DNA of 64,000 nt from Actinokineospora auranticolor (GTDB lineage Bacteria; Actinomycetota; Actinomycetes; Mycobacteriales; Pseudonocardiaceae), in contig NZ_PTIX01000013.1 in assembly GCF_002934265.1 (NCBI RefSeq), forward strand, positions 124,001-188,000, given 5' to 3'. The position numbers were made by a program, and so were the translations under genes. Shown in pieces: positions 1 through 64,000 of the stretch. Below the pieces are notes generated by a model, which was given only the letters and a program-made list of their open reading frames with translations, had not been told where the DNA came from and searched no databases. Every line of letters begins with the position of its first letter. Positions within the stretch are counted from its first letter, which is position 1.

Positions 1-766
1 TGCGCAGTTCGGTGAGGCCCTCGCGGGCCGTGCCCGCCAGGTCGGCGAACTCGCGGCGCGCGTCGTCGTCGAGGCCGGGGAACCGGTACCGGGCCGAGTC
101 CGCGCGGACGGCGAGGACGGACATGTGGTGGGCGACGACGTCGTGCAGCTCGCGGGCGATGCCGGTCCGCGCCGCCACCAGCGCGGCCCGCGCCTCCTCG
201 GCGAGCCCGCGCTCCCGGTCCGCCGCCCTGGCCCGCTCGGCCACCCGGCGCTGGCGGACGGCGTTGCCGAGGAAGAACGGGATCGCGCCGAGCACCACGG
301 CGAACGCGGCGTCGCGCCAGTCGGTCGGGAACGGGATGACGGCGGCGGCGGAGAAGAGACCCGCGCAAGCCACCGCGAGCTGGTCGTTGTTGGCGCCGAC
401 GAGCGCGAAGACGAGCGCGGCGACCATGGCCAGCCCCGGAGGCCACGGCCAACCCCAGAAGCCGACCAGGGTGGACGGGAGCAGCGGCGTCACGACGATG
501 CCCACGACCAGAGCGCGCCAAGCCCACAGCGACGAGCGCGTGGCGAGCAGGCACGGGACCAGGGTGAGGAGGCCGTTGACGACGAGGGTGCCGCGCGGCG
601 CGGACCCGGCGGCCATCGACACGAAAGCCGCCCAGAGTCCGTAGCCGAGGACGGCGAGCACGCGCAGCCGGTGCAACGCGGTGGATCGGCTCGTGGCGCG
701 ACCGGTTCCGGTGAGGACGGTGTGCCGCAACACACCCAACCACACCCGTGCGCGCTGCTCGATCAT
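1..766 (-). CDS. Sensor histidine kinase, N-terminal part (runs off window)
   Basis: Minus-strand reading frame open from an ATG at 766 to the window edge, so the C-terminal ATPase domain is missing here. The start is preceded by a GGGAGGGG ribosome site. About the first 150 residues are hydrophobic and hold several membrane segments. They are followed by a charged linker rich in Ala/Arg and the dimerisation motif ELHDVVAHHMSVL, whose His is the phosphoacceptor of the HisKA_3 family. This family pairs with NarL/LuxR-type response regulators; its partner gene would lie to the left, outside the window. It is a third kinase beside the two at 1.6-5.6 kb. The signal it senses cannot be read from the sequence. 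Confidence 0.85.
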   Translation of the reverse strand, partial: MIEQRARVWLGVLRHTVLTGTGRATSRSTALHRLRVLAVLGYGLWAAFVSMAAGSAPRGTLVVNGLLTLVPCLLATRSSLWAWRALVVGIVVTPLLPSTLVGFWGWPWPPGLAMVAALVFALVGANNDQLAVACAGLFSAAAVIPFPTDWRDAAFAVVLGAIPFFLGNAVRQRRVAERARAADRERGLAEEARAALVAARTGIARELHDVVAHHMSVLAVRADSARYRFPGLDDDARREFADLAGTAREGLTELR

Positions 767-921
767 CCGACCACCCCTCCCCCACCATACGGTTCGCGGA
801 CGAGACGGCTCAGGCGCGCCGGTCGAGTCGAAGCCGGAACGCGCGCACACCGGCGGACGAGGGCGGTCGAGAACCTGGTCGACTCACGGATCCGCATGCG
901 AGCGGGGCCGACCCGGTCACC

Positions 922-1563
922 TCACCGGTCGGGTGGGCGGGGCGTGCGGATCCCGCGTTCGTAGGCGGTCGCCACGGCGGCGGCGCGGTCGGTGACCTCC
1001 AGTTTCGCGTAGAGGTGGGTCAGGTGCGTCTTGACCGTGGCCTCACTGATGAACAGGGTCCTGGCGATCTCCCGGTTCGTCGTTCCCCGCGCCACCAGCG
1101 CCGGCACGTCGAGTTCGCGCGCGCTCAGGGGGCGGTGCCCGACCGGGGCGCGGATCCCCTCGACCAGGCGCGCGGCGATGGCCGGGGAGAGCACGGTCCG
1201 GTTCTCCGCCGCGGCCCGGACGGCCTCGAACAGCTCGTCGCGGTGGGCGGCTTCGCGCAGGTAGCCGGTGGCGCCCGCCTTGATCGCCGGGATCACGTCG
1301 GCATCGGTGTCGTAGGTGGTCAGGACCAGGCCCCGGCACCGGAGGCCGCGCGCGGTCAGCTCGCGGATCGCCGCCACCCCACCGCCTTCCGGCATCCGCG
1401 GGTCCATCAGCACGACGTCCGGGTCGAGCCGCTGGGCCATGGCCACCGCCTCCGCGCCGCCCGCGGCCGCCCCGAGCACCTCGAAGTCCGGGGCGGCGGC
1501 GAACATGCCGTGCGGGCCGTTGCGGACGACGGGGTGGTCGTCGACCAGCAGCAGGGTGATCAT
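922..1563 (-). CDS. NarL/LuxR-type response regulator, degenerate copy
   Basis: 213-residue two-domain regulator: receiver domain (about 1-120) with VDDHPVV and the phosphoacceptor Asp in VVLMD, then a LuxR helix-turn-helix (about 145-210) with EATVKTHLTHLYAKL. The ATG at 1563 overlaps the expected stop of the upstream kinase by ATGA. It is a clear paralogue of the regulator at 3650-4285, but several conserved positions have changed: LMDLRMP reads LMDPRMP, DGLRG reads NGPHG, ELEVLEL reads ELDVPAL, and the switch-lysine motif GYLLKD reads GYLREA. Loss of that lysine and several Leu-to-Pro changes suggest impaired function. Since the partner kinase and exporter genes are broken, the gene is probably decaying too, although its frame is intact. 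Confidence 0.75.
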   Translation of the reverse strand: MITLLLVDDHPVVRNGPHGMFAAAPDFEVLGAAAGGAEAVAMAQRLDPDVVLMDPRMPEGGGVAAIRELTARGLRCRGLVLTTYDTDADVIPAIKAGATGYLREAAHRDELFEAVRAAAENRTVLSPAIAARLVEGIRAPVGHRPLSARELDVPALVARGTTNREIARTLFISEATVKTHLTHLYAKLEVTDRAAAVATAYERGIRTPRPPDR

Positions 1564-2466
1564 CGGCGGACCGCGGGGACCCGGCCGAGACCGCGGTGCC
1601 CGCGCCCGGTTCGGACTCGATGTCGACCACACCGCCGACCCGGGAGGCGCGCAGCCGCATGCCTGCCAGGCCGAAGCCGCCGCCGTCGCCGGGGTGGGGC
1701 GGGGTGGTCGGGTCGAACCCGCTGCCGTTGTCGCGGACGTCCAGGGTGACCTCGTCGTCGCCGTAGGAGAGGGTGACGCCGACGCGTTCGGCCCGCGCGT
1801 GCTCGGCGACGTTGTTCAGGGCTTCCTCCGTGATCCGCAACAGGGTCGACTCGATCTCCTCGTGCAGGGGCTCCCCGGTGCCCACGACCGTGAGGTCCAG
1901 GCGGGCCGCGGCGGTGGTGGACCAGCGGTCGACCGTTTCCCGCAGCGCCTCGGGCAGGGTGCGGTTCTCCAGCGCGCCCGGGGTGAGGTCGTGCACCGAC
2001 CGGCGGGCCTCGCCGAGGCTGTGGACGGCCAGGCCGAGCGCCCTCTCCGTGTGCGCGCGCGAGGTGGGGCCGTCGGTGTCGAGGGCGGCTTGGAGCTGGG
2101 TGACGACACCGACCACGCCCTGGACCATGGTGTCGTGCAGGTCGGCCGCCAGACGGCGGCGCTCCGCGGTGACACCGGCTTCGCGCGCCCGCGCGACGAG
2201 CCTGGCCTGGAGCGCGGAGTTCTCGTCGAGGGCCCGCGCCAGGGCGAACGCGAGCGCGGTCCGCACCGCGAAGTACACGACCGGCCCGGGCCGCGCCAGC
2301 TGCCAGCACACCGCCGCCGCGACCAGCGCCGCGGCGACGTAGACCTCCGTCGGGGACATCAGCGTGCGCGCCGTCGCGCCGTCGCGGCGGCGGCGACGGC
2401 GCTCAGGGCGAGCAGCGCGTACGGCCCCCACCGGAGGAACCGGGTCCACCCCGCCTCGGCTGTCAC
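1562..2466 (-). pseudogene. Decayed sensor histidine kinase
   Basis: Remnant of a kinase homologous to the one at 4282-5559. The core is recognisable in one frame (1.6-2.36 kb): coiled linker, LAADLHDTMVQGVVGVVTQLQ with the phospho-accepting His, and the ATPase N box and G box (EEALNNVAEHA, DNGSGFDP, GFGLAGMRLR). Two faults are visible. Near 1590 the frame shifts within the last dozen codons, so the open frame runs on across the regulator gene instead of ending at the expected ATGA. At the N-terminus a 34-codon piece (WTRFLRWGPYALLALSAV...) ends at a TGATG junction at 2359, and about 100 residues of the membrane domain present in the intact paralogue are missing. A short kinase starting at ATG 2359 might still be made. 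Confidence 0.75.
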
Positions 2467-2483
2467 GCGTCCACCATGCCCGA

Positions 2484-2979
2484 TCACTCCCAGCGGAACC
2501 AGCGGATCGCGGCGGCGAGCAGCACGACTGTCCACAGTGTCAGGACGACCAACGGCGACCACGGCCGGTCGCCGAGCGCGGTGTCGGTCAGGGCCTGCGC
2601 GGCGGCGCCGAACGGGGTCAGGGCGACGACGTCAGGGAGGTGGTGGACCCGGAACGTAGACGCCCGCAGTGAACTGCGTAGGGTGGCGGGCCGGGCCGGG
2701 GTCATCCGCAGCCCGCGCAGGACGCCGCGTTCGCGGTAGCCGGTCAGGGGTGCTCGGGAGGGTCAGCAGGCCCGCCGCGCCGAGGGCCACGAGGACGATT
2801 CCGGGCATGGCGAACCCGATCGCCTCCCGATAGCCCGGGATCAGGCCGAACCCGAGGAGCAGCAGCGATGGGAAGGCGAGCACCCAGAACAACGCCCCGG
2901 GCTCGCGCAGGAACAGCCTGGCCTCGACCTTGAACACGGACACCACGACATCGTGGCGCCCCGCGCGGACCGGGACCAT
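2484..2979 (-). pseudogene. Decayed ABC-2 type permease, internal deletion
   Basis: Two fragments in different frames match the two ends of the intact permease at 5588-6334. The N-terminal piece has FKVEARLFLREPGALFWVLAFP, parallel to the intact ETKLFFREPMAVFFALAFP. The C-terminal piece has ALTPFGAAAQALTDTALG and ends RWFRWE, parallel to LTPLGAGVQALRDAALG ... RYFRWE. Between them, shortly after YRERGVLRGLRMTPARP, roughly 110 residues covering the middle membrane helices are absent, and the frame changes near 2755. No ATPase gene precedes it. It is the third component of the decayed exporter/two-component copy. Confidence 0.8.
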
Positions 2980-3021
2980 CGTCAGACGCGCTCAACCCGC
3001 CATCGGCCAGTCGGATGATGG

Positions 3022-3621
3022 TCAGTACGGGCGGCCGCGGTAGAAGGACTCCCTGCGAGGGCGGGGGTGGACGTCGTGCGCGTGCGCGGCGGCGGAGCGA
3101 TCCGCGGGCATCGACCTGTCCGCCAACTCCTGGAGCTTCGCCAAACCCGCGAGAACCTCATCGCGGTGGGCGGCGACCTTCATCCACCGCGGCAGGCGGG
3201 CGAACAGGGACATGGTCGGGCGGAGCGCGCCGCGTTCCCGGTGCCGGGCGGCGAGGTACTCGGCGAGTTCGGTGACGTGCTCGGCGTTGTACGCCCACAG
3301 GATCCGGCCCGCGCAGCGGACCTGGAGCCACAGCGGCTGCCCGAAGAACGGGTCCTCCGTGCCGCCGAGCGTCGCGCCGTACAGCGCGCCACCCCTGAAC
3401 TCGGCCTCCCACTCGGCGACGACACCGCAGCCCGCGCAGACCAGGCGGCGCGGGCGGTACTGGTATTCGGTGTAGTAGCGGAGTTCCGGCAGCCCGGGCC
3501 GGGTCACCGCCGACGCGCGGCCACCGCAGCGCGGGCAGACGACCAGGATGGTGCCCGCGAACCGGGACAGCCGCCAGCCGCGGTCGCGGTGACGGGCCGG
3601 GTCATCGTGCACAGTGGACAC
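3022..3621 (-). CDS. Zinc-ribbon protein of unknown function
   Basis: 199-residue soluble protein. Near residues 29-66 there are two paired-cysteine knuckles (CPRCGG and CAGCG), which would bind one zinc ion as in TFIIB-type zinc ribbons. The rest is a mixed alpha/beta region with WLQVRCAGRILWAYNAEHV and a C-terminal charged segment. No signal peptide or membrane segment is seen. The start is a GTG with only a weak GGGTGG upstream. It lies between the decayed and intact kinase/exporter modules, reads in the same direction, and does not look like part of either. Conserved proteins of this type occur in many actinomycetes without a known role. Confidence 0.7.
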   Translation of the reverse strand: MSTVHDDPARHRDRGWRLSRFAGTILVVCPRCGGRASAVTRPGLPELRYYTEYQYRPRRLVCAGCGVVAEWEAEFRGGALYGATLGGTEDPFFGQPLWLQVRCAGRILWAYNAEHVTELAEYLAARHRERGALRPTMSLFARLPRWMKVAAHRDEVLAGLAKLQELADRSMPADRSAAAHAHDVHPRPRRESFYRGRPY

Positions 3622-3649
3622 TGTGCCACCCCGGACCGGTCGCGGAAAG

Positions 3650-4285
3650 TCAGTTCTCGACCGAAGGCGAGATGTAACCGCGCGCGATGGCCGTGGTCAC
3701 GGCCGAAGTGCGGTCGTTGACGCCCAGTTTCGAGTAGACGTGCAGCAGGTGGGTCTTGACGGTGGCCTCGCTGATGAACAGCTGCCTGGCGGCCTCGCGG
3801 TTCGTCGAGCCGCGGGCGATGAGTTCGAGCACCTCGAGTTCGCGCTGGGAGAGCGGTTCCGCGGCCGGGCGGCGGATCTGCCCCATGAGGCGGGTGGCCA
3901 CGGTGGGCGCGAGGATCGCCTCACCCCGGGCGGCGGCCTCCACGGCGCGGAAGAGCTCTTCGCGGGGCGCGTCCTTGAGCAGGTAGCCGGTGGCGCCCGC
4001 CTCGATGGCGGCGAGGACGTCGGCGTCGGTGTCGTAGGTGGTCAGGACCAGGACCCGCGCCGGGACGCCGCGCTCGGTCAGCTCCTTGATGGCGGTGACG
4101 CCGTCGGTGTTGGGCATGCGCAGGTCCATGAGGATCACGTCCGGCCGCAGCGCCGCGCCCGCGGCGATGGCCTCGGCGCCGTCGGCCGCCTCGCCCAGGA
4201 CGGTGAAGCGGGGGTCGGCGCTGAACATGCCGCGCAGGCCGTCGCGCACGACGGGGTGGTCGTCGACGATCAACAGCGAGATCAC
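3650..4285 (-). CDS. NarL/LuxR-type response regulator
   Basis: 211-residue regulator starting at a GTG that overlaps the kinase stop by GTGA, so the two are translationally coupled. The receiver domain has IVDDHPVVRDGLRGMF, phosphoacceptor Asp in VILMDLRMP, TTYDTD and the switch Lys in GYLLKDAP, all intact. The LuxR helix-turn-helix has LSQRELEVLELIARG and SEATVKTHLLHVYSKL. It is the last gene of the operon ATPase-permease-kinase-regulator. It probably controls this exporter operon in response to the cognate kinase, the usual arrangement for BceR/DesR-like exporter modules in actinomycetes; the signal is unknown. Confidence 0.92.
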   Translation of the reverse strand: MISLLIVDDHPVVRDGLRGMFSADPRFTVLGEAADGAEAIAAGAALRPDVILMDLRMPNTDGVTAIKELTERGVPARVLVLTTYDTDADVLAAIEAGATGYLLKDAPREELFRAVEAAARGEAILAPTVATRLMGQIRRPAAEPLSQRELEVLELIARGSTNREAARQLFISEATVKTHLLHVYSKLGVNDRTSAVTTAIARGYISPSVEN

Positions 4286-5559
4286 CGCGCGCCCTCCACC
4301 CCGATGGCGGGCACGGTCGCCGACACGGCGGTACCGCCGCCCGGCTCGGACTCGATGTCCAGCCTGCCCGCGAGCCGCTGGACGCGGTGGCGCATCCCGG
4401 CGATGCCGAACCCGCCGTCGGTGGAACCGTTGGCGCGCCTGGTGTTCGGCTCGAAACCCACTCCGTCGTCGCGCACGTCGAGCGTCACCAGGTCCTCCAT
4501 GTAGGACAGGGTGAGCCCGACCCGGCCCGCCTTGGCGTGCTTGGCGACGTTCGCCAGGGCTTCCTGCGCGGTCCGCAGCAGCGCCACCTCGATGTCGGCG
4601 CGCAGCGGGCGGGCGTGGCCGGTGGTGGTCAGCACCGCGGCGACGTGGTTGACCTCCGCCCAGCGCTTGGTCACCTCGCTGATCGCGTCGGGCAACCGGG
4701 CCTCGGCGAGCACCGAGGGCTCGACCGCGTGCACGGTGCGGCGGGCCTCGGTGAGGCTCTCGCGGGCCAGGTTCGTCGCGGCCGTGAGGTGCCTGCGCGA
4801 GGTCGGCCGGTCGCCCAGGGTCTGCTCGGCGGCCTGGAGCTGGGTGAGGACGCCCGCCAGGCCCTGGGCCAGGGTGTCGTGGATCTCCCTGGCCATCCGC
4901 TGCCGCTCGTCGAGCACCCCGGCCTCGCGGGCCTGGACCAGCAGCTGGGCGTGCAGGGCCGCGTTCTCCGCGAGCGCGGCCTCCAGCTTGGCGTTGGCCA
5001 CGTGCAGCTCGGCCAGCGCCCGCTTCTGCCGGACGTTGCGCACCAGCGCCATCTCGGTGAAGTGCGCGAACACCCCGGCCAGCACCATGGTGATCAGGCC
5101 GAGGACCAGCCACGCCCACCAGTCGTCCGGGCCGACCCGGCCACCGAGGTACGACGCCGCCGCGATCAGCGCCGTGCCCGCGACCCCGGCGTAGCGCCAG
5201 TGGCCCACCAGGTACCGGAAGGCGTGGGCGTAGCCGATGAGGTTGAAGAAGGCGTACCAGGGCGCGATCACGACCAGGTTCGCCGACAGCACCAGCAGGC
5301 CGACGTAGTAGACGACCATGAGCGGGCGGTTGTCGTGCCACCGCGGGTTCAGGGTGTGGAACCACAGCAGCCAGAGCGCGGCCGCCGCGCTGAGCGCGAG
5401 CACGGGCACGACCGGCACCGGCACCCGCCAGACCTGCTGGACCAGCGTGATCAGGGCGCTGACGGCCAGCAGGAAGTACGGCAGGACGCCGTAGACCCTG
5501 GCCTGGTCCCGTTCCCAGCGGTCGTACTCCGCCCGCAACTCGGCCTCGATGCTCACCAT
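4282..5559 (-). CDS. Membrane sensor histidine kinase (HisKA_3)
   Basis: 425-residue kinase. The ATG at 5559 is chosen because GGGAGGGTGG lies just upstream; an alternative GTG is one codon later. A short charged N-terminus precedes about six membrane segments (residues 20-165), a coiled linker rich in Ala/Leu/Glu, and the dimerisation motif MAREIHDTLAQGLAGVLTQLQ with the phosphoacceptor His. The HATPase domain follows, with EALANVAKHAKAGRV, DDGVGFEPN and GGFGIAGMRHR. It overlaps the response regulator by 4 bp and lies 28 bp after the permease, so the exporter and its two-component system form one transcription unit. It is the intact homologue of the broken kinase at 1562-2466. Confidence 0.92.
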   Translation of the reverse strand: MVSIEAELRAEYDRWERDQARVYGVLPYFLLAVSALITLVQQVWRVPVPVVPVLALSAAAALWLLWFHTLNPRWHDNRPLMVVYYVGLLVLSANLVVIAPWYAFFNLIGYAHAFRYLVGHWRYAGVAGTALIAAASYLGGRVGPDDWWAWLVLGLITMVLAGVFAHFTEMALVRNVRQKRALAELHVANAKLEAALAENAALHAQLLVQAREAGVLDERQRMAREIHDTLAQGLAGVLTQLQAAEQTLGDRPTSRRHLTAATNLARESLTEARRTVHAVEPSVLAEARLPDAISEVTKRWAEVNHVAAVLTTTGHARPLRADIEVALLRTAQEALANVAKHAKAGRVGLTLSYMEDLVTLDVRDDGVGFEPNTRRANGSTDGGFGIAGMRHRVQRLAGRLDIESEPGGGTAVSATVPAIGVEGAR

Positions 5560-5587
5560 CCCACCCTCCCCGTCCTGACCGACGCCA

Positions 5588-6334
5588 TCATTCCCAGCGG
5601 AAGTACCGCCCGGCCAACCCACCCGCCACGATCGTCCACCCCAGCATGACCGCCAGGTGCAGCGGCTGCGGCCAGTGACCGAGCGCGGCGTCGCGCAGCG
5701 CCTGCACGCCCGCGCCGAGCGGGGTCAGGTCGCTGATCCGGCGCAGCACCGCCCCCATCGCCTCGCGCGGCACCCACAGGCCCGCGAAGAACAGGATGGG
5801 GAAGAACAGCACGGTGCCGATGGCGCCCGCGCTCTTGCCCGTCGGCGCCAGCGCGGCCACGAGCAGGCCGATGGCGAACATCGCGAGCGCGGCCAGCGCG
5901 TACCCGACGAGGTAGCCGAGCGGCTGCTGGGGCAGCCGGACGTCGAACGCCAGCCTGCCGACGGCCAGCACGACGGCCGTGGTGGCGGCGGACAGGATCG
6001 TGGCCATGAGCAGCTGCGCGCCGAGCAGGACGACCGGTTTGACCGGTGTGGTCCGCATGCGCCGCAGCGCGCCCTTCTCTCGGTAGGTGGTGAACTGCTG
6101 GGGCAGGCCGCTGATCGCGAACATGGTGATGGCCATGGCGATGAGGATCGGCGCGTAGAGGTCGATGCCCCGCGCGCCGCCGAGCGCCGGGTCGGCCTGG
6201 CGCATCGACGGGATGGACCCGAGGATCACCAGCAGCACGGGCGGGAAGGCCAGCGCGAAGAACACGGCCATGGGTTCGCGGAAGAACAGCTTGGTCTCGG
6301 TGGCGGTCAGCCGGACGAGCGCGGACAAGGTCAT
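5588..6334 (-). CDS. ABC-2 type exporter permease
   Basis: 248-residue integral membrane protein of the ABC-2/DrrB family with six predicted helices. It has the family features: an N-terminal amphipathic stretch (LTATETKLFFREPMAVFFALAFPP), a loop with TYREKGALRRMRTTPVKP before the second helix, and the C-terminal LTPLGAGVQALRDAALGHWP motif. It would form a dimeric channel with the ATPase encoded upstream (6456-7364) and export a small molecule, lipid or antibiotic. It is 121 bp downstream of the ATPase gene, and that gap carries two copies of a 12-bp palindrome. The paralogue at 2484-2979 is deleted internally. The substrate cannot be deduced. Confidence 0.9.
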   Translation of the reverse strand: MTLSALVRLTATETKLFFREPMAVFFALAFPPVLLVILGSIPSMRQADPALGGARGIDLYAPILIAMAITMFAISGLPQQFTTYREKGALRRMRTTPVKPVVLLGAQLLMATILSAATTAVVLAVGRLAFDVRLPQQPLGYLVGYALAALAMFAIGLLVAALAPTGKSAGAIGTVLFFPILFFAGLWVPREAMGAVLRRISDLTPLGAGVQALRDAALGHWPQPLHLAVMLGWTIVAGGLAGRYFRWE

Positions 6335-6364
6335 CTCCTCGAAATCGGGTCGGACGCGGTGGCA

Positions 6365-6443
6365 GCCCGATCGGGCGTGGTGCCTCGCGAGCCCGCGACA
6401 ACGCGCGCCCGCTCCCCCTTCAGGGCACCGCGCCCGATCGGGC
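6365..6443. repeat. Two copies of palindrome GCCCGATCGGGC between ATPase and permease
   Basis: The self-complementary 12-mer GCCCGATCGGGC occurs at 6365-6376 and again at 6432-6443, inside the 121-bp ATPase-permease gap. The copies could pair with each other or with themselves in RNA and reduce transcript read-through between the two genes, or serve as operator half-sites. Nothing else in the gap looks like a gene. Confidence 0.4.
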
Positions 6444-6455
6444 GGGCAAGGGGTG

Positions 6456-7364
6456 TCAGGGTTCGATGGGACGGCCGGTGAGGGCCACGAAGGCGTCGTC
6501 GAGAGTGGTCTGTTCCACCCGCAGGTCGGCGGCGATGACGTGCTCGCGCGCCAGGACGGTGGTGATCGCCAGCAGCAGGTTCCCGGTGCCGGTGACGACG
6601 AGTTGGCTGCCCGCGCGTTCGACGGCGGTGACCTCGGGCAGGGCCGTCAGCACCGCGTGGTCCAGCGGGCCGGAGGGGCGGAAGCGGATCCGCTGCCGGT
6701 CGTCGACCTTGGCGACCAGGCCCGCCGGGGTGTCGATGGCGACGAGACGGCCCGCGTCGATCACGGCGAGCCGGTCGCAGAGCCGCTCCGCCTCCTCCAT
6801 GAAGTGCGTGACCAGCAGGATCGTGACGCCGCGCGCCCGGACGCGCTCGATCAGGTCCCACACGTCGCGGCGGGCCTGGGGGTCGAGTCCGGTGGTCAGC
6901 TCGTCGAGCACCGCGACCCGGGGGTCGCCGACCAGGGCCAGGGCGATGGACAGGCGCTGCTTCTGGCCGCCGGAGAGCTGCTTGAAGCGGGTGCCGAGCT
7001 TGTCGGTGAGGTTGAGGGTGTCCGCCAGTTCGCGCCAGTCGACGGGGGCGCGGTAGAAGGAGCTGTAGAGCTCCAGCGCCTCGTCGACGCGGAGCTTGTC
7101 CGGCAGCTCGCTCTCCTGCAGCTGCGCGCCGAGCACCTGCCGCAGGTCGGCCTCGTCGCGGCGCGGGTCCAGGCCGCACACCCGGATGACGCCGTCGTCG
7201 GGGGTGCGCAGCCCCTCGACGCACTCGACGGTCGTGGTCTTGCCCGCGCCGTTGGGGCCGAGGATGCCGAAGATCTCGCCCTCGTCGACGGTGAAGCCGA
7301 CACCGTCCACGGCCGTGTGGTCGCCGTAGCGCTTGACGAGGTTGTCGACCTGGATGATTGCCAT
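6456..7364 (-). CDS. ABC exporter ATPase (DrrA-like)
   Basis: 302-residue nucleotide-binding subunit. Visible motifs: Walker A GPNGAGKTTTVE, Q-loop region LGAQLQESELP, signature LSGGQKQRLSIAL, Walker B VAVLDE (Leu-Thr-Thr-Gly follows where Pro-Thr is commoner), and the H-loop in LLVTHFMEEAERL. The C-terminal ~80 residues are the accessory domain typical of DrrA-type drug or lipid exporters. It is the first gene of the operon continuing into permease, kinase and response regulator. A 42-bp perfect palindrome lies 68 bp upstream of its ATG and may mark its promoter/operator region as well as the end of the preceding gene. Confidence 0.92.
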   Translation of the reverse strand: MAIIQVDNLVKRYGDHTAVDGVGFTVDEGEIFGILGPNGAGKTTTVECVEGLRTPDDGVIRVCGLDPRRDEADLRQVLGAQLQESELPDKLRVDEALELYSSFYRAPVDWRELADTLNLTDKLGTRFKQLSGGQKQRLSIALALVGDPRVAVLDELTTGLDPQARRDVWDLIERVRARGVTILLVTHFMEEAERLCDRLAVIDAGRLVAIDTPAGLVAKVDDRQRIRFRPSGPLDHAVLTALPEVTAVERAGSQLVVTGTGNLLLAITTVLAREHVIAADLRVEQTTLDDAFVALTGRPIEP

Positions 7365-7432
7365 GCCACCAGCGTGGCGCGCGGCACGGGGTCGGCGGAT
7401 CGACCGCGGAGCGGTGCTTCCGAGATCATCGG

Positions 7433-7474
7433 GTGGAGGCGCGCATCAACCGATCGGTTGATGCGCGCCTCCAC
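7433..7474. promoter_or_regulatory. 42-bp perfect palindrome upstream of exporter operon
   Basis: Perfect inverted repeat with 20-bp arms (first arm GTGGAGGCGCGCATCAACCG) and only AT between them, centred at 7453-7454. The lack of a normal loop makes it better suited to binding a dimeric protein than to a classic terminator, though it could extrude as a cruciform. It lies between the exporter ATPase start (7364) and the secreted-protein stop (7541), where a separate, more conventional terminator hairpin (7487-7531) is present. Operator for the exporter operon is the favoured reading; a second terminator is the alternative. Confidence 0.5.
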
Positions 7475-7486
7475 CCCGCCGACGCG

Positions 7487-7531
7487 GAACCGCCCGCCCA
7501 CCGTCCTCAGTGGACGACGAGCGGGCGGTTC
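7487..7531 (-). terminator. Hairpin after secreted-protein gene
   Basis: Inverted repeat GAACCGCCCGC ... GCGGGCGGTTC (11-bp stem, 23-nt loop) starting 10 bp beyond the stop codon of the 7541-8182 gene. Probable factor-assisted terminator; there is no long T tract. Confidence 0.55.
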
Positions 7532-7540
7532 GGTGGGCAC

Positions 7541-8182
7541 TCAGGGGCAGGGCGGCTGGTAGCCGTCGATGCTCAGACCGCGGAAGGAGATCTTGTTCGC
7601 GGTCTTGCCGACGAACACGAAACCGCGCGCCTCGCTCAGCGCCGAGGCGAACGAGTAGGACGGCTGGCCGAGCTCCGGCAGCCAGGTCCAGTTGTCGGCG
7701 GCGAAGCTGAAGAACTTCTGCACGACCTGGCCGCCCGTCGAGGGCAGCTTGGTCAGCCACTTGTCGCCGCCGCTCCAGTGCGAGGCGGGGCGCAACTGGA
7801 CGTACAGGTCGTCGGTGGCGCTGTAGGTCAGCCAGAAGCCGGACGAGCGGGAGAGGTTCGCCTGCGCGTCGAACTTGTTGCCCAGCCAGAGAACGGCGAC
7901 GTGCCACTCGGCGCCGACGAAGGTCACCTTCGCCGCGTAGCCGCGGCCCTCGCGCACCAGCAGGCTGCCGGTGGCCGGGATCGTCTGGCCCTCACCGGAG
8001 GCGATCCACTGCTGGTAGCGGTCGATCGAGGGACCCGTGCACGCACAGATCCGCTTGGCCTCCTGGGACACGTCCGCGTGGGCGACCGCGCCGGACCCCA
8101 CCAGGGCCACCACGGAAGCCAACGCCGCGAACGTCTTGGCTAATGCGACGGTCACACGACCGCGTGTCGAAGATGCGCGCAT
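7541..8182 (-). CDS. Secreted protein of unknown function
   Basis: 213 residues with a clear Sec signal peptide: positively charged start, hydrophobic core VALAKTFAALASVVALVGSGAVA and cleavage after AHA (about residue 36). The mature part is rich in Trp/Tyr/Ser/Gly (SHWSGGDKWLTKLP, FFSFAADNWTWLPEL) with a Cys pair near its N-terminus and one near the C-terminus (PPCP), and it looks beta-rich. No catalytic motif was recognised. It has its own upstream region (about 240 bp without a gene) and its own terminator, so it is probably monocistronic. Confidence 0.75.
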   Translation of the reverse strand: MRASSTRGRVTVALAKTFAALASVVALVGSGAVAHADVSQEAKRICACTGPSIDRYQQWIASGEGQTIPATGSLLVREGRGYAAKVTFVGAEWHVAVLWLGNKFDAQANLSRSSGFWLTYSATDDLYVQLRPASHWSGGDKWLTKLPSTGGQVVQKFFSFAADNWTWLPELGQPSYSFASALSEARGFVFVGKTANKISFRGLSIDGYQPPCP

Positions 8183-8422
8183 TCTCAGGAAGGTAGCACG
8201 GACTTCGCGGGAAACGCTGTGCTGCCAACGTTCTCTCGATTGCCATGCGATTCACCGATAGCCGCCGGAGCCCCGGTCGTTCGTCCCTTTCGCGTCATAC
8301 GGGCGAAGTAGCCGCGGCGGACGTAGTGCGCGGATCTTCGGCGGGCGCCCCCTCGTCGCACTCGGCGTCCTCGGGCGCGGCGTCGACGGGCGGCACCCGG
8401 ACGCCGGGCGGGTACACGCACA

Positions 8423-9037
8423 TCAGGACGCCGCCGCGACGGTCGTGCCCCAGGTGAAACCGTCCGGGTCGGTGAAGGCGTCGGTGCCGCCGAGGGCGAT
8501 GCGGTGGGAGCCGGTGCCCTCGGGCGCCACACCGGCGTCCTTGGCGAGGGCCTTGCGGCGGTACAGGGCGAGCTTGACCGGAGCGGTGTCGAACTCGACG
8601 TACATCCGGGCGAAGCTCTTGCCCGCGGTCAACCCGTGGTCGAGGTAGAGCTTCTTGCTGGCGACCACATCGGCCACACCGAGCAGCAGCACGACGCTGT
8701 CGATCTCGCCGGTGGCCGGGCCGTTCTCCTTCTTCGCCGACGTCGCGACCTTCCAGATGGTGCCGTCCGGGGCCCGCACCACGCCGCCGTGGCCCCACAT
8801 GGACCTGGTGACGGGCTTGACGACCGTGGCGCCCGCCGCGGCGGCGGCGTCGACCAAGGCGCGGACGTCGGCGGGCCGCGACACCACCAGGGAGAGGGTG
8901 AAGCCGCGGAAGCCGGCGGTCGGCGCGTCCGAGGCCCGCAGGCGGAGGCGGTCGCCGAGCCCGAAGGCGGCGTAGAAGCGCTCCGCGGCGGTGACGTCGG
9001 TGACTTCCAGGGTGATGTGCTCGAGTGCGTTCGTCAT
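8423..9037 (-). CDS. VOC-family (glyoxalase/bleomycin-resistance fold) protein
   Basis: 204 residues composed of two VOC modules. The first starts with LEHITLEVTDVTAAERFYAAFGL and ends with RAPDGTIWKVATS; the second has IDSVVLLLGVADVVASKKLYLDHGL and ends TDPDGFTWGT. Such proteins are metal-dependent lyases, dioxygenases or antibiotic-binding resistance proteins; the sequence does not say which. It is transcribed away from the alpha/beta hydrolase at 9148, and the 110-bp shared promoter region carries an inverted repeat likely to be an operator for one or both. Confidence 0.85.
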   Translation of the reverse strand: MTNALEHITLEVTDVTAAERFYAAFGLGDRLRLRASDAPTAGFRGFTLSLVVSRPADVRALVDAAAAAGATVVKPVTRSMWGHGGVVRAPDGTIWKVATSAKKENGPATGEIDSVVLLLGVADVVASKKLYLDHGLTAGKSFARMYVEFDTAPVKLALYRRKALAKDAGVAPEGTGSHRIALGGTDAFTDPDGFTWGTTVAAAS

Positions 9038-9096
9038 GCCCCAAACGCTAGGCGCGGGCCGGTGACCTGCGCTTCTCCATTCCTGACCGTCTTATC

Positions 9097-9142
9097 GTTA
9101 CCTAAACACCCCCAAACAGGGTTGCATGAGGTTGTTAAGGTA
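9097..9142. promoter_or_regulatory. Inverted repeat in VOC/hydrolase divergent promoter
   Basis: TACCTAAACA (9099-9108) and TGTTAAGGTA (9133-9142) form an inverted repeat with one mismatch and a 24-bp centre, in a locally AT-rich stretch. The right half abuts the hydrolase start and contains its AAGG ribosome site, so a bound repressor would block that gene. Spacing and sequence resemble operators of MarR/HxlR/TetR-type repressors; no such regulator is encoded in the window. Confidence 0.45.
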
Positions 9143-9147
9143 CTTAT

Positions 9148-9984
9148 ATGACCATCTACAAGTCGGAGGCGGGGCAGCGGGAGATCCTGCGCCGCTACGA
9201 GCAGACCCTCGCCCACTGGCCGGTCCCGGCGTCCCGAGTCCGGGTACCGACCCGGGAGGGCGAGACGTTCGTGCTGGTGAGCGGCCCGGAGGACGCGCCG
9301 CCACTCCTACTCCTGCACGGCTCGGGCTCGAACGCGGCGATGTGGAGGGGCGACGTGGCAGCGTGGTCGGCGCACTTCCGCGTGCACGCCGTCGACATGA
9401 TCGGTGAACCCGGCCTCTCCTCCCCCGCCCGCCCCCCACTGGACTCGCCCGCCCACGCCCTGTGGCTCGACAACGTCCTCGACCACCTGGGCCTCGACCG
9501 GACCGCCATCACCGGCACCTCCCTAGGCGGCTGGCTGGCCCTGGACTACGCGACCCGACGACCGGAGCGGGTGGACCGCCTCGCCCTGCTGTGCCCGGGC
9601 GGCCTGGGGCGGCAGAAGGTGGGCTTCCTGTTCAAAGCGTTGCTGTACAAGCCTTTCGGCCGGTGGGGCATGAACCGGTCGTTGAAGGCGGTGGCGGGTG
9701 TGGACGTCCGGGAGACACCGGAGGTGGCGGACTACCTGGCCCTGATCTTCACCCACTTCCAGCCGCGCCGGGACCGCCTCCCGGTATTCCCGGACGAGTC
9801 CCTGCGCCGACTGACCATGCCGGTACTGGTGATCGTCGGCGCCCACGACGCCATGTTCGACTCCCACGACACCGCACGCCGGACCCGCGGCGCGGTACCG
9901 CACGCGGAGGTCCGGATCCTGCCGGACGTCGCGCACTCGATCATCGGCCAGACCGAACCGATCCTGGAGTTCCTGCGCTCCTGA
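9148..9984 (+). CDS. Alpha/beta-fold hydrolase
   Basis: 278-residue soluble hydrolase. The oxyanion region LLLLHGSGSNAAMW, nucleophile elbow GTSLGGWLA, acid region VIVGAHDAMFD and catalytic His in VAHSIIGQ form a complete Ser-Asp-His triad. A cap region (about residues 150-210) is rich in basic and aromatic residues. The ATG at 9148 has AAGG seven bases upstream. Substrate unknown; close family members include carboxylesterases and haloperoxidase-like enzymes. It may be co-regulated with the divergent VOC-family gene through the shared inverted repeat. Confidence 0.88.
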   Translation: MTIYKSEAGQREILRRYEQTLAHWPVPASRVRVPTREGETFVLVSGPEDAPPLLLLHGSGSNAAMWRGDVAAWSAHFRVHAVDMIGEPGLSSPARPPLDSPAHALWLDNVLDHLGLDRTAITGTSLGGWLALDYATRRPERVDRLALLCPGGLGRQKVGFLFKALLYKPFGRWGMNRSLKAVAGVDVRETPEVADYLALIFTHFQPRRDRLPVFPDESLRRLTMPVLVIVGAHDAMFDSHDTARRTRGAVPHAEVRILPDVAHSIIGQTEPILEFLRS

Positions 9985-10099
9985 AGGTCCGCGTCCCAGG
10001 TGGACCCTCATGGAACCGACCGTCGAACCGCGGCGCCTGTCCGGCAACCTGTCGCCACCACGAACGGGCGGACGTGCACGCGGGTCCGGCCGACGACCC

Positions 10100-10248
10100 C
10101 CTCACCTGGCGCGCCGCGCGTTGCGCCACTTCGGCGTCGAATACGAGCATGTGGTCTACCAGGGGGAAGTCCACCGCCTCAAGGAACACGAGCACCACTC
10201 GACCCGCACGACCGAACCAGGACCTGGCTCGACCACCTACTCGGATAA
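10100..10248 (+). pseudogene. C-terminal fragment of an S9-type peptidase
   Basis: A short stretch reads RRALRHFGVEYEHVVYQGEVHRLKEHEHH, matching the end of prolyl-oligopeptidase-family enzymes where the catalytic His normally sits in a GHG-like motif; here it reads EVHRL. After about 10205 the family's C-terminal end (RTWLDHLLG followed by a stop) continues in another frame. The rest of the peptidase is absent. This is a remnant left by deletion, between the hydrolase gene and the STAND gene. Confidence 0.5.
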
Positions 10249-10470
10249 GCCTGCCGGGAATCGCGTGTCCGATATTTGTCCTCGTTGTGCCAAATGCGCA
10301 GCACTGCGGATTCCCGACCCTCGGGTTAGGCCCGATGGGTGAAGTGGTTGCTGCCCGTCCCACCACCCGCGAACACAACCGTAACGTGACCGCGCAGACG
10401 TACGACATCCCGCGCGACGCGCTATCGGTCCGGTGGCGGCGCGCACCGGGACCAGGAGGTGAACCCCGCG

Positions 10471-13353
10471 ATGACCGCACCCGTCCACATCGTGTTCGTA
10501 CACGGCTTGTTCTCCTCCCCGGCGGTCTGGAACCGGTTCACCGAGCTTCTCGAGACGGACGAGGAGTTACGCGGGAAAGTCCGGGTCTCCACCTTCGAAT
10601 ACGTGTCGAAGAAATACTCGTTCCGGCCGAGCAGACGAATCCCCAACCTCGACGACGTCGCCGACAAGCTACGCACCACCTACACGACGAAACTCGCCGA
10701 TGCCGAACGTGTTGTCATCGTCGGCCACAGCCAGGGCGGCTTGGTGGTTCAGCGGTTCGTCACCCGCACACTCAACGACCGACAGGGAACCCAACTCGCC
10801 CGGATAAAACACATCGTGTTGTACGCGTGCCCCAACAACGGCTCCCAGTTCATGCTCACGATCCGCAAACTGCTGCTTTTCCGCAACAGCCAGGAACGCG
10901 CCCTGCGCCCCTACGCGGACGCGATCGCCGAGACCCAACGCACCGTGGTCCACGCGGTGATCAACGCGACCCGGGTCGGGGACTCCGAGTGCCCCATCCC
11001 ATTCACCGCGTGCGCGGGCGAGACCGACAACGTGGTGTCGCCCGCGTCCGCCCGCGCGGTCTTCCCGCACACCGAACGGGTCGAGGGCGACCACCGGACG
11101 ATCATCCAGCCCGATGACCACGACATGCTGGCCTACCGGGTGCTCAGCCAGGTGCTCGCCACCGTCGTCCCGCGACCACACCCCGATCAGCAGATCGCCG
11201 AACAGCCCGATCCCGGCCCCGCAGACCGGCCTCGGGCTGCGGCGGAGATCGATCCGCACGCCGCGGGAACCGTGACGCCGCCGTTCGGGCGCCTGCCCAG
11301 GCACCTCTACGGGCGCGACAAGGTCGTTGCCGAAGTCCTCACCGATCCGCGCGCCGTGTGGGTGCTCAGCGGCATGGGCGGGTGCGGCAAGAGCAGCGTG
11401 GCCCTGGAGATCACCCACCGGGCCCGGCGCGACGGCAGACGAGTCTGGTGGGTCGACGAGACCAGGCTGGCTTCCGGGATGCGCCTGGTGGCCCTCGACC
11501 TCGGCGGATCGGAATCGGAGACCGCTCGGGCTTGGCGCCGGGGTACCGGACCGGACCTGGTGTGGCGGCTGTTGGAGGCGTACCCGCACCCCTGGCTGCT
11601 GGTGTTCGACAACGTCGACAACACCGAGCGCATGGGCGCGGGAGCGCCGGTGGCCGATGGGACCGGGTGGCTGCGCCCACTGATGAGCGAGCTCGGAGCG
11701 GTCCTGGTCACCAGCCGGATCCAGGAGCGGCGGACCTGGGGCCAGTGGTGTGAGCTGCGGGTTCTGCGTGGGCTGGAGCCCGTCGACGGTGCGGCGGTGC
11801 TCATGGACCACGTCCCGGAAGCCGGGACGAACGAACAGGCCCGGCTGCTCTCCGCGGACCTGGGCGGGCTTCCGCTGGCGCTGCGGGCGGCGGGCGACTA
11901 CCTCGACTCCGTGCGGGAGGGCATGCTCCCACCCACCGACGGCATCACGGATTTCGCTACCTACCGCGCGGCGATGCGGGACCGGTTCCAGGCACCCGCG
12001 GGTTCTCGGGAATGGGGCGACGAGCCACTCGGGCTGGACCCGGTCCGCGAGGTGTTCCAGCTATCCCTCAACCTGCTCACGGCGAGTGGCGTGCCGCAAG
12101 CGCCCGTGCTGCTGAAACTGCTGGGGTGCCTGAGCGTCATGCCGATCCCACACCACTTGCTGCTCGACACCGAGGCCGCGACGGGATCCGCGCTGCTGGG
12201 CCGGTTCACCCCGGATGAACGCCGACGCGCGCTCGTAGGGCTGAAACAGCTCGGCTTGGTCTCCCCGCAACCGTTCGAACGGGTGGACGACCCCCGGCTC
12301 ACCGCCGCGATCTCGCTGCACCCGGTCGTGCACGGGTTGCTGCGCGAGGACCCGCAAGTGCGGGCCCGGCGCGGCGAGTTCTACGGCCTGAACGTGCGGA
12401 TGATGATCGAGGCCACGGCCGCGCACGAACCCGACCACGCGGAGAACTGGGCGGTGTGGGACATCATCGCCCCACACGCTTTCGAGGTTTGCCGCGCCGT
12501 CCTGGTGCGCGGCACGCCGCCCACCGACCGAAAGGTCGTGGCGGATGCCCTCGAGCTGACCCGGCTGACCGTGCGGTACCTCATCGCGATCGGCCTGCTC
12601 ACCCCGGCGCGCGAACTCCTCGACGGCGTGCTCGGCAGGCTCGACACCATCGGCTTCGACCGCGACGACCGCGAGGTGCTGGGGCCGCGCCACGAGCACG
12701 GCCGCATCGAACTGGAGGCGGAGCGCCCGGGCATCGCCGAGCGGGAGTTCCGGGAGGTGGTCGATGCGCGGTCCAAGGTACTCGGCGAGGACCACGCCGA
12801 CACGCTCGCCAGCAGGCACAAGCTGGCCAAGGCGCTGCTCGAGCAGGCGCGATGGGAAGAGGTCGAGCCACTGCTGCGCTCGATCGTGCGGGCGGAGTAC
12901 TTCGTGCGCGGCCCGGAGCACCCCGACACGCTGGCCGTGCGGCACAGCCTGGCCCGCACGGTCTACCACCTCGGCGGCCTGACCGAGGCGGAGGCGATGA
13001 TCCGGGACGTCCTCGAGGTCCGCGAACGGCTCTGGTCGAGGGGCGGCCCGGAAACCCTGGCGGTGTACCGGACGCTGGGGGTGATCCTGCTGAAGTCGGG
13101 GCGGGCGCCGGAGGCGGAGCGGGCCTTCAAGACCGCCTTGGCCGCGGTGCGCAAACGCGATTCGCCCATCGCGATGAACCTGCGGTACAGCCTCGCCATG
13201 GCGCACCTCGACCTCGGCCGGACCGAAGAGGTGGTGGAGGACCTGGTCGACCTGCTGGCGCACCAGGCGAAAGTGCTGGGACCGGAGCACCAAGCCACGG
13301 GCCGGACACGCGAACTTCTGGAGAGGACCAAAGATATGATGACTGACTCTTAG
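10471..13353 (+). CDS. Alpha/beta hydrolase-NB-ARC-TPR STAND protein
   Basis: 960 residues from the ATG at 10471, chosen because a perfect AGGAGGTGA lies nine bases upstream (a GTG at 10459 falls inside that site). N-terminal lipase-like domain (about 1-245): VFVHGLFSSP, nucleophile GHSQGG (Ser about 86), acid in ETDNVVSP (about 183) and His in EGDHRTI (about 206), so the triad looks complete. NB-ARC domain (about 270-560): P-loop GMGGCGKSS (about 300-308), Walker B WLLVFDN, LVTSR and GLPLAL. The C-terminal ~270 residues are kinesin-light-chain-type TPRs (repeated HPDTL..R..LA). Known family logic: the TPR sensor releases the NTPase, which oligomerises and activates the effector, here an esterase. 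Such proteins act in bacterial antiphage or programmed-death systems. That role here is inference. Confidence 0.85.
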   Translation: MTAPVHIVFVHGLFSSPAVWNRFTELLETDEELRGKVRVSTFEYVSKKYSFRPSRRIPNLDDVADKLRTTYTTKLADAERVVIVGHSQGGLVVQRFVTRTLNDRQGTQLARIKHIVLYACPNNGSQFMLTIRKLLLFRNSQERALRPYADAIAETQRTVVHAVINATRVGDSECPIPFTACAGETDNVVSPASARAVFPHTERVEGDHRTIIQPDDHDMLAYRVLSQVLATVVPRPHPDQQIAEQPDPGPADRPRAAAEIDPHAAGTVTPPFGRLPRHLYGRDKVVAEVLTDPRAVWVLSGMGGCGKSSVALEITHRARRDGRRVWWVDETRLASGMRLVALDLGGSESETARAWRRGTGPDLVWRLLEAYPHPWLLVFDNVDNTERMGAGAPVADGTGWLRPLMSELGAVLVTSRIQERRTWGQWCELRVLRGLEPVDGAAVLMDHVPEAGTNEQARLLSADLGGLPLALRAAGDYLDSVREGMLPPTDGITDFATYRAAMRDRFQAPAGSREWGDEPLGLDPVREVFQLSLNLLTASGVPQAPVLLKLLGCLSVMPIPHHLLLDTEAATGSALLGRFTPDERRRALVGLKQLGLVSPQPFERVDDPRLTAAISLHPVVHGLLREDPQVRARRGEFYGLNVRMMIEATAAHEPDHAENWAVWDIIAPHAFEVCRAVLVRGTPPTDRKVVADALELTRLTVRYLIAIGLLTPARELLDGVLGRLDTIGFDRDDREVLGPRHEHGRIELEAERPGIAEREFREVVDARSKVLGEDHADTLASRHKLAKALLEQARWEEVEPLLRSIVRAEYFVRGPEHPDTLAVRHSLARTVYHLGGLTEAEAMIRDVLEVRERLWSRGGPETLAVYRTLGVILLKSGRAPEAERAFKTALAAVRKRDSPIAMNLRYSLAMAHLDLGRTEEVVEDLVDLLAHQAKVLGPEHQATGRTRELLERTKDMMTDS

Positions 13354-13374
13354 TGGAGTTTTAATCCACTCTTC

Positions 13375-13386
13375 ACTCGATCGAGT
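13375..13386. promoter_or_regulatory. Palindrome ACTCGATCGAGT after the STAND gene
   Basis: Perfect 12-bp palindrome 90 bp upstream of the small peptide gene. An AT-looped hairpin (AGTGGA/TCCACT, 13352-13370) overlapping the STAND stop codon precedes it. The region between 13354 and 13475 is AT-richer than its surroundings. Possible operator or weak terminator. Confidence 0.3.
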
Positions 13387-13475
13387 ACCCTGACGGTGTG
13401 GTGTACGGTTGTATCGCGACACGAAAGCGTAGACACGAGGACAGACACAAGGACGCATCAGACAGGAGAACCGAT

Positions 13476-13643
13476 ATGGTTGCAGGAAAGCCAGAAGATA
13501 TGATTATCGGCGCCCGGGAAATCGCGGGCCATGACGAGACATCCGCCTCTCGGCTGGAAATGGCGCAGCGGCTGGTCCGCGAAACACTCGACGCCGACCA
13601 CGGCGCCATGGAGCTCGACCTGCGGATGTACCGGGGGTGCTGA
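13476..13643 (+). CDS. 55-residue acidic peptide, unknown
   Basis: ATG at 13476 preceded by AGGAGAACCGAT, a good ribosome site. The product is a soluble, acidic peptide with an amphipathic middle (SASRLEMAQRLVRETLDADHG) and a C-terminal end MELDLRMYRGC with a single Cys. No signal peptide. It lies between the STAND gene and a 2OG-Fe(II) oxygenase on the same strand. It could be a regulator or partner of the STAND protein or a precursor peptide acted on by the oxygenase; there is no direct evidence for either. The longer open frame reaching back to 13398 lacks a ribosome site. Confidence 0.55.
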   Translation: MVAGKPEDMIIGAREIAGHDETSASRLEMAQRLVRETLDADHGAMELDLRMYRGC

Positions 13644-13810
13644 GCACGACCACGCGTGCGGTTGTTGACAAAAAATGGACCCGCCACGCCGGTTACATTG
13701 CTCTATCAGTGGCATTGGCGCAGCTGGGCGTGGAGCCGGGTCGCGCTCCGTGTTACCTTCGCCGCACCGATCGGACGATCGGAAAAGAGTGCGAGGATGT
13801 GGAGCGGCCC

Positions 13811-14617
13811 ATGATCTCCGCGGCAACCCATGACCCTTTCTTCACCACCGTCACCTCGTCCGCGTTCCACCGGGACGCCATCGCCGATCTCGCGGCGGGC
13901 CGCACCGCCGCGATCCGGGTCCCGGACCTGCTCCCCGCCCACGAGTGCGCCGAGATCATGCGGGCGCTGTCCGAACGGGCGTTCGACACCTACGACACCG
14001 ACCGGATCCAGCCCGCGGTCATGCGCTGCGGGGTGGGGGTGAGCGACCACCGCGCGGACGGCCGGATCGCGCCGAGCTACTGGACCGCTTTGCTGGCGAG
14101 CAGACGAATGTGGCAGGACCTGGACCTGCCGTTCGACCCGTTCGAGCGGTGCCGCACGGCGTTGGGGGCGCACTGGCCGCACCCGGTGCTGGTGGGCCGC
14201 TCCGGCGGACGCGAGATGGGCCCCGGCGTGGCCCGCGAACCGAACGGCGGCTTCCAGATCCACTTCGATGACGCGATCCGGGAGTTCACCGGGAACCTGC
14301 TGGACGCCAACCTGATCGCGCAGTTCGCGTTCAACCTCTACCTCAGCGTCCCTGACCGGGGCGGCGAGACCGTGATCTGGCGCCACCGCTGGCACCCCGA
14401 CGACGAACGGCTCCGGCTCCCGCACGCCTCCTACGGCTACGCCGAGTCCGTCGTCGGCGACGCCGAGGCACTGCTGATCCGCCCGGTCGTCGGCGAGGCC
14501 CTGCTGCTGGACCCCCGCAACTTCCACGCCGTACGACCGGGCCAGGGCGCGCGCCGGGTCGCCTTGGGGTTCTCCGTGGGCATGGCGGACTCGGGAGAAC
14601 TCCTGGTGTGGGGATGA
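13811..14617 (+). CDS. 2-oxoglutarate/Fe(II)-dependent oxygenase
   Basis: 268 residues from the ATG at 13811, with GGAG six bases upstream; the open frame extends back to 13637 without a good start. The iron-binding facial triad is visible: HFD in FQIHFDD (about residue 152) and the distal His in NFHAVRPG about 80 residues later, followed by the 2OG-binding Arg in GARRVALGF. A double-stranded beta-helix is expected. The C-terminal GFSVGM stretch resembles prolyl-4-hydroxylase-like members. It may hydroxylate or desaturate a peptide or small molecule; the 55-residue peptide encoded 168 bp upstream is one candidate. It ends about 100 bp before the terminator shared with the biosynthetic region. 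Confidence 0.8.
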   Translation: MISAATHDPFFTTVTSSAFHRDAIADLAAGRTAAIRVPDLLPAHECAEIMRALSERAFDTYDTDRIQPAVMRCGVGVSDHRADGRIAPSYWTALLASRRMWQDLDLPFDPFERCRTALGAHWPHPVLVGRSGGREMGPGVAREPNGGFQIHFDDAIREFTGNLLDANLIAQFAFNLYLSVPDRGGETVIWRHRWHPDDERLRLPHASYGYAESVVGDAEALLIRPVVGEALLLDPRNFHAVRPGQGARRVALGFSVGMADSGELLVWG

Positions 14618-14719
14618 CCTGCGGCCCCGCCCGCGCACACCCGATGCGCCACCGCCGGTCGATGAGTGACCATAGTGGAGTGAACGAGCGCGGTTCGGTG
14701 GACACCACGCCGGTGGGCG

Positions 14720-14761
14720 GTGTGGTCCTGCCACCGGAGGGGGCCGGTGGCAGGACCACAC
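14720..14761. terminator. 18-bp hairpin between convergent genes
   Basis: Perfect stem GTGTGGTCCTGCCACCGG pairing with its complement across a 6-nt loop (AGGGGG). It sits between the 2OG oxygenase (plus strand) and the tautomerase (minus strand) and can serve as a bidirectional terminator. Confidence 0.75.
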
Positions 14762-14764
14762 TGG

Positions 14765-14989
14765 TCAGTAGCCGGGCTTGCGGATCAGCAGTTCCGCCCG
14801 GTCGGTGATCTCCGGACCGTAGACCCGCTCCGTCCAGACCTCCGGCCCCACCGGTTCCAGCGCGATCGACACCGCCTTCTCCTGGCAGCCGAAGGCCTCC
14901 ATGATGACCGCGGTCAGCGCGGTCGACAGCCGCTCCGTCTGGGCCTCGGTCAGCTCGGCCGGGAAGTGCTTGACATTCACGTGCGGCAT
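14765..14989 (-). CDS. pptA: 4-oxalocrotonate tautomerase-family protein (PptA/YdcE-like)
   Basis: 74 residues beginning MPHVNVKHFP; removal of Met would expose the catalytic Pro1 of the tautomerase superfamily. The middle (AVSIALEPVGPEVW) and end (ELLIRKPGY) match the PptA/YdcE subfamily in pattern and length. AGGAGGAG precedes the ATG. It starts 28 bp after the NRPS stop and probably shares its transcript, so it may tautomerise an intermediate or shunt product of that enzyme; this link is positional only. Confidence 0.82.
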   Translation of the reverse strand: MPHVNVKHFPAELTEAQTERLSTALTAVIMEAFGCQEKAVSIALEPVGPEVWTERVYGPEITDRAELLIRKPGY

Positions 14990-15017
14990 GGCTCCTCCTC
15001 CTGCGGTCAGGCCGGGG

Positions 15018-18881
<3,864 letters not shown>

Positions 18882-18931
18882 GTGCGACCCCCTTCGTGGA
18901 CAACGGCTACACGCCAAGGTTGGGGATCGAC

Positions 18932-18960
18932 GCTGTCCGTCCGCCATCGACCGCCTATCG
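18932..18960 (-). promoter_or_regulatory. SARP-type box upstream of the NRPS
   Basis: Read toward the NRPS, heptamers CGATAGG, CGATGGC and GGACAGC follow one another at exact 11-bp intervals with 4-bp spacers (CGGT, GGAC). Direct heptamer repeats with 11-bp period in the -35 region are the recognised binding pattern of SARP regulators. The same heptamer pattern recurs at 24579 and 29793, so the local AfsR-type SARP is the natural candidate activator. Confidence 0.6.
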
Positions 18961-18984
18961 GTCACGGTAGAGGACAAACACCAA

Positions 18985-19035
18985 ACGCCGGGTGCGTGAA
19001 CCCGTTAACTGGTAACGGATTCACGCACCCGGCGT
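18985..19035 (-). terminator. Long hairpin after MFS gene, before NRPS promoter
   Basis: ACGCCGGGTGCGTGAA-type arms pairing over about 22 bp with one mismatch and a 5-nt loop, starting 20 bp beyond the MFS stop. It separates the cysE-cysK-ATP-grasp-MFS operon from the NRPS promoter. Confidence 0.75.
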
Positions 19036-19054
19036 ATAGTCCATAAAGGACTCG

Positions 19055-20368
19055 TCAACGCACGGAGACCGACCGGGCCGACACGATGGTTTCAACCGCA
19101 ACAGGTCCACCGACGACAGGTTCGCCCATCACGGTTTCCACCGGACGCGGCACGGCGGCGGTGACCACCGCCTTCGGCCGCACCGCGTCCGCGGGCAAGC
19201 GCGGCTCAAGCCGCACCATGGCGGCGGCCGAGCCGACCACACCGGCGGCCAGGACCAGCCACATGCCGATCGCCGACGCGGACAGCAGCGCGGTCAGCAC
19301 CGCCGGGGCCAGCGCCGTGGGAATGGCCCACGAGAACTGGTAAACCGACAGGTGCCGCCCGCGCGTCTCGACCGGCGCGGCCGAGGACACCAGCGCCGAC
19401 GCGGTGGCGCCGTGCATCAGCTCGCCCGCGGTGAACAGCGCCGTGGCCACGAACGAGCCGACCAGCAGCACCGCCGTCGCCGAGGACACCGCGCCGAGCA
19501 AGGCGAACAGCACGAACGACGCGCCGATCACCAGCGCGCCCAGCGCGGTGGCCCGGGTGCGGCGGTAGCGCACCAGCATCCGGGTGACCGGGATCTGCAG
19601 CACCGCGATGCCGATGGTGTTCACCGCGTAGAGCGCGCCGACCAGACCGGTCGCGGCGTGCAGCTGCTGGGTGATGTACACCGGCAGCGCCACCGCCAGC
19701 ACCATGTACCCGAACGCGATCGGCACGTTGACCAGCGCCAGGGCGAGGAACGGCTTGTTCGCGAACACCTCGCGGTAGCCGCCCTTGATCGCGGCCCGAC
19801 CGCGCCGACCGCGCGCGGGCAGCGGGATGGTGCCGATGATCACCGCGGCGGCCAGGTACGCGACCCCGGTGGCCAGCACGATCCCCGTGTAGGCCGCGTC
19901 GCTGCCGATGGTCAGCGCGCCGCCCGCGGCGAGGCCGCCGAGGCCCAAGCCCGCGTTGCGCATGCTGCGCTGCGCGGCCAGCAGCTTGTCCCGCGCCGTG
20001 CCCTCGGCGATCTCGGCGACCAGCGCCTGGATCGACGGTGGGAACGAGCCGTCGCCGACCGCCACCAGGGCGACCGCCAGGAACATCGTGGTCGCCGAGT
20101 CGACCAGCGGGTAGGCGGCGAACCCGACGGCCCGCAGCACGTACCCGCCGACCACCACCGACCGCGCGCCCAGCCGGTCCACCAGCGTGCCCGCGATCGG
20201 GTTGCCGACCAGCGCGAACAGCGCCCCGGCCGTCATGACCACCCCGACCTGGGCGATGGGCATGCCGGTGACGTGGTGGAAGTACAGCAGCGACAGCGGC
20301 AGGTACAGCCCCGCCCCGGTCGCGTCCACCGCCATCCCGACCAGGTACCGCGTCCTCGACCCGCTCAT
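19055..20368 (-). CDS. MFS transporter
   Basis: 437-residue 12-helix major facilitator protein, last gene of a coupled operon. Its ATG (20368) overlaps the upstream ATP-grasp stop by ATGA. Family signs include GNPIAGTLVDRLGARSVVVGG between helices 2 and 3 (an A-like motif) and a central cytoplasmic loop with basic RGRRGRAAIKGGYREVF. A hydrophilic C-terminal tail of about 40 residues follows the last helix. It most likely exports the product of the two ATP-grasp ligases encoded just upstream, as BacE does for bacilysin; the assignment is by position. Confidence 0.88.
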   Translation of the reverse strand: MSGSRTRYLVGMAVDATGAGLYLPLSLLYFHHVTGMPIAQVGVVMTAGALFALVGNPIAGTLVDRLGARSVVVGGYVLRAVGFAAYPLVDSATTMFLAVALVAVGDGSFPPSIQALVAEIAEGTARDKLLAAQRSMRNAGLGLGGLAAGGALTIGSDAAYTGIVLATGVAYLAAAVIIGTIPLPARGRRGRAAIKGGYREVFANKPFLALALVNVPIAFGYMVLAVALPVYITQQLHAATGLVGALYAVNTIGIAVLQIPVTRMLVRYRRTRATALGALVIGASFVLFALLGAVSSATAVLLVGSFVATALFTAGELMHGATASALVSSAAPVETRGRHLSVYQFSWAIPTALAPAVLTALLSASAIGMWLVLAAGVVGSAAAMVRLEPRLPADAVRPKAVVTAAVPRPVETVMGEPVVGGPVAVETIVSARSVSVR

Positions 20369-21633
20369 GACCGCGCCCCTTCCCCGAATTCCCCGACCGC
20401 CTCGATCACCGTCTCCGCCTCGAACCGCGCCCCCAGGGCGCGCAGCCGCGACTCGGCCTCCGCCCGGTCCGCGCCGGTGGCCACGGCCGCGAGCAGGAAG
20501 TCCGCCGAGCCGGCCGCCGGTGGGATGACCCCACCGGGCTCGGCGTAGCGCCAGAACCTCGACACCCACGGCTCGGTCGGCGGCTCCGGCACCGACCGCA
20601 CCGCGCCGGGGCGCTTCATCATCAGCACCTGCCCGCTCATCCGGGCGGGGCGTGGCGGCGGGCCACCGGCCAGGGTGTCGGCCAGCAGCGGCAGGTCGAG
20701 CCCGACCTGCGCGCGGGTGACGTACTCGCCCAGGTTGACCCCGAAGATCGCGGCCGCCACCTCGCGGATCTTCGCCCCGCCCGGCCGGGACCCGATCTCG
20801 CAGACCACGAGCCGGTCGTCCGGGGTGTGGAAGACCTCGGCGTGGAAGGCGTGCTCGGTGAGCCTGCCGTTGGTCAGGCGCAGCGCCGCGATCGTCCGCT
20901 CGGCCAGGGCCAGCAGCCGCGCCGAGAGCGGGTCGTCGACGTCGAGGGTCAGGTCGATCCGGGCGCCCGGGTCGGTGCCGAAGGACGACAGCTCGTACTG
21001 GTACTGCGACGCCCACGCCAGCACGATCCGGCCGCCGACCACCAGACCGTCCACATGGCACATACGCCCCGGGACGAACGCCTCCACCAGAACGGGTTCG
21101 GGGAAGGGCACCAGGTCTGCGCGTTCGGGCAAGATCCGCAAACCGATCGCGTTGTACCCCGCCACGTCCTTGACCACGACCGGGTAGCCGTGCTCGTCGG
21201 CGAACTCCCAGACCTCCTCGGGCGCGCGCACGACCGCGTGCTCGGCCACCTCGATGCCCGCGGCGACGAGCATCCGCTTCATCAGCGCCTTGTCCCGGTA
21301 CGGCAGCACGTCGGCGGGCCACGCCCCGGCCAGCCCCAGGTGCTCGCGCACCCTGGCGGCGACCAGCACGTCCCCCTCGTGGTGCGCGACGACCGCGCTG
21401 ACCTCGAACTTCTCGGCCAACGCGAGCGCGATTCGGAACAGTTCCTCCTCGTCGGAGAAATCGGGCAGGAGTTCCAGGCGCGTCACGCCGGGGTGGTCGG
21501 CGGGAATCGCCTCCCCCGCCGCGAGGATCCGATCCCGGGCGGCCAGCACAATGACCTCCCCCGGGTAATCCGCCAGCCAGGACCCGTACGGGAAGGGCTC
21601 GAACGGGTTGCGGTGCACGACCAGGACGCTCAC
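20365..21633 (-). CDS. ATP-grasp carboxylate-amine ligase A
   Basis: 422 residues, GTG start overlapping the previous gene by GTGA. ATP-grasp fold: N-terminal Rossmann-like part with HHEGDVLVAARVREHLGL, ATP-binding hinge in YPVVVKDVAGYNAIGLRIL and LVEAFVPGRMCHVDGLV, and metal-binding residues in HAEVFHTPDDRLVVCEIGSRPGG. These enzymes activate a carboxylate as acyl phosphate and join it to an amine, often making dipeptides. It stands directly beside a second ATP-grasp enzyme and an exporter, as in dipeptide antibiotic clusters. The SRPGG ending differs from the ARLGG/RVAGD endings of the other three copies, suggesting a different substrate. Confidence 0.88.
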   Translation of the reverse strand: MSVLVVHRNPFEPFPYGSWLADYPGEVIVLAARDRILAAGEAIPADHPGVTRLELLPDFSDEEELFRIALALAEKFEVSAVVAHHEGDVLVAARVREHLGLAGAWPADVLPYRDKALMKRMLVAAGIEVAEHAVVRAPEEVWEFADEHGYPVVVKDVAGYNAIGLRILPERADLVPFPEPVLVEAFVPGRMCHVDGLVVGGRIVLAWASQYQYELSSFGTDPGARIDLTLDVDDPLSARLLALAERTIAALRLTNGRLTEHAFHAEVFHTPDDRLVVCEIGSRPGGAKIREVAAAIFGVNLGEYVTRAQVGLDLPLLADTLAGGPPPRPARMSGQVLMMKRPGAVRSVPEPPTEPWVSRFWRYAEPGGVIPPAAGSADFLLAAVATGADRAEAESRLRALGARFEAETVIEAVGEFGEGARS

Positions 21634-22910
21634 ACCGACACCGCCTCGGCGATCCCGGCGACCCGCGCCCGACGCGCCCCGGCGGGGGTCTGCACCCGGA
21701 TGTCGAGCACCTCGTCGACCAGCCGCGCGGCCGCCTCGAGAGCCGCGTCGGTGTCCTCGGCGGCGACCGCGACCAGGCCCAACCGGTCCCAGTTGTCACG
21801 CAATGCGCGCACCTCGTCCCCGGGCTTGGCGGAGATCCGGACGACCAGCACGCCGTCCTGCACGGTGGCCGCGGTCACCCCGTCGACGGAGGTCACCACG
21901 CCCGGCTCGCCGACCACGGCCCGGGTGCTCGCCCCGGCGTACGCGACCGGCCGGTCCGGCAGCTGCGGCACCAGCCCGAACGGCCAGCCGACGGAGTAGG
22001 ACACCAGGTCGACCCCGTACGCGGCCTGCACCAGCTCCGGGATGGCGTCACCCGCCACCCGGTTGTGGCTCTCGATCACCGCGACCCCGCGCGAGCCGAC
22101 CCGCACCTCGGTGTGCGCCACGCCGTCGCGCAGGCCCATCTCGGTGAGGAACCGCGGCACCTCGGCGCGGATCCGGTCCTCGTCGTCGGCGCTGATCCGG
22201 GCGGGCACGGCGTGGCCCAGCTCGGCGTAGCAGTCCGGGTCGCTGAACTTCTCGGTCACCGCGACGACCACGTGCCGACCGGCGAAGGAGAACGTCTCCA
22301 CGCTGTACTCGGGCCCGTCGAGGTACTGCTCCATGAGGAACTCGCCGAGCACGAACAGCGTGGACACCCGGTCGGTGCGGGTGCCGCGCAGCCGGGCGAC
22401 CAGCGCCCAGGCCCGGTCCAGGTCGGCCGGGCCGTCCACGCGCAGCACGCCGATGCCCGCGGTGGCGTCGGTCGGCTTGACGATGAACGGGTAGCCGTAG
22501 CGGGCGGCGAACGCGTCCAGGTCGGTGCGCTGCTCCAGCGGCTCCGCGCCGACCGCGTCCGGGTCGTGCCGGGCCAGGTGCGCGCGCATGGCGAGCTTGT
22601 CCCGGAACCGGCGGGTGACGTCGAGGCCGGTGCCGCCGAGGCCGTAGCGGTCGTTGATCCGGCCCGCGTTGTCCAGGCCGGGCTCGGTCAGCGACACCAC
22701 GGCGTCGAACCCGTGGATGTCCCACAGCTCCTCGACGACCGGCTCGACCGCGGCCCACCTGGTGAAGTCGACGACGCGCAGCACGTCGGCGGCGGCCTCC
22801 TGCACGGGCGTGACCTTGGTCGGGTGTTGCAGGAGCAGCACGGCGAGGCCCAGGTCCTTCGCCTTGACGACGGTCTCGTCGGTGCCCCCCACCAGCAGCA
22901 GCGTGCTCAT
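21630..22910 (-). CDS. ATP-grasp carboxylate-amine ligase B
   Basis: 426 residues; ATG at 22910 overlaps the cysK-like stop by ATGA. Conserved pieces: N-terminal MSTLLLVGGTDETV, ATP-binding region YPFIVKPTDATAGIGVLRV, LMEQYLDGPEYSVETFSF, and metal ligands in HTEVRVGSRGVAVIESHNRVAGD. Architecture is like BacD/DdaF-type amino-acid ligases. The C-terminal ~90 residues form an extra domain (SVDGVTAATVQDGVLVVRIS) like that found in these ligases. It probably accepts the beta-substituted alanine made by the cysE/cysK pair upstream; inferred from the operon. Confidence 0.9.
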   Translation of the reverse strand: MSTLLLVGGTDETVVKAKDLGLAVLLLQHPTKVTPVQEAAADVLRVVDFTRWAAVEPVVEELWDIHGFDAVVSLTEPGLDNAGRINDRYGLGGTGLDVTRRFRDKLAMRAHLARHDPDAVGAEPLEQRTDLDAFAARYGYPFIVKPTDATAGIGVLRVDGPADLDRAWALVARLRGTRTDRVSTLFVLGEFLMEQYLDGPEYSVETFSFAGRHVVVAVTEKFSDPDCYAELGHAVPARISADDEDRIRAEVPRFLTEMGLRDGVAHTEVRVGSRGVAVIESHNRVAGDAIPELVQAAYGVDLVSYSVGWPFGLVPQLPDRPVAYAGASTRAVVGEPGVVTSVDGVTAATVQDGVLVVRISAKPGDEVRALRDNWDRLGLVAVAAEDTDAALEAAARLVDEVLDIRVQTPAGARRARVAGIAEAVSV

Positions 22911-23863
22911 CGGTCGGTTCCCTTCGGTGCGGTGGCCGACCCGGGGAAGCTGAGGTAGCGCTCGCCGGTGTCGGGCAGGATGGTGACGACGGTCTTGTCC
23001 GCGTTCTCGGGGCGGGCGGCGACCCGCAGCGCGGCGTGGGTGGCGGCGCCGGAGGAGATCCCGGCCAGCACCCCGACCCGGCGGGCGAGCCACCGGGCGG
23101 TGTCGGCGGCCTCGGCGTCCGCCACGGTGAGCACCTCGTCGATCAGCGCGACGTCGGTGGTGTCGGCGACGAAGCCGCCGTTGAGACCGGGGATCGCGTG
23201 GCTGCCGCCGATCCCCCGCGACAGCACCGGCGAGCCCTCCGGCTCGACGGCGATGGCGCGGACCAGCGGGTTCCGCTCCTTGAGGTAGCGCGCGGTGCCG
23301 CAGAGCGTGCCGCCGGTGCCGACCCCGCAGACCAGGATGTCGACGCTGCCCGCGCTGTCCTCCCAGATCTCCGGTCCGGTGGACTCGTAGTGCGCGGCGA
23401 GGTTGTCCGGGTTGGCGTGCTGCCGCGGGAACCACGACCCGGGGGTGGCGTCGTGCAGCTCCTGGGCGCGGTCGATGCAGCCCTGGTAGCGCAGCTCGGC
23501 GGGGGTCTGCACGACCTCGGCGCCCAGCGCCCGCAGCAGCCCGATCCGCTCGGCGGTGGCGTTGTCCGGCAGCACGATGACGCACCGGTAGCCGCGCGCC
23601 GCGCTCAGCGCCGCCAGCGCGATGCCGGTGTTGCCCGAGGTGGCCTCGATGACCACACCGGACCCGGGGGTCAGGTGCCCGTCGCGCTCGGCGCCGCGCA
23701 GCATCCACAGCGCGGCCCGGTCCTTGACGCTGGCGGCCGGGTTGGCCGACTCCAGCTTGGCCAGCACCCGGGCACCGGTCGACGGCAACCGCAGCAGCGG
23801 GGTGCCCCCGACCAGCTCGTCGATGCGCTCGGCGACCCGCTGTCGGGCCAGTAAGGCGGTCAT
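22907..23863 (-). CDS. cysK: Cysteine-synthase-family PLP enzyme
   Basis: 318 residues, beta-family PLP enzyme. PLP lysine in NPAASVKDRAALW, the substrate loop EATSGNTGIAL, phosphate-binding GVGTGGTLCGTARYL and ISSGAATHAAL are all present as in O-acetylserine sulfhydrylases. It overlaps cysE upstream and an ATP-grasp gene downstream by 4 bp each, so its job is tied to the cluster. Options are cysteine supply, another beta-substituted alanine, or the first step to 2,3-diaminopropionate (as SbnA/VioB homologues do) together with the cyclodeaminase-like gene at 29893. The loop is the classic TSGNTG type and cysE is adjacent, which favours O-acetylserine as substrate. Confidence 0.9.
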   Translation of the reverse strand: MTALLARQRVAERIDELVGGTPLLRLPSTGARVLAKLESANPAASVKDRAALWMLRGAERDGHLTPGSGVVIEATSGNTGIALAALSAARGYRCVIVLPDNATAERIGLLRALGAEVVQTPAELRYQGCIDRAQELHDATPGSWFPRQHANPDNLAAHYESTGPEIWEDSAGSVDILVCGVGTGGTLCGTARYLKERNPLVRAIAVEPEGSPVLSRGIGGSHAIPGLNGGFVADTTDVALIDEVLTVADAEAADTARWLARRVGVLAGISSGAATHAALRVAARPENADKTVVTILPDTGERYLSFPGSATAPKGTDR

Positions 23864-24483
23864 GACGCTTTCCTCCGGGGGGTGCGGTGCGACTGGCGGG
23901 GCGTGATGGTGGCGACGGGGGCCAGCGCGGTGGCGCCGTCGGGCACGTCGGCGACGATGAGCGCCTGGGCGCCGATGACCGCGCCGTGGCCGATGCGGAC
24001 CGGGCCGAGCACGGTGGCGTTGGCGCCGAGGATGACCCCGTCGCCGACCTCGGGGTGGCGGCGCTCGCCGTCGGGGCGGCGGTTGTCCCGCCACCAGCCG
24101 ACGGCGCCGAGGGTGACCTGGTGGTAGATGGTCACGTCGTCGCCGACCACGGCGGTCTCGCCGATGACGACGGCGGAGCCGTGGTCGATCAGCACCCGCC
24201 TGCCGACCCGGGCGCCCGGGTGGATCTCGACGCCGGTGACGGCGCGGACCAGCAGCATCAGGGTCCGGGCGGGCAGCCGCAGGCCGACGCCGTGCAGCCG
24301 GTGCGCGATCCGGTGCGCCCACAGCGCGGTCAGCGCCGGGTGCAGCAGGCCCTCGGCTCGGCTGCGGATCGACGGGTCGCGCCCGACCACGGTGTCCCAG
24401 TCCTCGGCGCACAGCCGCAGCAGGCCGGGCCCCGGCTCCCGCGCGATGCCCACTACCGGTGCGGCCCTGGTGACCCGGTCCAT
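23860..24483 (-). CDS. cysE: Serine O-acetyltransferase
   Basis: 207 residues. An N-terminal helical domain is followed by a left-handed beta-helix of hexapeptide repeats (VEIHPGARVGRRVLIDHGSAVVIGETAVVGDDVTIY...), with DHG and the HPEVGDGVILGANATVLG section typical of CysE. It makes O-acetyl-L-serine from serine and acetyl-CoA. The ATG has GGGAGG upstream and the gene opens the five-gene operon cysE-cysK-ligase-ligase-MFS. A cluster-dedicated cysE implies that O-acetylserine is a precursor of the product. A SARP-like heptamer repeat lies about 100 bp upstream. Confidence 0.92.
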   Translation of the reverse strand: MDRVTRAAPVVGIAREPGPGLLRLCAEDWDTVVGRDPSIRSRAEGLLHPALTALWAHRIAHRLHGVGLRLPARTLMLLVRAVTGVEIHPGARVGRRVLIDHGSAVVIGETAVVGDDVTIYHQVTLGAVGWWRDNRRPDGERRHPEVGDGVILGANATVLGPVRIGHGAVIGAQALIVADVPDGATALAPVATITPRQSHRTPRRKAS

Positions 24484-24578
24484 TGGCGTTCCTCCCGTCC
24501 AGCCGTGCGCCGAACCCCTCGGCCCGCTCAGCGTGCGCGCGGGTGCTTTGGGTCGGCTTTTCGCCGGGAGGCGGCCAT

Positions 24579-24596
24579 CAATAGCGAACCGATAGC
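24579..24596 (+). promoter_or_regulatory. SARP-type box upstream of the cysE operon
   Basis: Heptamers CAATAGC and CGATAGC separated by GAAC, i.e. an exact 11-bp direct repeat matching the sites at 18932 and 29793. It lies 96 bp upstream of the cysE ATG. Its orientation is opposite to that gene, unlike the other two sites, which lowers confidence. Confidence 0.45.
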
Positions 24597-24633
24597 GGTC
24601 TTTCCCGCAGGTCAGAGCACTGAAAGCGCAGAA

Positions 24634-24677
24634 GAGGCCGATGTCCGCGCCACCTGGGTGGCGCGGACATCGGCCTC
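24634..24677 (-). terminator. 21-bp hairpin after MFS gene
   Basis: Perfect 21-bp stem (first arm begins GAGGCCGATGTCCGCG) with a 2-nt loop, 15 bp beyond the stop of the 24692-25906 gene. It ends that transcript before the cysE promoter region. Confidence 0.8.
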
Positions 24678-24691
24678 GTCGTACTACGCGG

Positions 24692-25906
24692 TCAGACGGT
24701 CGCGGGTCGGGTGCGGCGGGCCCAGGCCACAGCCGGGGCGGTGGCCAGCGAGGCCAGCAGGAACAGCCCGCCGAGCACCAGCCAGCCGACGGCGCCGCCC
24801 CCGATCACCAGCGCGGTCAGCAGCAGCGGCCCGACGGTCCTGGCCACCGAGATGCCGCTGCCGAAGAAGCCCTGGTACTGCCCGTGCCTGCCCTCGGGGG
24901 CCAGCCCGAAGCTGACCTCCCAGAAGCCGGAGGCGAGCATCATCTCGCCGACGGCCTGCAAGAGCGCGCCCGCGAGCAGCACCGCGACCGCCGCCCACGC
25001 CGCCAGTCCCCCGGCGGACAGGGCGAACACCGCGCACGCCGCGAGCAGCAGCACACCCGACACGCGCACCATCCGCACGGCGCTGTCCAGGTCGGTCACC
25101 CGGTTGGCCACCGAGACCTGGAACAGCACCACGGTGACGGTGTTGACGACCATGAGCCCGGCGACCATCCAGCGCGGCGCGGCGGTGTGCTCGACCACCC
25201 ACAGCGGCAGCACGACGCTGAGCAGCGGCATGTACAGCATCATCACCGAGTTCAGCACGGTGATGACCGCGTACGGTCGGTCGCGCAACACGCCCAGCGC
25301 CGGTTCACCATCGCCTGCCCGTTCCACCCCGGGCACCAGCGGCAGCCGCCGCAGCACCAGCGCGGCACCCAGGAAGGTCAGCGCGTCGAGGGCGAAGGCC
25401 GACAGGTAGGCCGCCTCGGTGTCGAATTGCAGCGCGACGCCGCCGACCGCCGCGCCGATCGCGATCCCCGCGTTGGCGGTGGATTGCAGGTACGCCCGGG
25501 CCTTGGTCCGGCCCGCCGCGTCCACCACCCCCGCCAGCAGGGCCTGCCGGGACGCCACGAGCCCGCACTGGCACACCGTGTAGACGCAGGCCGCCACCAG
25601 GAAAGCCGGGAACGAGCGGGCCAGCGCGAAGCCCGCCACGGCCACCGCGGTGGCCACCGCGAGCAGCACCGCGACACCGCGCGGCCCCCGCCGGTCGGCG
25701 AGGTGCCCGAGCGGCACCCCCGCCAGCGTGCCCAGTGCCCAGCCCAGGGTCAGACCGAACCCGACCTGGGTTGGGGACAATCCCACAATACGGGTGAAAT
25801 AGAGCGTCGAGCAGACATAATAGGCACCGTCCCCGATGGAATTGGTCAGTTGGGCTAGGGCGAGTCCCCTGGATGGTCCAGCAGGCGGAACGAATCTCCG
25901 GAACAC
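24692..25906 (-). CDS. MFS transporter
   Basis: 404-residue 12-helix permease starting at a GTG with GGAGAGAA directly upstream. It has a typical motif A (GVPLGHLADRRGPRGVAVLL) between helices 2 and 3. It is transcribed divergently from the SARP regulator (26128) and carries its own terminator, so it forms a single-gene unit whose promoter faces the regulator's. Self-resistance or product export is the likely role in this setting. It is the second of three MFS genes in the biosynthetic region and is not closely similar to the other two by eye. Confidence 0.85.
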   Translation of the reverse strand: MFRRFVPPAGPSRGLALAQLTNSIGDGAYYVCSTLYFTRIVGLSPTQVGFGLTLGWALGTLAGVPLGHLADRRGPRGVAVLLAVATAVAVAGFALARSFPAFLVAACVYTVCQCGLVASRQALLAGVVDAAGRTKARAYLQSTANAGIAIGAAVGGVALQFDTEAAYLSAFALDALTFLGAALVLRRLPLVPGVERAGDGEPALGVLRDRPYAVITVLNSVMMLYMPLLSVVLPLWVVEHTAAPRWMVAGLMVVNTVTVVLFQVSVANRVTDLDSAVRMVRVSGVLLLAACAVFALSAGGLAAWAAVAVLLAGALLQAVGEMMLASGFWEVSFGLAPEGRHGQYQGFFGSGISVARTVGPLLLTALVIGGGAVGWLVLGGLFLLASLATAPAVAWARRTRPATV

Positions 25907-26014
25907 TTCTCTCCTTCCCCACGCCGCGTGCGATAATCATGGACGCGAACCAGGACCGGCCACAGTGGAGTGGTACCAAGTGACCTTTCGCTGGATGAGT
26001 GTGAAAATTTCCAC

Positions 26015-26038
26015 CCCCGACACCCGGTTTGGTCGGGG
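26015..26038. promoter_or_regulatory. Inverted repeat in MFS/SARP divergent promoter region
   Basis: CCCCGAC and GTCGGGG separated by 10 bp, 90 bp upstream of the SARP start in the 221-bp divergent region. It could be an operator or a leader hairpin. No heptamer pair of the SARP-box type was found in this intergenic region. Confidence 0.3.
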
Positions 26039-26127
26039 TGTACGACCGAGCCAAACGGCCCACGACACCGCGCCGCCCGCCACGCGCGACTGACACGGAC
26101 CTTGTGGACACACGGAGGGACGAGCAC

Positions 26128-29100
26128 GTGGTGCTGAGGCTTCTCGGGCCCATCGAGATGGTCGTCGACCAGCGCACCCTCGACCTCGGCGGACCGCGGC
26201 AGCGGATCGTGCTGGCCGTGCTCGGCCTCAACGCCAACCGGGTGGTCCCGGTCGAGCAGCTCATCGACGCGGTGTGGGACGCCTCCCCGCCGTCGACCGC
26301 GCGCGGGCAGATCCAGATCTGCATCTCCGCGCTGCGCAAGCTCTTCGGCGACGCGGGCCGCGCGGACGCCATCCGCACCCGACCGCCCGGCTACCTGCTG
26401 GAACTGGCCGACGACGACGTCGACAGCCTGCGGTTCAACGCCATGGTCACCCGCGCGCGGGCCGAGGCCGACGCGGGCGGGGTCGAGGACGCGGCGGCCA
26501 CGCTGCGCGCGGCCCTGGCGCTGTGGCGCGGTTCCGCGCTCTCCGGCGTGGCCAGCGACCTGGTGCGGCGCGCGGCCGTACCGCTCGACGACCGGCGGGT
26601 CGCGGTGATCGAGGAGCGCATCCGGCTCGACCTGCAACTGGGCAGGCACGAGGAGATCAGCGGCGAACTGCGCGCGCTGGTGCACGCGCACCCGCTGCGG
26701 GAGCGGTTGCACGGCTTCCTGATGCTGGCCCTGTACCGGGCGGGCAGGCAGGCCGAGGCGCTGGAGGTGGGCCGCGCCGCGCGCGCCGCGCTGATCGAGG
26801 AGATCGGCATCGAACCCGGTCAGGAACTGCAGGACCTCGAACGCGCGATCCTCAACCGCGACCCCGCGCTGAGCGCGCCGCCGCCCAGACCGGGCACAAC
26901 CCGTGGCGCGGCGACCGAAGGCGACCGGCCGGGCGACCGGTCCCCCGCCGCGGGCGCCCCCGCGCAGGCCGAGGCGCCGCTGACGATCCCACGGCAGCTC
27001 CCGGCCAGCATCACCGATTTCACCGGCCGCGACGACCTCGTGGAGAGCATCCGCGCGGGTTTGGAAGCCGATCCGGAAGAGGTCCGCTACGCGGTGCCGA
27101 TCGTCGCCATATCGGGAAAGGGCGGCGTGGGCAAGTCCAGCGTCGCGGTGCGCGCCGCGCACGAGGTGGCCGACCACTTCCCCGACGGGCAGCTCTACGC
27201 GGACATGCGGGCACACGACGGCGACGACCGCACCGCGAAGCTGCTCGCCCGCTTCTTGCGCGCGCTCGGCGTGCCCGGTACCGCGGTGCCCGACGACCTC
27301 GACGAGCGCGTGGAGCTCTACCGCAGCCGGGTTTCCGGCAAGCGGCTGCTGCTCGTCCTCGACGACGTCACCGACGAGGCCCAGGTGCTGCCGCTGCTGC
27401 CGGGCAGCGCCACCTGCGCGGTGATCACCACCAGCCGGGTGCGGCTGTCCGGCCTGCCCGGCGCGCGCTGGGTGGACGTGGACGTGTTCGACGTCGACCA
27501 GTCCGTGGAGCTGCTGACCAGGATCATCGGCACCACGCGGGTGGAGGCCGAGCCGGAGGCCGCGGTCGAGCTGATCACCTTCTGCGGCGGGCTGCCGCTG
27601 GCGCTGCGCATCGCGGGCGCCCGCCTGGCCTCCCGCACGCACTGGCGCATCGACGGCCTGGTGCGCAGGCTGCGCGACGAGGCCCGCAGGCTCGACGAGT
27701 TCGCCCACCACGGCCTGGAGCTGCGCTCCAACATCGGGCTCACCTACCGCGACCTGCCCCCGCAGGCGCAGCGGCTGTTCCAGCTGTTCGCGCTGATCCG
27801 CGCGCCGGAGTTCCCGGCGTGGACCGCGGCGGCCCTGCTGGACACCGACATGTTCGACGCCGAGGACATCCTGGAGAGCCTGGTCGACGCGCAGCTGCTC
27901 GACACCGTCGAGTACGCCGACGCGAGCGCCCCGCGCTACCGCTTCCACGACCTGATCCGGGTCTACGCCTGGGAGAAGCTGTGGGAGTCGACCGGCCAGA
28001 CCGAGCGCACCGAGACGCTGGCCCGGCTGCTGGGCGCCTGGCTGGGCCTGGCCGAGGAGGCGCACCGGCGGGAATACGGTGGTGACTACACGATCCTGCA
28101 CGGTGTCGCGGCCCGCTGGGCACCCGCCACCTGGGACGAGATCGGCCTCACCGCGAACCCGATCGACTGGCTCGACGGCGAACGCCGGTCCCTGGTGACC
28201 GCGGTGCGCCAGGCCGCGCAGGCCGGGCTCGACGAGCTGTGCTGGGACCTGGCGCTCACCTCCGTGACGCTGTTCGAGTCCAAGGGCTACTTCGACGACT
28301 GGCAGGAGTGCGCCCGGATCGCGCTGGACGCCGCGGAACGCGCGGGCAACCTGCTCGGCGTGGCGGCCACCCGGTACTCCGTGGGCACGCTGCACATGAT
28401 GCAGACCCGGCTCGCCGAGGCGGGCGAGTGCTTCACCGAGGCGCTGGCCGAGTTCAGCCGCGCGGGCCAGGAGCACGGCCGCGCGCTGGTGCTGCGCAAC
28501 CACGCGCACGTCGACGGGCTGCGCGGCGACGTCGGGGCGATGCTGGCCAAGTACACCGAGGCGCTGGCCACCATGCGCGCCGTCGGCGACCGCATCGGCG
28601 AGGCGCACATCCTGCGCAGCCTGGCCAAGCACCACCTGGAGGAGGGCGAGACCGCGGTCGCGCGGGCCCTGCTCGACGACGCGGTGCGCATCTGCCGCGA
28701 GGTGCGCTGCCTGCGCGCCGAGGCGCAGGTGGAGCACCGGGTGGCGGAGCTGCACGTGGCGACCGGGCAGATCGACCTGGCCCGCAAGTCGCTGCACCGG
28801 GTGCTGCAGATCGTCCGCGACACCGGCGACCGCATCGGCGAGACGTACGCGCTCTACGGGCTGGGTGTGGTGCGGCACAAGGAAGGCAGGCTCGACAACG
28901 CCGAGACCACCCTGGTGCACGCGCTGGACCTCTCGCGCCGGGTGGGCGAGCGGCTGATCGAGGCGAAGGCCCTGTACGCGCTGGGCCGGATCGCGCTGGC
29001 CCGCGGCGGCGGTGGCGCGGGCACCCCGCACCTGGAGCAGGCGCGAGCCCTGTTCGACGAGCTGGGATCGGCGCTGTGGCAGGCGAAAGCCCTGCTGGCG

Positions 29101-29277
29101 CTGTCGGAGGCGCACGAGACGGGGGCGGCGGCGCTGGCCGCGGTGGACCGCGCCGCCGAGCTGCTGGCCGATCTCGGGTCGAAGGAGGCCGGGCAACTGC
29201 TGGCCGAGGTCGAGGTGACCCGGTCGGCGCTCGCGTCCACCAGCCTGCCGGACGGGTACGCGGACCGCGGTCTCTGA
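26128..29277 (+). CDS. AfsR/SARP-type transcriptional activator (SARP-NB-ARC-TPR)
   Basis: 1049 residues from GTG 26128, chosen for the GGAGGG eight bases upstream. Order: OmpR-like winged helix (about 1-95, RLLGPIEMVVDQRTLDLGGPRQR), bacterial transcriptional activation domain (about 96-245, LVHAHPLRERLHGFLMLALYRAGRQAEAL), NB-ARC ATPase (about 295-560; P-loop GKGGVGKSS near 330, Walker B LLLVLDDV, TTSRVRL, GGLPLALRIAG) and TPR repeats to the end. This is the large AfsR class of pathway regulators that bind heptameric direct repeats overlapping -35 elements. Three candidate repeats lie in front of the NRPS, the cysE operon and the cyclodeaminase/DTHW pair. It sits centrally in the cluster, divergent from an MFS gene. 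Confidence 0.93.
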   Translation: MVLRLLGPIEMVVDQRTLDLGGPRQRIVLAVLGLNANRVVPVEQLIDAVWDASPPSTARGQIQICISALRKLFGDAGRADAIRTRPPGYLLELADDDVDSLRFNAMVTRARAEADAGGVEDAAATLRAALALWRGSALSGVASDLVRRAAVPLDDRRVAVIEERIRLDLQLGRHEEISGELRALVHAHPLRERLHGFLMLALYRAGRQAEALEVGRAARAALIEEIGIEPGQELQDLERAILNRDPALSAPPPRPGTTRGAATEGDRPGDRSPAAGAPAQAEAPLTIPRQLPASITDFTGRDDLVESIRAGLEADPEEVRYAVPIVAISGKGGVGKSSVAVRAAHEVADHFPDGQLYADMRAHDGDDRTAKLLARFLRALGVPGTAVPDDLDERVELYRSRVSGKRLLLVLDDVTDEAQVLPLLPGSATCAVITTSRVRLSGLPGARWVDVDVFDVDQSVELLTRIIGTTRVEAEPEAAVELITFCGGLPLALRIAGARLASRTHWRIDGLVRRLRDEARRLDEFAHHGLELRSNIGLTYRDLPPQAQRLFQLFALIRAPEFPAWTAAALLDTDMFDAEDILESLVDAQLLDTVEYADASAPRYRFHDLIRVYAWEKLWESTGQTERTETLARLLGAWLGLAEEAHRREYGGDYTILHGVAARWAPATWDEIGLTANPIDWLDGERRSLVTAVRQAAQAGLDELCWDLALTSVTLFESKGYFDDWQECARIALDAAERAGNLLGVAATRYSVGTLHMMQTRLAEAGECFTEALAEFSRAGQEHGRALVLRNHAHVDGLRGDVGAMLAKYTEALATMRAVGDRIGEAHILRSLAKHHLEEGETAVARALLDDAVRICREVRCLRAEAQVEHRVAELHVATGQIDLARKSLHRVLQIVRDTGDRIGETYALYGLGVVRHKEGRLDNAETTLVHALDLSRRVGERLIEAKALYALGRIALARGGGGAGTPHLEQARALFDELGSALWQAKALLALSEAHETGAAALAAVDRAAELLADLGSKEAGQLLAEVEVTRSALASTSLPDGYADRGL

Positions 29278-29309
29278 ACGGGGCACCGCCGAGCGCGCGG
29301 TGGCGGGAT

Positions 29310-29354
29310 GGGCTTCCCCGGTACGGGCTTCCCCAGAGAGGGCTTCCCCGGTAC
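29310..29354. repeat. Three tandem 15-bp repeats
   Basis: GGGCTTCCCCGGTAC occurs at 29310 and 29340 with a variant (GGGCTTCCCCAGAGA) at 29325, directly in tandem between the SARP stop and the end of the convergent DTHW gene. The following 100 bp also has CTGTCGCTG-type repeats. No hairpin terminator of the usual kind was seen here. Confidence 0.6.
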
Positions 29355-29491
29355 GGGCGGCCCTCGGGTGGGTGGTCGACGAGCGGTCTGTCGCTGAGAG
29401 CGCTGTCGCTGCGAGAGTGTGGGTCATCGGGACCGTCGGGATCGGTGACGGGTGGTCGGTGGCGTGCGGTGTTCCCCCAGCGGGACGCGGC

Positions 29492-29695
29492 TCACCAGTG
29501 GGTGTCTTCGACGCAGGCCAGGGTCTCGGTGCTCCAGTGGGTGTCCTTCGGGCAGACCGGGCCGTCGCCCTGGGTGGTGGTGATCCCCCAGTGGGTGTCC
29601 TCCGCGGCGGCGGTGCCCTGGTTGGCGAGGGAGAAGCCGATGGTGGCGGCGAAGGTGATCAGGACCGAGGCGGTGACCTTGCGGGTGGCGGACAT
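29492..29695 (-). CDS. Secreted mini-protein with three DTHW motifs
   Basis: 67 residues from the ATG at 29695 (GGAGG five bases upstream). Residues 1-31 form a Sec signal peptide (RK, hydrophobic VLITFAATIGFSLA, cleavage after TAAA). The mature part is only about 36 residues and holds EDTHW at its start, KDTHW in the middle and EDTHW at the very end, plus two Cys flanking the central motif (CPKDTHW ... LACVEDTHW). It converges with the SARP gene and diverges from the cyclodeaminase-like gene, with a SARP-type box about 100 bp upstream. Possible roles: secreted precursor peptide, signalling peptide, or metal-binding peptide (Asp/His). AfsR clusters often carry a small repeat protein nearby (AfsS), but that protein is not secreted. 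Function unknown. Confidence 0.7.
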   Translation of the reverse strand: MSATRKVTASVLITFAATIGFSLANQGTAAAEDTHWGITTTQGDGPVCPKDTHWSTETLACVEDTHW

Positions 29696-29792
29696 CGGGA
29701 CCTCCGTGGTGTTCCGGGGGGCTGTTCCCCTGGGCTGACACCAGTTCAGGGCTCGTCGCCATCCGTCCTCGTTCCGTGCGCCATCGGTGCGC

Positions 29793-29821
29793 GCATGGCG
29801 CGCCGATAGCGGCCGGAAAGC
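29793..29821 (+). promoter_or_regulatory. SARP-type box in the DTHW/cyclodeaminase divergent region
   Basis: Heptamers GCATGGC, CGATAGC and a weaker GGAAAGC at 11-bp spacing (spacers GCGC and GGCC), about 72-100 bp upstream of the cyclodeaminase-like start at 29893 and in the same orientation. It also lies upstream of the divergent DTHW gene. Confidence 0.55.
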
Positions 29822-29892
29822 CGTTCGAAGGTCGGGCCGACCAACGTTCGCGGCATCGGAAACGACGCAAGCGAACAACGGGAGGGATCGCG

Positions 29893-30786
29893 ATGCAGAC
29901 CCCGACGATCCGGCTCGGCGACGACGAGCTGCGCCGCGCGGTGGAGCACGTCGACGCGGTGGAGTCGGTCGCGGAGGCACTCGTCGCCCGGTCCACCGGC
30001 CGCACCGGCTGGACCGCCACCGCGGGCAGCCTCACCTTCGGGCCCGGCGGCGCCGGTGCCGACGGTGAGGTCGCCGAGTTCGCGTCCGCCGAGCGCGGGC
30101 AGCGCTGCGCGCTGCCCGCGGCCGGTCTGCGCGAGTACCGGCGCGCGGTGCTCACCGCGCTGGCCACCCGGCACCTGCTGGCCCCGGGGGTGGTGACCGC
30201 CTCGGTCATCGGCTCGGGACCGGCGCTGGACATCCAGCTGACGGTGCTGCGCAGGCACGTGCCCGACATCAGCCACGTCGCCGTGGCCACCGTCGGGTGC
30301 CCGCCCCCCGGGCGGGACGTGCTGGACCGGCTGGAGAGCGCCGGTATCGGGCTGTCGCTGGTCGACAGCCCGGCCGACGCGGTGTTCGGGGCCAACCTGG
30401 TGGTGCTGGCCGGGTGCGCCCGGCTGGACGCGCCGCGGCTGGCCAAGGGCGCCCTGCTGGTCAACACGACCGGTGTCGACCTGCCCGCCGCGCTGCTCGA
30501 CGGCGTGCACGAGATCTACACCGACGACCGGGTCGCGTTCGGCCGGTCGGAGAACCTGCTGACCGCGACCCCGGCCCGGGGCGGGCGGACCAGGGGCCAC
30601 CGCGGCCCGCACCTGGCCGCCGACCTCGGGCAGGTGCTGGCCGGGGAGCACCCCGGCCGCACCGAGCACGACCACGTCCTGCTCGTCGAGCTGCTCGGCG
30701 ACGGGGCGGAGTTCGAGGCCCTGCTCGCGGGCCACGTCCTACGGGCCGTCGTGGCGGACGGCCCCGGGGTCCCCACCCGCGGGTAG
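29893..30786 (+). CDS. Ornithine cyclodeaminase/mu-crystallin family protein
   Basis: 297 residues, ATG with GGGAGGG upstream. The N-terminal dimerisation part is followed by a Rossmann NAD-binding domain beginning VTASVIGSGPALDIQLTVLRRH, with ALLVNTTGVD later in the fold. Relatives interconvert ornithine and proline or, in SbnB/VioK/DdaB-type enzymes, oxidatively release 2,3-diaminopropionate from the adduct made by a cysteine-synthase-like partner. A cysK-like gene is present 6 kb away, so that role is attractive. However, the protein is shorter than SbnB and its first third is divergent, so a different dehydrogenase activity is possible. Confidence 0.78.
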   Translation: MQTPTIRLGDDELRRAVEHVDAVESVAEALVARSTGRTGWTATAGSLTFGPGGAGADGEVAEFASAERGQRCALPAAGLREYRRAVLTALATRHLLAPGVVTASVIGSGPALDIQLTVLRRHVPDISHVAVATVGCPPPGRDVLDRLESAGIGLSLVDSPADAVFGANLVVLAGCARLDAPRLAKGALLVNTTGVDLPAALLDGVHEIYTDDRVAFGRSENLLTATPARGGRTRGHRGPHLAADLGQVLAGEHPGRTEHDHVLLVELLGDGAEFEALLAGHVLRAVVADGPGVPTRG

Positions 30787-30869
30787 CCACCGGCGGGACA
30801 GCGTTTCGACAGCTGAGTCACACCCAGGCAGTCCACCCGGCGAACCGCCGAACCCACGAGGAGATCACC

Positions 30870-31502
30870 ATGTCCGTGTCCCCCTGCGAGTTGCGCGTCA
30901 CCCCTTCCTGCACCGGATCCGCGCTGACCGGCCTGCGCGGCTGCGACCGGTGCCGCCAGGCCCTGCGCGACGAGCTGCGGGCACTGCCCGGGCTGCACGA
31001 GTCCTGCGCGCAGTCGCTGACACCGGGCAGGCGGCCGGAGGTCGTCCGGGTCAAGGGCGGCGGGATCCCGGGCGGGATCTCGCTCAACCCGACCGCGGTG
31101 TCGGTGCGCGCCAGCGTGCTCGGCGTGCTGTCGTCGTGGACGGCGCTGATCGTCGACGAGCTCGGCGTCGAGCGCCCGCCGTCGCGCCGGGTGCACGTGC
31201 TGTCCACCTTCCTGTACCGCAACCTGGACTGGCTGCTGGCCCACGAGGCGGCGGCGGACCTGGCCGAGGAGATCACCGACCTGGCCGACGCGGCCCGCGC
31301 GGTGCTCGACCCGAGCACCAGCGAGCGCGTCGACCTGGGTTCCTGCGGCACCCCGGGCTGCGGCATGACGGTCTACGCGACCATCGGCGCGGGCTCGGAC
31401 GCGGTGGCGCACGGCGCGTCCTGCGCGGCGGGCCACCACGTGGCGGCGAGCCAGTGGCTGCTGCTGGAGGAGCCCGACGAGGTCGCGGAGGGCGTGGCGT
31501 GA
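30870..31502 (+). CDS. OvmZ-like conserved protein
   Basis: 210 residues, ATG with GAGGAGA upstream. Two Cys-rich ends flank a helical middle: N-terminal CELRVTPSC...CDRCRQ and C-terminal CGTPGCGMTVYATIG ... CAAGHH, likely zinc sites. The middle has GGISLNPTAVSVRASVLGVLSSWTALIVDE and LDWLLAHEAAADLAEEI, the pattern of actinobacterial 'OvmZ' proteins often found in phage-like or accessory regions. The stop overlaps the next small HTH gene by GTGA, an arrangement typical for this family. Role unknown; probably not a biosynthetic enzyme. Confidence 0.7.
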   Translation: MSVSPCELRVTPSCTGSALTGLRGCDRCRQALRDELRALPGLHESCAQSLTPGRRPEVVRVKGGGIPGGISLNPTAVSVRASVLGVLSSWTALIVDELGVERPPSRRVHVLSTFLYRNLDWLLAHEAAADLAEEITDLADAARAVLDPSTSERVDLGSCGTPGCGMTVYATIGAGSDAVAHGASCAAGHHVAASQWLLLEEPDEVAEGVA

Positions 31503-31693
31503 GGCAGCGCACGCGGGGCCGGACCGTGCCCACCGAGCTCGCGGCGCTGGCCGCGGGCGTGTCCGAGGCGACCATCCGCAAGTGGGCGAGCCGGGGCAGG
31601 CTCACCCGGTACGGCCGACCGGGGAAGGCGGAGTACAGCCTCGACGAATTACGCGAGATCCTGCGCGGACAACAGGAGAAAATAGCGAGCTGA
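31499..31693 (+). CDS. Small helix-turn-helix DNA-binding protein
   Basis: 64 residues from GTG 31499, coupled to the OvmZ-like gene. The sequence VPTELAALAAGVSEATIRKWASRGRLTRYGRPGKAEYSLDELREIL is a MerR/excisionase-type winged helix-turn-helix. It probably works with the OvmZ-like protein. A terminator 10 bp downstream closes this two-gene unit. Confidence 0.75.
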   Translation: MRQRTRGRTVPTELAALAAGVSEATIRKWASRGRLTRYGRPGKAEYSLDELREILRGQQEKIAS

Positions 31694-31702
31694 CGCGGCC
31701 TG

Positions 31703-31733
31703 AATAGGGTCCTCCGATTCGGAGGACCCTATT
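31703..31733 (+). terminator. 13-bp hairpin after OvmZ/HTH pair
   Basis: AATAGGGTCCTCC and GGAGGACCCTATT pair perfectly around a 5-nt loop (GATTC), starting 10 bp past the stop codon. Confidence 0.8.
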
Positions 31734-31785
31734 CGCATGCCCGGAATCAGGTGCTCGAAAAATGAGGAAAATTCCCGTCGAAAAC

Positions 31786-31826
31786 GGTTGACCACCGCAC
31801 CCCGGGATGTCACGCTTTTCTCGGGG
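31786..31826 (+). promoter_or_regulatory. Conserved upstream element, copy 1 (TTGAC ... TGTCACGCTTTTC)
   Basis: GGTTGAC, then about 15 bp including CCGGG, then TGTCACGCTTTTC followed by a CG-rich end. The same arrangement, with a 1-nt spacing change, lies at 38146-38186. Both copies are about 150 bp upstream of a cluster operon start (31964 and 38317). The outer parts form an imperfect dyad (CCCCGGGA ... TCTCGGGG). Likely a promoter with a bound activator or an alternative-sigma promoter; the rest of the 31734-31963 gap holds nothing else recognised. Confidence 0.55.
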
Positions 31827-31963
31827 CGCAGCTTTGCCCGCACGGCAGGCGGACAGGCGTATCGGCCCCGGATCCCATTTCACCTACGGCCAGTTCAATC
31901 GCCGTGAACACCCCTGCGCACGCGGTGTGAGTCTGACTGTTTCATTCGCATTGGAGCACCACC

Positions 31964-33271
31964 ATGCCGGACCCCTCGTTACCCAGGGCCTTCATCCTCG
32001 CCGGGTCGCTGCTGGCTGTGTGCCGGGCGCCGCGCTACCTCGCCGAGCTGCGCGCCCGCGGCCTGCGGGCACTGCTGATCACCTCCGCCGACTGGCGGGC
32101 CGAGGCGGACCGGGCCACGGGGGACCCGGACCACCCGCTCGCCGACGTCGAGGACATCGCCTTCGTCGCGGGCGGCGTGCGCCGCGAGGGGTCGCTGCTG
32201 TCGGGTCCGGTCGCCGCGGCGATGACCTGGCGGGAGCGCTACGACATCGTCGGCGCGTACGCGGTCGGCGAGACCATGGTCGAGCCGACCGGGTTGATCG
32301 CCGACGCGCTCGGCGTCCCCGGACCGGGGCTGCGCGCGAGCCGCGCGTGCCGCAGCAAGTACCTGCAGCGCTGGTACCTCCCCGAATTCAGCCCACGGGT
32401 GGTGATCGGTGGGGAGGACGTCTCCGGAGTGCGATTCCCGGCCGTGGTGAAGCCGTCGGGAAGGCACTCCAGCTCCGGTGTCGTCACCGTGGACGACGAA
32501 CGCGCGTTGGCCGCCGAACTCGCCCGCTACGGGGAGTTCGAAACGGTCCTGGTCGAGGAGAAGATCATCGGACCGGAGTACTCGGTGGAGAGCCTGGTGC
32601 AACACGGGAAAGCGATCTTCGCCTCGGTGACGCGCAAGGACACCAACGATTCCGGTGGCCGCTTCTTCGTCGAACTCGCGCACACCGTGCCCAGCGACCA
32701 CCCGCACGTGCAGGAGCTGCTGCTCGACGCCAACCAGCGGGTGCTCGACGCGCTCGACGTGCGCGACGGCATCACGCACGCGGAGTGGCGGGTGACCGCC
32801 GAGGGGCGCCCGGTGCTGATGGAGATCGCGGCCCGCCCGCCGGGCGACGGGTTGTGCTCGCTCTACGAGCTGGCCACCGGCAAGCCGCTGGAACCGGAGG
32901 TGCTGCGGATCGCGCTGGGCGAGCACGCGGACTACCCGTCGCCGCGCCGGTACACGCGGCAGGTCTACCTCGAGCACCCCGCGGGCGTGCTCGAGGACGT
33001 CGTCGTCGACTGGCCCGGCGTCACCGCCGAGTGGGTCGGCGAGGCGGGCGTGTGGCACCAGCCCGCGCCGCTGCCCGGCGACGCCCCGGCGGCGCTGCGC
33101 GCGGTGCACGTGCACCAGGACCGCGGCGCGGTGCTGCGCCCCCTGACCAGTTCCGACGACCGCTCGGTGACCTTCTTCATCGACGCGCCGTCGGTCGACG
33201 AGCTCAACGCCGTCGAGGCCCGCGTCCGCGCGGCGATCACCATCCGCACCAAGTCCGCAGTGGAGGGCTGA
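31964..33271 (+). CDS. ATP-grasp carboxylate-amine ligase C
   Basis: 435 residues; ATG with GGAG upstream. N-terminal preATP-grasp part (FILAGSLLAVCRAPRYLAEL), ATP-binding section FPAVVKPSGRHSSSGVVTV, LVEEKIIGPEYSVESLVQHG and the metal-binding end HAEWRVTAEGRPVLMEIAARPPGDG. The C-terminal domain continues for about 120 residues. It opens a plus-strand operon with a second ATP-grasp gene, an MFS exporter and two aminotransferases, 3 bp from the next start. Likely forms an amide bond between amino-acid building blocks of this cluster, for example one derived from 4-aminophenylalanine; substrate unproven. Confidence 0.9.
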   Translation: MPDPSLPRAFILAGSLLAVCRAPRYLAELRARGLRALLITSADWRAEADRATGDPDHPLADVEDIAFVAGGVRREGSLLSGPVAAAMTWRERYDIVGAYAVGETMVEPTGLIADALGVPGPGLRASRACRSKYLQRWYLPEFSPRVVIGGEDVSGVRFPAVVKPSGRHSSSGVVTVDDERALAAELARYGEFETVLVEEKIIGPEYSVESLVQHGKAIFASVTRKDTNDSGGRFFVELAHTVPSDHPHVQELLLDANQRVLDALDVRDGITHAEWRVTAEGRPVLMEIAARPPGDGLCSLYELATGKPLEPEVLRIALGEHADYPSPRRYTRQVYLEHPAGVLEDVVVDWPGVTAEWVGEAGVWHQPAPLPGDAPAALRAVHVHQDRGAVLRPLTSSDDRSVTFFIDAPSVDELNAVEARVRAAITIRTKSAVEG

Positions 33272-33274
33272 GCT

Positions 33275-34534
33275 GTGACGAACCCCAGGGTGACCAACCT
33301 GCTGATGGTCATGCCCTACCAGGCGTACCTGGCCAAAGCGAAGGCCGAGGGCTTCCGGCTGGGCGCGGTCTGGGACAGCCGGGCCGCGTACCGGATCTTC
33401 GGTGGGCTGGCCGACCGGTACCTCGAGACGGTCGAGGCGCAGGTCGACGGCTTCTGGCTGACCGACTTCGACGACCCGGTGGCCTACGAGCGCGCCCTGC
33501 GCGAGGCGGCCGAGGAGTTCGGCGCAGACCTGCTCTACCACGTGGGGCAGGAGGAGAGCATGGGCCTGGCCACCCGGGTGGCCGAGGAGCTGGGCATCGG
33601 CGTCAACTCCGCCGAGGCCACGCACCTGCTCAACGACAAGCTGGCGCTGCGGCACCTGCTGGCCGAGCGCGGCCTCTCCCCCGTGCGCTACGCGGACGCG
33701 GCGGACTGGCGCGCGGCGGCGGACCTGCTCGACGGGTTCGACCTGCCGGTGGTGGCCAAGCCGACCCGGCTCTCCGGCAGCCGCGGCGTCGAGCTGATCG
33801 GGGACCGGGCCGCGTTCGCGGCCTGGGGCGCCGGGCTCGACGCGGTCGGCTACACCGGGCCGGTGCTGGTCGAGGAGTACCTGACCGGGCCGGAGTTCAG
33901 CGTCGAGACGATCAGCGTCGACGGCGCGCACCACGTCATCGGGGTGACCGCGAAGCGGCTGGGGCCGCCGCCGCTGTTCGTCGAGGCCGGGCACCGGCAC
34001 CCGGCGCCGCCGTCGGCCGACACCGACGCGATCGGCGCGCTGGTGGTGGCCATGCTGGCCGCCGCCGGGTACCGGTCCGGGCCCGCGCACACCGAGGTCA
34101 AGCTGACCCCGGCGGGCCCCCGGTTGATCGAGTCGCAGGCCCGGCTGGGCGGCGACCGCATCCCGCGCCTGGTCGAGCTGGCCACCGGGATCGACATCGA
34201 GCGGGCGGTCTTCGCCGCGCTCGCGGGCCGCGCGCCCGCCGCGCGCACCCGGGACCACGAGGCGCGGATCCACTACTTCGCGCTGCCGCTCGGGGTGGTG
34301 CGGTCGGTCGGCGACCTGTCGGCGATCCGGGCCCTGCCGTTCGTCGACGAGCTGTCCTTCCCGTTCTCCCCCGGCGACACCGTGCCGGAGACGGTGGATT
34401 GGCGGAGCAGGCACGGCTACGCGGTCGTGTCCGCCGAGACCGCCGAACTGGCCGCGCGCTACGTGTCCGAAGTGGACGCGAAGGTGCTGGCCGCGGTCGA
34501 GATCGACGTCGGCGGGGTGGGGGTGGCGGCGTGA
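33275..34534 (+). CDS. ATP-grasp carboxylate-amine ligase D
   Basis: 419 residues, GTG start 3 bp after ligase C. Motifs: HVGQEESMGLATRVAEELGI, LNDKLALRHLLAERGL, ATP site LPVVAKPTRLSGSRGVELI, LVEEYLTGPEFSVETISVDG, and metal ligands HTEVKLTPAGPRLIESQARLGGDRIP. The TGPEFSVE and ARLGG patterns place it closest to ligase B (21630) by eye. Paired ligases C and D mirror the pair A and B on the other side of the SARP gene, each followed by an overlapping MFS gene. Two successive peptide-bond-forming steps, or two related products, could be made. Confidence 0.9.
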   Translation: MTNPRVTNLLMVMPYQAYLAKAKAEGFRLGAVWDSRAAYRIFGGLADRYLETVEAQVDGFWLTDFDDPVAYERALREAAEEFGADLLYHVGQEESMGLATRVAEELGIGVNSAEATHLLNDKLALRHLLAERGLSPVRYADAADWRAAADLLDGFDLPVVAKPTRLSGSRGVELIGDRAAFAAWGAGLDAVGYTGPVLVEEYLTGPEFSVETISVDGAHHVIGVTAKRLGPPPLFVEAGHRHPAPPSADTDAIGALVVAMLAAAGYRSGPAHTEVKLTPAGPRLIESQARLGGDRIPRLVELATGIDIERAVFAALAGRAPAARTRDHEARIHYFALPLGVVRSVGDLSAIRALPFVDELSFPFSPGDTVPETVDWRSRHGYAVVSAETAELAARYVSEVDAKVLAAVEIDVGGVGVAA

Positions 34535-35805
34535 ACCTCAAGGACCTGCACCCGAGTCTGCGGATCCGGGTCGGCGTCGGGTTCGTCAACCGGCTGGTCG
34601 ACTCGATGATCACCTCGTTCATGGCCATCCACCTGGCGCTGACCTTCGGCGTCGCCGCCGCGGGCGGGCTGCTGATCGCGGTCATCGCGCTCGGCGTGGT
34701 CGGCATGCTCGTCGGCGGGCACGTGGCCGACCTGCACGGGCGGCGGCGCACGCTGCTGGTCGCCGAAGCCGCCGCCGCCGTGACGTTCGCGCTGATGGCG
34801 GTGGCAGAGGGTGCTGGGGATGGCGCCGTGGACAGCTCCCTACTCGTCTACCTGGGGTACCTGGCGAACAAGTTCGCGGCCAGCGTGGCGCTGCCCGCCA
34901 ACGACGCGATGATCGTCGACCTGAGCACGCCGGAGATCCGCAAGGGCGTGTACACGGTCAACTTCTGGGCCACGAACCTGGCGCTGGCCATCGGCGCGCT
35001 GCTCGGCGCGGCGCTGTACAGCGCGCACTTCGCCCTGGTGCTCGGGCTCGCCGCGGCGGCCACGGCCGGGGTGCTGGCGACGACGTACTTCCTGATCGCC
35101 GAGACGAAACCGGACACCGACACCGACCGGGTCCGCCCGCCCGGGGTCGCCGCGGCGTTGCGCGAGTTCGGCGCGGGCTACCGGTTGGTGTTGCGGGACA
35201 AGGTGTTCCTCAAGCTGATGATCGCCGGAACGCTCACCCTCGCGGTGGAGTTCCAACTGGTCAACCACATCGCGGTGCGCCTGGCGGCGGGTTTCCCCAG
35301 CCAGGCGCTGCTGCCGGTCGGCTGGTCCCCGGTGGTCGACGGGGTGGGCATGCTCGGGGTGCTGCGCGCCGAGAACACCATCCTCGTGGTCGTGCTGGCG
35401 CTGTTCTCCACGACGCTGTTGCGGCGGGTGTCCGACCGCACCGGCCTGTACCTGGGCACGGCGCTGTTCGTCGGCGGCTACGCGGTGCTCGCGGTCAGCG
35501 GCACCGGGTGGCTGCTCATGGTGGCGGGCCTGGTGTTCACCATCGGCGAGCTGATGAGCGTGCCGGTGAAGCAGGCGCTGCTGGCCAACCTGGTGCCCGA
35601 CCACAGCCGCACCCGCTATATGGCCGTCTACAACCTCAACATCCGCGTCGCCCAGGGCCTGGCGGCGGCCTGCGTCACCCTCGGCGCGGTCGTCCCCGCC
35701 TGGGGCATGGCCGCGCTCTACCTGGCTCTCGGCGCGGTGATCATCGCGCAGTACCGGTCCGTCCTGGCGGCCCAGTCCGCCCCCGCACCGCTCGCGCGGG
35801 CCTGA
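34531..35805 (+). CDS. MFS transporter
   Basis: 424 residues, GTG start overlapping ligase D by GTGA. Twelve helices; motif A appears as GGHVADLHGRRRTLLVAEAA. The N-terminus (NLKDLHPSLRIRVGVGFVNRLVDSMITSFMAIHLA) and the long central loop resemble peptide/antibiotic exporters of the BacE-like type adjacent to ATP-grasp ligases. It probably exports the ligase product and gives self-protection. Confidence 0.88.
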   Translation: MNLKDLHPSLRIRVGVGFVNRLVDSMITSFMAIHLALTFGVAAAGGLLIAVIALGVVGMLVGGHVADLHGRRRTLLVAEAAAAVTFALMAVAEGAGDGAVDSSLLVYLGYLANKFAASVALPANDAMIVDLSTPEIRKGVYTVNFWATNLALAIGALLGAALYSAHFALVLGLAAAATAGVLATTYFLIAETKPDTDTDRVRPPGVAAALREFGAGYRLVLRDKVFLKLMIAGTLTLAVEFQLVNHIAVRLAAGFPSQALLPVGWSPVVDGVGMLGVLRAENTILVVVLALFSTTLLRRVSDRTGLYLGTALFVGGYAVLAVSGTGWLLMVAGLVFTIGELMSVPVKQALLANLVPDHSRTRYMAVYNLNIRVAQGLAAACVTLGAVVPAWGMAALYLALGAVIIAQYRSVLAAQSAPAPLARA

Positions 35806-35820
35806 GAAGGGAACACCGAG

Positions 35821-36891
35821 ATGACCGTCCACCCCAGACTCCGACCGGTCGTGGAGTCGATGCCGACCTACCGACCCGGCCCCAAGGTCGCCGCGCCGTC
35901 CGGCGAGATGTTCCTCCTGGGCGCCAACGAGTCGCCGGATGGGCCGCTGCCCCCGGTCGCCGCGGCCATCGCCGCCGCGGCGGCCGGGGCGAACCGCTAC
36001 CCCGACTACGCCTCGACCGAACTGGTCAACACCCTGGCGGACACGCTCGGCGTGCCCGCCGCGCAGGTGGCCGTCGGCTGCGGTTCCGTCGGTGTGGTGG
36101 GCAACCTGCTCTCCGCAGCGGCCGAGCCGGGCGGGCAGGTGGTGTACGCGTGGCGGTCGTTCGAGGCGTACCCGACGCTGACGCGGCTCGCGGGCATGTC
36201 CCCGGTTCCCGTGCCGCTGCGGGACGACCGGCACGACCTCACCGCGATGGCCGCCGCCGTGACCGACCAGACCCGCGCGGTGCTGGTGTGCAACCCCAAC
36301 AACCCCACGGGCACCGTGGTCCACCGGCGCGAGTTGGAGTCCTTCCTGGACGACCTGCCGCCGGAGGTGCTGGTGCTGCTCGACGAGGCGTATGTCGAGT
36401 ACGTGCGCGACCGCGAGTCCCCCGACGGGCTCGACCTGCTGGCCGGGCGCCCGTCGCTGGCCGTGGTGCGCACCTTCTCCAAGGCGTACGGCCTGGCCGG
36501 GTTGCGGGTGGGCTACGCGGTGGCGGACGAGCGGGTGGCGCGCGCCGCCCGCACCACCGGGCTCTCCTTCGCGGTCAACCGGATCGCGCAGGCCGCCGCC
36601 GTGGCGTCCCTGCGCGCGGGCGACGAGCTCACCGCGCGGGTGGAGACCACCGTCAAGGAGGTGGGCCGGGTCCGGTCCGCCCTGCTGGACCTCGGCCTGC
36701 CGGTCCCGGCCTCCGAGGGCAACTTCGTCTGGCTCGGGCTGGGCGCGGACACCGCCGCGTTCACCTCGGCCTGCGCGGCGGCCGGTGTGGCCGTGCGCGC
36801 GTTCCCCGGCGAGGGTGTCCGGGTGTCCATAGGGGACACCCGGGCCAACAACGCCTTCCTGGCCGCGGCGTGGGAGTACACGCACAGCTGA
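35821..36891 (+). CDS. HisC-like aminotransferase (aromatic type)
   Basis: 356 residues, fold-type I PLP enzyme of the histidinol-phosphate/aromatic aminotransferase family. Substrate region LLGANESPDGPLPPV, NPNNPTGTVV, LLDEAYVEY, PLP-Lys in TFSKAYGLAGLRVGYA and the phosphate Arg region NFVWLGLG are present. In a cluster with PapA/B/C, such an enzyme is suited to convert 4-aminophenylpyruvate to 4-amino-L-phenylalanine. Start ATG has GAGAAGGGAAC upstream and lies 15 bp after the MFS gene. Confidence 0.88.
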   Translation: MTVHPRLRPVVESMPTYRPGPKVAAPSGEMFLLGANESPDGPLPPVAAAIAAAAAGANRYPDYASTELVNTLADTLGVPAAQVAVGCGSVGVVGNLLSAAAEPGGQVVYAWRSFEAYPTLTRLAGMSPVPVPLRDDRHDLTAMAAAVTDQTRAVLVCNPNNPTGTVVHRRELESFLDDLPPEVLVLLDEAYVEYVRDRESPDGLDLLAGRPSLAVVRTFSKAYGLAGLRVGYAVADERVARAARTTGLSFAVNRIAQAAAVASLRAGDELTARVETTVKEVGRVRSALLDLGLPVPASEGNFVWLGLGADTAAFTSACAAAGVAVRAFPGEGVRVSIGDTRANNAFLAAAWEYTHS

Positions 36892-36909
36892 TAAACCAAG
36901 GAGAACCCC

Positions 36910-38151
36910 ATGGCCCCCACGGACCAACCCGCGTTAGACCCCCGGTTCGCGCGCCGCAGCGCGGGCCTGCTGGCCTCGGAGATCCGCGCGCTGTTCGCGG
37001 TCGCGTCGCGCCCGGGGGTGGTGTCGCTCGCCGGTGGCATGCCCGCCGCGGACGCGCTGCCCACCCAGGTGCTCGCCCGGATCCTGGGCGAGGTGGCGAC
37101 CGACCCCACCGCCCTGCAGTACGCCTCCGGGCAGGGCGATCCCGCGCTGCGCGAACAGATCTGCGCGGTGATGGCCGCCGAGGACGTGCGCGCCGACCCG
37201 CGCGACGTCGTGGTGACCACCGGCGCGCAGCAGGCGCTGGACCTGGTGACCGGGGTGCTCGCCGACCCCGGTGACGTGGTGCTGGTGGAGTCACCGGCCT
37301 ACGTCGGCGCGCTGGCGACCTTCGCCGCGCACGGGGTTCGCGTGCGGCACGTGCCCGACGACGGCGCGGGGCTCTCGGGCCCGGCCGTCGCCGAGGCGGC
37401 GGAGCGGGCGCGGCGGGCGGGGCACCGGGTGGCTTTCCTCTACACCGTGCCCAACTTCGCCAACCCGTCCGGCGTCACGCTGAGCGCGGACCGCCGCGCG
37501 CAGGTGCTGACGGCGAGCGCGCGGGCCGGGGTCCAGGTGGTGGAGGACAACCCGTACGGGTTGCTGCGCCTGGAAGGCGAGCCGTTGCGCGCGCTCCGGG
37601 CGATGGCGCCGGACGTGGTGTACCTGGGGTCGTTCTCGAAGATCCTGGCGCCGGGGCTGCGCGTCGGCTGGGCGCTGGCCCCGGCCGCGGTGACGGCGAA
37701 GCTGGTGCTGGCGGCCGAGGCGGCCGTGCTGTGCCACTCCAGCCTCGCCCAGGCGGCCGTGGCCAGGTACCTGTCCACCGAGCCCTGGGGCGACCACGTC
37801 AAGGGCCTGCGGGAGCTGTACTGGGAGCGGCGGGCCGCCATGCTGTCCGCGCTGACCGCGCACATGCCGCCCGGGACCCGTTGGCGGGTACCGGAAGGCG
37901 GGTTCTTCCTGTGGCTGGGGCTGCCCGCGGGGGTGCGGGCCAAAGCGTTGCTGCCGCGCGCCGTCGAGGCAGGCGTGGCGTACGTGCCGGGTACCGGTTT
38001 CTTCGCCGACGGCAGTGGCGACGACCACCTCCGCGTGTCCTATTCCTTTCCCGAGCCCGCGGTGATAGAAATCGGGGTCCGCCGGTTGGCCGAAGTCGTG
38101 AAGTCGGCCGCCGACGAATACGAAACCGGATTTGACGGCAGTAGGGGTTGA
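36910..38151 (+). CDS. Class I/II aminotransferase (LysN/2-aminoadipate-like)
   Basis: 413 residues, ATG with AAGGAGA upstream. Motifs: VVSLAGGMPAADALP, LQYASGQGDPALREQI, YTVPNFANPSGVTL, EDNPYGLLRL, PLP-Lys in SFSKILAPGLRVGW. This subfamily handles 2-aminoadipate, aromatic or unusual amino acids and is common in peptide natural-product clusters. With the HisC-like enzyme it gives two transaminases in one operon, so one may act on 4-aminophenylpyruvate and the other on a second building block. The stop codon overlaps the TTGAC of the conserved upstream element for the next gene. Confidence 0.88.
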   Translation: MAPTDQPALDPRFARRSAGLLASEIRALFAVASRPGVVSLAGGMPAADALPTQVLARILGEVATDPTALQYASGQGDPALREQICAVMAAEDVRADPRDVVVTTGAQQALDLVTGVLADPGDVVLVESPAYVGALATFAAHGVRVRHVPDDGAGLSGPAVAEAAERARRAGHRVAFLYTVPNFANPSGVTLSADRRAQVLTASARAGVQVVEDNPYGLLRLEGEPLRALRAMAPDVVYLGSFSKILAPGLRVGWALAPAAVTAKLVLAAEAAVLCHSSLAQAAVARYLSTEPWGDHVKGLRELYWERRAAMLSALTAHMPPGTRWRVPEGGFFLWLGLPAGVRAKALLPRAVEAGVAYVPGTGFFADGSGDDHLRVSYSFPEPAVIEIGVRRLAEVVKSAADEYETGFDGSRG

Positions 38152-38186
38152 CGGCCCACCTCCGGGCGTGTCACGCTTTTCCCGAG
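38146..38186 (+). promoter_or_regulatory. Conserved upstream element, copy 2
   Basis: GGTTGAC ... CCGGG ... TGTCACGCTTTTC, matching the element at 31786-31826. It begins inside the stop codon region of the aminotransferase and precedes the DsbA-like gene (38317) by about 150 bp. Confidence 0.55.
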
Positions 38187-38316
38187 CCACTTCCGTGTGC
38201 CCGGACGCCGATCAGGCGAACTTCCGCGGGACACACGGCCATCACGGCGCGAATCCTTTCCGCAAAGCACTATGGTCAGCCGCACACCGAACGGCTGCGA
38301 CCAAGGAGACCTCCCC

Positions 38317-42426
<4,110 letters not shown>

Positions 42427-42481
42427 GCCATTCCCCTGCCGACCGCAGGGTCTCCCCCATCCCCAACGGAAAGGACACCCC

Positions 42482-44158
42482 ATGACCACTTTCGCCCCGA
42501 CCGTTCTCACCGCCGAGCAGCGCGCCGCCGTGGCCGCCGACGCCACCATCGGTGGCGGCAACCTGCTCCCCTCCGCCATCGCCGCGAGCCCGGCCCCGGA
42601 CCAGCCGTTCCTGCGAACACTCCGGCCGGTCATCAACACCGCGGGCGAGCCCCAGGAGGAGTTCAGCCTGCTGGAGCTCGACGAGCTCGTGCAGAGCTGG
42701 TCGGTGTGGTACCTCGGGCAGGGCGTCGGCCCGCGCGACCGGGTCGCGATCTGGATCGAGGACTCCTTCGCCTACTCGGTGCACCTGTACGCCCTCGCGC
42801 AGATCGGCGCCATCGCGGTGCTGATCAACACGAAGGCGTCGCGGGAGATCGCCGAGTCGCTGATCAAGCAGACCACCCCGATGGGCATCTACGCGAACCG
42901 GCCCAGGATGGACGTCCTGGCCGACCTCACCGCGAACCTGCCCGGTCTGGCGTGGACGGTGCTCGTCGAGGACGTGCCCGCGCCGCCGAAGGCGGAACTG
43001 CCCGCCGACCAGCGGTTCCGGCACAACGACGAGGACCCGATCACGATCCTGCACTCCTCGGGCACCACCGGGCTGCCGAAGCCGACCATCCACACCCACG
43101 GCTCGCTCGTGGCGGGGCCGAAGTTCCGGCTGGTCGACCACAAGGAACTGCCCGGCGCGATGACCATGACCAGCCTCCCGCAGTCGCACCTGGGCTGCAT
43201 CGCCTACTCCGTGTACGCGGTGCTGGCGGGGGCGCGCACCACGGCCGGGTTCGACCGGCCCGGTGCGGAACTGGTCGAGGCGGTGGCCACCCACAAGCCG
43301 ACCGCGGTCATGTCCTTCGCGCACGCGTACTCCGAGATCCCGTCGCTCGACATGGAGCCGGGCGCGATCGACTCGGTGAACGTGTGGGTGTCCATCGGGG
43401 ACGCCGTGCACGAGGCGCACATCAAGGACATCCTGCGCAAGCGCGGCGCGGACAAGCCGCAGGCGGCGTTCTTCGACCGCCTCGGCACGACCGAGCTGGG
43501 CTGGGGTGTGCTGCTCAAGATCCGCACGGTGGACACCGAGCGCAACGACCGCTGCGCGGGCAAGCCGGTCGGTGTCGCCGAGGTGACGATCCTGCGCGCG
43601 GACGGCACCTACGCCGACGACAACGAGGTCGGCCTGCTGGCCGCCCGGGGCCCGGCGATCACCCCCGGGTACTGGGACAACCACGACCTCAACTACCGCA
43701 GCCGCCTGTCGGGCTACTGGCTGACCGGCGACAACGGCTACCGCGACGGCAACGGCGACCACTTCCTGGTCGACCGCACGGTGGACGCGCTGGTCACCCC
43801 CGAGCGCACCGGCTACTCGGTGTTCATGGAGGAGGTCCTGCTCGCCGACGTGCCCGACGTGGTCGACACCGCGGTGGTGGCGGGCAGGCGCGACGGCGTG
43901 GTCGTGCCGGTGGCCGTGGTGGTGCCCGCGCCGGGCACCGACCCCGACCCGGTGAAGCTGCTGACGCTGGCCAACGAGGAACTGGCCCGCGCCGGTCACC
44001 TCACGCTGGGCGCGCTGGACCTGGCCCGCACCGACGAGGACTTCCCCGTCGGCGTCACCGGCAAGGTCCTCAAGCGCAACCTGCGGGACAAGTACGCCGA
44101 CCTGGCCGCCTACGGTGCGACCGCCGACCCGAAGTCCTTCGCCGCGCTCGAATCCTGA
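42482..44158 (+). CDS. Acyl-adenylating (ANL superfamily) enzyme
   Basis: 558 residues, ATG with GGAAAGGACACCCC upstream. AMP-binding motifs: ILHSSGTTGLPKPTIHTHGS (P-loop), a divergent middle without the usual YGxTE but with FDRLGTTELGW, GYWLTGDNGYRDGNG and the C-terminal catalytic Lys in GVTGKVLKRNLRDKY. Closest in style to benzoate/aryl-CoA ligases. It carries no fused carrier domain, so it should form an acyl-CoA or adenylate for a separate acceptor. An aromatic acid derived from the PAPA route is a reasonable substrate guess; the pocket cannot be read reliably by eye. Confidence 0.85.
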   Translation: MTTFAPTVLTAEQRAAVAADATIGGGNLLPSAIAASPAPDQPFLRTLRPVINTAGEPQEEFSLLELDELVQSWSVWYLGQGVGPRDRVAIWIEDSFAYSVHLYALAQIGAIAVLINTKASREIAESLIKQTTPMGIYANRPRMDVLADLTANLPGLAWTVLVEDVPAPPKAELPADQRFRHNDEDPITILHSSGTTGLPKPTIHTHGSLVAGPKFRLVDHKELPGAMTMTSLPQSHLGCIAYSVYAVLAGARTTAGFDRPGAELVEAVATHKPTAVMSFAHAYSEIPSLDMEPGAIDSVNVWVSIGDAVHEAHIKDILRKRGADKPQAAFFDRLGTTELGWGVLLKIRTVDTERNDRCAGKPVGVAEVTILRADGTYADDNEVGLLAARGPAITPGYWDNHDLNYRSRLSGYWLTGDNGYRDGNGDHFLVDRTVDALVTPERTGYSVFMEEVLLADVPDVVDTAVVAGRRDGVVVPVAVVVPAPGTDPDPVKLLTLANEELARAGHLTLGALDLARTDEDFPVGVTGKVLKRNLRDKYADLAAYGATADPKSFAALES

Positions 44159-44171
44159 GCACGGCACGACC

Positions 44172-44262
44172 ACAACCGAAAACACACAACAGAACCCCAC
44201 AAGAGAACCACCACAACCGAATCCCGACAACAGAATCAGGCCAGGTGAACCCGACAACCGAA
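44172..44262 (+). repeat. A/C-rich leader with five ACAACNGAA repeats, 41-bp period
   Basis: ACAACCGAA occurs at 44172, 44213 and 44254, and ACAACAGAA at 44186 and 44227. The steps are 14, 27, 14, 27, i.e. a 41-bp unit with two motifs repeated about 2.2 times. The region is in the 271-bp gap before the DAHP synthase, followed by a hairpin at 44347. A related copy precedes papB (38985). Confidence 0.6.
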
Positions 44263-44346
44263 CAACGCACCCCGCGACGCGGACGCGCCGCGGGATCGCA
44301 CGACCCCTGACCGCGCGAGGCTCCCGGCCGCGCGCGGAGGTCCACA

Positions 44347-44385
44347 CCGGACGGTGGCCCGCCTGACGCGCGGGCCACCGTCCGG
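44347..44385 (+). terminator. 16-bp hairpin before DAHP synthase
   Basis: CCGGACGGTGGCCCGC pairs perfectly with GCGGGCCACCGTCCGG across a 7-nt loop, ending 44 bp before the DAHP synthase ATG. It may terminate the upstream operon, or act as an attenuator for the next gene. No T tract. Confidence 0.55.
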
Positions 44386-44429
44386 ACCCACACCCGCGCC
44401 GCCGCGCGCACTCCCACGGAGGTCCCGTC

Positions 44430-45488
44430 ATGTCCGGTCTGTCCCTGTACAGCTTCGCCGTCGACACCCCCGCCACCGCCACCCAGCAGTGGTTGGACCA
44501 CTTCGACACCACCGGCACCACCGCCACGCTCCAGCACCTCGGTTCGACGCCCGTGATCGTCGCCCACGGTCCCGGCACGGAGACACCGGCCCCCGACAAC
44601 CTCGTCGCGCCCGTCGCCGTCGTCGCCGCGGGCGGGGACTTCCGGCTCGGCAGGCGCGAGCTGCGCCCCGAGGGCACCGTGGTGCGCGTCGGCGGCGCGA
44701 CCGTCGGCGACGGCTCGCTCAACGTGTTCGCCGGTCCGTGCGCGGTGGAGAACCGCCAGCAGCTGCTGGACTGCGCCGACGTCGCCGAGCACTACGGCGC
44801 GGTCGGCCTGCGCGGCGGCGCCTTCAAGCCGCGCACCTCGCCGTACTCCTTCCAGGGCCTCAAGTGGGCCGGACTGGAGCTGCTGGCCGAGGCGCGCGCG
44901 CACACCGGCCTGCCGATCCTCACCGAGGTGCTCGACCCCCGGCACGTGGAGCGGGTCGCGGCCACCGCCGACGGGCTGCAGATCGGCGCCCGGAACATGC
45001 AGAACTTCGAGCTGCTCAGCGAGGCGGGCAAGTCCGGTCGCCCGGTCGTGCTCAAGCGCGGCTTCGGCTGCACCGTCGACGAGACCTTGGCCGCCGCCGA
45101 GTACATCCTGGCGCAGGGCAACGACCAGGTCATCCTGTGCGAGCGCGGCATCCGCACCTTCGAGCACGCCACCCGCTTCACCCTCGACATCTCCGCGGTC
45201 GCGCTGATGAAGCAGCGCTCGCACCTGCCGGTGATGGTCGACCCCAGCCACTCCGTCGGCATCCCCGCCCTGGTCGAGCCGGTCTCCCTGGCCGCGGCGG
45301 CGGCGGGCGCGGACGCGTTGCTCATCGACGTGCACGTGGCGCCCGAGCAGGCGCTGTGCGACGGCAAGCAGGCGCTGCTGCCCGACGACTTCGGCGTGCT
45401 GATGGGCAAGCTGGAGCTGCTGTCGATGGGCCTGAGCCGCAAGCTGGCCGGTGTCGTCGGCGCCCACGCCGTCCTCGCCGAGCGCTGA
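44430..45488 (+). CDS. 3-deoxy-7-phosphoheptulonate (DAHP) synthase
   Basis: 352 residues, ATG with GGAGG upstream. The N-terminal ~90 residues form a ferredoxin-like extension, then a KDO8P/DAHP-synthase TIM barrel with VFAGPCAVE, RGGAFKPRTSPYSFQG, DGLQIGARNMQNF, LKRGFG, LCERGIRTF and DPSHSVG. It belongs to the type I-beta (AroF/AroA of Bacillus type) family. It performs the first committed shikimate-pathway step from PEP and erythrose-4-phosphate. A cluster-dedicated copy would raise chorismate flux for 4-aminophenylalanine. Confidence 0.93.
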   Translation: MSGLSLYSFAVDTPATATQQWLDHFDTTGTTATLQHLGSTPVIVAHGPGTETPAPDNLVAPVAVVAAGGDFRLGRRELRPEGTVVRVGGATVGDGSLNVFAGPCAVENRQQLLDCADVAEHYGAVGLRGGAFKPRTSPYSFQGLKWAGLELLAEARAHTGLPILTEVLDPRHVERVAATADGLQIGARNMQNFELLSEAGKSGRPVVLKRGFGCTVDETLAAAEYILAQGNDQVILCERGIRTFEHATRFTLDISAVALMKQRSHLPVMVDPSHSVGIPALVEPVSLAAAAAGADALLIDVHVAPEQALCDGKQALLPDDFGVLMGKLELLSMGLSRKLAGVVGAHAVLAER

Positions 45489-45562
45489 CCACCCCCGCCA
45501 ACCCGCCGTCGCCCCGCACCCCGCGCGCCCGGGGTAGGCGGGCGCACCACCTGGAGGACACC

Positions 45563-47527
45563 GTGACCCACATCTGCATCATCGGCGCGGGACCGCGCGG
45601 GCTGTCGGTGCTGGAACGACTGCACGCGAGCGCGGCGGGCCAGTCGCGCGAGATCACCGTCCACGTCGTGGACCCCAACCTGCACAACGGGAGCGCGGTG
45701 TGGCGCACCGACCAGTCCCGCGAGCTGCTGATGAACACCGTCGCCGCGCAGATCACCATGTTCGCCGACGAGACCGTCAGCTGCGCGGGCCCGATCGTGC
45801 CCGGCCCCAGCCTGCACGAGTGGGCCCGCTTCGTCGAGCACCTCGGCCCGGAGGACCGGCTGCCCGACTGGGCCCGCGCGGAGTGCCGCGAGCTGGGCCC
45901 CGACTCGTACCCCACCCGCGCGCTCTACGGCCACTACCTGCGCTGGGTTTTACGGCACCTGCTGCGCACCACCCCGGACAACCTGACGATCGCGTTGCAC
46001 GCCAACACCGCCACCAGCCTCGTCGACGCCGACGACGGCAGCCAGGTGGTGGAGCTGGACGACGGCACCGTGCTCGACGGGCTGGACTCGGTCGTGCTCA
46101 CCCAGGGGCACGTGCCCAGCATGCTGTCGGAGGCGGAGACCGCGCTGGCCGAGTACGCGGCCCGGCACCACCTGGCGTACGTGCCGCCGGGCAACCCCGC
46201 GGGCGTCGACCTGTCGTTCCTCAAGCCCGGGCAGGAGGTGGCGCTGCGCGGGATGGGCCTGAACTTCTTCGACTACATGGCCCTGCTCACCACCGGCCGC
46301 GGCGGCCGCTTCTCCCGCGGCGACACGGGATCGCTGACCTACCACCCCTCCGGCGCGGAGCCGGTGCTGATCGCGGGCTCCCGCCGCGGCGTCCCCTACA
46401 CCGCCCGCGGCGAGAACCAGAAGGGCGCCTTCGGCAGGCACGAGCCGCTCTTCCTGACCCCGTGGGTGATCCGCACCCTGCGCAGGCGCGCGGAACGCGG
46501 CCGCCCGGCCGACTTCCGCACCGAGGTCTGGCCGCTGATCGACCGCGAGGTCCGGTCGGTGTACTACACCGCGCTGGTCACCGAACGGTCCTGCGTCTGC
46601 GAGGCCGAGGTCTTCTCCCGCCGCTACCGGGCGGTCTGCGAGGAGGAGTTCGCCGCCACCCCGGTCGGCGAGCCCTTCGACCAGCCCCGCTCGGAAGCCG
46701 AGTCGGTCCTCCTGGACCGCTTCGGCATCGCCGAGGCCGACCGCTGGGACTGGAACGCGATCGCCAAGCCGTACGGCGACCGCGAGTTCGCCGACGCGGA
46801 CGACTACCGCAAGTGGCTCACCGGCTACCTCCGCGAGGACATCCGGGAGGCGTTGCGCGGCAACGTCCGCAGCCCCCTCAAGTCCGCCCTCGACGCCATG
46901 CGGGACCTCCGCAACGAAATCCGCCTGGTGGTGGACCACGGCGGCCTCAGCGGCGATTCCTACCGAGACGACCTCCAACGCTGGTACACCCCCTTCAACG
47001 CGTTCGTCTCGATCGGCCCGCCGGTCAGCCGCATCGAGGAGATGACCGCCCTGATCGAGGCAGGCGTCCTGCGCGTGGTCGGCCCCGGCATGGTCGTCGA
47101 ACCGGCGGAGGACGACTCGGAGTTCCTGGTCTCCTCGACGAAGGTCCCGGGCCCCCCGGTCCGCGTGACGGCGCTGATCGAGGCCAGGCTCCCCGAGCCC
47201 GACATCCGCACCACCACCGACCCGCTGCTGGGAGGCCTGCTGGCACGAGGTGAATGCGTCCTCCACCAGATCCCCATCGCGGGCGGCGGCCACTACGAAA
47301 CCGGCGGCCTGGCCGTATCCCCCCGCCCCTACAACGTCCTGGGCAAGGGCAGAGTCCCCCACCCCCGCCGCTTCGCCTACGGCGTACCGACGGAAACCGT
47401 CCACTGGGTCACCGCGGCGGGCATCCGCCCGGGCGTGAACTCCGTGATCCTCGCCGACGCCGACGCGGTCGCCCAGGCGACCCTGGCCATCTCGGTCCCC
47501 CGCACGGAACTCATCGCGGGCTTCTAG
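45563..47527 (+). CDS. FAD/NAD(P)-binding oxidoreductase (PF13454-type)
   Basis: 654 residues from GTG 45563 (GGAGG upstream). The FAD Rossmann motif IIGAGPRGLSVLERL is at the very N-terminus, with VVDPNLHNGSAVWRTDQSRELLMNTVAAQITMF typical of the FAD-NAD(P)-binding 'NAD_binding_9' family. A second nucleotide-binding stretch (VALRGMGLNFFDYMALLTTGRGGRF) and a long helical insertion follow, and the C-terminus has IPIAGGGHYETGGLAVSPRPYNVLG. Such proteins occur in several actinomycete clusters and may be N-oxygenases or oxidases. Oxidation of an amino group is one possibility here. It is the last gene before the cluster terminator. Confidence 0.8.
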   Translation: MTHICIIGAGPRGLSVLERLHASAAGQSREITVHVVDPNLHNGSAVWRTDQSRELLMNTVAAQITMFADETVSCAGPIVPGPSLHEWARFVEHLGPEDRLPDWARAECRELGPDSYPTRALYGHYLRWVLRHLLRTTPDNLTIALHANTATSLVDADDGSQVVELDDGTVLDGLDSVVLTQGHVPSMLSEAETALAEYAARHHLAYVPPGNPAGVDLSFLKPGQEVALRGMGLNFFDYMALLTTGRGGRFSRGDTGSLTYHPSGAEPVLIAGSRRGVPYTARGENQKGAFGRHEPLFLTPWVIRTLRRRAERGRPADFRTEVWPLIDREVRSVYYTALVTERSCVCEAEVFSRRYRAVCEEEFAATPVGEPFDQPRSEAESVLLDRFGIAEADRWDWNAIAKPYGDREFADADDYRKWLTGYLREDIREALRGNVRSPLKSALDAMRDLRNEIRLVVDHGGLSGDSYRDDLQRWYTPFNAFVSIGPPVSRIEEMTALIEAGVLRVVGPGMVVEPAEDDSEFLVSSTKVPGPPVRVTALIEARLPEPDIRTTTDPLLGGLLARGECVLHQIPIAGGGHYETGGLAVSPRPYNVLGKGRVPHPRRFAYGVPTETVHWVTAAGIRPGVNSVILADADAVAQATLAISVPRTELIAGF

Positions 47528-47534
47528 TCCCCAC

Positions 47535-47570
47535 GGGGCGGCGGCCGTATCCCCCGGCGGCCGCCGCCCC
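47535..47570 (+). terminator. Terminator at the end of the biosynthetic region
   Basis: GGGGCGGCGGCCG pairs with CGGCCGCCGCCCC over 13 bp across a 10-nt loop, 7 bp after the FAD gene stop. Confidence 0.8.
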
Positions 47571-48363
47571 AACCCTCCCCATTTCCCTTCCATACCTCAC
47601 TCACCCCAACACCTTCCCCGCCCATCCTCGCCATACCCCATCCACCCCAGCACATTCCCCCATCACCAGTTTTCCCTCCCTCCCTCTCACCTCACTTCCC
47701 CACTTCTCTCCTCACCTCGCACTCCCTGCCATTTCGCCTCGCTCTGCTTCCTCACCTCACCCTCCCACTTCACCTGGCCCTCCCTGCCTCGCCCCTCGCG
47801 CCTTCCCCTTCTCCGCAACACACCCAGACTCACCTCCCCCAACGCACCCCGCTCTACCCTGCCTCCCCGCTCTCCCTCCTCACTTCGCCTCTCCCCCAAG
47901 CACTTCCCTCCCTGCCCCGCCACTCCCACCCCACCTCTCCACCGCTTCGCGGCGCCCCCGCTCCGCCTTCCCGACATCGCCGCCATGGCCCACCCGCTTT
48001 GCTCCCCCAGAACACACCTGCTCCGCCTCGTCCCTGGCAGCCCTCCGACACTCGCCCTCCTCTCCTGGCCGCCTCCCAACACTCCCCTTCCCTTCCGCTT
48101 CCCAGCGCACGCCCCCTCCGCCTTTGGCACCTCGCTCCCCCCGAATACTTCCTCCCCCCAGCGCACCCCACTCTGTCCACTTAGTCCAACCGGCCTACCC
48201 GTCTCCCAACACAATCACCAAGATCTGCCACACGCCGTCGACATCCCCTCCCGCGAATGCCTCCTCCTGGCCACCCCGCTGCCGCCCGCCCCACTCATCC
48301 CCCTGCCTGCTCCACCACCGTCCTCCGCACCGCGCTTCCTCCGCCCACCTCGTCCGGTCCCCC
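47571..48363. other. Non-coding tract, extreme C-over-G asymmetry
   Basis: About 790 bp in which the plus strand is dominated by C and T with few G; for example, in the 60-base line from 47581 only two bases are G. Open frames exist on both strands, but their products are Pro/Ser/Leu- or Gly/Arg-rich low-complexity sequences with no ribosome site, so no gene is called. The minus strand is G-rich, with runs such as GGG-N4-GGGG-N-GGG-NN-GGGG near 47567-47587 that could form a G-quadruplex. It begins after the cluster terminator and ends at a 17-bp hairpin. Confidence 0.7.
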
Positions 48364-48404
48364 AAGCGGGGCGCCACCTGTCTCCAGCAGGTGGCGCCCC
48401 GCTT
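48364..48404. terminator. 17-bp perfect hairpin closing the pyrimidine tract
   Basis: AAGCGGGGCGCCACCTG pairs perfectly with CAGGTGGCGCCCCGCTT around a 7-nt loop, followed by TTCG. The A/T ends on both sides allow termination in either direction. No gene ends near it, so it may end an unannotated transcript from the tract to its left or from the right on the minus strand. Confidence 0.65.
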
Positions 48405-48829
48405 TTCGTCGTTCACACGCCTTGCCCCGGACAGCGACCGACCTGCCATCTCCCCGTCAAGTCCGTGGGTGTGTGTCGCACACCCACCCGCACAGGCACA
48501 CACCCCAACATCCGACGAAAGCCGACAAATCGTCCACCGATCGAGCCGCTCGACCCCGGCTCCAGACGACTTCCCCCGTTTCGCCTATTCACTATTCGAC
48601 ACCCCGAGCACCAAATACAAACTTGGCGGATCCCTTTTCGCGACAGAGAACGCAAATTCCTCCCGCTACCCGATTGGCGGAGTCCAGCCCTCCGGGGCAC
48701 CACTAGGCTTCTGCGAAGTAGGAGAAAAACCTACAGGACCGGAGAGCGGCGACCTTTCCATTCAGCCACAGGCAGGCGTCGCCGTATTCGCATCGATAAC
48801 TGGGGAAAGAAACACGAAGATTTCAGCGA
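48405..48829. other. Intergenic region, no gene recognised
   Basis: 425 bp between the hairpin and the amidase remnant. Composition returns to less skewed and is AT-richer from about 48560. Short inverted repeats such as GTGGGTGTGTG/CACACCCAC (48466-48486) are present. It probably contains the promoter for the amidase-like gene; no clear -10/-35 was assigned. Confidence 0.4.
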
Positions 48830-49773
48830 GTGTTGGCGGCATGCCTCGGTGCGTCCGCGGTGGCAGTCGCCTCGGACGCGCTGCGCGGTCGCTTAGCGGT
48901 CCAAGCGCGGAAGTTGGACGAAGTCCGGGCATTCACGCTGACCACGACGTCGCGCGGGTACACCAAGTCCGACGTCGAGGTCACCATCGACGCCGTGGAG
49001 ACCGAACGGTCGGCCACGCGGGTGCGCGCGACCGAGCTGACCAAGCTGTACTTCGGGCACGGCGACCCGAACGCGCCCGCGTACGAGGCGTACAAGGTGC
49101 GCCACCTGCTCTCCTTCGCGCAGGTCAACGACATCTGGACGCTCACCTCGGCCGAGGTCGCCCTGGGGGCCGGGCCGCCGCCCGCCCTGTACGCGGAGGT
49201 CCCGGCCAAGCGCCCGGGCTCGACCAAGCCGGATACCTCCGGCCCAATCGCGAACTCCGCGGGCATCACGATGACCTACGACTACCTGCCATGTACAACT
49301 ACGCCGAACAGTATTGGGACAACTACAACGACGACTACCGCGCTCAGGGCAACGACTGCACCAATTTCATCTCGCAGATCATGAAGGTGGGCGGCCGGGA
49401 AGATGACCTGGGCATCTGGAACTCGGATGAGAACTGGTGGTACAACTGGATCAACCAGACCCACAGCTGGGCGGGCGCACACAACTGGGCGGTTTTCGCG
49501 CGCATCAACTCCCAGCGCGTCTCACACATCCCGAACGTGTACGAAATGCTCGTCACCGACGTCCTGCAGGTCGAGTGGGACCACCCGGACGAGGGCGACG
49601 AGCCGAACAACATCGACCACACGATGATCCTGACCGGTAGGCTGGGGCCCGCGGGAGCCGCTGAGGAGATCTACCTGACCTACCACGCCTCCGACCGCTG
49701 GAACGTCGCCTTCTGGGGATGGCTGCTGCCGCAGGGCAAGGATCGCGACGCGTGGTACGCCCACCGCACCTGA
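48830..49773 (+). pseudogene. Frameshifted secreted amidase-domain protein
   Basis: The first part (from GTG 48830) reads a hydrophobic signal-like start (VLAACLGASAVAVAS) and a globular region with ELTKLYFGHG and TYDYLP, up to about 49290. The rest of the family sequence continues in the next frame: MYNYAEQYWDNYNDDYRAQGNDCTNFISQ with the catalytic Cys, later NNIDHTMILTG with the His, ending KDRDAWYAHRT. This is the putative amidase domain (PF12671-like) of secreted actinobacterial proteins. A one-base loss near 49292 would explain the break. Either a recent pseudogene or a sequencing error. True start uncertain; the frame continues upstream to a stop at about 48792. Confidence 0.75.
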
Positions 49774-49787
49774 CCTGGGAGAAGCAC

Positions 49788-50316
49788 GTGATCAACCCAC
49801 CCCATCACGGCGATGGACGAGGTCGACGCGGGTGGCGGCCGACCGCGGTGTCCGCCGCCACCGGCGCGTTCCTCATCGGCGCGACCGCCTGTTCCGGCGC
49901 GGCACCCCCGACCGGCGCGGGCGCCGCCTCGGCCGAGGAGGCGGTCGCCGCGTACGTCTCGGCCCTCAACACCGACGACGCCCACGCGCTCGCGGACCTG
50001 GCGTGGCAGCAGAACCCGGAACTGGCCACCGCCGTCGACTCGCTGCTCGCCACTCGCGGCGGTCGCGACCTGCGGGTGACGAGCCAGGACATCCAATCCC
50101 CGGTCCCCACCAATCCCCGGTCCCCACCAGTCCACGGCCCACCTCACCGGCACCATCCGCACCGCGGACGATCCGAACGCGCCGACCACCACATACACCA
50201 CCAGGCTCTTCCTCAACCGCCACGACGACCGCTGGTACGTCAACCTCGTTCCCCCGGCACCGGTCAGCTCCCCGCCGCCCCTGCCGACAGCGGGAACCCA
50301 ACGCCCCACGCCATGA
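49788..50316 (+). pseudogene. Frameshifted lipoprotein-like gene
   Basis: GTG at 49788 with GGGAGAAG upstream, 14 bp after the amidase remnant. N-terminal secretion signal with a lipobox-like LIGATACSG, then SAEEAVAAYVSALNTDDAHALADLAW, a start typical of small NTF2-like/DUF lipoproteins. After a 17-bp tandem duplication (50095-50128) the rest of the protein (TAHLTGTIRTADDPNAPTTT, RLFLNRHDDRWYVNLVPP, stop at 50316) is in another frame. Copy-number change of the 17-bp unit alters the frame, and by count three copies would restore it. Confidence 0.6.
50095..50128. repeat. Perfect 17-bp tandem duplication
   Basis: AATCCCCGGTCCCCACC occurs twice in direct tandem, within the lipoprotein-like reading frame. 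Confidence 0.9.
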
Positions 50317-50596
50317 GCGACACCCGGCCGCGACGGGCTCGGCGCCTCAGGATTCCACCGTCGAGTTCACTGGCGGACCAACCCGAATCCCGACTCACCA
50401 CGGCGCACCACCGCGACGACGAGGCAGCCAGGCCGGCCGGATCGCGGAGCACGCCGTGGCGTGGCCGCGCGATGAGCAACCCCCGGTCGACACCTTCGCC
50501 ATCAACTGCCTCGCGTGGTTGAACGACCATACCGGCGTCGCCGAGCCGAACCCGCGAACACCAACCCCACGACCACTCACACCCGGGACACCTGAC

Positions 50597-51253
50597 ATGC
50601 GGACAGACGACTGGCTCGCCAACACCCGCGAGTCCTACGACACCGTCGTGGCGAGCTACGCCGACCAGATGCGGGGCGCCATCGCCAAGGACCGCTACCT
50701 CAGCGCCGCGCTGTCGTTGTTCGCCGAGAGCGTCGACGGCGGCCCGGTCGCGGACGTCGGCTGCGGCTCCGGGCACGTCACCGCTCACCTCGCCGCCCTC
50801 GGCGTCACCGCGTTCGGCGTCGACCTGTCACCCGAGATGGTCGCCCAGGCCCGCCGCGAATACCCGGACCTGCGGTTCGAGGTCGGGTCGATGACGGACC
50901 TGGACCTCCCCGACGCCTCGGTGTCCGGTGTCCTGGCCTGGTGGACGCTGATCCACATCCCCGACGCCGAGATCCCCGGAGTCCTCGCGCACTTCCACCG
51001 CGTGCTGCGCCCCGGCGGTCGCCTGCAGGTCGGCTTCCACACCGGCGACGAGTCGCACCTGAAGACCCAGGGCTATGGCGGCCACCCGATGAACGTGCAC
51101 GTCCACCGCAGGCCACCGGAGCGGGTGGCGGCCTGGCTCCGGGAAGCCGGGTTCGAGATCGAGGCGCACCTGCTGATCGCCCCGGACTCGTCGGCACCGC
51201 AGGCGCTCCTGTTCGCCCGACGACACCCCGAAACACCGGAGGCACGCGACTAG
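50597..51253 (+). CDS. SAM-dependent methyltransferase
   Basis: 218 residues, class I methyltransferase fold. Motif [17 protein letters not shown], motif II region [18 protein letters not shown], motif III-like [16 protein letters not shown] and post-motif [14 protein letters not shown]. The N-terminus [18 protein letters not shown] is typical of methyltransferase_11/25 proteins. Substrate unknown. The ATG follows 280 bp of sequence (50317-50596) in which only a short unexplained protein-like stretch (DTFAINCLAWLNDHTGV) stands out. A fragment that once belonged to another gene is possible there. Confidence 0.88.
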
Positions 51254-51410
51254 GTGCTGTCCCGCAAGGTCCGACACACGCCATCCGCGCCCGCGCGGAC
51301 CCTGGCCGCACGTGCGGAAAGCCCAAGGACAACCCGGTACGCGCGGCCTCCCGCACGCCCGGACACCACGCGGACCACGAAACCCGCGCACCGGACTTAC
51401 CAGGCAGCGC

Positions 51411-51794
51411 CTAACCCCGACCGGGCCGCTTGTCCTCGACGTGCACGACCGTCAGCTCGCGCCCGTCCCGATCCCGCTTGCCGCGCCCGGTGAGCCCCGC
51501 CGTGAGGTCGTCCGGCGTGGTGACCTCGTCGGGCGCCACGTAGGTGAGCACGTCGGGGTGGTGACCGGTGACCGCCCACCCCGGGGCCGCGGTCAAGGTG
51601 ATCGTGTTGAAGTCGCCCGACGGCGTGCCGGGGCGCACCGGGCCATACTCCCGGAGAATGTCCACCGCTTGCCCTGCCAGGTCGCCCTCCGAGTCTACCA
51701 GGATCACGCACGTCCCGTGCTCGAACAACACCCAGGACTTGCCTTCCCCCAGGATGATCCGCCGCCAGACACCCACGAGCTCCGCCACCGCCAC
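51411..51794 (-). CDS. Small conserved protein of unknown function
   Basis: 127 residues if started at the GTG at 51794, eight bases after GGAGG; the frame is open to 51863. The sequence is compact and conserved-looking: [66 protein letters not shown]. No signal peptide or catalytic motif. It has the look of a small alpha/beta immunity-like or regulatory protein found across actinomycetes and cyanobacteria; no function is claimed. It lies alone between a methyltransferase and the alkaline phosphatase. Confidence 0.65.
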
Positions 51795-51966
51795 CAGCAC
51801 CCCTCCTCGGTCGACGCCGGGAGTATGCCGCGATTCCGGCCTAGAAACCCGCGATTTCGACAAACCGACCTGGCGTGGACACAGTGGACAGTCCGCCGGG
51901 TGTTGGGTCCCGTTAGCGCGGATTGGCTGCTTACCGGCTTCTGGGTGTTACGCCCGTTTGATGTCC

Positions 51967-51999
51967 GCTCACACGGTGCTCAAGTGTTGTTAACGCACT
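51967..51999 (+). promoter_or_regulatory. Probable PHO box
   Basis: Three consecutive 11-bp units GCTCACACGGT, GCTCAAGTGTT and GTTAACGCACT, each resembling the actinobacterial PhoP unit GTTCACC-N4, 93 bp upstream of the alkaline phosphatase ATG. Phosphate-starvation control would fit the gene. Confidence 0.5.
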
Positions 52000-52091
52000 G
52001 GCAGCCCGCCGCTCACATCCAGGCCGGGCTCCGCACAGGTTCGGGTGGGCTACTGCGCGGCGTGAGGATTCTCGGGCTTGGAGGAAAGAAC

Positions 52092-53489
52092 ATGCCTGTG
52101 GTGTCGAGGCGCCTGGTGGCGCTCGGTGTTTTCGGGGTGGCGGTCGCCTTGACCGCGCCCGCGGTGGCGGCGGCCGGCCCCGGGGACGACCCGTCGGCGC
52201 GGGCGGCGGCCGGTGGGGACCGGACGCAGGACGTGCGGCGGGCGATCGAGGGCGGCAAGGCCCGCAACGTGGTCCTGTTCATCGGTGACGGGATGGGCGA
52301 CTCGGAGATCACCATCGCGCGCAACTACGCGCGCGGCGCCGCCGGGCGGCTGGAGATGGACTCGCTCCCGCTGACCGGGGCGTACACCACCTACGCCGTG
52401 GCCAAGGGCGACCCGTCCAAGCCCGACTACGTGACCGACTCCGCCGCGTCCGGCACCGGCTGGGCGACCGGCAGCAAGACCTACAACGGCGCCATCTCCG
52501 TCGACGCCTACGGCAACCCGCTGCCGACCATCCTGGAACTGGCCAAGCGCAACGGCTACCGCACCGGCGACGTGACCACCGCCGAGGTCCAGGACGCGAC
52601 CCCGGCCGTGCTCGGTTCGCACGTCGTCAGCCGGGACTGCAAGGGCCCCAACGAGACCAGCACCGCGTGCCCGGCCAACGCCAAGGAGAACGGCGGCGCG
52701 GGCTCGATCTCCGAGCAGCTGGTGCAGACCCGCCCGGACGTGCTGCTCGGCGGCGGCGCGACCTTCTTCAACCAGACGGTCAAGGCGGGCCAGTTCCAGG
52801 GCAAGACCGTGCTCGACCAGGCCAAGGCAGCGGGCTACCAGGTGGCCACGGACGCCGCGGGCCTGCGCGCCGCGCGCGGCGACAAGCCGCTGCTGGGCCT
52901 GTTCGCGCCCAACAACATGGACCTGCAGTGGGTCGGCCCGGTCGCGAAGGTGGGCGGCACCGAGCCGTCGACCTGCCAGCCGAACGCGAACCTGCCCGCC
53001 GCCCAGCCGAAGCTGGCCGACATGACCCGCAAGGCGCTCGACGTCCTGGACCGCTCGAGCCGCGACCGGCACGGCGACAAGGGCTTCTTCCTCCAGGTCG
53101 AGGGTGCCAGCATCGACAAGCAGGACCACGCCGCCAACCCGTGCGGTCAGATCGGTGAGACCGTCGGCTTCGACGACGCCGTCGCCGCGGGCCTGGCCTA
53201 CGCCCGCAGCCACCCCGACACCCTCGTCGTCGTGACGGCGGACCACGGCCACACCAGCCAGATCATCCCCAACGGCACGAAGAGCCCCGGCCAGACCGCC
53301 ACCCTGGTCACCCGCGACGGCGTCCCGATGACGATCAACTACGCCACCAACACCCCGGGCCAGTCCCAGGAGCACACCGGCACCCAGGTCCGCATCGCGG
53401 GTTACGGCCCGCAGGCGGCCAACGTCGTCGGCGTCACGGACCAGACCGACCTGTTCCGCACCATGAGCCGCGCCCTCGGCGTCCGCTGA
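52092..53489 (+). CDS. phoA: Secreted alkaline phosphatase (PhoA family)
   Basis: 465 residues, ATG with GGAAAG upstream. Signal peptide at about 1-30 ([25 protein letters not shown]). Catalytic core: metal ligand [10 protein letters not shown], nucleophile Ser in [33 protein letters not shown] (Zn/Mg ligands and the region preceding them) and [10 protein letters not shown] with the third metal site; a final [12 protein letters not shown] His region completes it. It hydrolyses phosphate monoesters outside the cell. The E. coli-type spacing of these motifs supports PhoA rather than PhoD/PhoX. A PHO box-like triple repeat precedes it. Confidence 0.95.
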
Positions 53490-53561
53490 CCGGCCCGGTC
53501 GAGCCACTACCGGCCGACCGCGCCACTGTTCCGCACAACTGATTCGCCACCGCCCGGCCGG

Positions 53562-53591
53562 AACCCGTCCCGCGATCACGCGGGGCGGGTT
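53562..53591 (+). terminator. Terminator after phoA
   Basis: AACCCGTCCCGCG and CGCGGGGCGGGTT pair (one G-T) around a 4-nt loop ATCA and are followed by TT, 72 bp past the phoA stop. Confidence 0.7.
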
Positions 53592-53978
53592 TCCGATGTC
53601 CACACCGGGTCGAGATCCACTGTACTCCGCTGTGGACCGCAACCGCCGCGGGTTTTACACAGGCCCGCGCTCACCGAGCGGGAAACCCCTGAAAGACAAG
53701 GCTTTCTACTACCGGATCGAGTGAATCGACCGGCTATACCCGCCACTTTCCCTTGTGTGAGGGCTAGTGTGTGCGGCGTTGGTGCGTTGTGCCTGGTGGT
53801 GCGGGGATGCGGACACCGACTCCGGACATGTGGCGCGGCCTGGTCAGGCGAACGCGTTCTCGGTATGGACAAGAACCGGACAGCGCGAGCGCGATGTCAG
53901 GAACGCGCTGGACCGGGGGCGTGGACCGTGAGGTAGGTTCCACGACCGTCCGATACCGGGTGCTCGGAGGGTCACACC
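53592..53978. other. Intergenic region, no gene recognised
   Basis: 387 bp. The stretch 53690-53760 is AT-richer and may contain a promoter for the following gene pair. On the minus strand, around 53770-53850, there is a CCACCA-containing GC-rich section that superficially recalls the 3' part of a tRNA, but no cloverleaf forms. Confidence 0.4.
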
Positions 53979-54782
53979 ATGTCACAGGGTCCGGGATTAC
54001 CCCCAGACAGCGGGAACGACGTCTACCTGTCGAAGACGCTCCGGCACGCGCCGACCGATCTGTTGTTGGACGACGCCGTGGCGAGCGGCCTGGTCCGGTC
54101 GGTGCTGGGCCGGTCCGTGCGGGTGGCGGTCGGGACGTTCCTGCTCTTCGTCCTGCTGTGGGTGGTGAACGGCGGGGTGTTCAGCCGGGGCGACGACGCG
54201 GAGACGTGGTTGATCGTCGGCGCGCCGGTCGCGTTCGGGGCGTTCGTGGCGTACTGGCTGGCCTTCCTCACCGGTGAGAAGCAGGAGGCGATCAGCGAGT
54301 GGTGCACGCTGCTGGCAGGTAAAGCCGGAGCGGCGGACTCGGTGTACAGCCACATCGCGGGTGGGCTGCGGGACCGGCAACTGCCGATCCACAACTACCA
54401 GGTGCGGCGCACCGCCACGGCGTTCGGCGCCACCGGGAACCGGTTGGTGCTGGTCGACGGGCACCACTACGTGTTCGTGTCGGTGTTCGCCTACGGCACC
54501 AGCCTCTACCTGGGGTGGACGATGTGGCGGATCCGGCGCGGCCGCGTCCTGCTCCAGCAGAGCGTCGGGCGCCACTCGGCCGACCGCTTCGACGCCGTGG
54601 GCCGGATCCTGGACCTGGAGCGGCTCAAGGCGATGCGGGAGGCCGTGCACGCGACCTGCCGCGAGGCGCTGGACGCCGCGGTGCGGGACGAGGCCGTGGC
54701 CGAGACGTACGGATTCCCGTCGGGGATGCCGCCCGTCGAGGGGCTGCCGTACGGGCAGGCGCCGAGCCCCAACCGGCCGTGA
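53979..54782 (+). CDS. Membrane protein of unknown function
   Basis: 267 residues. A soluble N-terminus (YLSKTLRHAPTDLLLDDAVASGLV) precedes two close membrane helices (about residues 48-68 and 76-96), then a cytoplasmic region with NYQVRRTATAFGATGNRLVLVDGHHYVFVSVFAYGTSLYLGWTMWRIRRGR containing a third hydrophobic segment, and a helical C-terminus. No family recognised with confidence. Its stop overlaps the next gene by GTGA, so the two are co-translated and probably work together. Confidence 0.7.
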   Translation: MSQGPGLPPDSGNDVYLSKTLRHAPTDLLLDDAVASGLVRSVLGRSVRVAVGTFLLFVLLWVVNGGVFSRGDDAETWLIVGAPVAFGAFVAYWLAFLTGEKQEAISEWCTLLAGKAGAADSVYSHIAGGLRDRQLPIHNYQVRRTATAFGATGNRLVLVDGHHYVFVSVFAYGTSLYLGWTMWRIRRGRVLLQQSVGRHSADRFDAVGRILDLERLKAMREAVHATCREALDAAVRDEAVAETYGFPSGMPPVEGLPYGQAPSPNRP

Positions 54783-56071
54783 CGCGCCCGGGGTGGGCAC
54801 CGGACGGAGCCGCAGCGGCGGGAGCCGGGGTGGGGGCGACACCTTCGGGAGTGGTCACGACCCACGGCGGCGGTCGGTGGTGGGCGTGGGCGGCGAGCCG
54901 GATCGCGCCCGCGGCAGGCAACCGGGGTTCCGGTGCGCCCGTGGCCGCCGACCGGGTTTCTGGCGCGCCGGAAACCCGGCAGGGCGGGGTGGGCGCGGCC
55001 GCGCCGCCGGTCACCGTCCACAACCAACAGTCCGGGCCCGCGAACCACGTCGTGCAGGTCGGGCAGTTGTTCGGCGGGGTGCACATCCACGAGGGCGCGG
55101 CGCCCGTGCCGGACGACTCCGCGTGGCTGCGGTCGTGCTGGGAGGTGGCGGGTGACGCGCCGTTCGAGGTGCGCTACGTCAACCGGCCCGAGCGGCCGGG
55201 GCTCGACTGCTTCCTGATCACCCGGGCGGACAGCGTCGACCAGGACGACGCGCGGCGACGGGTGGCGGACTCGCGCGCCCGGCTCGGGCGGGTGCCGGGG
55301 CACGTCGGCGCCGAGCCGGTGGTCGACGAGGCACACGCGCGGTGGGTGCTGGAACCGTTCCGGCCGCACGGTGCCGGCCTGGTCGAGGTGCGCAAGCGCT
55401 TGACGGCGCGGCGAAGCAGCCGGGACGACGCGCGGGACCCGTGGTTGACGGCGGTGACGCCGTTGGCCCGTTCGCCGCGGTCGTGGGAGCCGTTGTGGGC
55501 GGAACTGGCGCGGCTTCCGTTCGAGGCGGTGCTGTCCGTGGGGCTGCTCGGGTACCGGGTCGGTCCCGGACTGCGGTCCCACCTCGCGGCGCGGGCCGCC
55601 GAGTTCGGCAGGCTCGCGCGGGAGGGGCCGTCGCGCACCGGGGTGTGGCACGCGCCTCGACCGCCGGACGAGTTCGCCGTCGCCGCGCTCCCCCTTGTCT
55701 CGGAAGCGGTGCGCCGCTACACCGACCGCGCGTACCTGGCGCGGGTCACGCTCGCGGCCACGCGGCCGATCCCGCCGCTGCTCGCCGAACTGGTCGCGGA
55801 CACCCTCTCGTCCCGGGACCCGGGCGTCGGGTTCGCCGGGCCCGCGGTGCTGCGACCGGGTGCCGCGGACGCGGCGATCGCCTGGCACAACGCCACTTCG
55901 CTCGGCTTCGCCCCGCTTTCCGCCTACGACCAGGGGAATCCCCCGGAGGCGATCGGCGCGGTGGAGCGGGTGCTCGGCGGGATCGTCGACCTCGACGAGG
56001 CCGCCGCGGTGTGTAGGCTCCCCTACCGGGTCTCCAGTGGTTCTCCACTGTTCGTCGACCATTCCTCCTGA
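54779..56071 (+). CDS. GGVHIH-motif protein, unknown (possible conflict-system component)
   Basis: 430 residues from GTG 54779. The first ~75 residues are low-complexity Gly/Ala/Thr. Then comes HNQQSGPANHVVQVGQLFGG followed by VHIHEGA, resembling the short G-x-VVQ-x-G-x-h-x-GGVH linkers seen in actinobacterial multi-domain conflict and effector-associated proteins. The remaining ~320 residues form a soluble domain rich in Arg/Ala with no P-loop, signal or metal motif seen. It is coupled to the membrane protein upstream. A two-gene membrane-linked signalling or defence cassette is a possibility but not shown. Confidence 0.6.
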   Translation: MTRPGWAPDGAAAAGAGVGATPSGVVTTHGGGRWWAWAASRIAPAAGNRGSGAPVAADRVSGAPETRQGGVGAAAPPVTVHNQQSGPANHVVQVGQLFGGVHIHEGAAPVPDDSAWLRSCWEVAGDAPFEVRYVNRPERPGLDCFLITRADSVDQDDARRRVADSRARLGRVPGHVGAEPVVDEAHARWVLEPFRPHGAGLVEVRKRLTARRSSRDDARDPWLTAVTPLARSPRSWEPLWAELARLPFEAVLSVGLLGYRVGPGLRSHLAARAAEFGRLAREGPSRTGVWHAPRPPDEFAVAALPLVSEAVRRYTDRAYLARVTLAATRPIPPLLAELVADTLSSRDPGVGFAGPAVLRPGAADAAIAWHNATSLGFAPLSAYDQGNPPEAIGAVERVLGGIVDLDEAAAVCRLPYRVSSGSPLFVDHSS

Positions 56072-56084
56072 CACTGCCAAACGC

Positions 56085-56105
56085 CAGATTTGGCATCAGA
56101 CCACG
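56085..56105. other. Short inverted repeat TGCCAA ... TTGGCA
   Basis: Six-bp arms separated by 9 bp, 14 bp after the GGVHIH-motif gene. Weak terminator or operator for the following peptidase gene. Confidence 0.3.
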
Positions 56106-56194
56106 GGCTGATCCCATATCCCCCTTGTGGGCGTTGTGGTGCGCGACCGCGACTGAGAGCGTGCTTGGCGACCTGGACACGAGGAGGGGGTTCT

Positions 56195-57682
56195 GTGCGC
56201 AGGATCGCAAGAGCAGTCGGCGGGTTCACCGCCGCGGTGGCCATCGCCGCCGGGATGGTCCCGGTGGCGTCGGCGGAATCGTTGGGGCAGCGGCGGATCG
56301 AGTGGGGGCCGTGCCCGGAGTCCGCGCACACCGAGTGCGGGAAGCTCAGCGTGCCGGTGGACTGGGCCGAGCCCGGTGGTACGCGAATCGACCTGACCGT
56401 GGCCCGCAGGAAAGCGGGCGACCCGGCACGGCGCATCGGGGTGTTGTTGGTGAACCCCGGCGGGCCAGGCGGGTCCGGGGTGGATGTGGTACTGGCCGCC
56501 GAGCAGGTGATAACCCCGGACCTGTTGGCGCGCTTCGACATCGTGAGCTACGACGCGCGGGGCATCGGGCGCAGCCAGCCGGTGCGGTGTTCGGCGGAGC
56601 TGCTGGGCAGGCAGCCCACGGCGTATCCGGCGAGCCAGACCGAGTTCGACGCGCTGGTCGCGTACAACCGGGAGCTGGCCGCGGATTGCCGGGCGCGCAG
56701 CGGACCGGTCTTCGACCACGCCGATTCCCTGTCGGTGGTGCGCGACATCGACGCGTACCGCCGCGCGCTGGGCGAACGGAAGATCAGCTTCTACGGGCTG
56801 TCGTACGGCACGCTCATCGGCCAGCAGTACGCCGAGGAGTACGGCGAGCACGTGCGGGCGATGATCCTCGACTCGAACATGGACCACAGCCTCGACGCGC
56901 GCGGGCTCGGCGACACCGGCGCCGCGGCGGGCGAGGACTCGTTCGCCGAGTTCGTCGCCTGGTGCGACCGCACACCCGGTTGCGCGTTGCACGGCCGCGA
57001 CGTCGGCGCGGTGTGGGACGGCCTGCTGGCCCGCGCCGACCACGGCGAGGTCGTGGACGGGTCGGGTCGGGTGGTGACGGCGAACGGGCTCGCCCGCGGG
57101 GCGCACAGCCAGCTCGCGTTCCCGAACTGGTCCGAGTTGGCGGAGCAGATCGCGGCCGCCGACGGGGGCGCGCCCATCCAGTTCCCCAACGACCAGGCAC
57201 AGCCGGTGGACGGGACGCTGCCCAACTCGTACCTGGCGATCTTCTGCCAGGACTGGGCTGTCCGGGCCCGGGACCAGCGCGAGGTCGACGAGATCCGGAC
57301 GAGGCTGACGCGGATCGCCCCGCACCTGCGGGGCTCGCCCAACACGCTGAAGGCGGTGCTGAACTGCACGGGCCTGCCGGAGAAGGTGAACAACCCGCAG
57401 CACCGGCTGCGGGTCACCAAGGCACCGGAGATCCTGATGATGGCCGTGCGGCACGACCCGGCGACGGCGTACGCGTGGTCGGCCAACGCCCACCGCCAGA
57501 TCCGCGGCACCTCCGTCCTGCTCACCTACGAGGGCTGGGGGCACGGCGTGTACCACCGCTCCGACTGCGCCCGCCAGGCGATGGACCGCTACCTCCTCGA
57601 GCTGCGCGCTCCCCGCGACGGCGCCCGCTGCCCGGCGGTCGAACCCGCGCCGCCCGCACCGGGGCTGGTCGGGGCGCGCTAG
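56195..57682 (+). CDS. Secreted alpha/beta-hydrolase peptidase (TAP-like)
   Basis: 495 residues from GTG 56195, preceded by GAGGAGG. Signal peptide about 1-27 (FTAAVAIAAGMVPVASA). Mature enzyme begins RRIEWGPCPE, has the oxyanion motif VNPGGPGGSG, YDARGIGRSQP, nucleophile Ser in FYGLSYGTLIGQQYA, and the C-terminal TAP-like domain with the His in GWGHGVYHRSDC. Several Cys suggest disulfides. This is the family of Streptomyces tripeptidyl aminopeptidases and SlpD/SlpE mycelial proteases, which release short peptides outside the cell. Confidence 0.92.
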   Translation: MRRIARAVGGFTAAVAIAAGMVPVASAESLGQRRIEWGPCPESAHTECGKLSVPVDWAEPGGTRIDLTVARRKAGDPARRIGVLLVNPGGPGGSGVDVVLAAEQVITPDLLARFDIVSYDARGIGRSQPVRCSAELLGRQPTAYPASQTEFDALVAYNRELAADCRARSGPVFDHADSLSVVRDIDAYRRALGERKISFYGLSYGTLIGQQYAEEYGEHVRAMILDSNMDHSLDARGLGDTGAAAGEDSFAEFVAWCDRTPGCALHGRDVGAVWDGLLARADHGEVVDGSGRVVTANGLARGAHSQLAFPNWSELAEQIAAADGGAPIQFPNDQAQPVDGTLPNSYLAIFCQDWAVRARDQREVDEIRTRLTRIAPHLRGSPNTLKAVLNCTGLPEKVNNPQHRLRVTKAPEILMMAVRHDPATAYAWSANAHRQIRGTSVLLTYEGWGHGVYHRSDCARQAMDRYLLELRAPRDGARCPAVEPAPPAPGLVGAR

Positions 57683-57700
57683 GCGGCTCCGCTTGACGCA

Positions 57701-57737
57701 GGAGGAGCCCGTACGGCTTGGCCGTACGGGCTCCTCC
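57701..57737. terminator. 17-bp hairpin between convergent genes
   Basis: GGAGGAGCCCGTACGGC pairs perfectly with GCCGTACGGGCTCCTCC across a 3-nt loop, between the peptidase stop and the carboxylase stop. Bidirectional terminator. Confidence 0.8.
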
Positions 57738-57751
57738 CCCGTTCGGTTCCG

Positions 57752-60700
57752 CTAGTCGCGGGCGGCGATGGCCTCGATGATGCGGGGGCGGAGTTCGGCC
57801 GCGCGGATGACCGCGTCCACCGAGCCCACCTTCACGGCCCGCTGGATGTTGTGGACGCGGTCGAACTCGGTGGCGACCTCGCCGAGCTTCTCGGCGCGGA
57901 CGGAAGCGCGCAGCTCGTCCAGTTCCACGTTCAGCGCGCCGCGCTCGGCGCCCTGGACGCCCGCGATCTTGGCTTCCAGGTCGCGGATCCGCGGGTCCGA
58001 CGCGGTGCGCGCGTTGACGTCACTGGCGAAGACCGCCGCGGCGGCGGGCGCGCCGCCCAGCACCGAGGCGAAGGAGCCCTCCAGCGCCAGGACCGTCATG
58101 TTCGGGTTCAGGGCCTTGGAGAACACCACGAACGCGCCGCCGTGGTAGCGGGAGATGACGCAGAAGACGATCGGGCCGCGGAAGTTGACGATGGCCCGGC
58201 CGATCTCGGCGCCGTACTCCAGCTGCAGCTTGCGCATCGACTCCGGGGAGCCGTCGAAGCCGGACAGGTTCGCCAGCACGACCAGCGGGCGGTTGCCGCT
58301 GGCGGAGTTGATGGCGCGGGCGGCCTTCTTCGACGACCGCGGGAACAGCGTGCCCGCGGTGTAGGTGTCCGGGCCGTCGGTGGGCGGGAAGCCGCGGCGC
58401 GGGACCGCGCGCGACTCGATGCCGATCAGGCAGACCGGCCTGCCGCCCAGGTGCACGTCCTGCACCGCGGTGGTCTCCGCGTCGGCCATGCCCGCCCACC
58501 GCTCCAGGACCGGGTGGTCCTGGTCGGACAGCGCGCGCATGACCGTGCGGATGTCGAACGGCTTCTTGCGGTCCGGGTTGTGCTCGGCGGAGAAGATCTG
58601 GCCGACGGTGGTGAAGTCGCTGTCGACGATCGCGTGCGGGTAGTCCGACACGTCCCGGTCGACCGGGTCGGTGGTCCGGGTGTGGCGCGGGGCCGACTCG
58701 CCGGGGACGACGTAGGTGTGGTCGTAGTGGGACATCAGCACATCGCGCGCGGCGGTCAGGTTGGGCGCCCAGTACTGCGCCTGCCCGTTCGGGCCCATCA
58801 CCCGGTCGTAGCCGCCGATGCCGAAGTTGTCCTCGGCCGACACGCCACCGGAGAAGTCGAGCGCCTGCTTGCCGGTCAGCACCATGGCCGAGTCCGGCGT
58901 CATCACCAGCACGCCCTTCGTGTGCATGAGCATCGTGGCCTCGGCGTTCCAGTACGGCTGGGCGCCCACGGTGATGCCCGCCACCACGATGTTGATCTCG
59001 CCGCCCGCCTGGGTGAACTCGACGATCCGCTTGAGCGCCGCGGCCACCCAGTCCATGTTCTCGGTGCCGGACTCCATCGAGACCCGGGCGCCGGAGGACA
59101 GCGCGTACCACTCGACCGGTACCCGCGTCCGCTCGGCGAGGTCGAGCGCCGCCATGACCCGGCGGCACTCGGGCTCGGCCAGCGCGCCGAGCGACTTGGT
59201 CGGGTCGCCGAGCAGCACCACGCGGGTGACGCCCTCGGGGTGGCGGCGGGTCTTCGTGGTGACCACGCCCGCGACGATCCCGGACTTGTTGCGCCCCTTC
59301 GGCCGGTCGACCGGCACCAGCGCGTGGTCGGCGTCGAGGTCGTGCTCGACGAACTCGCCGAGGATCTCGGTCAGCTCGTACGGGTACACGGAGTTGCGGG
59401 CCGCGGCGCGCAGCACCTTCTGCCGGTAGTCGTCGAGCGGGCGCACCGGCTCCAGCGACGCCTCGCCGACGGTCAGCTCCGTGCCGCCGGTGGCGTCGAA
59501 GCGGATCCGCACCGCGGTCTTGGCCAGCTCACCGGTCGCGTCGTCGCGGCGGCGGGCGATGAACAGGATCTCCTCCAGCCCGGCGCCCGCGGTGGTGGGC
59601 AGCACGCGCTTGGCGATCATGTCCAGCTCGGCGCGGGTGATCTCGCTCGGCGGCCAGACGTAGACCACGATCCGGTTGGTGTTGATCCGCTTGCGCGAGG
59701 GCCGCAGCGCCTGCGCGCGGCGGATCGAGTCGAGGCAGGTGGCGATGACGTCCTCGGCGGTGGGCAGCGAGACCAGCCTGCCGTCGTGCTCGCGCAGCTC
59801 GGCCAGGTCGCGGACCTGGGCGAAGGCGACCAGCCGCTCGTCGGACGGGTTCTCCCTGGCCACGCACTGGAAGAGGTAGACCTCCTCGTCGGAGGACGGC
59901 AACCGGGTCAGGTCGAACTCGCGCAACCGCTCCAGCTGCATCCGCTGGGCGATGTACGGGTGCAGACCGCGGATCAGCCGTTCCTCGGTCATCCCGGTGG
60001 TCGACGGGCGGAAGGTGAAGTGGTGGTGCATCACCGCGCCGCCGCTGCCCGCGACCGTCGCGGTGAGCCTGCGGACCTGCGCGGGCAGCGGGGTGGACTG
60101 GACCACGCCGTGCAGCGTGGCGACCAGCTCGTCGAAGTCGCCCGGCTGGCTCTCCCAGGCCAGGTAGATGTCGGCGTCGAGCGGGTCGGCGCCGGTGGCC
60201 AGCTCGGCCAGCCCGCGCAGCGCGCTGCCCAGGGCGTCGAAGGCGACCGCGGTGGAGACCACGGCGGAACCGGCGCGCTCGGCGACCACGAACGTGCAGT
60301 CCGCGACCTCGCGGGTGCGGACGGCGACGAGCTCCTTGTTGCCGTAGTAGCGCCTGGTCAGCACCTCGAGCATGGCCGAGTTGTCCAGGTCGGCGCGGTT
60401 GAGGCGCTGCCCGAGGAGCCGGACCAGCGGCTCGGTGCTGCGGACCATCTCGGCGATCCGCTCGGCGCGGTCCGGCGCCTGCGGGTTCGCGTCGAGGTGC
60501 CGCAGGTGCTTGCGGACGTCGGCGTACACGCGGGCCCGGTTGCGGCGCAGCAGCGGCTGGGCGAACCAGCCGAACACCACGCCGCGGGCCAGGTCGGCGA
60601 CCGCGGGGAAGCGGACCTGGGTGGCGGCCACCAGCCGCTCCAGGGCCAGGCCGGCGGGCTCGCGCAGCGCCTCGTCCGGCGGCGGCTCCTGCAGCCAGGC

Positions 60701-63202
60701 GCTGAGCAGCGCGGTGACGACCGCGGCGTCGGCGGTGGCGCGCTGCTGGGCCAGGAAGATCCGGAACACGGCGGCTTCCAGCGCCGGGGTCCGCTCGAGG
60801 TCGGTGACCCCGTAGTGGCCCAGCGCGGTGGCCAGCTTGGCCTGGAACCGCTCCGACACCCCGGCCCGCTCGACGTCGAGGCTCTGCAGGTAGGTGTGGA
60901 AGTACTCGCGGGCGCTGTGCGCGTGGCCCGCGCCGTCCTCGCCGGTGGGCCGGTTGCGGCTCAGCTCGGCCAGGTCGGCGAAGGCCGCGACCAGCGCCAG
61001 TTCCGCGGCCAGCGGTCGCTGCCCGGCGGCGGTGGCCTCGCGGCGCGCGGACAGGTAGCCGGTGAGCACGCGGCGCTCGTCGTGCGGGTCGACGTCGAAG
61101 CCGAGCAGCAGGGCCCGCAGGTCCTCCTGGCCGCGGGCGACGCGGACCCGGGCGGGCACGTCGGCGGGCTCGACGGGCAGGTCCAGCTCGACGGTGCTGC
61201 CGGTGTCGGTGTCCTCGGCGGTGTCGTCGGCCAGCGGCTCCAGCCGCATCAGCGGCGCGCCGGTCTCGACCTGGCTGCCGACGGCGACGGCCAGCTCCTT
61301 GAGCCGGGCCTTGAACGGCGCGCGCAGCACCGTCTCCATCTTCATGCTCTCCAGCACCAGCACCGGCGCGGCCGCCTCGACCACGTCGCCGACCTGGACC
61401 GGGGTGGCCACGACCAGCGCGGGCGCGGGCGAGCGGACGACGCCGCCCTCGTCGCGGGTGACCCGGTGCGCCACGCCGTCGACCTCGACGAGGTGGGTGG
61501 GGCCGTGGGTGCCGGTGAGCAGGCGGTAGCGGGTGCCGTTGACCGCGATCTGGCCGGTGTGCCGGTCGAAGCGGTCGAGCACGACGTCGGCGGCGCGGGA
61601 CTGGTCGCCGGACTCGACGCCGACCCGGAACCGGGTGGCGCCGACCCTGGCGACCCGGACGCGGTAGCCGACGCCGCGCAGCTTCAGGTCGAGCGGGCGG
61701 CCGCTGTCGTGGCGGGCCTGCGGGCGACCGCCGAACGCGGTGGACAGCAGGCGCTGCCGCTCGGCCTGCTCCTGCTCCTCGTAGGCCTCGATGGCGGCGG
61801 CGGCGAGCGCGACGGCGGAGTGCCGGTGGGTGACCAGCCCGCCCTCGGCGCGGACCCGGTCGATCCAGCCGGTGTCGGCGCTGCCGTCGATCACCTCGGG
61901 CTGGTCGAGCAGGTCGAGCACGAAGCTCTTGTTGGTGGCGCCGCCCTCGATGATGACCCGGGTCTCGGCCATGGCCCGGCGCAGGCGGCCCAGCGCCTCG
62001 TCCCGGTCGCGGCCGTAGGCGATGATCTTGGCGATCATCGAGTCGAAGTCGGCGGGGATGGTGTCGCCCTCGCTGACCCCGGTGTCGACCCGGATGCCGG
62101 GACCGGCGGGCAGGTCGAGCCGGGCGATGCGGCCGGGGGACGGCGCGAAGTCGCGGTCGGGGTCCTCGGCGTTGAGCCGGGCCTCGATGGCGTGGCCGCG
62201 CTCGGCGGGCGGGGCGCCGTCGAGCTTCCCGCCGGACGCGACGTGCAGCTGGGCCCGGACCAGGTCGAACCCGGTGGTCGACTCGGTGATCGGGTGCTCG
62301 ACCTGCAGGCGGGTGTTGACCTCGAGGAAGGCGAAGAGCCGGTCGCCGGGGTGGTAGAGGAACTCGACGGTGGCGGCGCCGCGGTAGCCGACGGCGACGG
62401 CCAGCCGCTCGGCGGAGGACTTCAGCTCGGCGGCCTGCTCGGGGCCCAGCACCGGGGAGGCGGACTCCTCGATGATCTTCTGGTTGCGCCGCTGCACGGA
62501 GCAGTCGCGCACGCCCAGCGCCCACGCGGTGCCCTGGCCGTCGGCGATGACCTGCACCTCGACGTGCCGGGCGCCGGTGACCAGGCGCTCGAGGAAGACC
62601 ACGCCGGAGCCGAAGGCGCGGGCGGCCTCCTGGCTGGTGCGCTCGTAGGCGTCGGTCAGGTCGTCGGGCTTGGTGACGACCCGGATGCCGCGCCCGCCGC
62701 CACCGGCGGTGGCCTTGAGCATCAGCGGGTAGCCGATCTCCTCGGCCGCGGCCAGCGCCGCCTCCAGCGTCTCGACGGCGCCGCGGCTCCACGGCGCGAC
62801 CGGGACCCCGACCTCCTCGGCGATCAGCTTGGCGCCGATCTTGTCGCCGAGCCTGCGCATGGCGTCCGCGCTGGGCCCGACGAAGGTGACGCCGACCCGC
62901 TCGCACAGCTCGGCGAAGGCCGGGTCCTCGGCGACGAAGCCCCAGCCGACCCACGCGGCGTCCGCGCCGGTCTCCACCAGCGCCCGCTCCAGGACGCCCA
63001 GGTCCAGGTAGGGGCGGGCGGCGGCGGGGCCGAGGTCGTAGGCGATGTCGGCCTCGCGCACGAAGGTCGCGGCGCGGTCGACGTCGGTGTGCAAGGCGAC
63101 GGTCTCGATCGGCGAACCGGTCTCCGCGGCCAGGTCACGGACCGCGTGGATGAGCCTCATCGCGGCCTCACCACGGTTCACGATGGCGATACGACTGAAC
63201 AC
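57752..63202 (-). CDS. Single-chain biotin-dependent acyl-CoA carboxylase
   Basis: 1816 residues from GTG 63202, with GAGAGGGA upstream; a TTG seven codons earlier is the alternative. Domains: biotin carboxylase (about 1-450; IVNRGEAAMRLI, ATP loop KATAGGGGRGIRVV, VEVQVIADGQG, FLEVNTRLQVEHPITE, NAEDP), biotinyl domain with LVLESMKMETV (biotin Lys near 621), a ~650-residue central region as in eukaryotic ACC, and a carboxyltransferase (about 1240-1816; PKGRNKSGIVAGVV, SSGARVSMESG, GGYDRVMGPNGQAQYW, LSGFDGSPESMRKLQLEYGAEIGRAIV, GGAFVVFSKALNPN). One polypeptide therefore holds all ACC activities, like yeast ACC1. The usual actinobacterial enzymes are split into AccA/AccD subunits. Likely makes malonyl-, methylmalonyl- or long-chain carboxyacyl-CoA. 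Confidence 0.93.
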   Translation of the reverse strand: MFSRIAIVNRGEAAMRLIHAVRDLAAETGSPIETVALHTDVDRAATFVREADIAYDLGPAAARPYLDLGVLERALVETGADAAWVGWGFVAEDPAFAELCERVGVTFVGPSADAMRRLGDKIGAKLIAEEVGVPVAPWSRGAVETLEAALAAAEEIGYPLMLKATAGGGGRGIRVVTKPDDLTDAYERTSQEAARAFGSGVVFLERLVTGARHVEVQVIADGQGTAWALGVRDCSVQRRNQKIIEESASPVLGPEQAAELKSSAERLAVAVGYRGAATVEFLYHPGDRLFAFLEVNTRLQVEHPITESTTGFDLVRAQLHVASGGKLDGAPPAERGHAIEARLNAEDPDRDFAPSPGRIARLDLPAGPGIRVDTGVSEGDTIPADFDSMIAKIIAYGRDRDEALGRLRRAMAETRVIIEGGATNKSFVLDLLDQPEVIDGSADTGWIDRVRAEGGLVTHRHSAVALAAAAIEAYEEQEQAERQRLLSTAFGGRPQARHDSGRPLDLKLRGVGYRVRVARVGATRFRVGVESGDQSRAADVVLDRFDRHTGQIAVNGTRYRLLTGTHGPTHLVEVDGVAHRVTRDEGGVVRSPAPALVVATPVQVGDVVEAAAPVLVLESMKMETVLRAPFKARLKELAVAVGSQVETGAPLMRLEPLADDTAEDTDTGSTVELDLPVEPADVPARVRVARGQEDLRALLLGFDVDPHDERRVLTGYLSARREATAAGQRPLAAELALVAAFADLAELSRNRPTGEDGAGHAHSAREYFHTYLQSLDVERAGVSERFQAKLATALGHYGVTDLERTPALEAAVFRIFLAQQRATADAAVVTALLSAWLQEPPPDEALREPAGLALERLVAATQVRFPAVADLARGVVFGWFAQPLLRRNRARVYADVRKHLRHLDANPQAPDRAERIAEMVRSTEPLVRLLGQRLNRADLDNSAMLEVLTRRYYGNKELVAVRTREVADCTFVVAERAGSAVVSTAVAFDALGSALRGLAELATGADPLDADIYLAWESQPGDFDELVATLHGVVQSTPLPAQVRRLTATVAGSGGAVMHHHFTFRPSTTGMTEERLIRGLHPYIAQRMQLERLREFDLTRLPSSDEEVYLFQCVARENPSDERLVAFAQVRDLAELREHDGRLVSLPTAEDVIATCLDSIRRAQALRPSRKRINTNRIVVYVWPPSEITRAELDMIAKRVLPTTAGAGLEEILFIARRRDDATGELAKTAVRIRFDATGGTELTVGEASLEPVRPLDDYRQKVLRAAARNSVYPYELTEILGEFVEHDLDADHALVPVDRPKGRNKSGIVAGVVTTKTRRHPEGVTRVVLLGDPTKSLGALAEPECRRVMAALDLAERTRVPVEWYALSSGARVSMESGTENMDWVAAALKRIVEFTQAGGEINIVVAGITVGAQPYWNAEATMLMHTKGVLVMTPDSAMVLTGKQALDFSGGVSAEDNFGIGGYDRVMGPNGQAQYWAPNLTAARDVLMSHYDHTYVVPGESAPRHTRTTDPVDRDVSDYPHAIVDSDFTTVGQIFSAEHNPDRKKPFDIRTVMRALSDQDHPVLERWAGMADAETTAVQDVHLGGRPVCLIGIESRAVPRRGFPPTDGPDTYTAGTLFPRSSKKAARAINSASGNRPLVVLANLSGFDGSPESMRKLQLEYGAEIGRAIVNFRGPIVFCVISRYHGGAFVVFSKALNPNMTVLALEGSFASVLGGAPAAAAVFASDVNARTASDPRIRDLEAKIAGVQGAERGALNVELDELRASVRAEKLGEVATEFDRVHNIQRAVKVGSVDAVIRAAELRPRIIEAIAARD

Positions 63203-63468
63203 CGACCGGGTCCCTCTCTCCAAGGCCCAGCTCGCCCGACCGGCGAACCGGGCGGGTCCGGTGATCGCTTGTGGTCAACGGGCCGAGAGCCTGACGGATG
63301 CTGACGGCCCGAGTGTAGTGACCGCCCCAAGATCGACAACCAACTGGCGCGGATCTCACAGCCGATCACGCCCCGCGTGCCCGCGACCGCGCCCGCGGGC
63401 AATTGACCGGAAAGGCGAGCGTGAAACGGATTCGTGTGACGCGCACCCTTCCGACACGATAGCGGGCA

Positions 63469-63924
63469 TGGCGTTGAGCGACCCGAGATGGGCTTTCATG
63501 CCGGACTCCGACGACTCCTTGCCGGATATCGTCGTGGCGGACATGACGGCAGTCGAGTGGCGGACCGCGCCGCGGTATTTCGCGGCCGATCCAGCGTGCG
63601 GTGCCGCAGGTCGAGTTCCTGACGTTCGAGCAGCTCACGACCGGCGCGGCGACCTGGGACTCGAACTTCGCGCAACTGGCCGTGAGCACCCCCAGGGCGG
63701 TTGACCGCGTGGTGCCTCATCGATGAACCGGCGGTCGATTTCGACCCCAAGGGGTCACCGAGGTCGAACACCTCGACGCGATCTCGGATTTCCTGCGCGA
63801 ACTCGGCGGAATACCGAACCGGGATGCGACAATGAGCAGGGAAGGCGCGAGAGACCTGGTCGTCTGCCGCTATCCACACACCGCGGACACACTCGACTTT
63901 GCCCGGCACGGGTTCGCGGTTTAG
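63469..63924 (+). pseudogene. Multiply frameshifted remnant, unknown family
   Basis: Coherent pieces occur in successive frames: MALSDPRWAFMPDSDDSLPDIVVADMTAVEW (from 63469), then VPQVEFLTFEQLTTGAATWDSNFAQLAVSTPRAVDRVV (63603-63715), then VEHLDAISDFLRELGGIP to GFAV with a stop at 63924. At least two frameshifts and a probable small deletion separate them. The family was not recognised. The final 76 bp of the window holds only a small GGTACGT/ACGTACC inverted repeat. Confidence 0.55.
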
Positions 63925-64000
63925 CCGTACTCAAGGGTAATTTCAGGCTACCGTCCGGTAAAGCGGACAGGTACGTCCCGGGTTCACGTACCCGGCAAGC

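Follow-up and report, generated by a model that had tools for sequence, protein, structure and literature searches.

The question raised by this locus is what becomes of 4-aminophenylalanine (PAPA) when the genes for its supply are located next to ATP-grasp ligases. From what its genes encode, their order and linkage in related genomes, and the residues kept in the proteins of the window, i.e. the whole analysed stretch of 64,000 nucleotides, we consider it the best explanation, and a probable one, that the cluster makes PAPA, diazotises its ring amine with nitrite and ligates it into a small peptide.

The cluster spans about 15.0-47.5 kb of the window (Table 1), a conserved 32-kb unit which includes the NRPS. 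The pap genes, two aminotransferases and the DAHP synthase occupy 35.8-45.5 kb on the + strand, next to two ATP-grasp ligases. The search for clusters sharing this gene set, as suggested by the preliminary description, revealed three other genomes with an identical gene set in collinear order (58-90% identity), indicating that the arrangement is not due to chance. The assignment of the assembly steps to ATP-grasp enzymes agrees with the prediction of two such genes at 31964-34534 and two further ones at 20365-22910; of these, the ligase at 31964..33271 accompanies the pap genes most often (15/19 full-pap loci among the loci listed). No Pfam match was obtained at 1e-4 for the small Cys-containing protein. 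A synthesis of L-2,3-diaminopropionate by the CysK-like and OCD-like proteins was considered and rejected, since the former fits cysteine synthase (2.9e-104) better than SbnA (9e-67) and the latter matches SbnB weakly (9.6e-8, far under cut-off).

Table 1. Predicted features of the cluster, with positions in the window.
Feature	Position	Strand	Evidence
NRPS, A - SagB-type oxidase insert - PCP - TE	15018..18881	-	AMP-binding 1.2e-87, PCP, thioesterase (Pfam)
MFS transporter	19055..20368	-	PF07690 7e-45; kept in G206, G230, G237, G240, G245
ATP-grasp ligase	20365..21633	-	weak ATP-grasp / LAL_C2 matches; gene order conserved
ATP-grasp ligase	21630..22910	-	ATP-grasp_4 3.6e-22, LAL_C2 4.2e-16
Cysteine-synthase-like PLP enzyme, possibly beta-substituted alanine synthase	22907..23863	-	PF00291 2.7e-76; cysKM 2.9e-104
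Serine O-acetyltransferase-like	23860..24483	-	cysE 3.3e-50
MFS transporter	24692..25906	-	PF07690 1.3e-25
BTAD / NB-ARC / TPR pathway-type regulator	26104..29277	+	BTAD 2.5e-41; conserved in relatives
Ornithine-cyclodeaminase (OCD) / SbnB-like protein (weak)	29893..30786	+	PF02423 1.2e-9
Small Cys-containing protein	30870..31502	+	homologues in G206, G230, G237, G240
ATP-grasp ligase (L-amino-acid-ligase related)	31964..33271	+	ATP-grasp_4 1.5e-15; PDB 3vot 1.6e-12
ATP-grasp ligase with LAL_C2	33275..34534	+	LAL_C2 6.2e-12, ATP-grasp_4 2.1e-11; PDB 3vot 7.3e-17
MFS transporter, likely exporter	34531..35805	+	PF07690 8.8e-30
HisC/Pat-type aminotransferase	35821..36891	+	PF00155 9e-52; NF002878 464 bits over cut-off 374
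Second PLP aminotransferase (MocR/MppQ-like)	36910..38151	+	PF00155 4.9e-35; TIGR04461 1.4e-66, under cut-off
Rv2466c-like DsbA-fold mycothiol-dependent reductase	38272..38940	+	PF22234 1.3e-86; PDB 5xur 3e-76
papB, 4-amino-4-deoxychorismate mutase type	39030..39380	+	CM_2 5.2e-15; start uncertain, 39030 or 39072
pabAB fusion, 4-amino-4-deoxychorismate synthase	39461..41527	+	GATase 6.6e-49, chorismate_bind 2.1e-83; PIKGT
papC, 4-amino-4-deoxyprephenate dehydrogenase type	41524..42426	+	PDH_N and PDH_C 1.4e-5
ATP-dependent diazotase-type ANL enzyme	42482..44158	+	AMP-binding 1.1e-36; NF058622 (AvaA6) 3.1e-94
DAHP synthase	44430..45488	+	PF00793 3.2e-71; NF006421 395 bits over cut-off 335
CreE-type L-aspartate N-hydroxylase (nitrosuccinate synthase)	45563..47527	+	PF13454 1.2e-40
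C-rich stretch (by skew)	47528..49290	.	site of nitrosuccinate lyase creD in sister clusters

The dedicated PAPA supply line proposed previously was recovered in full, the predicted PIKGT-type pabAB (papA), papB mutase, papC dehydrogenase, two aminotransferases and DAHP synthase being encoded together on the + strand. The pabAB fusion exceeds the cut-off of TIGR00553 (351 bits, cut-off 328), and papC matched the prephenate dehydrogenase model NF006409 with 5.6e-24, which is below its cut-off. The HisC/Pat-type aminotransferase likely converts 4-aminophenylpyruvate to PAPA. A role of the genes in folate or PABA synthesis only, the reservation made in the preliminary description, does not agree with the presence of papB and papC, nor with the lack of any match to the ADC lyase type (class IV aminotransferase fold) among the scanned reading frames at 35.8-47.5 kb. 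Furthermore, a second PIKGT-type pabAB fusion is found at C9 of the same genome, which also encodes three members of the DAHP synthase family including the cluster copy; the copies in the cluster are thus extra copies.

A gene absent from the earlier list, encoding the Rv2466c-like reductase, lies between the aminotransferase genes and papB. It is the second copy in the genome (paralogue at C4), and its family was called in 23 loci, a count of gene families in which a few genomes enter twice (G163/L060, G206/L061, G271/L075 and G223/L095).

The ANL enzyme, previously taken for an acyl-adenylating enzyme, appears to be of the diazotase type. The AvaA6 model NF058622 surpassed the next model (1.7e-42) by about 50 orders of magnitude, CmaA6 and Tri17 were the top structural matches, and the sequence matches in the PDB comprised 9xb8 (761 bits), CmaA6 (8ztz) and Tri17 (9bq0). 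The nearest solved structures of known function are those of the diazotase CmaA6 and the N-nitrosating Tri17, and the enzyme is nearer to diazotases than to acyl-CoA ligases. Since it reaches 316 bits against the AvaA6 equivalog model, far below the cut-off of 975, it is not an AvaA6 orthologue. E338 in the A5 motif and K528 in the C-terminal part are invariant in alignments of 12 and 18 rows and line up with the corresponding Glu and Lys in CmaA6 and Tri17. We take the C-terminal lysine to be the catalytic one; the A5 glutamate would correspond to the Mg-binding E352 of CreM. PDB entries 9xb8 and 9xbs represent a protein with 100% identity, across 551 residues, to the diazotase from the pap cluster of Microbispora corallina (L069), and the 9xb8 protein shares 64% identity with the enzyme of the window.

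The association of this enzyme with the pap genes was followed in a genome scan for diazotase relatives, which returned at least 80 loci and in which pap genes were called by bit-score thresholds. The diazotase identity is at least 49% in 32 loci and 45% or less in 48. Among the loci listed, all 19 complete sets of papB, pabAB and papC belong to the former group (19/32), in which two further loci carry papB and pabAB at the locus edge and 11 are without the trio. The 48 more distant loci contain neither papB (0) nor papC (0), and pabAB alone in five cases. In the 11 close relatives without the trio in the fetched locus the substrate may be a different aryl amine from PAPA. In a tree of 54 rows, limited to loci of at least 28% identity with stop-free translations and carrying a long-branch warning (OWN_C5 included), 22/22 pap-linked rows fell into one group of 33 rows with a support of 100/100, and the pap label required 4 changes compared with 17.2 in shuffles (0/500 as low). 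In G245 no diazotase match was detected at 1e-30; its locus, with the NRPS half, ends at the contig edge.

The linkage also bears on the target of the diazotase. Relatives of Tri17 nitrosate other nitrogen centres, according to the accessible text of PMC11705231, and the CysE, CysK-like and OCD-like set in the same cluster might provide such an amine, so that a ligated beta-substituted alanine or hydrazine would be diazotised and PAPA left intact. However, this seems unlikely given that the common partner of the diazotase among the loci listed is the pap gene set, and that neither the CysK-like family nor the NRPS was called in the examined stretches of the pap-diazotase loci of Mycolicibacterium, Microbispora and A. 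xylanica.

The large FAD protein shares 58% identity over 591 aligned residues with the L-aspartate N-hydroxylase of PDB 8cp2. It keeps 9/9 residues of the active site and entry chamber (R13, N62, R266, R276, R409, R412, N413, R416 and R577 in 8cp2 numbering), and 0/2 of the peripheral R593 and R597, which are replaced by Q and A; the residue set was taken from the available part of PMC10404684. No NCBIfam model matched the protein. From its likeness to 8cp2, it should form nitrosuccinate, the precursor of nitrous acid, from aspartate. The suggestion of a possibly nitrogen-oxidised product is therefore not supported as worded, since the predicted substrate is aspartate and not the peptide.

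With both assignments revised, the original picture of PAPA as an unmodified building block, with an ANL enzyme that adenylates or ligates an acid and an FAD protein that N-oxidises the peptide, appears quite unlikely. The ANL enzyme is indeed a member of the AMP-binding superfamily and also scores with models of general acyl-CoA ligases, but neither the clear lead of the diazotase model and the nearest structures of known function nor the retained aspartate-binding residues of the FAD protein and its nitrosuccinate lyase partner in relatives would be expected.

This partner, CreD, follows CreE in sister clusters and is present in G230, G237, G240, G163, G154 and G271; the lyase of the relatives matches NF052556 with 4.2e-169 and 563 bits, under the cut-off of 650 (A. 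xylanica copy). Beside the CreE gene of the window it is absent, which leaves the aspartate-nitrosuccinate (ANS) pathway incomplete in the cluster, and a tblastn search of the whole window with the G230 lyase found no creD remnant (best E 0.22). Given that nitrosuccinate decarboxylates spontaneously to 3-nitropropionate (accessible part of PMC10404684), the loss of CreD might have cut off the nitrite and left the diazotase idle or decaying. We regard this as improbable, because both the diazotase and CreE are intact, with 82-86% identity to their counterparts in another genus, a full-length CreD-like gene is located elsewhere in the genome (C5:100498-101799, 570 bits), and a separate creE/creD locus is on record for an azamerone producer (PMC11705231). 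Typical lyase copies, whether clustered or elsewhere in the same genome, score 494-570 bits, whereas the best nitrosuccinate lyase scores in the L082, L085 and L086 genomes were only 321, 58 and 261 bits, respectively.

The predicted nitrite supply differs among relatives. In the cluster of Haloechinothrix halophila neither CreE nor CreD was found within 40 kb, and genes predicted to encode NasC (5.1e-228), a NirB-like electron-transfer protein and a NarK/NarU-family transporter were detected, all under curated cut-offs; a second NasC is encoded elsewhere in this genome. The Microbispora clusters combine a nitrate reductase with CreD, and in two extended loci with CreE too, so that a substitution of CreE/CreD by nitrate reductase applies to H. 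halophila only. Judging from gene content, the nitrite supply can be exchanged between clusters.

For the cluster in the window the following scheme is inferred as regards the substrate of the diazotase, the succession of the reactions and the fate of the diazonium group. The DAHP synthase would raise the shikimate supply, PabAB, PapB and PapC would convert chorismate to 4-aminophenylpyruvate, and an aminotransferase would yield PAPA. In parallel, the CreE-type enzyme would oxidise L-aspartate to nitrosuccinate, from which CreD, clustered in relatives and presumably acting in trans here, would release nitrous acid. The ANL enzyme would activate nitrite with ATP and turn the aryl amine, carried by PAPA itself or by a peptide containing it, into an aryl diazonium. 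The ATP-grasp ligases would couple the diazotised unit to at least one amino acid, and the product would leave the cell through MFS proteins. Phenylalanine is already made by the cell. Loss of the amine by way of diazotisation, as known for avenalumic acid, with no N-N bond surviving, is highly improbable since PAPA minus its amine would be phenylalanine, although this is the known logic of the ava and cma clusters (accessible text of PMC10777205).

The NRPS may indicate a further fate of the diazonium. Its adenylation domain carries an oxidase insert (TIGR03605 4.5e-9; 36 bits, which is under the cut-off of 78) followed by PCP and TE, and the code read by eye, DAWQFGLINK, is in our view glutamine-like, in line with the preference predicted earlier. 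Layout and code are those of the indigoidine synthetases IndC and BpsA (A-Ox-PCP-TE, glutamine code), and a product of that type is predicted. An unrelated bystander was rejected, as copies 74-75% identical occupy the same place in G230, G237, G240 and G245, and its counterpart lies near papB in five Streptomyces/Kitasatospora loci. In a comparison across the family the copy of the window groups with those of G230, G237, G240 and G245 at 72-74%, and other family copies mostly share 49-61%. The copies in the pap clusters of H. halophila (52%) and Streptomyces (53-57%) do not exceed this level, hence the NRPS may have been recruited repeatedly. For the NRPS-bearing subfamily (the window, G230, G237, G240, H. 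halophila and the five Streptomyces/Kitasatospora loci) we tentatively propose, as a possible but doubtful route, that 4-diazoniophenylalanine is a true intermediate which is azo-coupled to a glutamine-derived aminopyridinedione, giving an amino acid with a pyridone azo or hydrazone group, which the ATP-grasp ligases would incorporate into a peptide. The coupling partner, which shares the doubt attached to this route, would be the electron-rich product of the indigoidine-type synthetase. Similarly doubtful outcomes are a reduction of the diazonium to 4-hydrazinophenylalanine by the Rv2466c-like mycothiol enzyme and the formation of an aryl azide.

If the preferred reading, diazotisation of PAPA, applies, an aryl diazonium, a group valued by chemists for coupling and labelling, would be formed on an amino acid side chain by a cluster family that is widespread in actinobacteria, and this family would offer a defined enzyme, substrate and cofactor. 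It would also allow a natural comparison of the nitrite origin of diazo groups, as related clusters contain CreE/CreD, their own nitrate reductase and transporter, or the two combined.

The chloramphenicol and pristinamycin clusters contain the same papA/B/C route. They differ, as does the dnacin B1 cluster, in their assembly by NRPS, and we know of no diazotase in any of the three. In dnacin B1 the papA/B/C route leads to PAPA that becomes a quinone, according to the available part of the dnacin paper, in which 'diazo' occurs 0 times. In a literature search of openly available papers, none of those listed linked a diazotase or nitrosuccinate with aminophenylalanine by title or abstract; diazotisation for a small peptide may thus be an undescribed use of PAPA.

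In alazopeptin (azp) and alanosine an amino acid likewise bears an N-N bond that originates from nitrite, though on an aliphatic amine and not on the aryl amine proposed here, and AzpL of alazopeptin is an unrelated membrane protein. For alanosine, nitrate/nitrite reductases are debated as nitrite source (accessible part of PMC11705231). With the ANS pathway and PDB 8cp2 the window shares a CreE-type enzyme with the same residues, next to which CreD is found in sister clusters, whereas the cluster itself is without CreD, and in some relatives a nitrate reductase supplements or replaces the pair.

The ATP-dependent aryl-amine diazotases CmaA6, AvaA6, CreM, Aha11 and SpiA7 resemble the putative diazotase in the ANL fold, in the A5 glutamate and C-terminal lysine (as in CmaA6 and Tri17), and in a partnership with CreE/CreD, which is found here in the clusters of relatives. 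Described diazotases mostly use hydroxyl-stabilised anilines, with SpiA7 as an exception (accessible text of PMC11705231). PAPA has no hydroxyl group, unlike most of these substrates, which counts against its diazotisation. The nearest structures, 9xb8 and 9xbs, were deposited under the generic name 'Fatty-acid-CoA ligase FadD', and the identity to CmaA6 is about 30%. The partner pathways of the known diazotases provide 3-amino-4-hydroxybenzoate or related acids, whereas the partner pathway in the window is predicted to lead to PAPA.

The window (contig C13, 124001-188000, of our genome G000) is part of an 8.4 Mb actinomycete genome. Every gene named in the preliminary description for 35821..47527 was found, its gene list thus being borne out, and gene ends were mended by coding-frame statistics. 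Its observation of a 4-aminophenylalanine (PAPA) supply line among ATP-grasp ligases was confirmed, while its interpretation proved half right. Between the aminotransferase genes and papB lies a gene for an Rv2466c-like mycothiol-dependent reductase, the second copy in this genome.

Features of the cluster and its surroundings (window coordinates)
Feature	Position	Strand	Remark
WelO5-like non-haem iron oxygenase/halogenase family protein	13709-14617		PF22814, 3.3e-7; adjoins the NRPS
NRPS	15018-18881	-	
ATP-grasp ligase (31964 type)	31964-33271	+	
papB	ends 39380		end from coding-frame statistics
pabAB (fused)	39461-41527		ends from coding-frame statistics
papC	41524-42426		ends from coding-frame statistics
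Putative diazotase	42482-44158	+	closest to AvaA6/CmaA6 type
creE (CreE-type gene)	45563-47527	+	
amidase_6 gene	49291-49773		short
Acetyl-CoA-carboxylase-like protein	57752-63223		1823 aa fusion; biotin carboxylase, carrier and carboxyltransferase in a single frame

Clusters sharing this gene set, suggested beforehand as a check, were found: from the NRPS (15.0 kb) to creE (47.5 kb) the gene order is kept in the genomes G230, G237 and G240 with 58-90% identity, the copy in G240 being split across two contigs. A scan of the genome collection for diazotase relatives yielded at least 317 confirmed candidates, the best 80 of which were kept, and neighbours were scored by bit-score thresholds in 80/80 loci. 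Among these best 80, the diazotase reaches at least 49% identity in 32 loci, 19 of which contain papB, pabAB and papC and two of which (L085, L086) contain papB and pabAB before the locus ends; the pap trio is absent from 11. The 48 loci with a diazotase of at most 45% identity contain neither papB nor papC (0/48 each), and pabAB alone occurs in five. In a tree of 54 rows all 22 pap-linked rows, the window included, fall inside one group of 33 rows (support 100/100), and the pap label requires 4 changes vs 17.2 in shuffles (0/500 as low) in a test that is inflated by near copies.

Eight relatives (L075-L078, L080, L081, L083, L084) encode the diazotase, a DAHP synthase, CreE and CreD, and no papB or papC was detected within the fetched stretches. 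Split pabB/pabA-like genes were found inside L078 and about 4 kb past the exporter in the extended loci L075 (L148) and L080 (L150) and in one more Amycolatopsis genome (G149, L149). These pap-less relatives, in which the substrate for diazotisation may be a different aminated product of chorismate, weaken the case for linking the enzyme family to PAPA itself. In L078, L080, L081, L083 and L084 genes that by eye resemble larB, larC and larE (nickel-pincer cofactor) adjoin the diazotase clusters. Nine loci without pap genes (L088-L094, L096, L098; eight Streptomyces, one Saccharothrix) encode a diazotase of 43-45% identity next to an NRPS-like protein and six other families, all of them conserved, and are predicted to represent a different orphan diazotase cluster.

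The protein previously listed only as a large FAD protein is, judging from its sequence, a CreE-type L-aspartate N-hydroxylase. It shares 58% identity with PDB 8cp2 (340/591 aligned residues) and keeps all nine residues described for 8cp2/8cp5 as aspartate contacts (R13, R276, R416, R577, N413), as an arginine-rich sulfate site next to the flavin (R266, R409, R412) and as a moving residue (N62) (PMC10404684); two peripheral arginines of 8cp2 are replaced. CreE-type enzymes form nitrosuccinate, from which the lyase CreD frees nitrous acid.

The lyase gene lies directly 3' of the CreE gene in six genomes (G230, G237, G240, G163, G154, G271); the Amycolatopsis xylanica protein matches the nitrosuccinate lyase model with 4.2e-169 and 563 bits, under the cut-off of 650. 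No CreD-like remnant was found across the window (best E 0.22). The DNA 3' of creE is C-rich and strongly skewed (GC skew -0.22 to -0.15 over 46000-52000) and resembles a recombination boundary left by the loss of creD. This C-rich stretch is coding-poor up to the amidase_6 gene. A full-length CreD-like gene, whose 570 bits likewise fall short of the cut-off, is located elsewhere in the genome (C5:100498-101799), adjacent to a second CreE-like gene. A diazotase relative of 32-34% identity lies about 15 kb from this pair, and this region (C5:80886-101799; L142, L143) probably represents a further cluster for N-N bond formation. For an azamerone producer, creE and creD are documented in an operon of their own (PMC11705231), and a survey of ava-like clusters counts 72 of 134 without creE/creD genes (PMC10777205).

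Across the 21 pap-bearing loci from the best 80 of at least 317, CreD is encoded inside the locus in nine, with an interrupted copy in L100, and no more than about 20 kb away in five more (L063, L064, L065, L069, L070, the contig of L070 being matched by number only). Near L100 (Streptomyces bauhiniae) the interrupted match lies at G410:C12:305510-306882, with another full-length copy on the same contig. CreD is encoded elsewhere in the genome for L067 (795 bits) and L095 (591 bits), and for L079 the search covers its 13 kb. Since the best scores in L061, L082, L085 and L086 (373, 321, 58 and 261 bits) are well below the 494-570 bits typical of clustered or own copies, a nitrosuccinate lyase is not evident there. 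No CreE match was found in the 40 kb around the diazotase of Haloechinothrix halophila (L061), and its genome (G206) is not found among the CreE matches listed, 264 of 390 genomes having a match. Its cluster instead carries a nitrate reductase set comprising NasC (5.1e-228), a transporter of the NarU/NarK family (6.2e-101) and an electron-transfer protein resembling NirB (4.0e-112). These three matches fall short of the curated cut-offs, and another NasC is encoded elsewhere in that genome. The three Microbispora clusters contain both such a set and CreD, and two extended ones (L151, L152) also CreE and an Rv2466c-like gene. Nitrate reduction has been proposed as nitrite source for alanosine (PMC11705231); among the literature matches listed, no description of a nitrate reductase within a diazotase cluster was found.

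The A domain of the NRPS holds a SagB-dehydrogenase-type insert (model match under the cut-off) and a code that, read by eye, resembles the glutamine code; the NRPS is therefore of the indigoidine-synthetase type. Of 390 family genomes, 56 contain a match to the oxidase insert, and among these the window copy groups at 72-74% with G230, G237, G240 and G245 only. Ordinary family copies, at up to 61%, resemble it at least as closely as do the NRPSs of the Streptomyces (53-57%) and H. halophila (52%) clusters, which counts against a special role of the NRPS. The CysK-like gene and the NRPS occur together in 9/9 loci where the CysK-like family was called. In the examined stretches of A. xylanica, Microbispora and Mycolicibacterium the NRPS/CysE/CysK/ATP-grasp block was not seen; the pap-diazotase core is still present, usually also with the 31964-type ligase. 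The block thus appears to be an add-on to this core. Unusually long ATP-grasp reading frames of up to about 910 residues in L063, L067, L068, L070 and L100 are possibly two-enzyme fusions.

The cluster probably works by PAPA synthesis, diazotisation, ligation and export. Chorismate would be converted to PAPA by pabAB, papB, papC and an aminotransferase, an established route that also operates in dnacin biosynthesis, and CreE with CreD would generate nitrite from aspartate. PAPA, free or ligated, would be diazotised ATP-dependently, ATP-grasp enzymes would ligate and MFS proteins export. The diazonium may be azo-coupled to a pyridinedione made by the NRPS, be reduced by the Rv2466c-like enzyme, be turned into an azide or be released as a reactive warhead. 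No description of PAPA genes, diazotase class and nitrite pathway together was found in the literature searched; each of these parts is known by itself.
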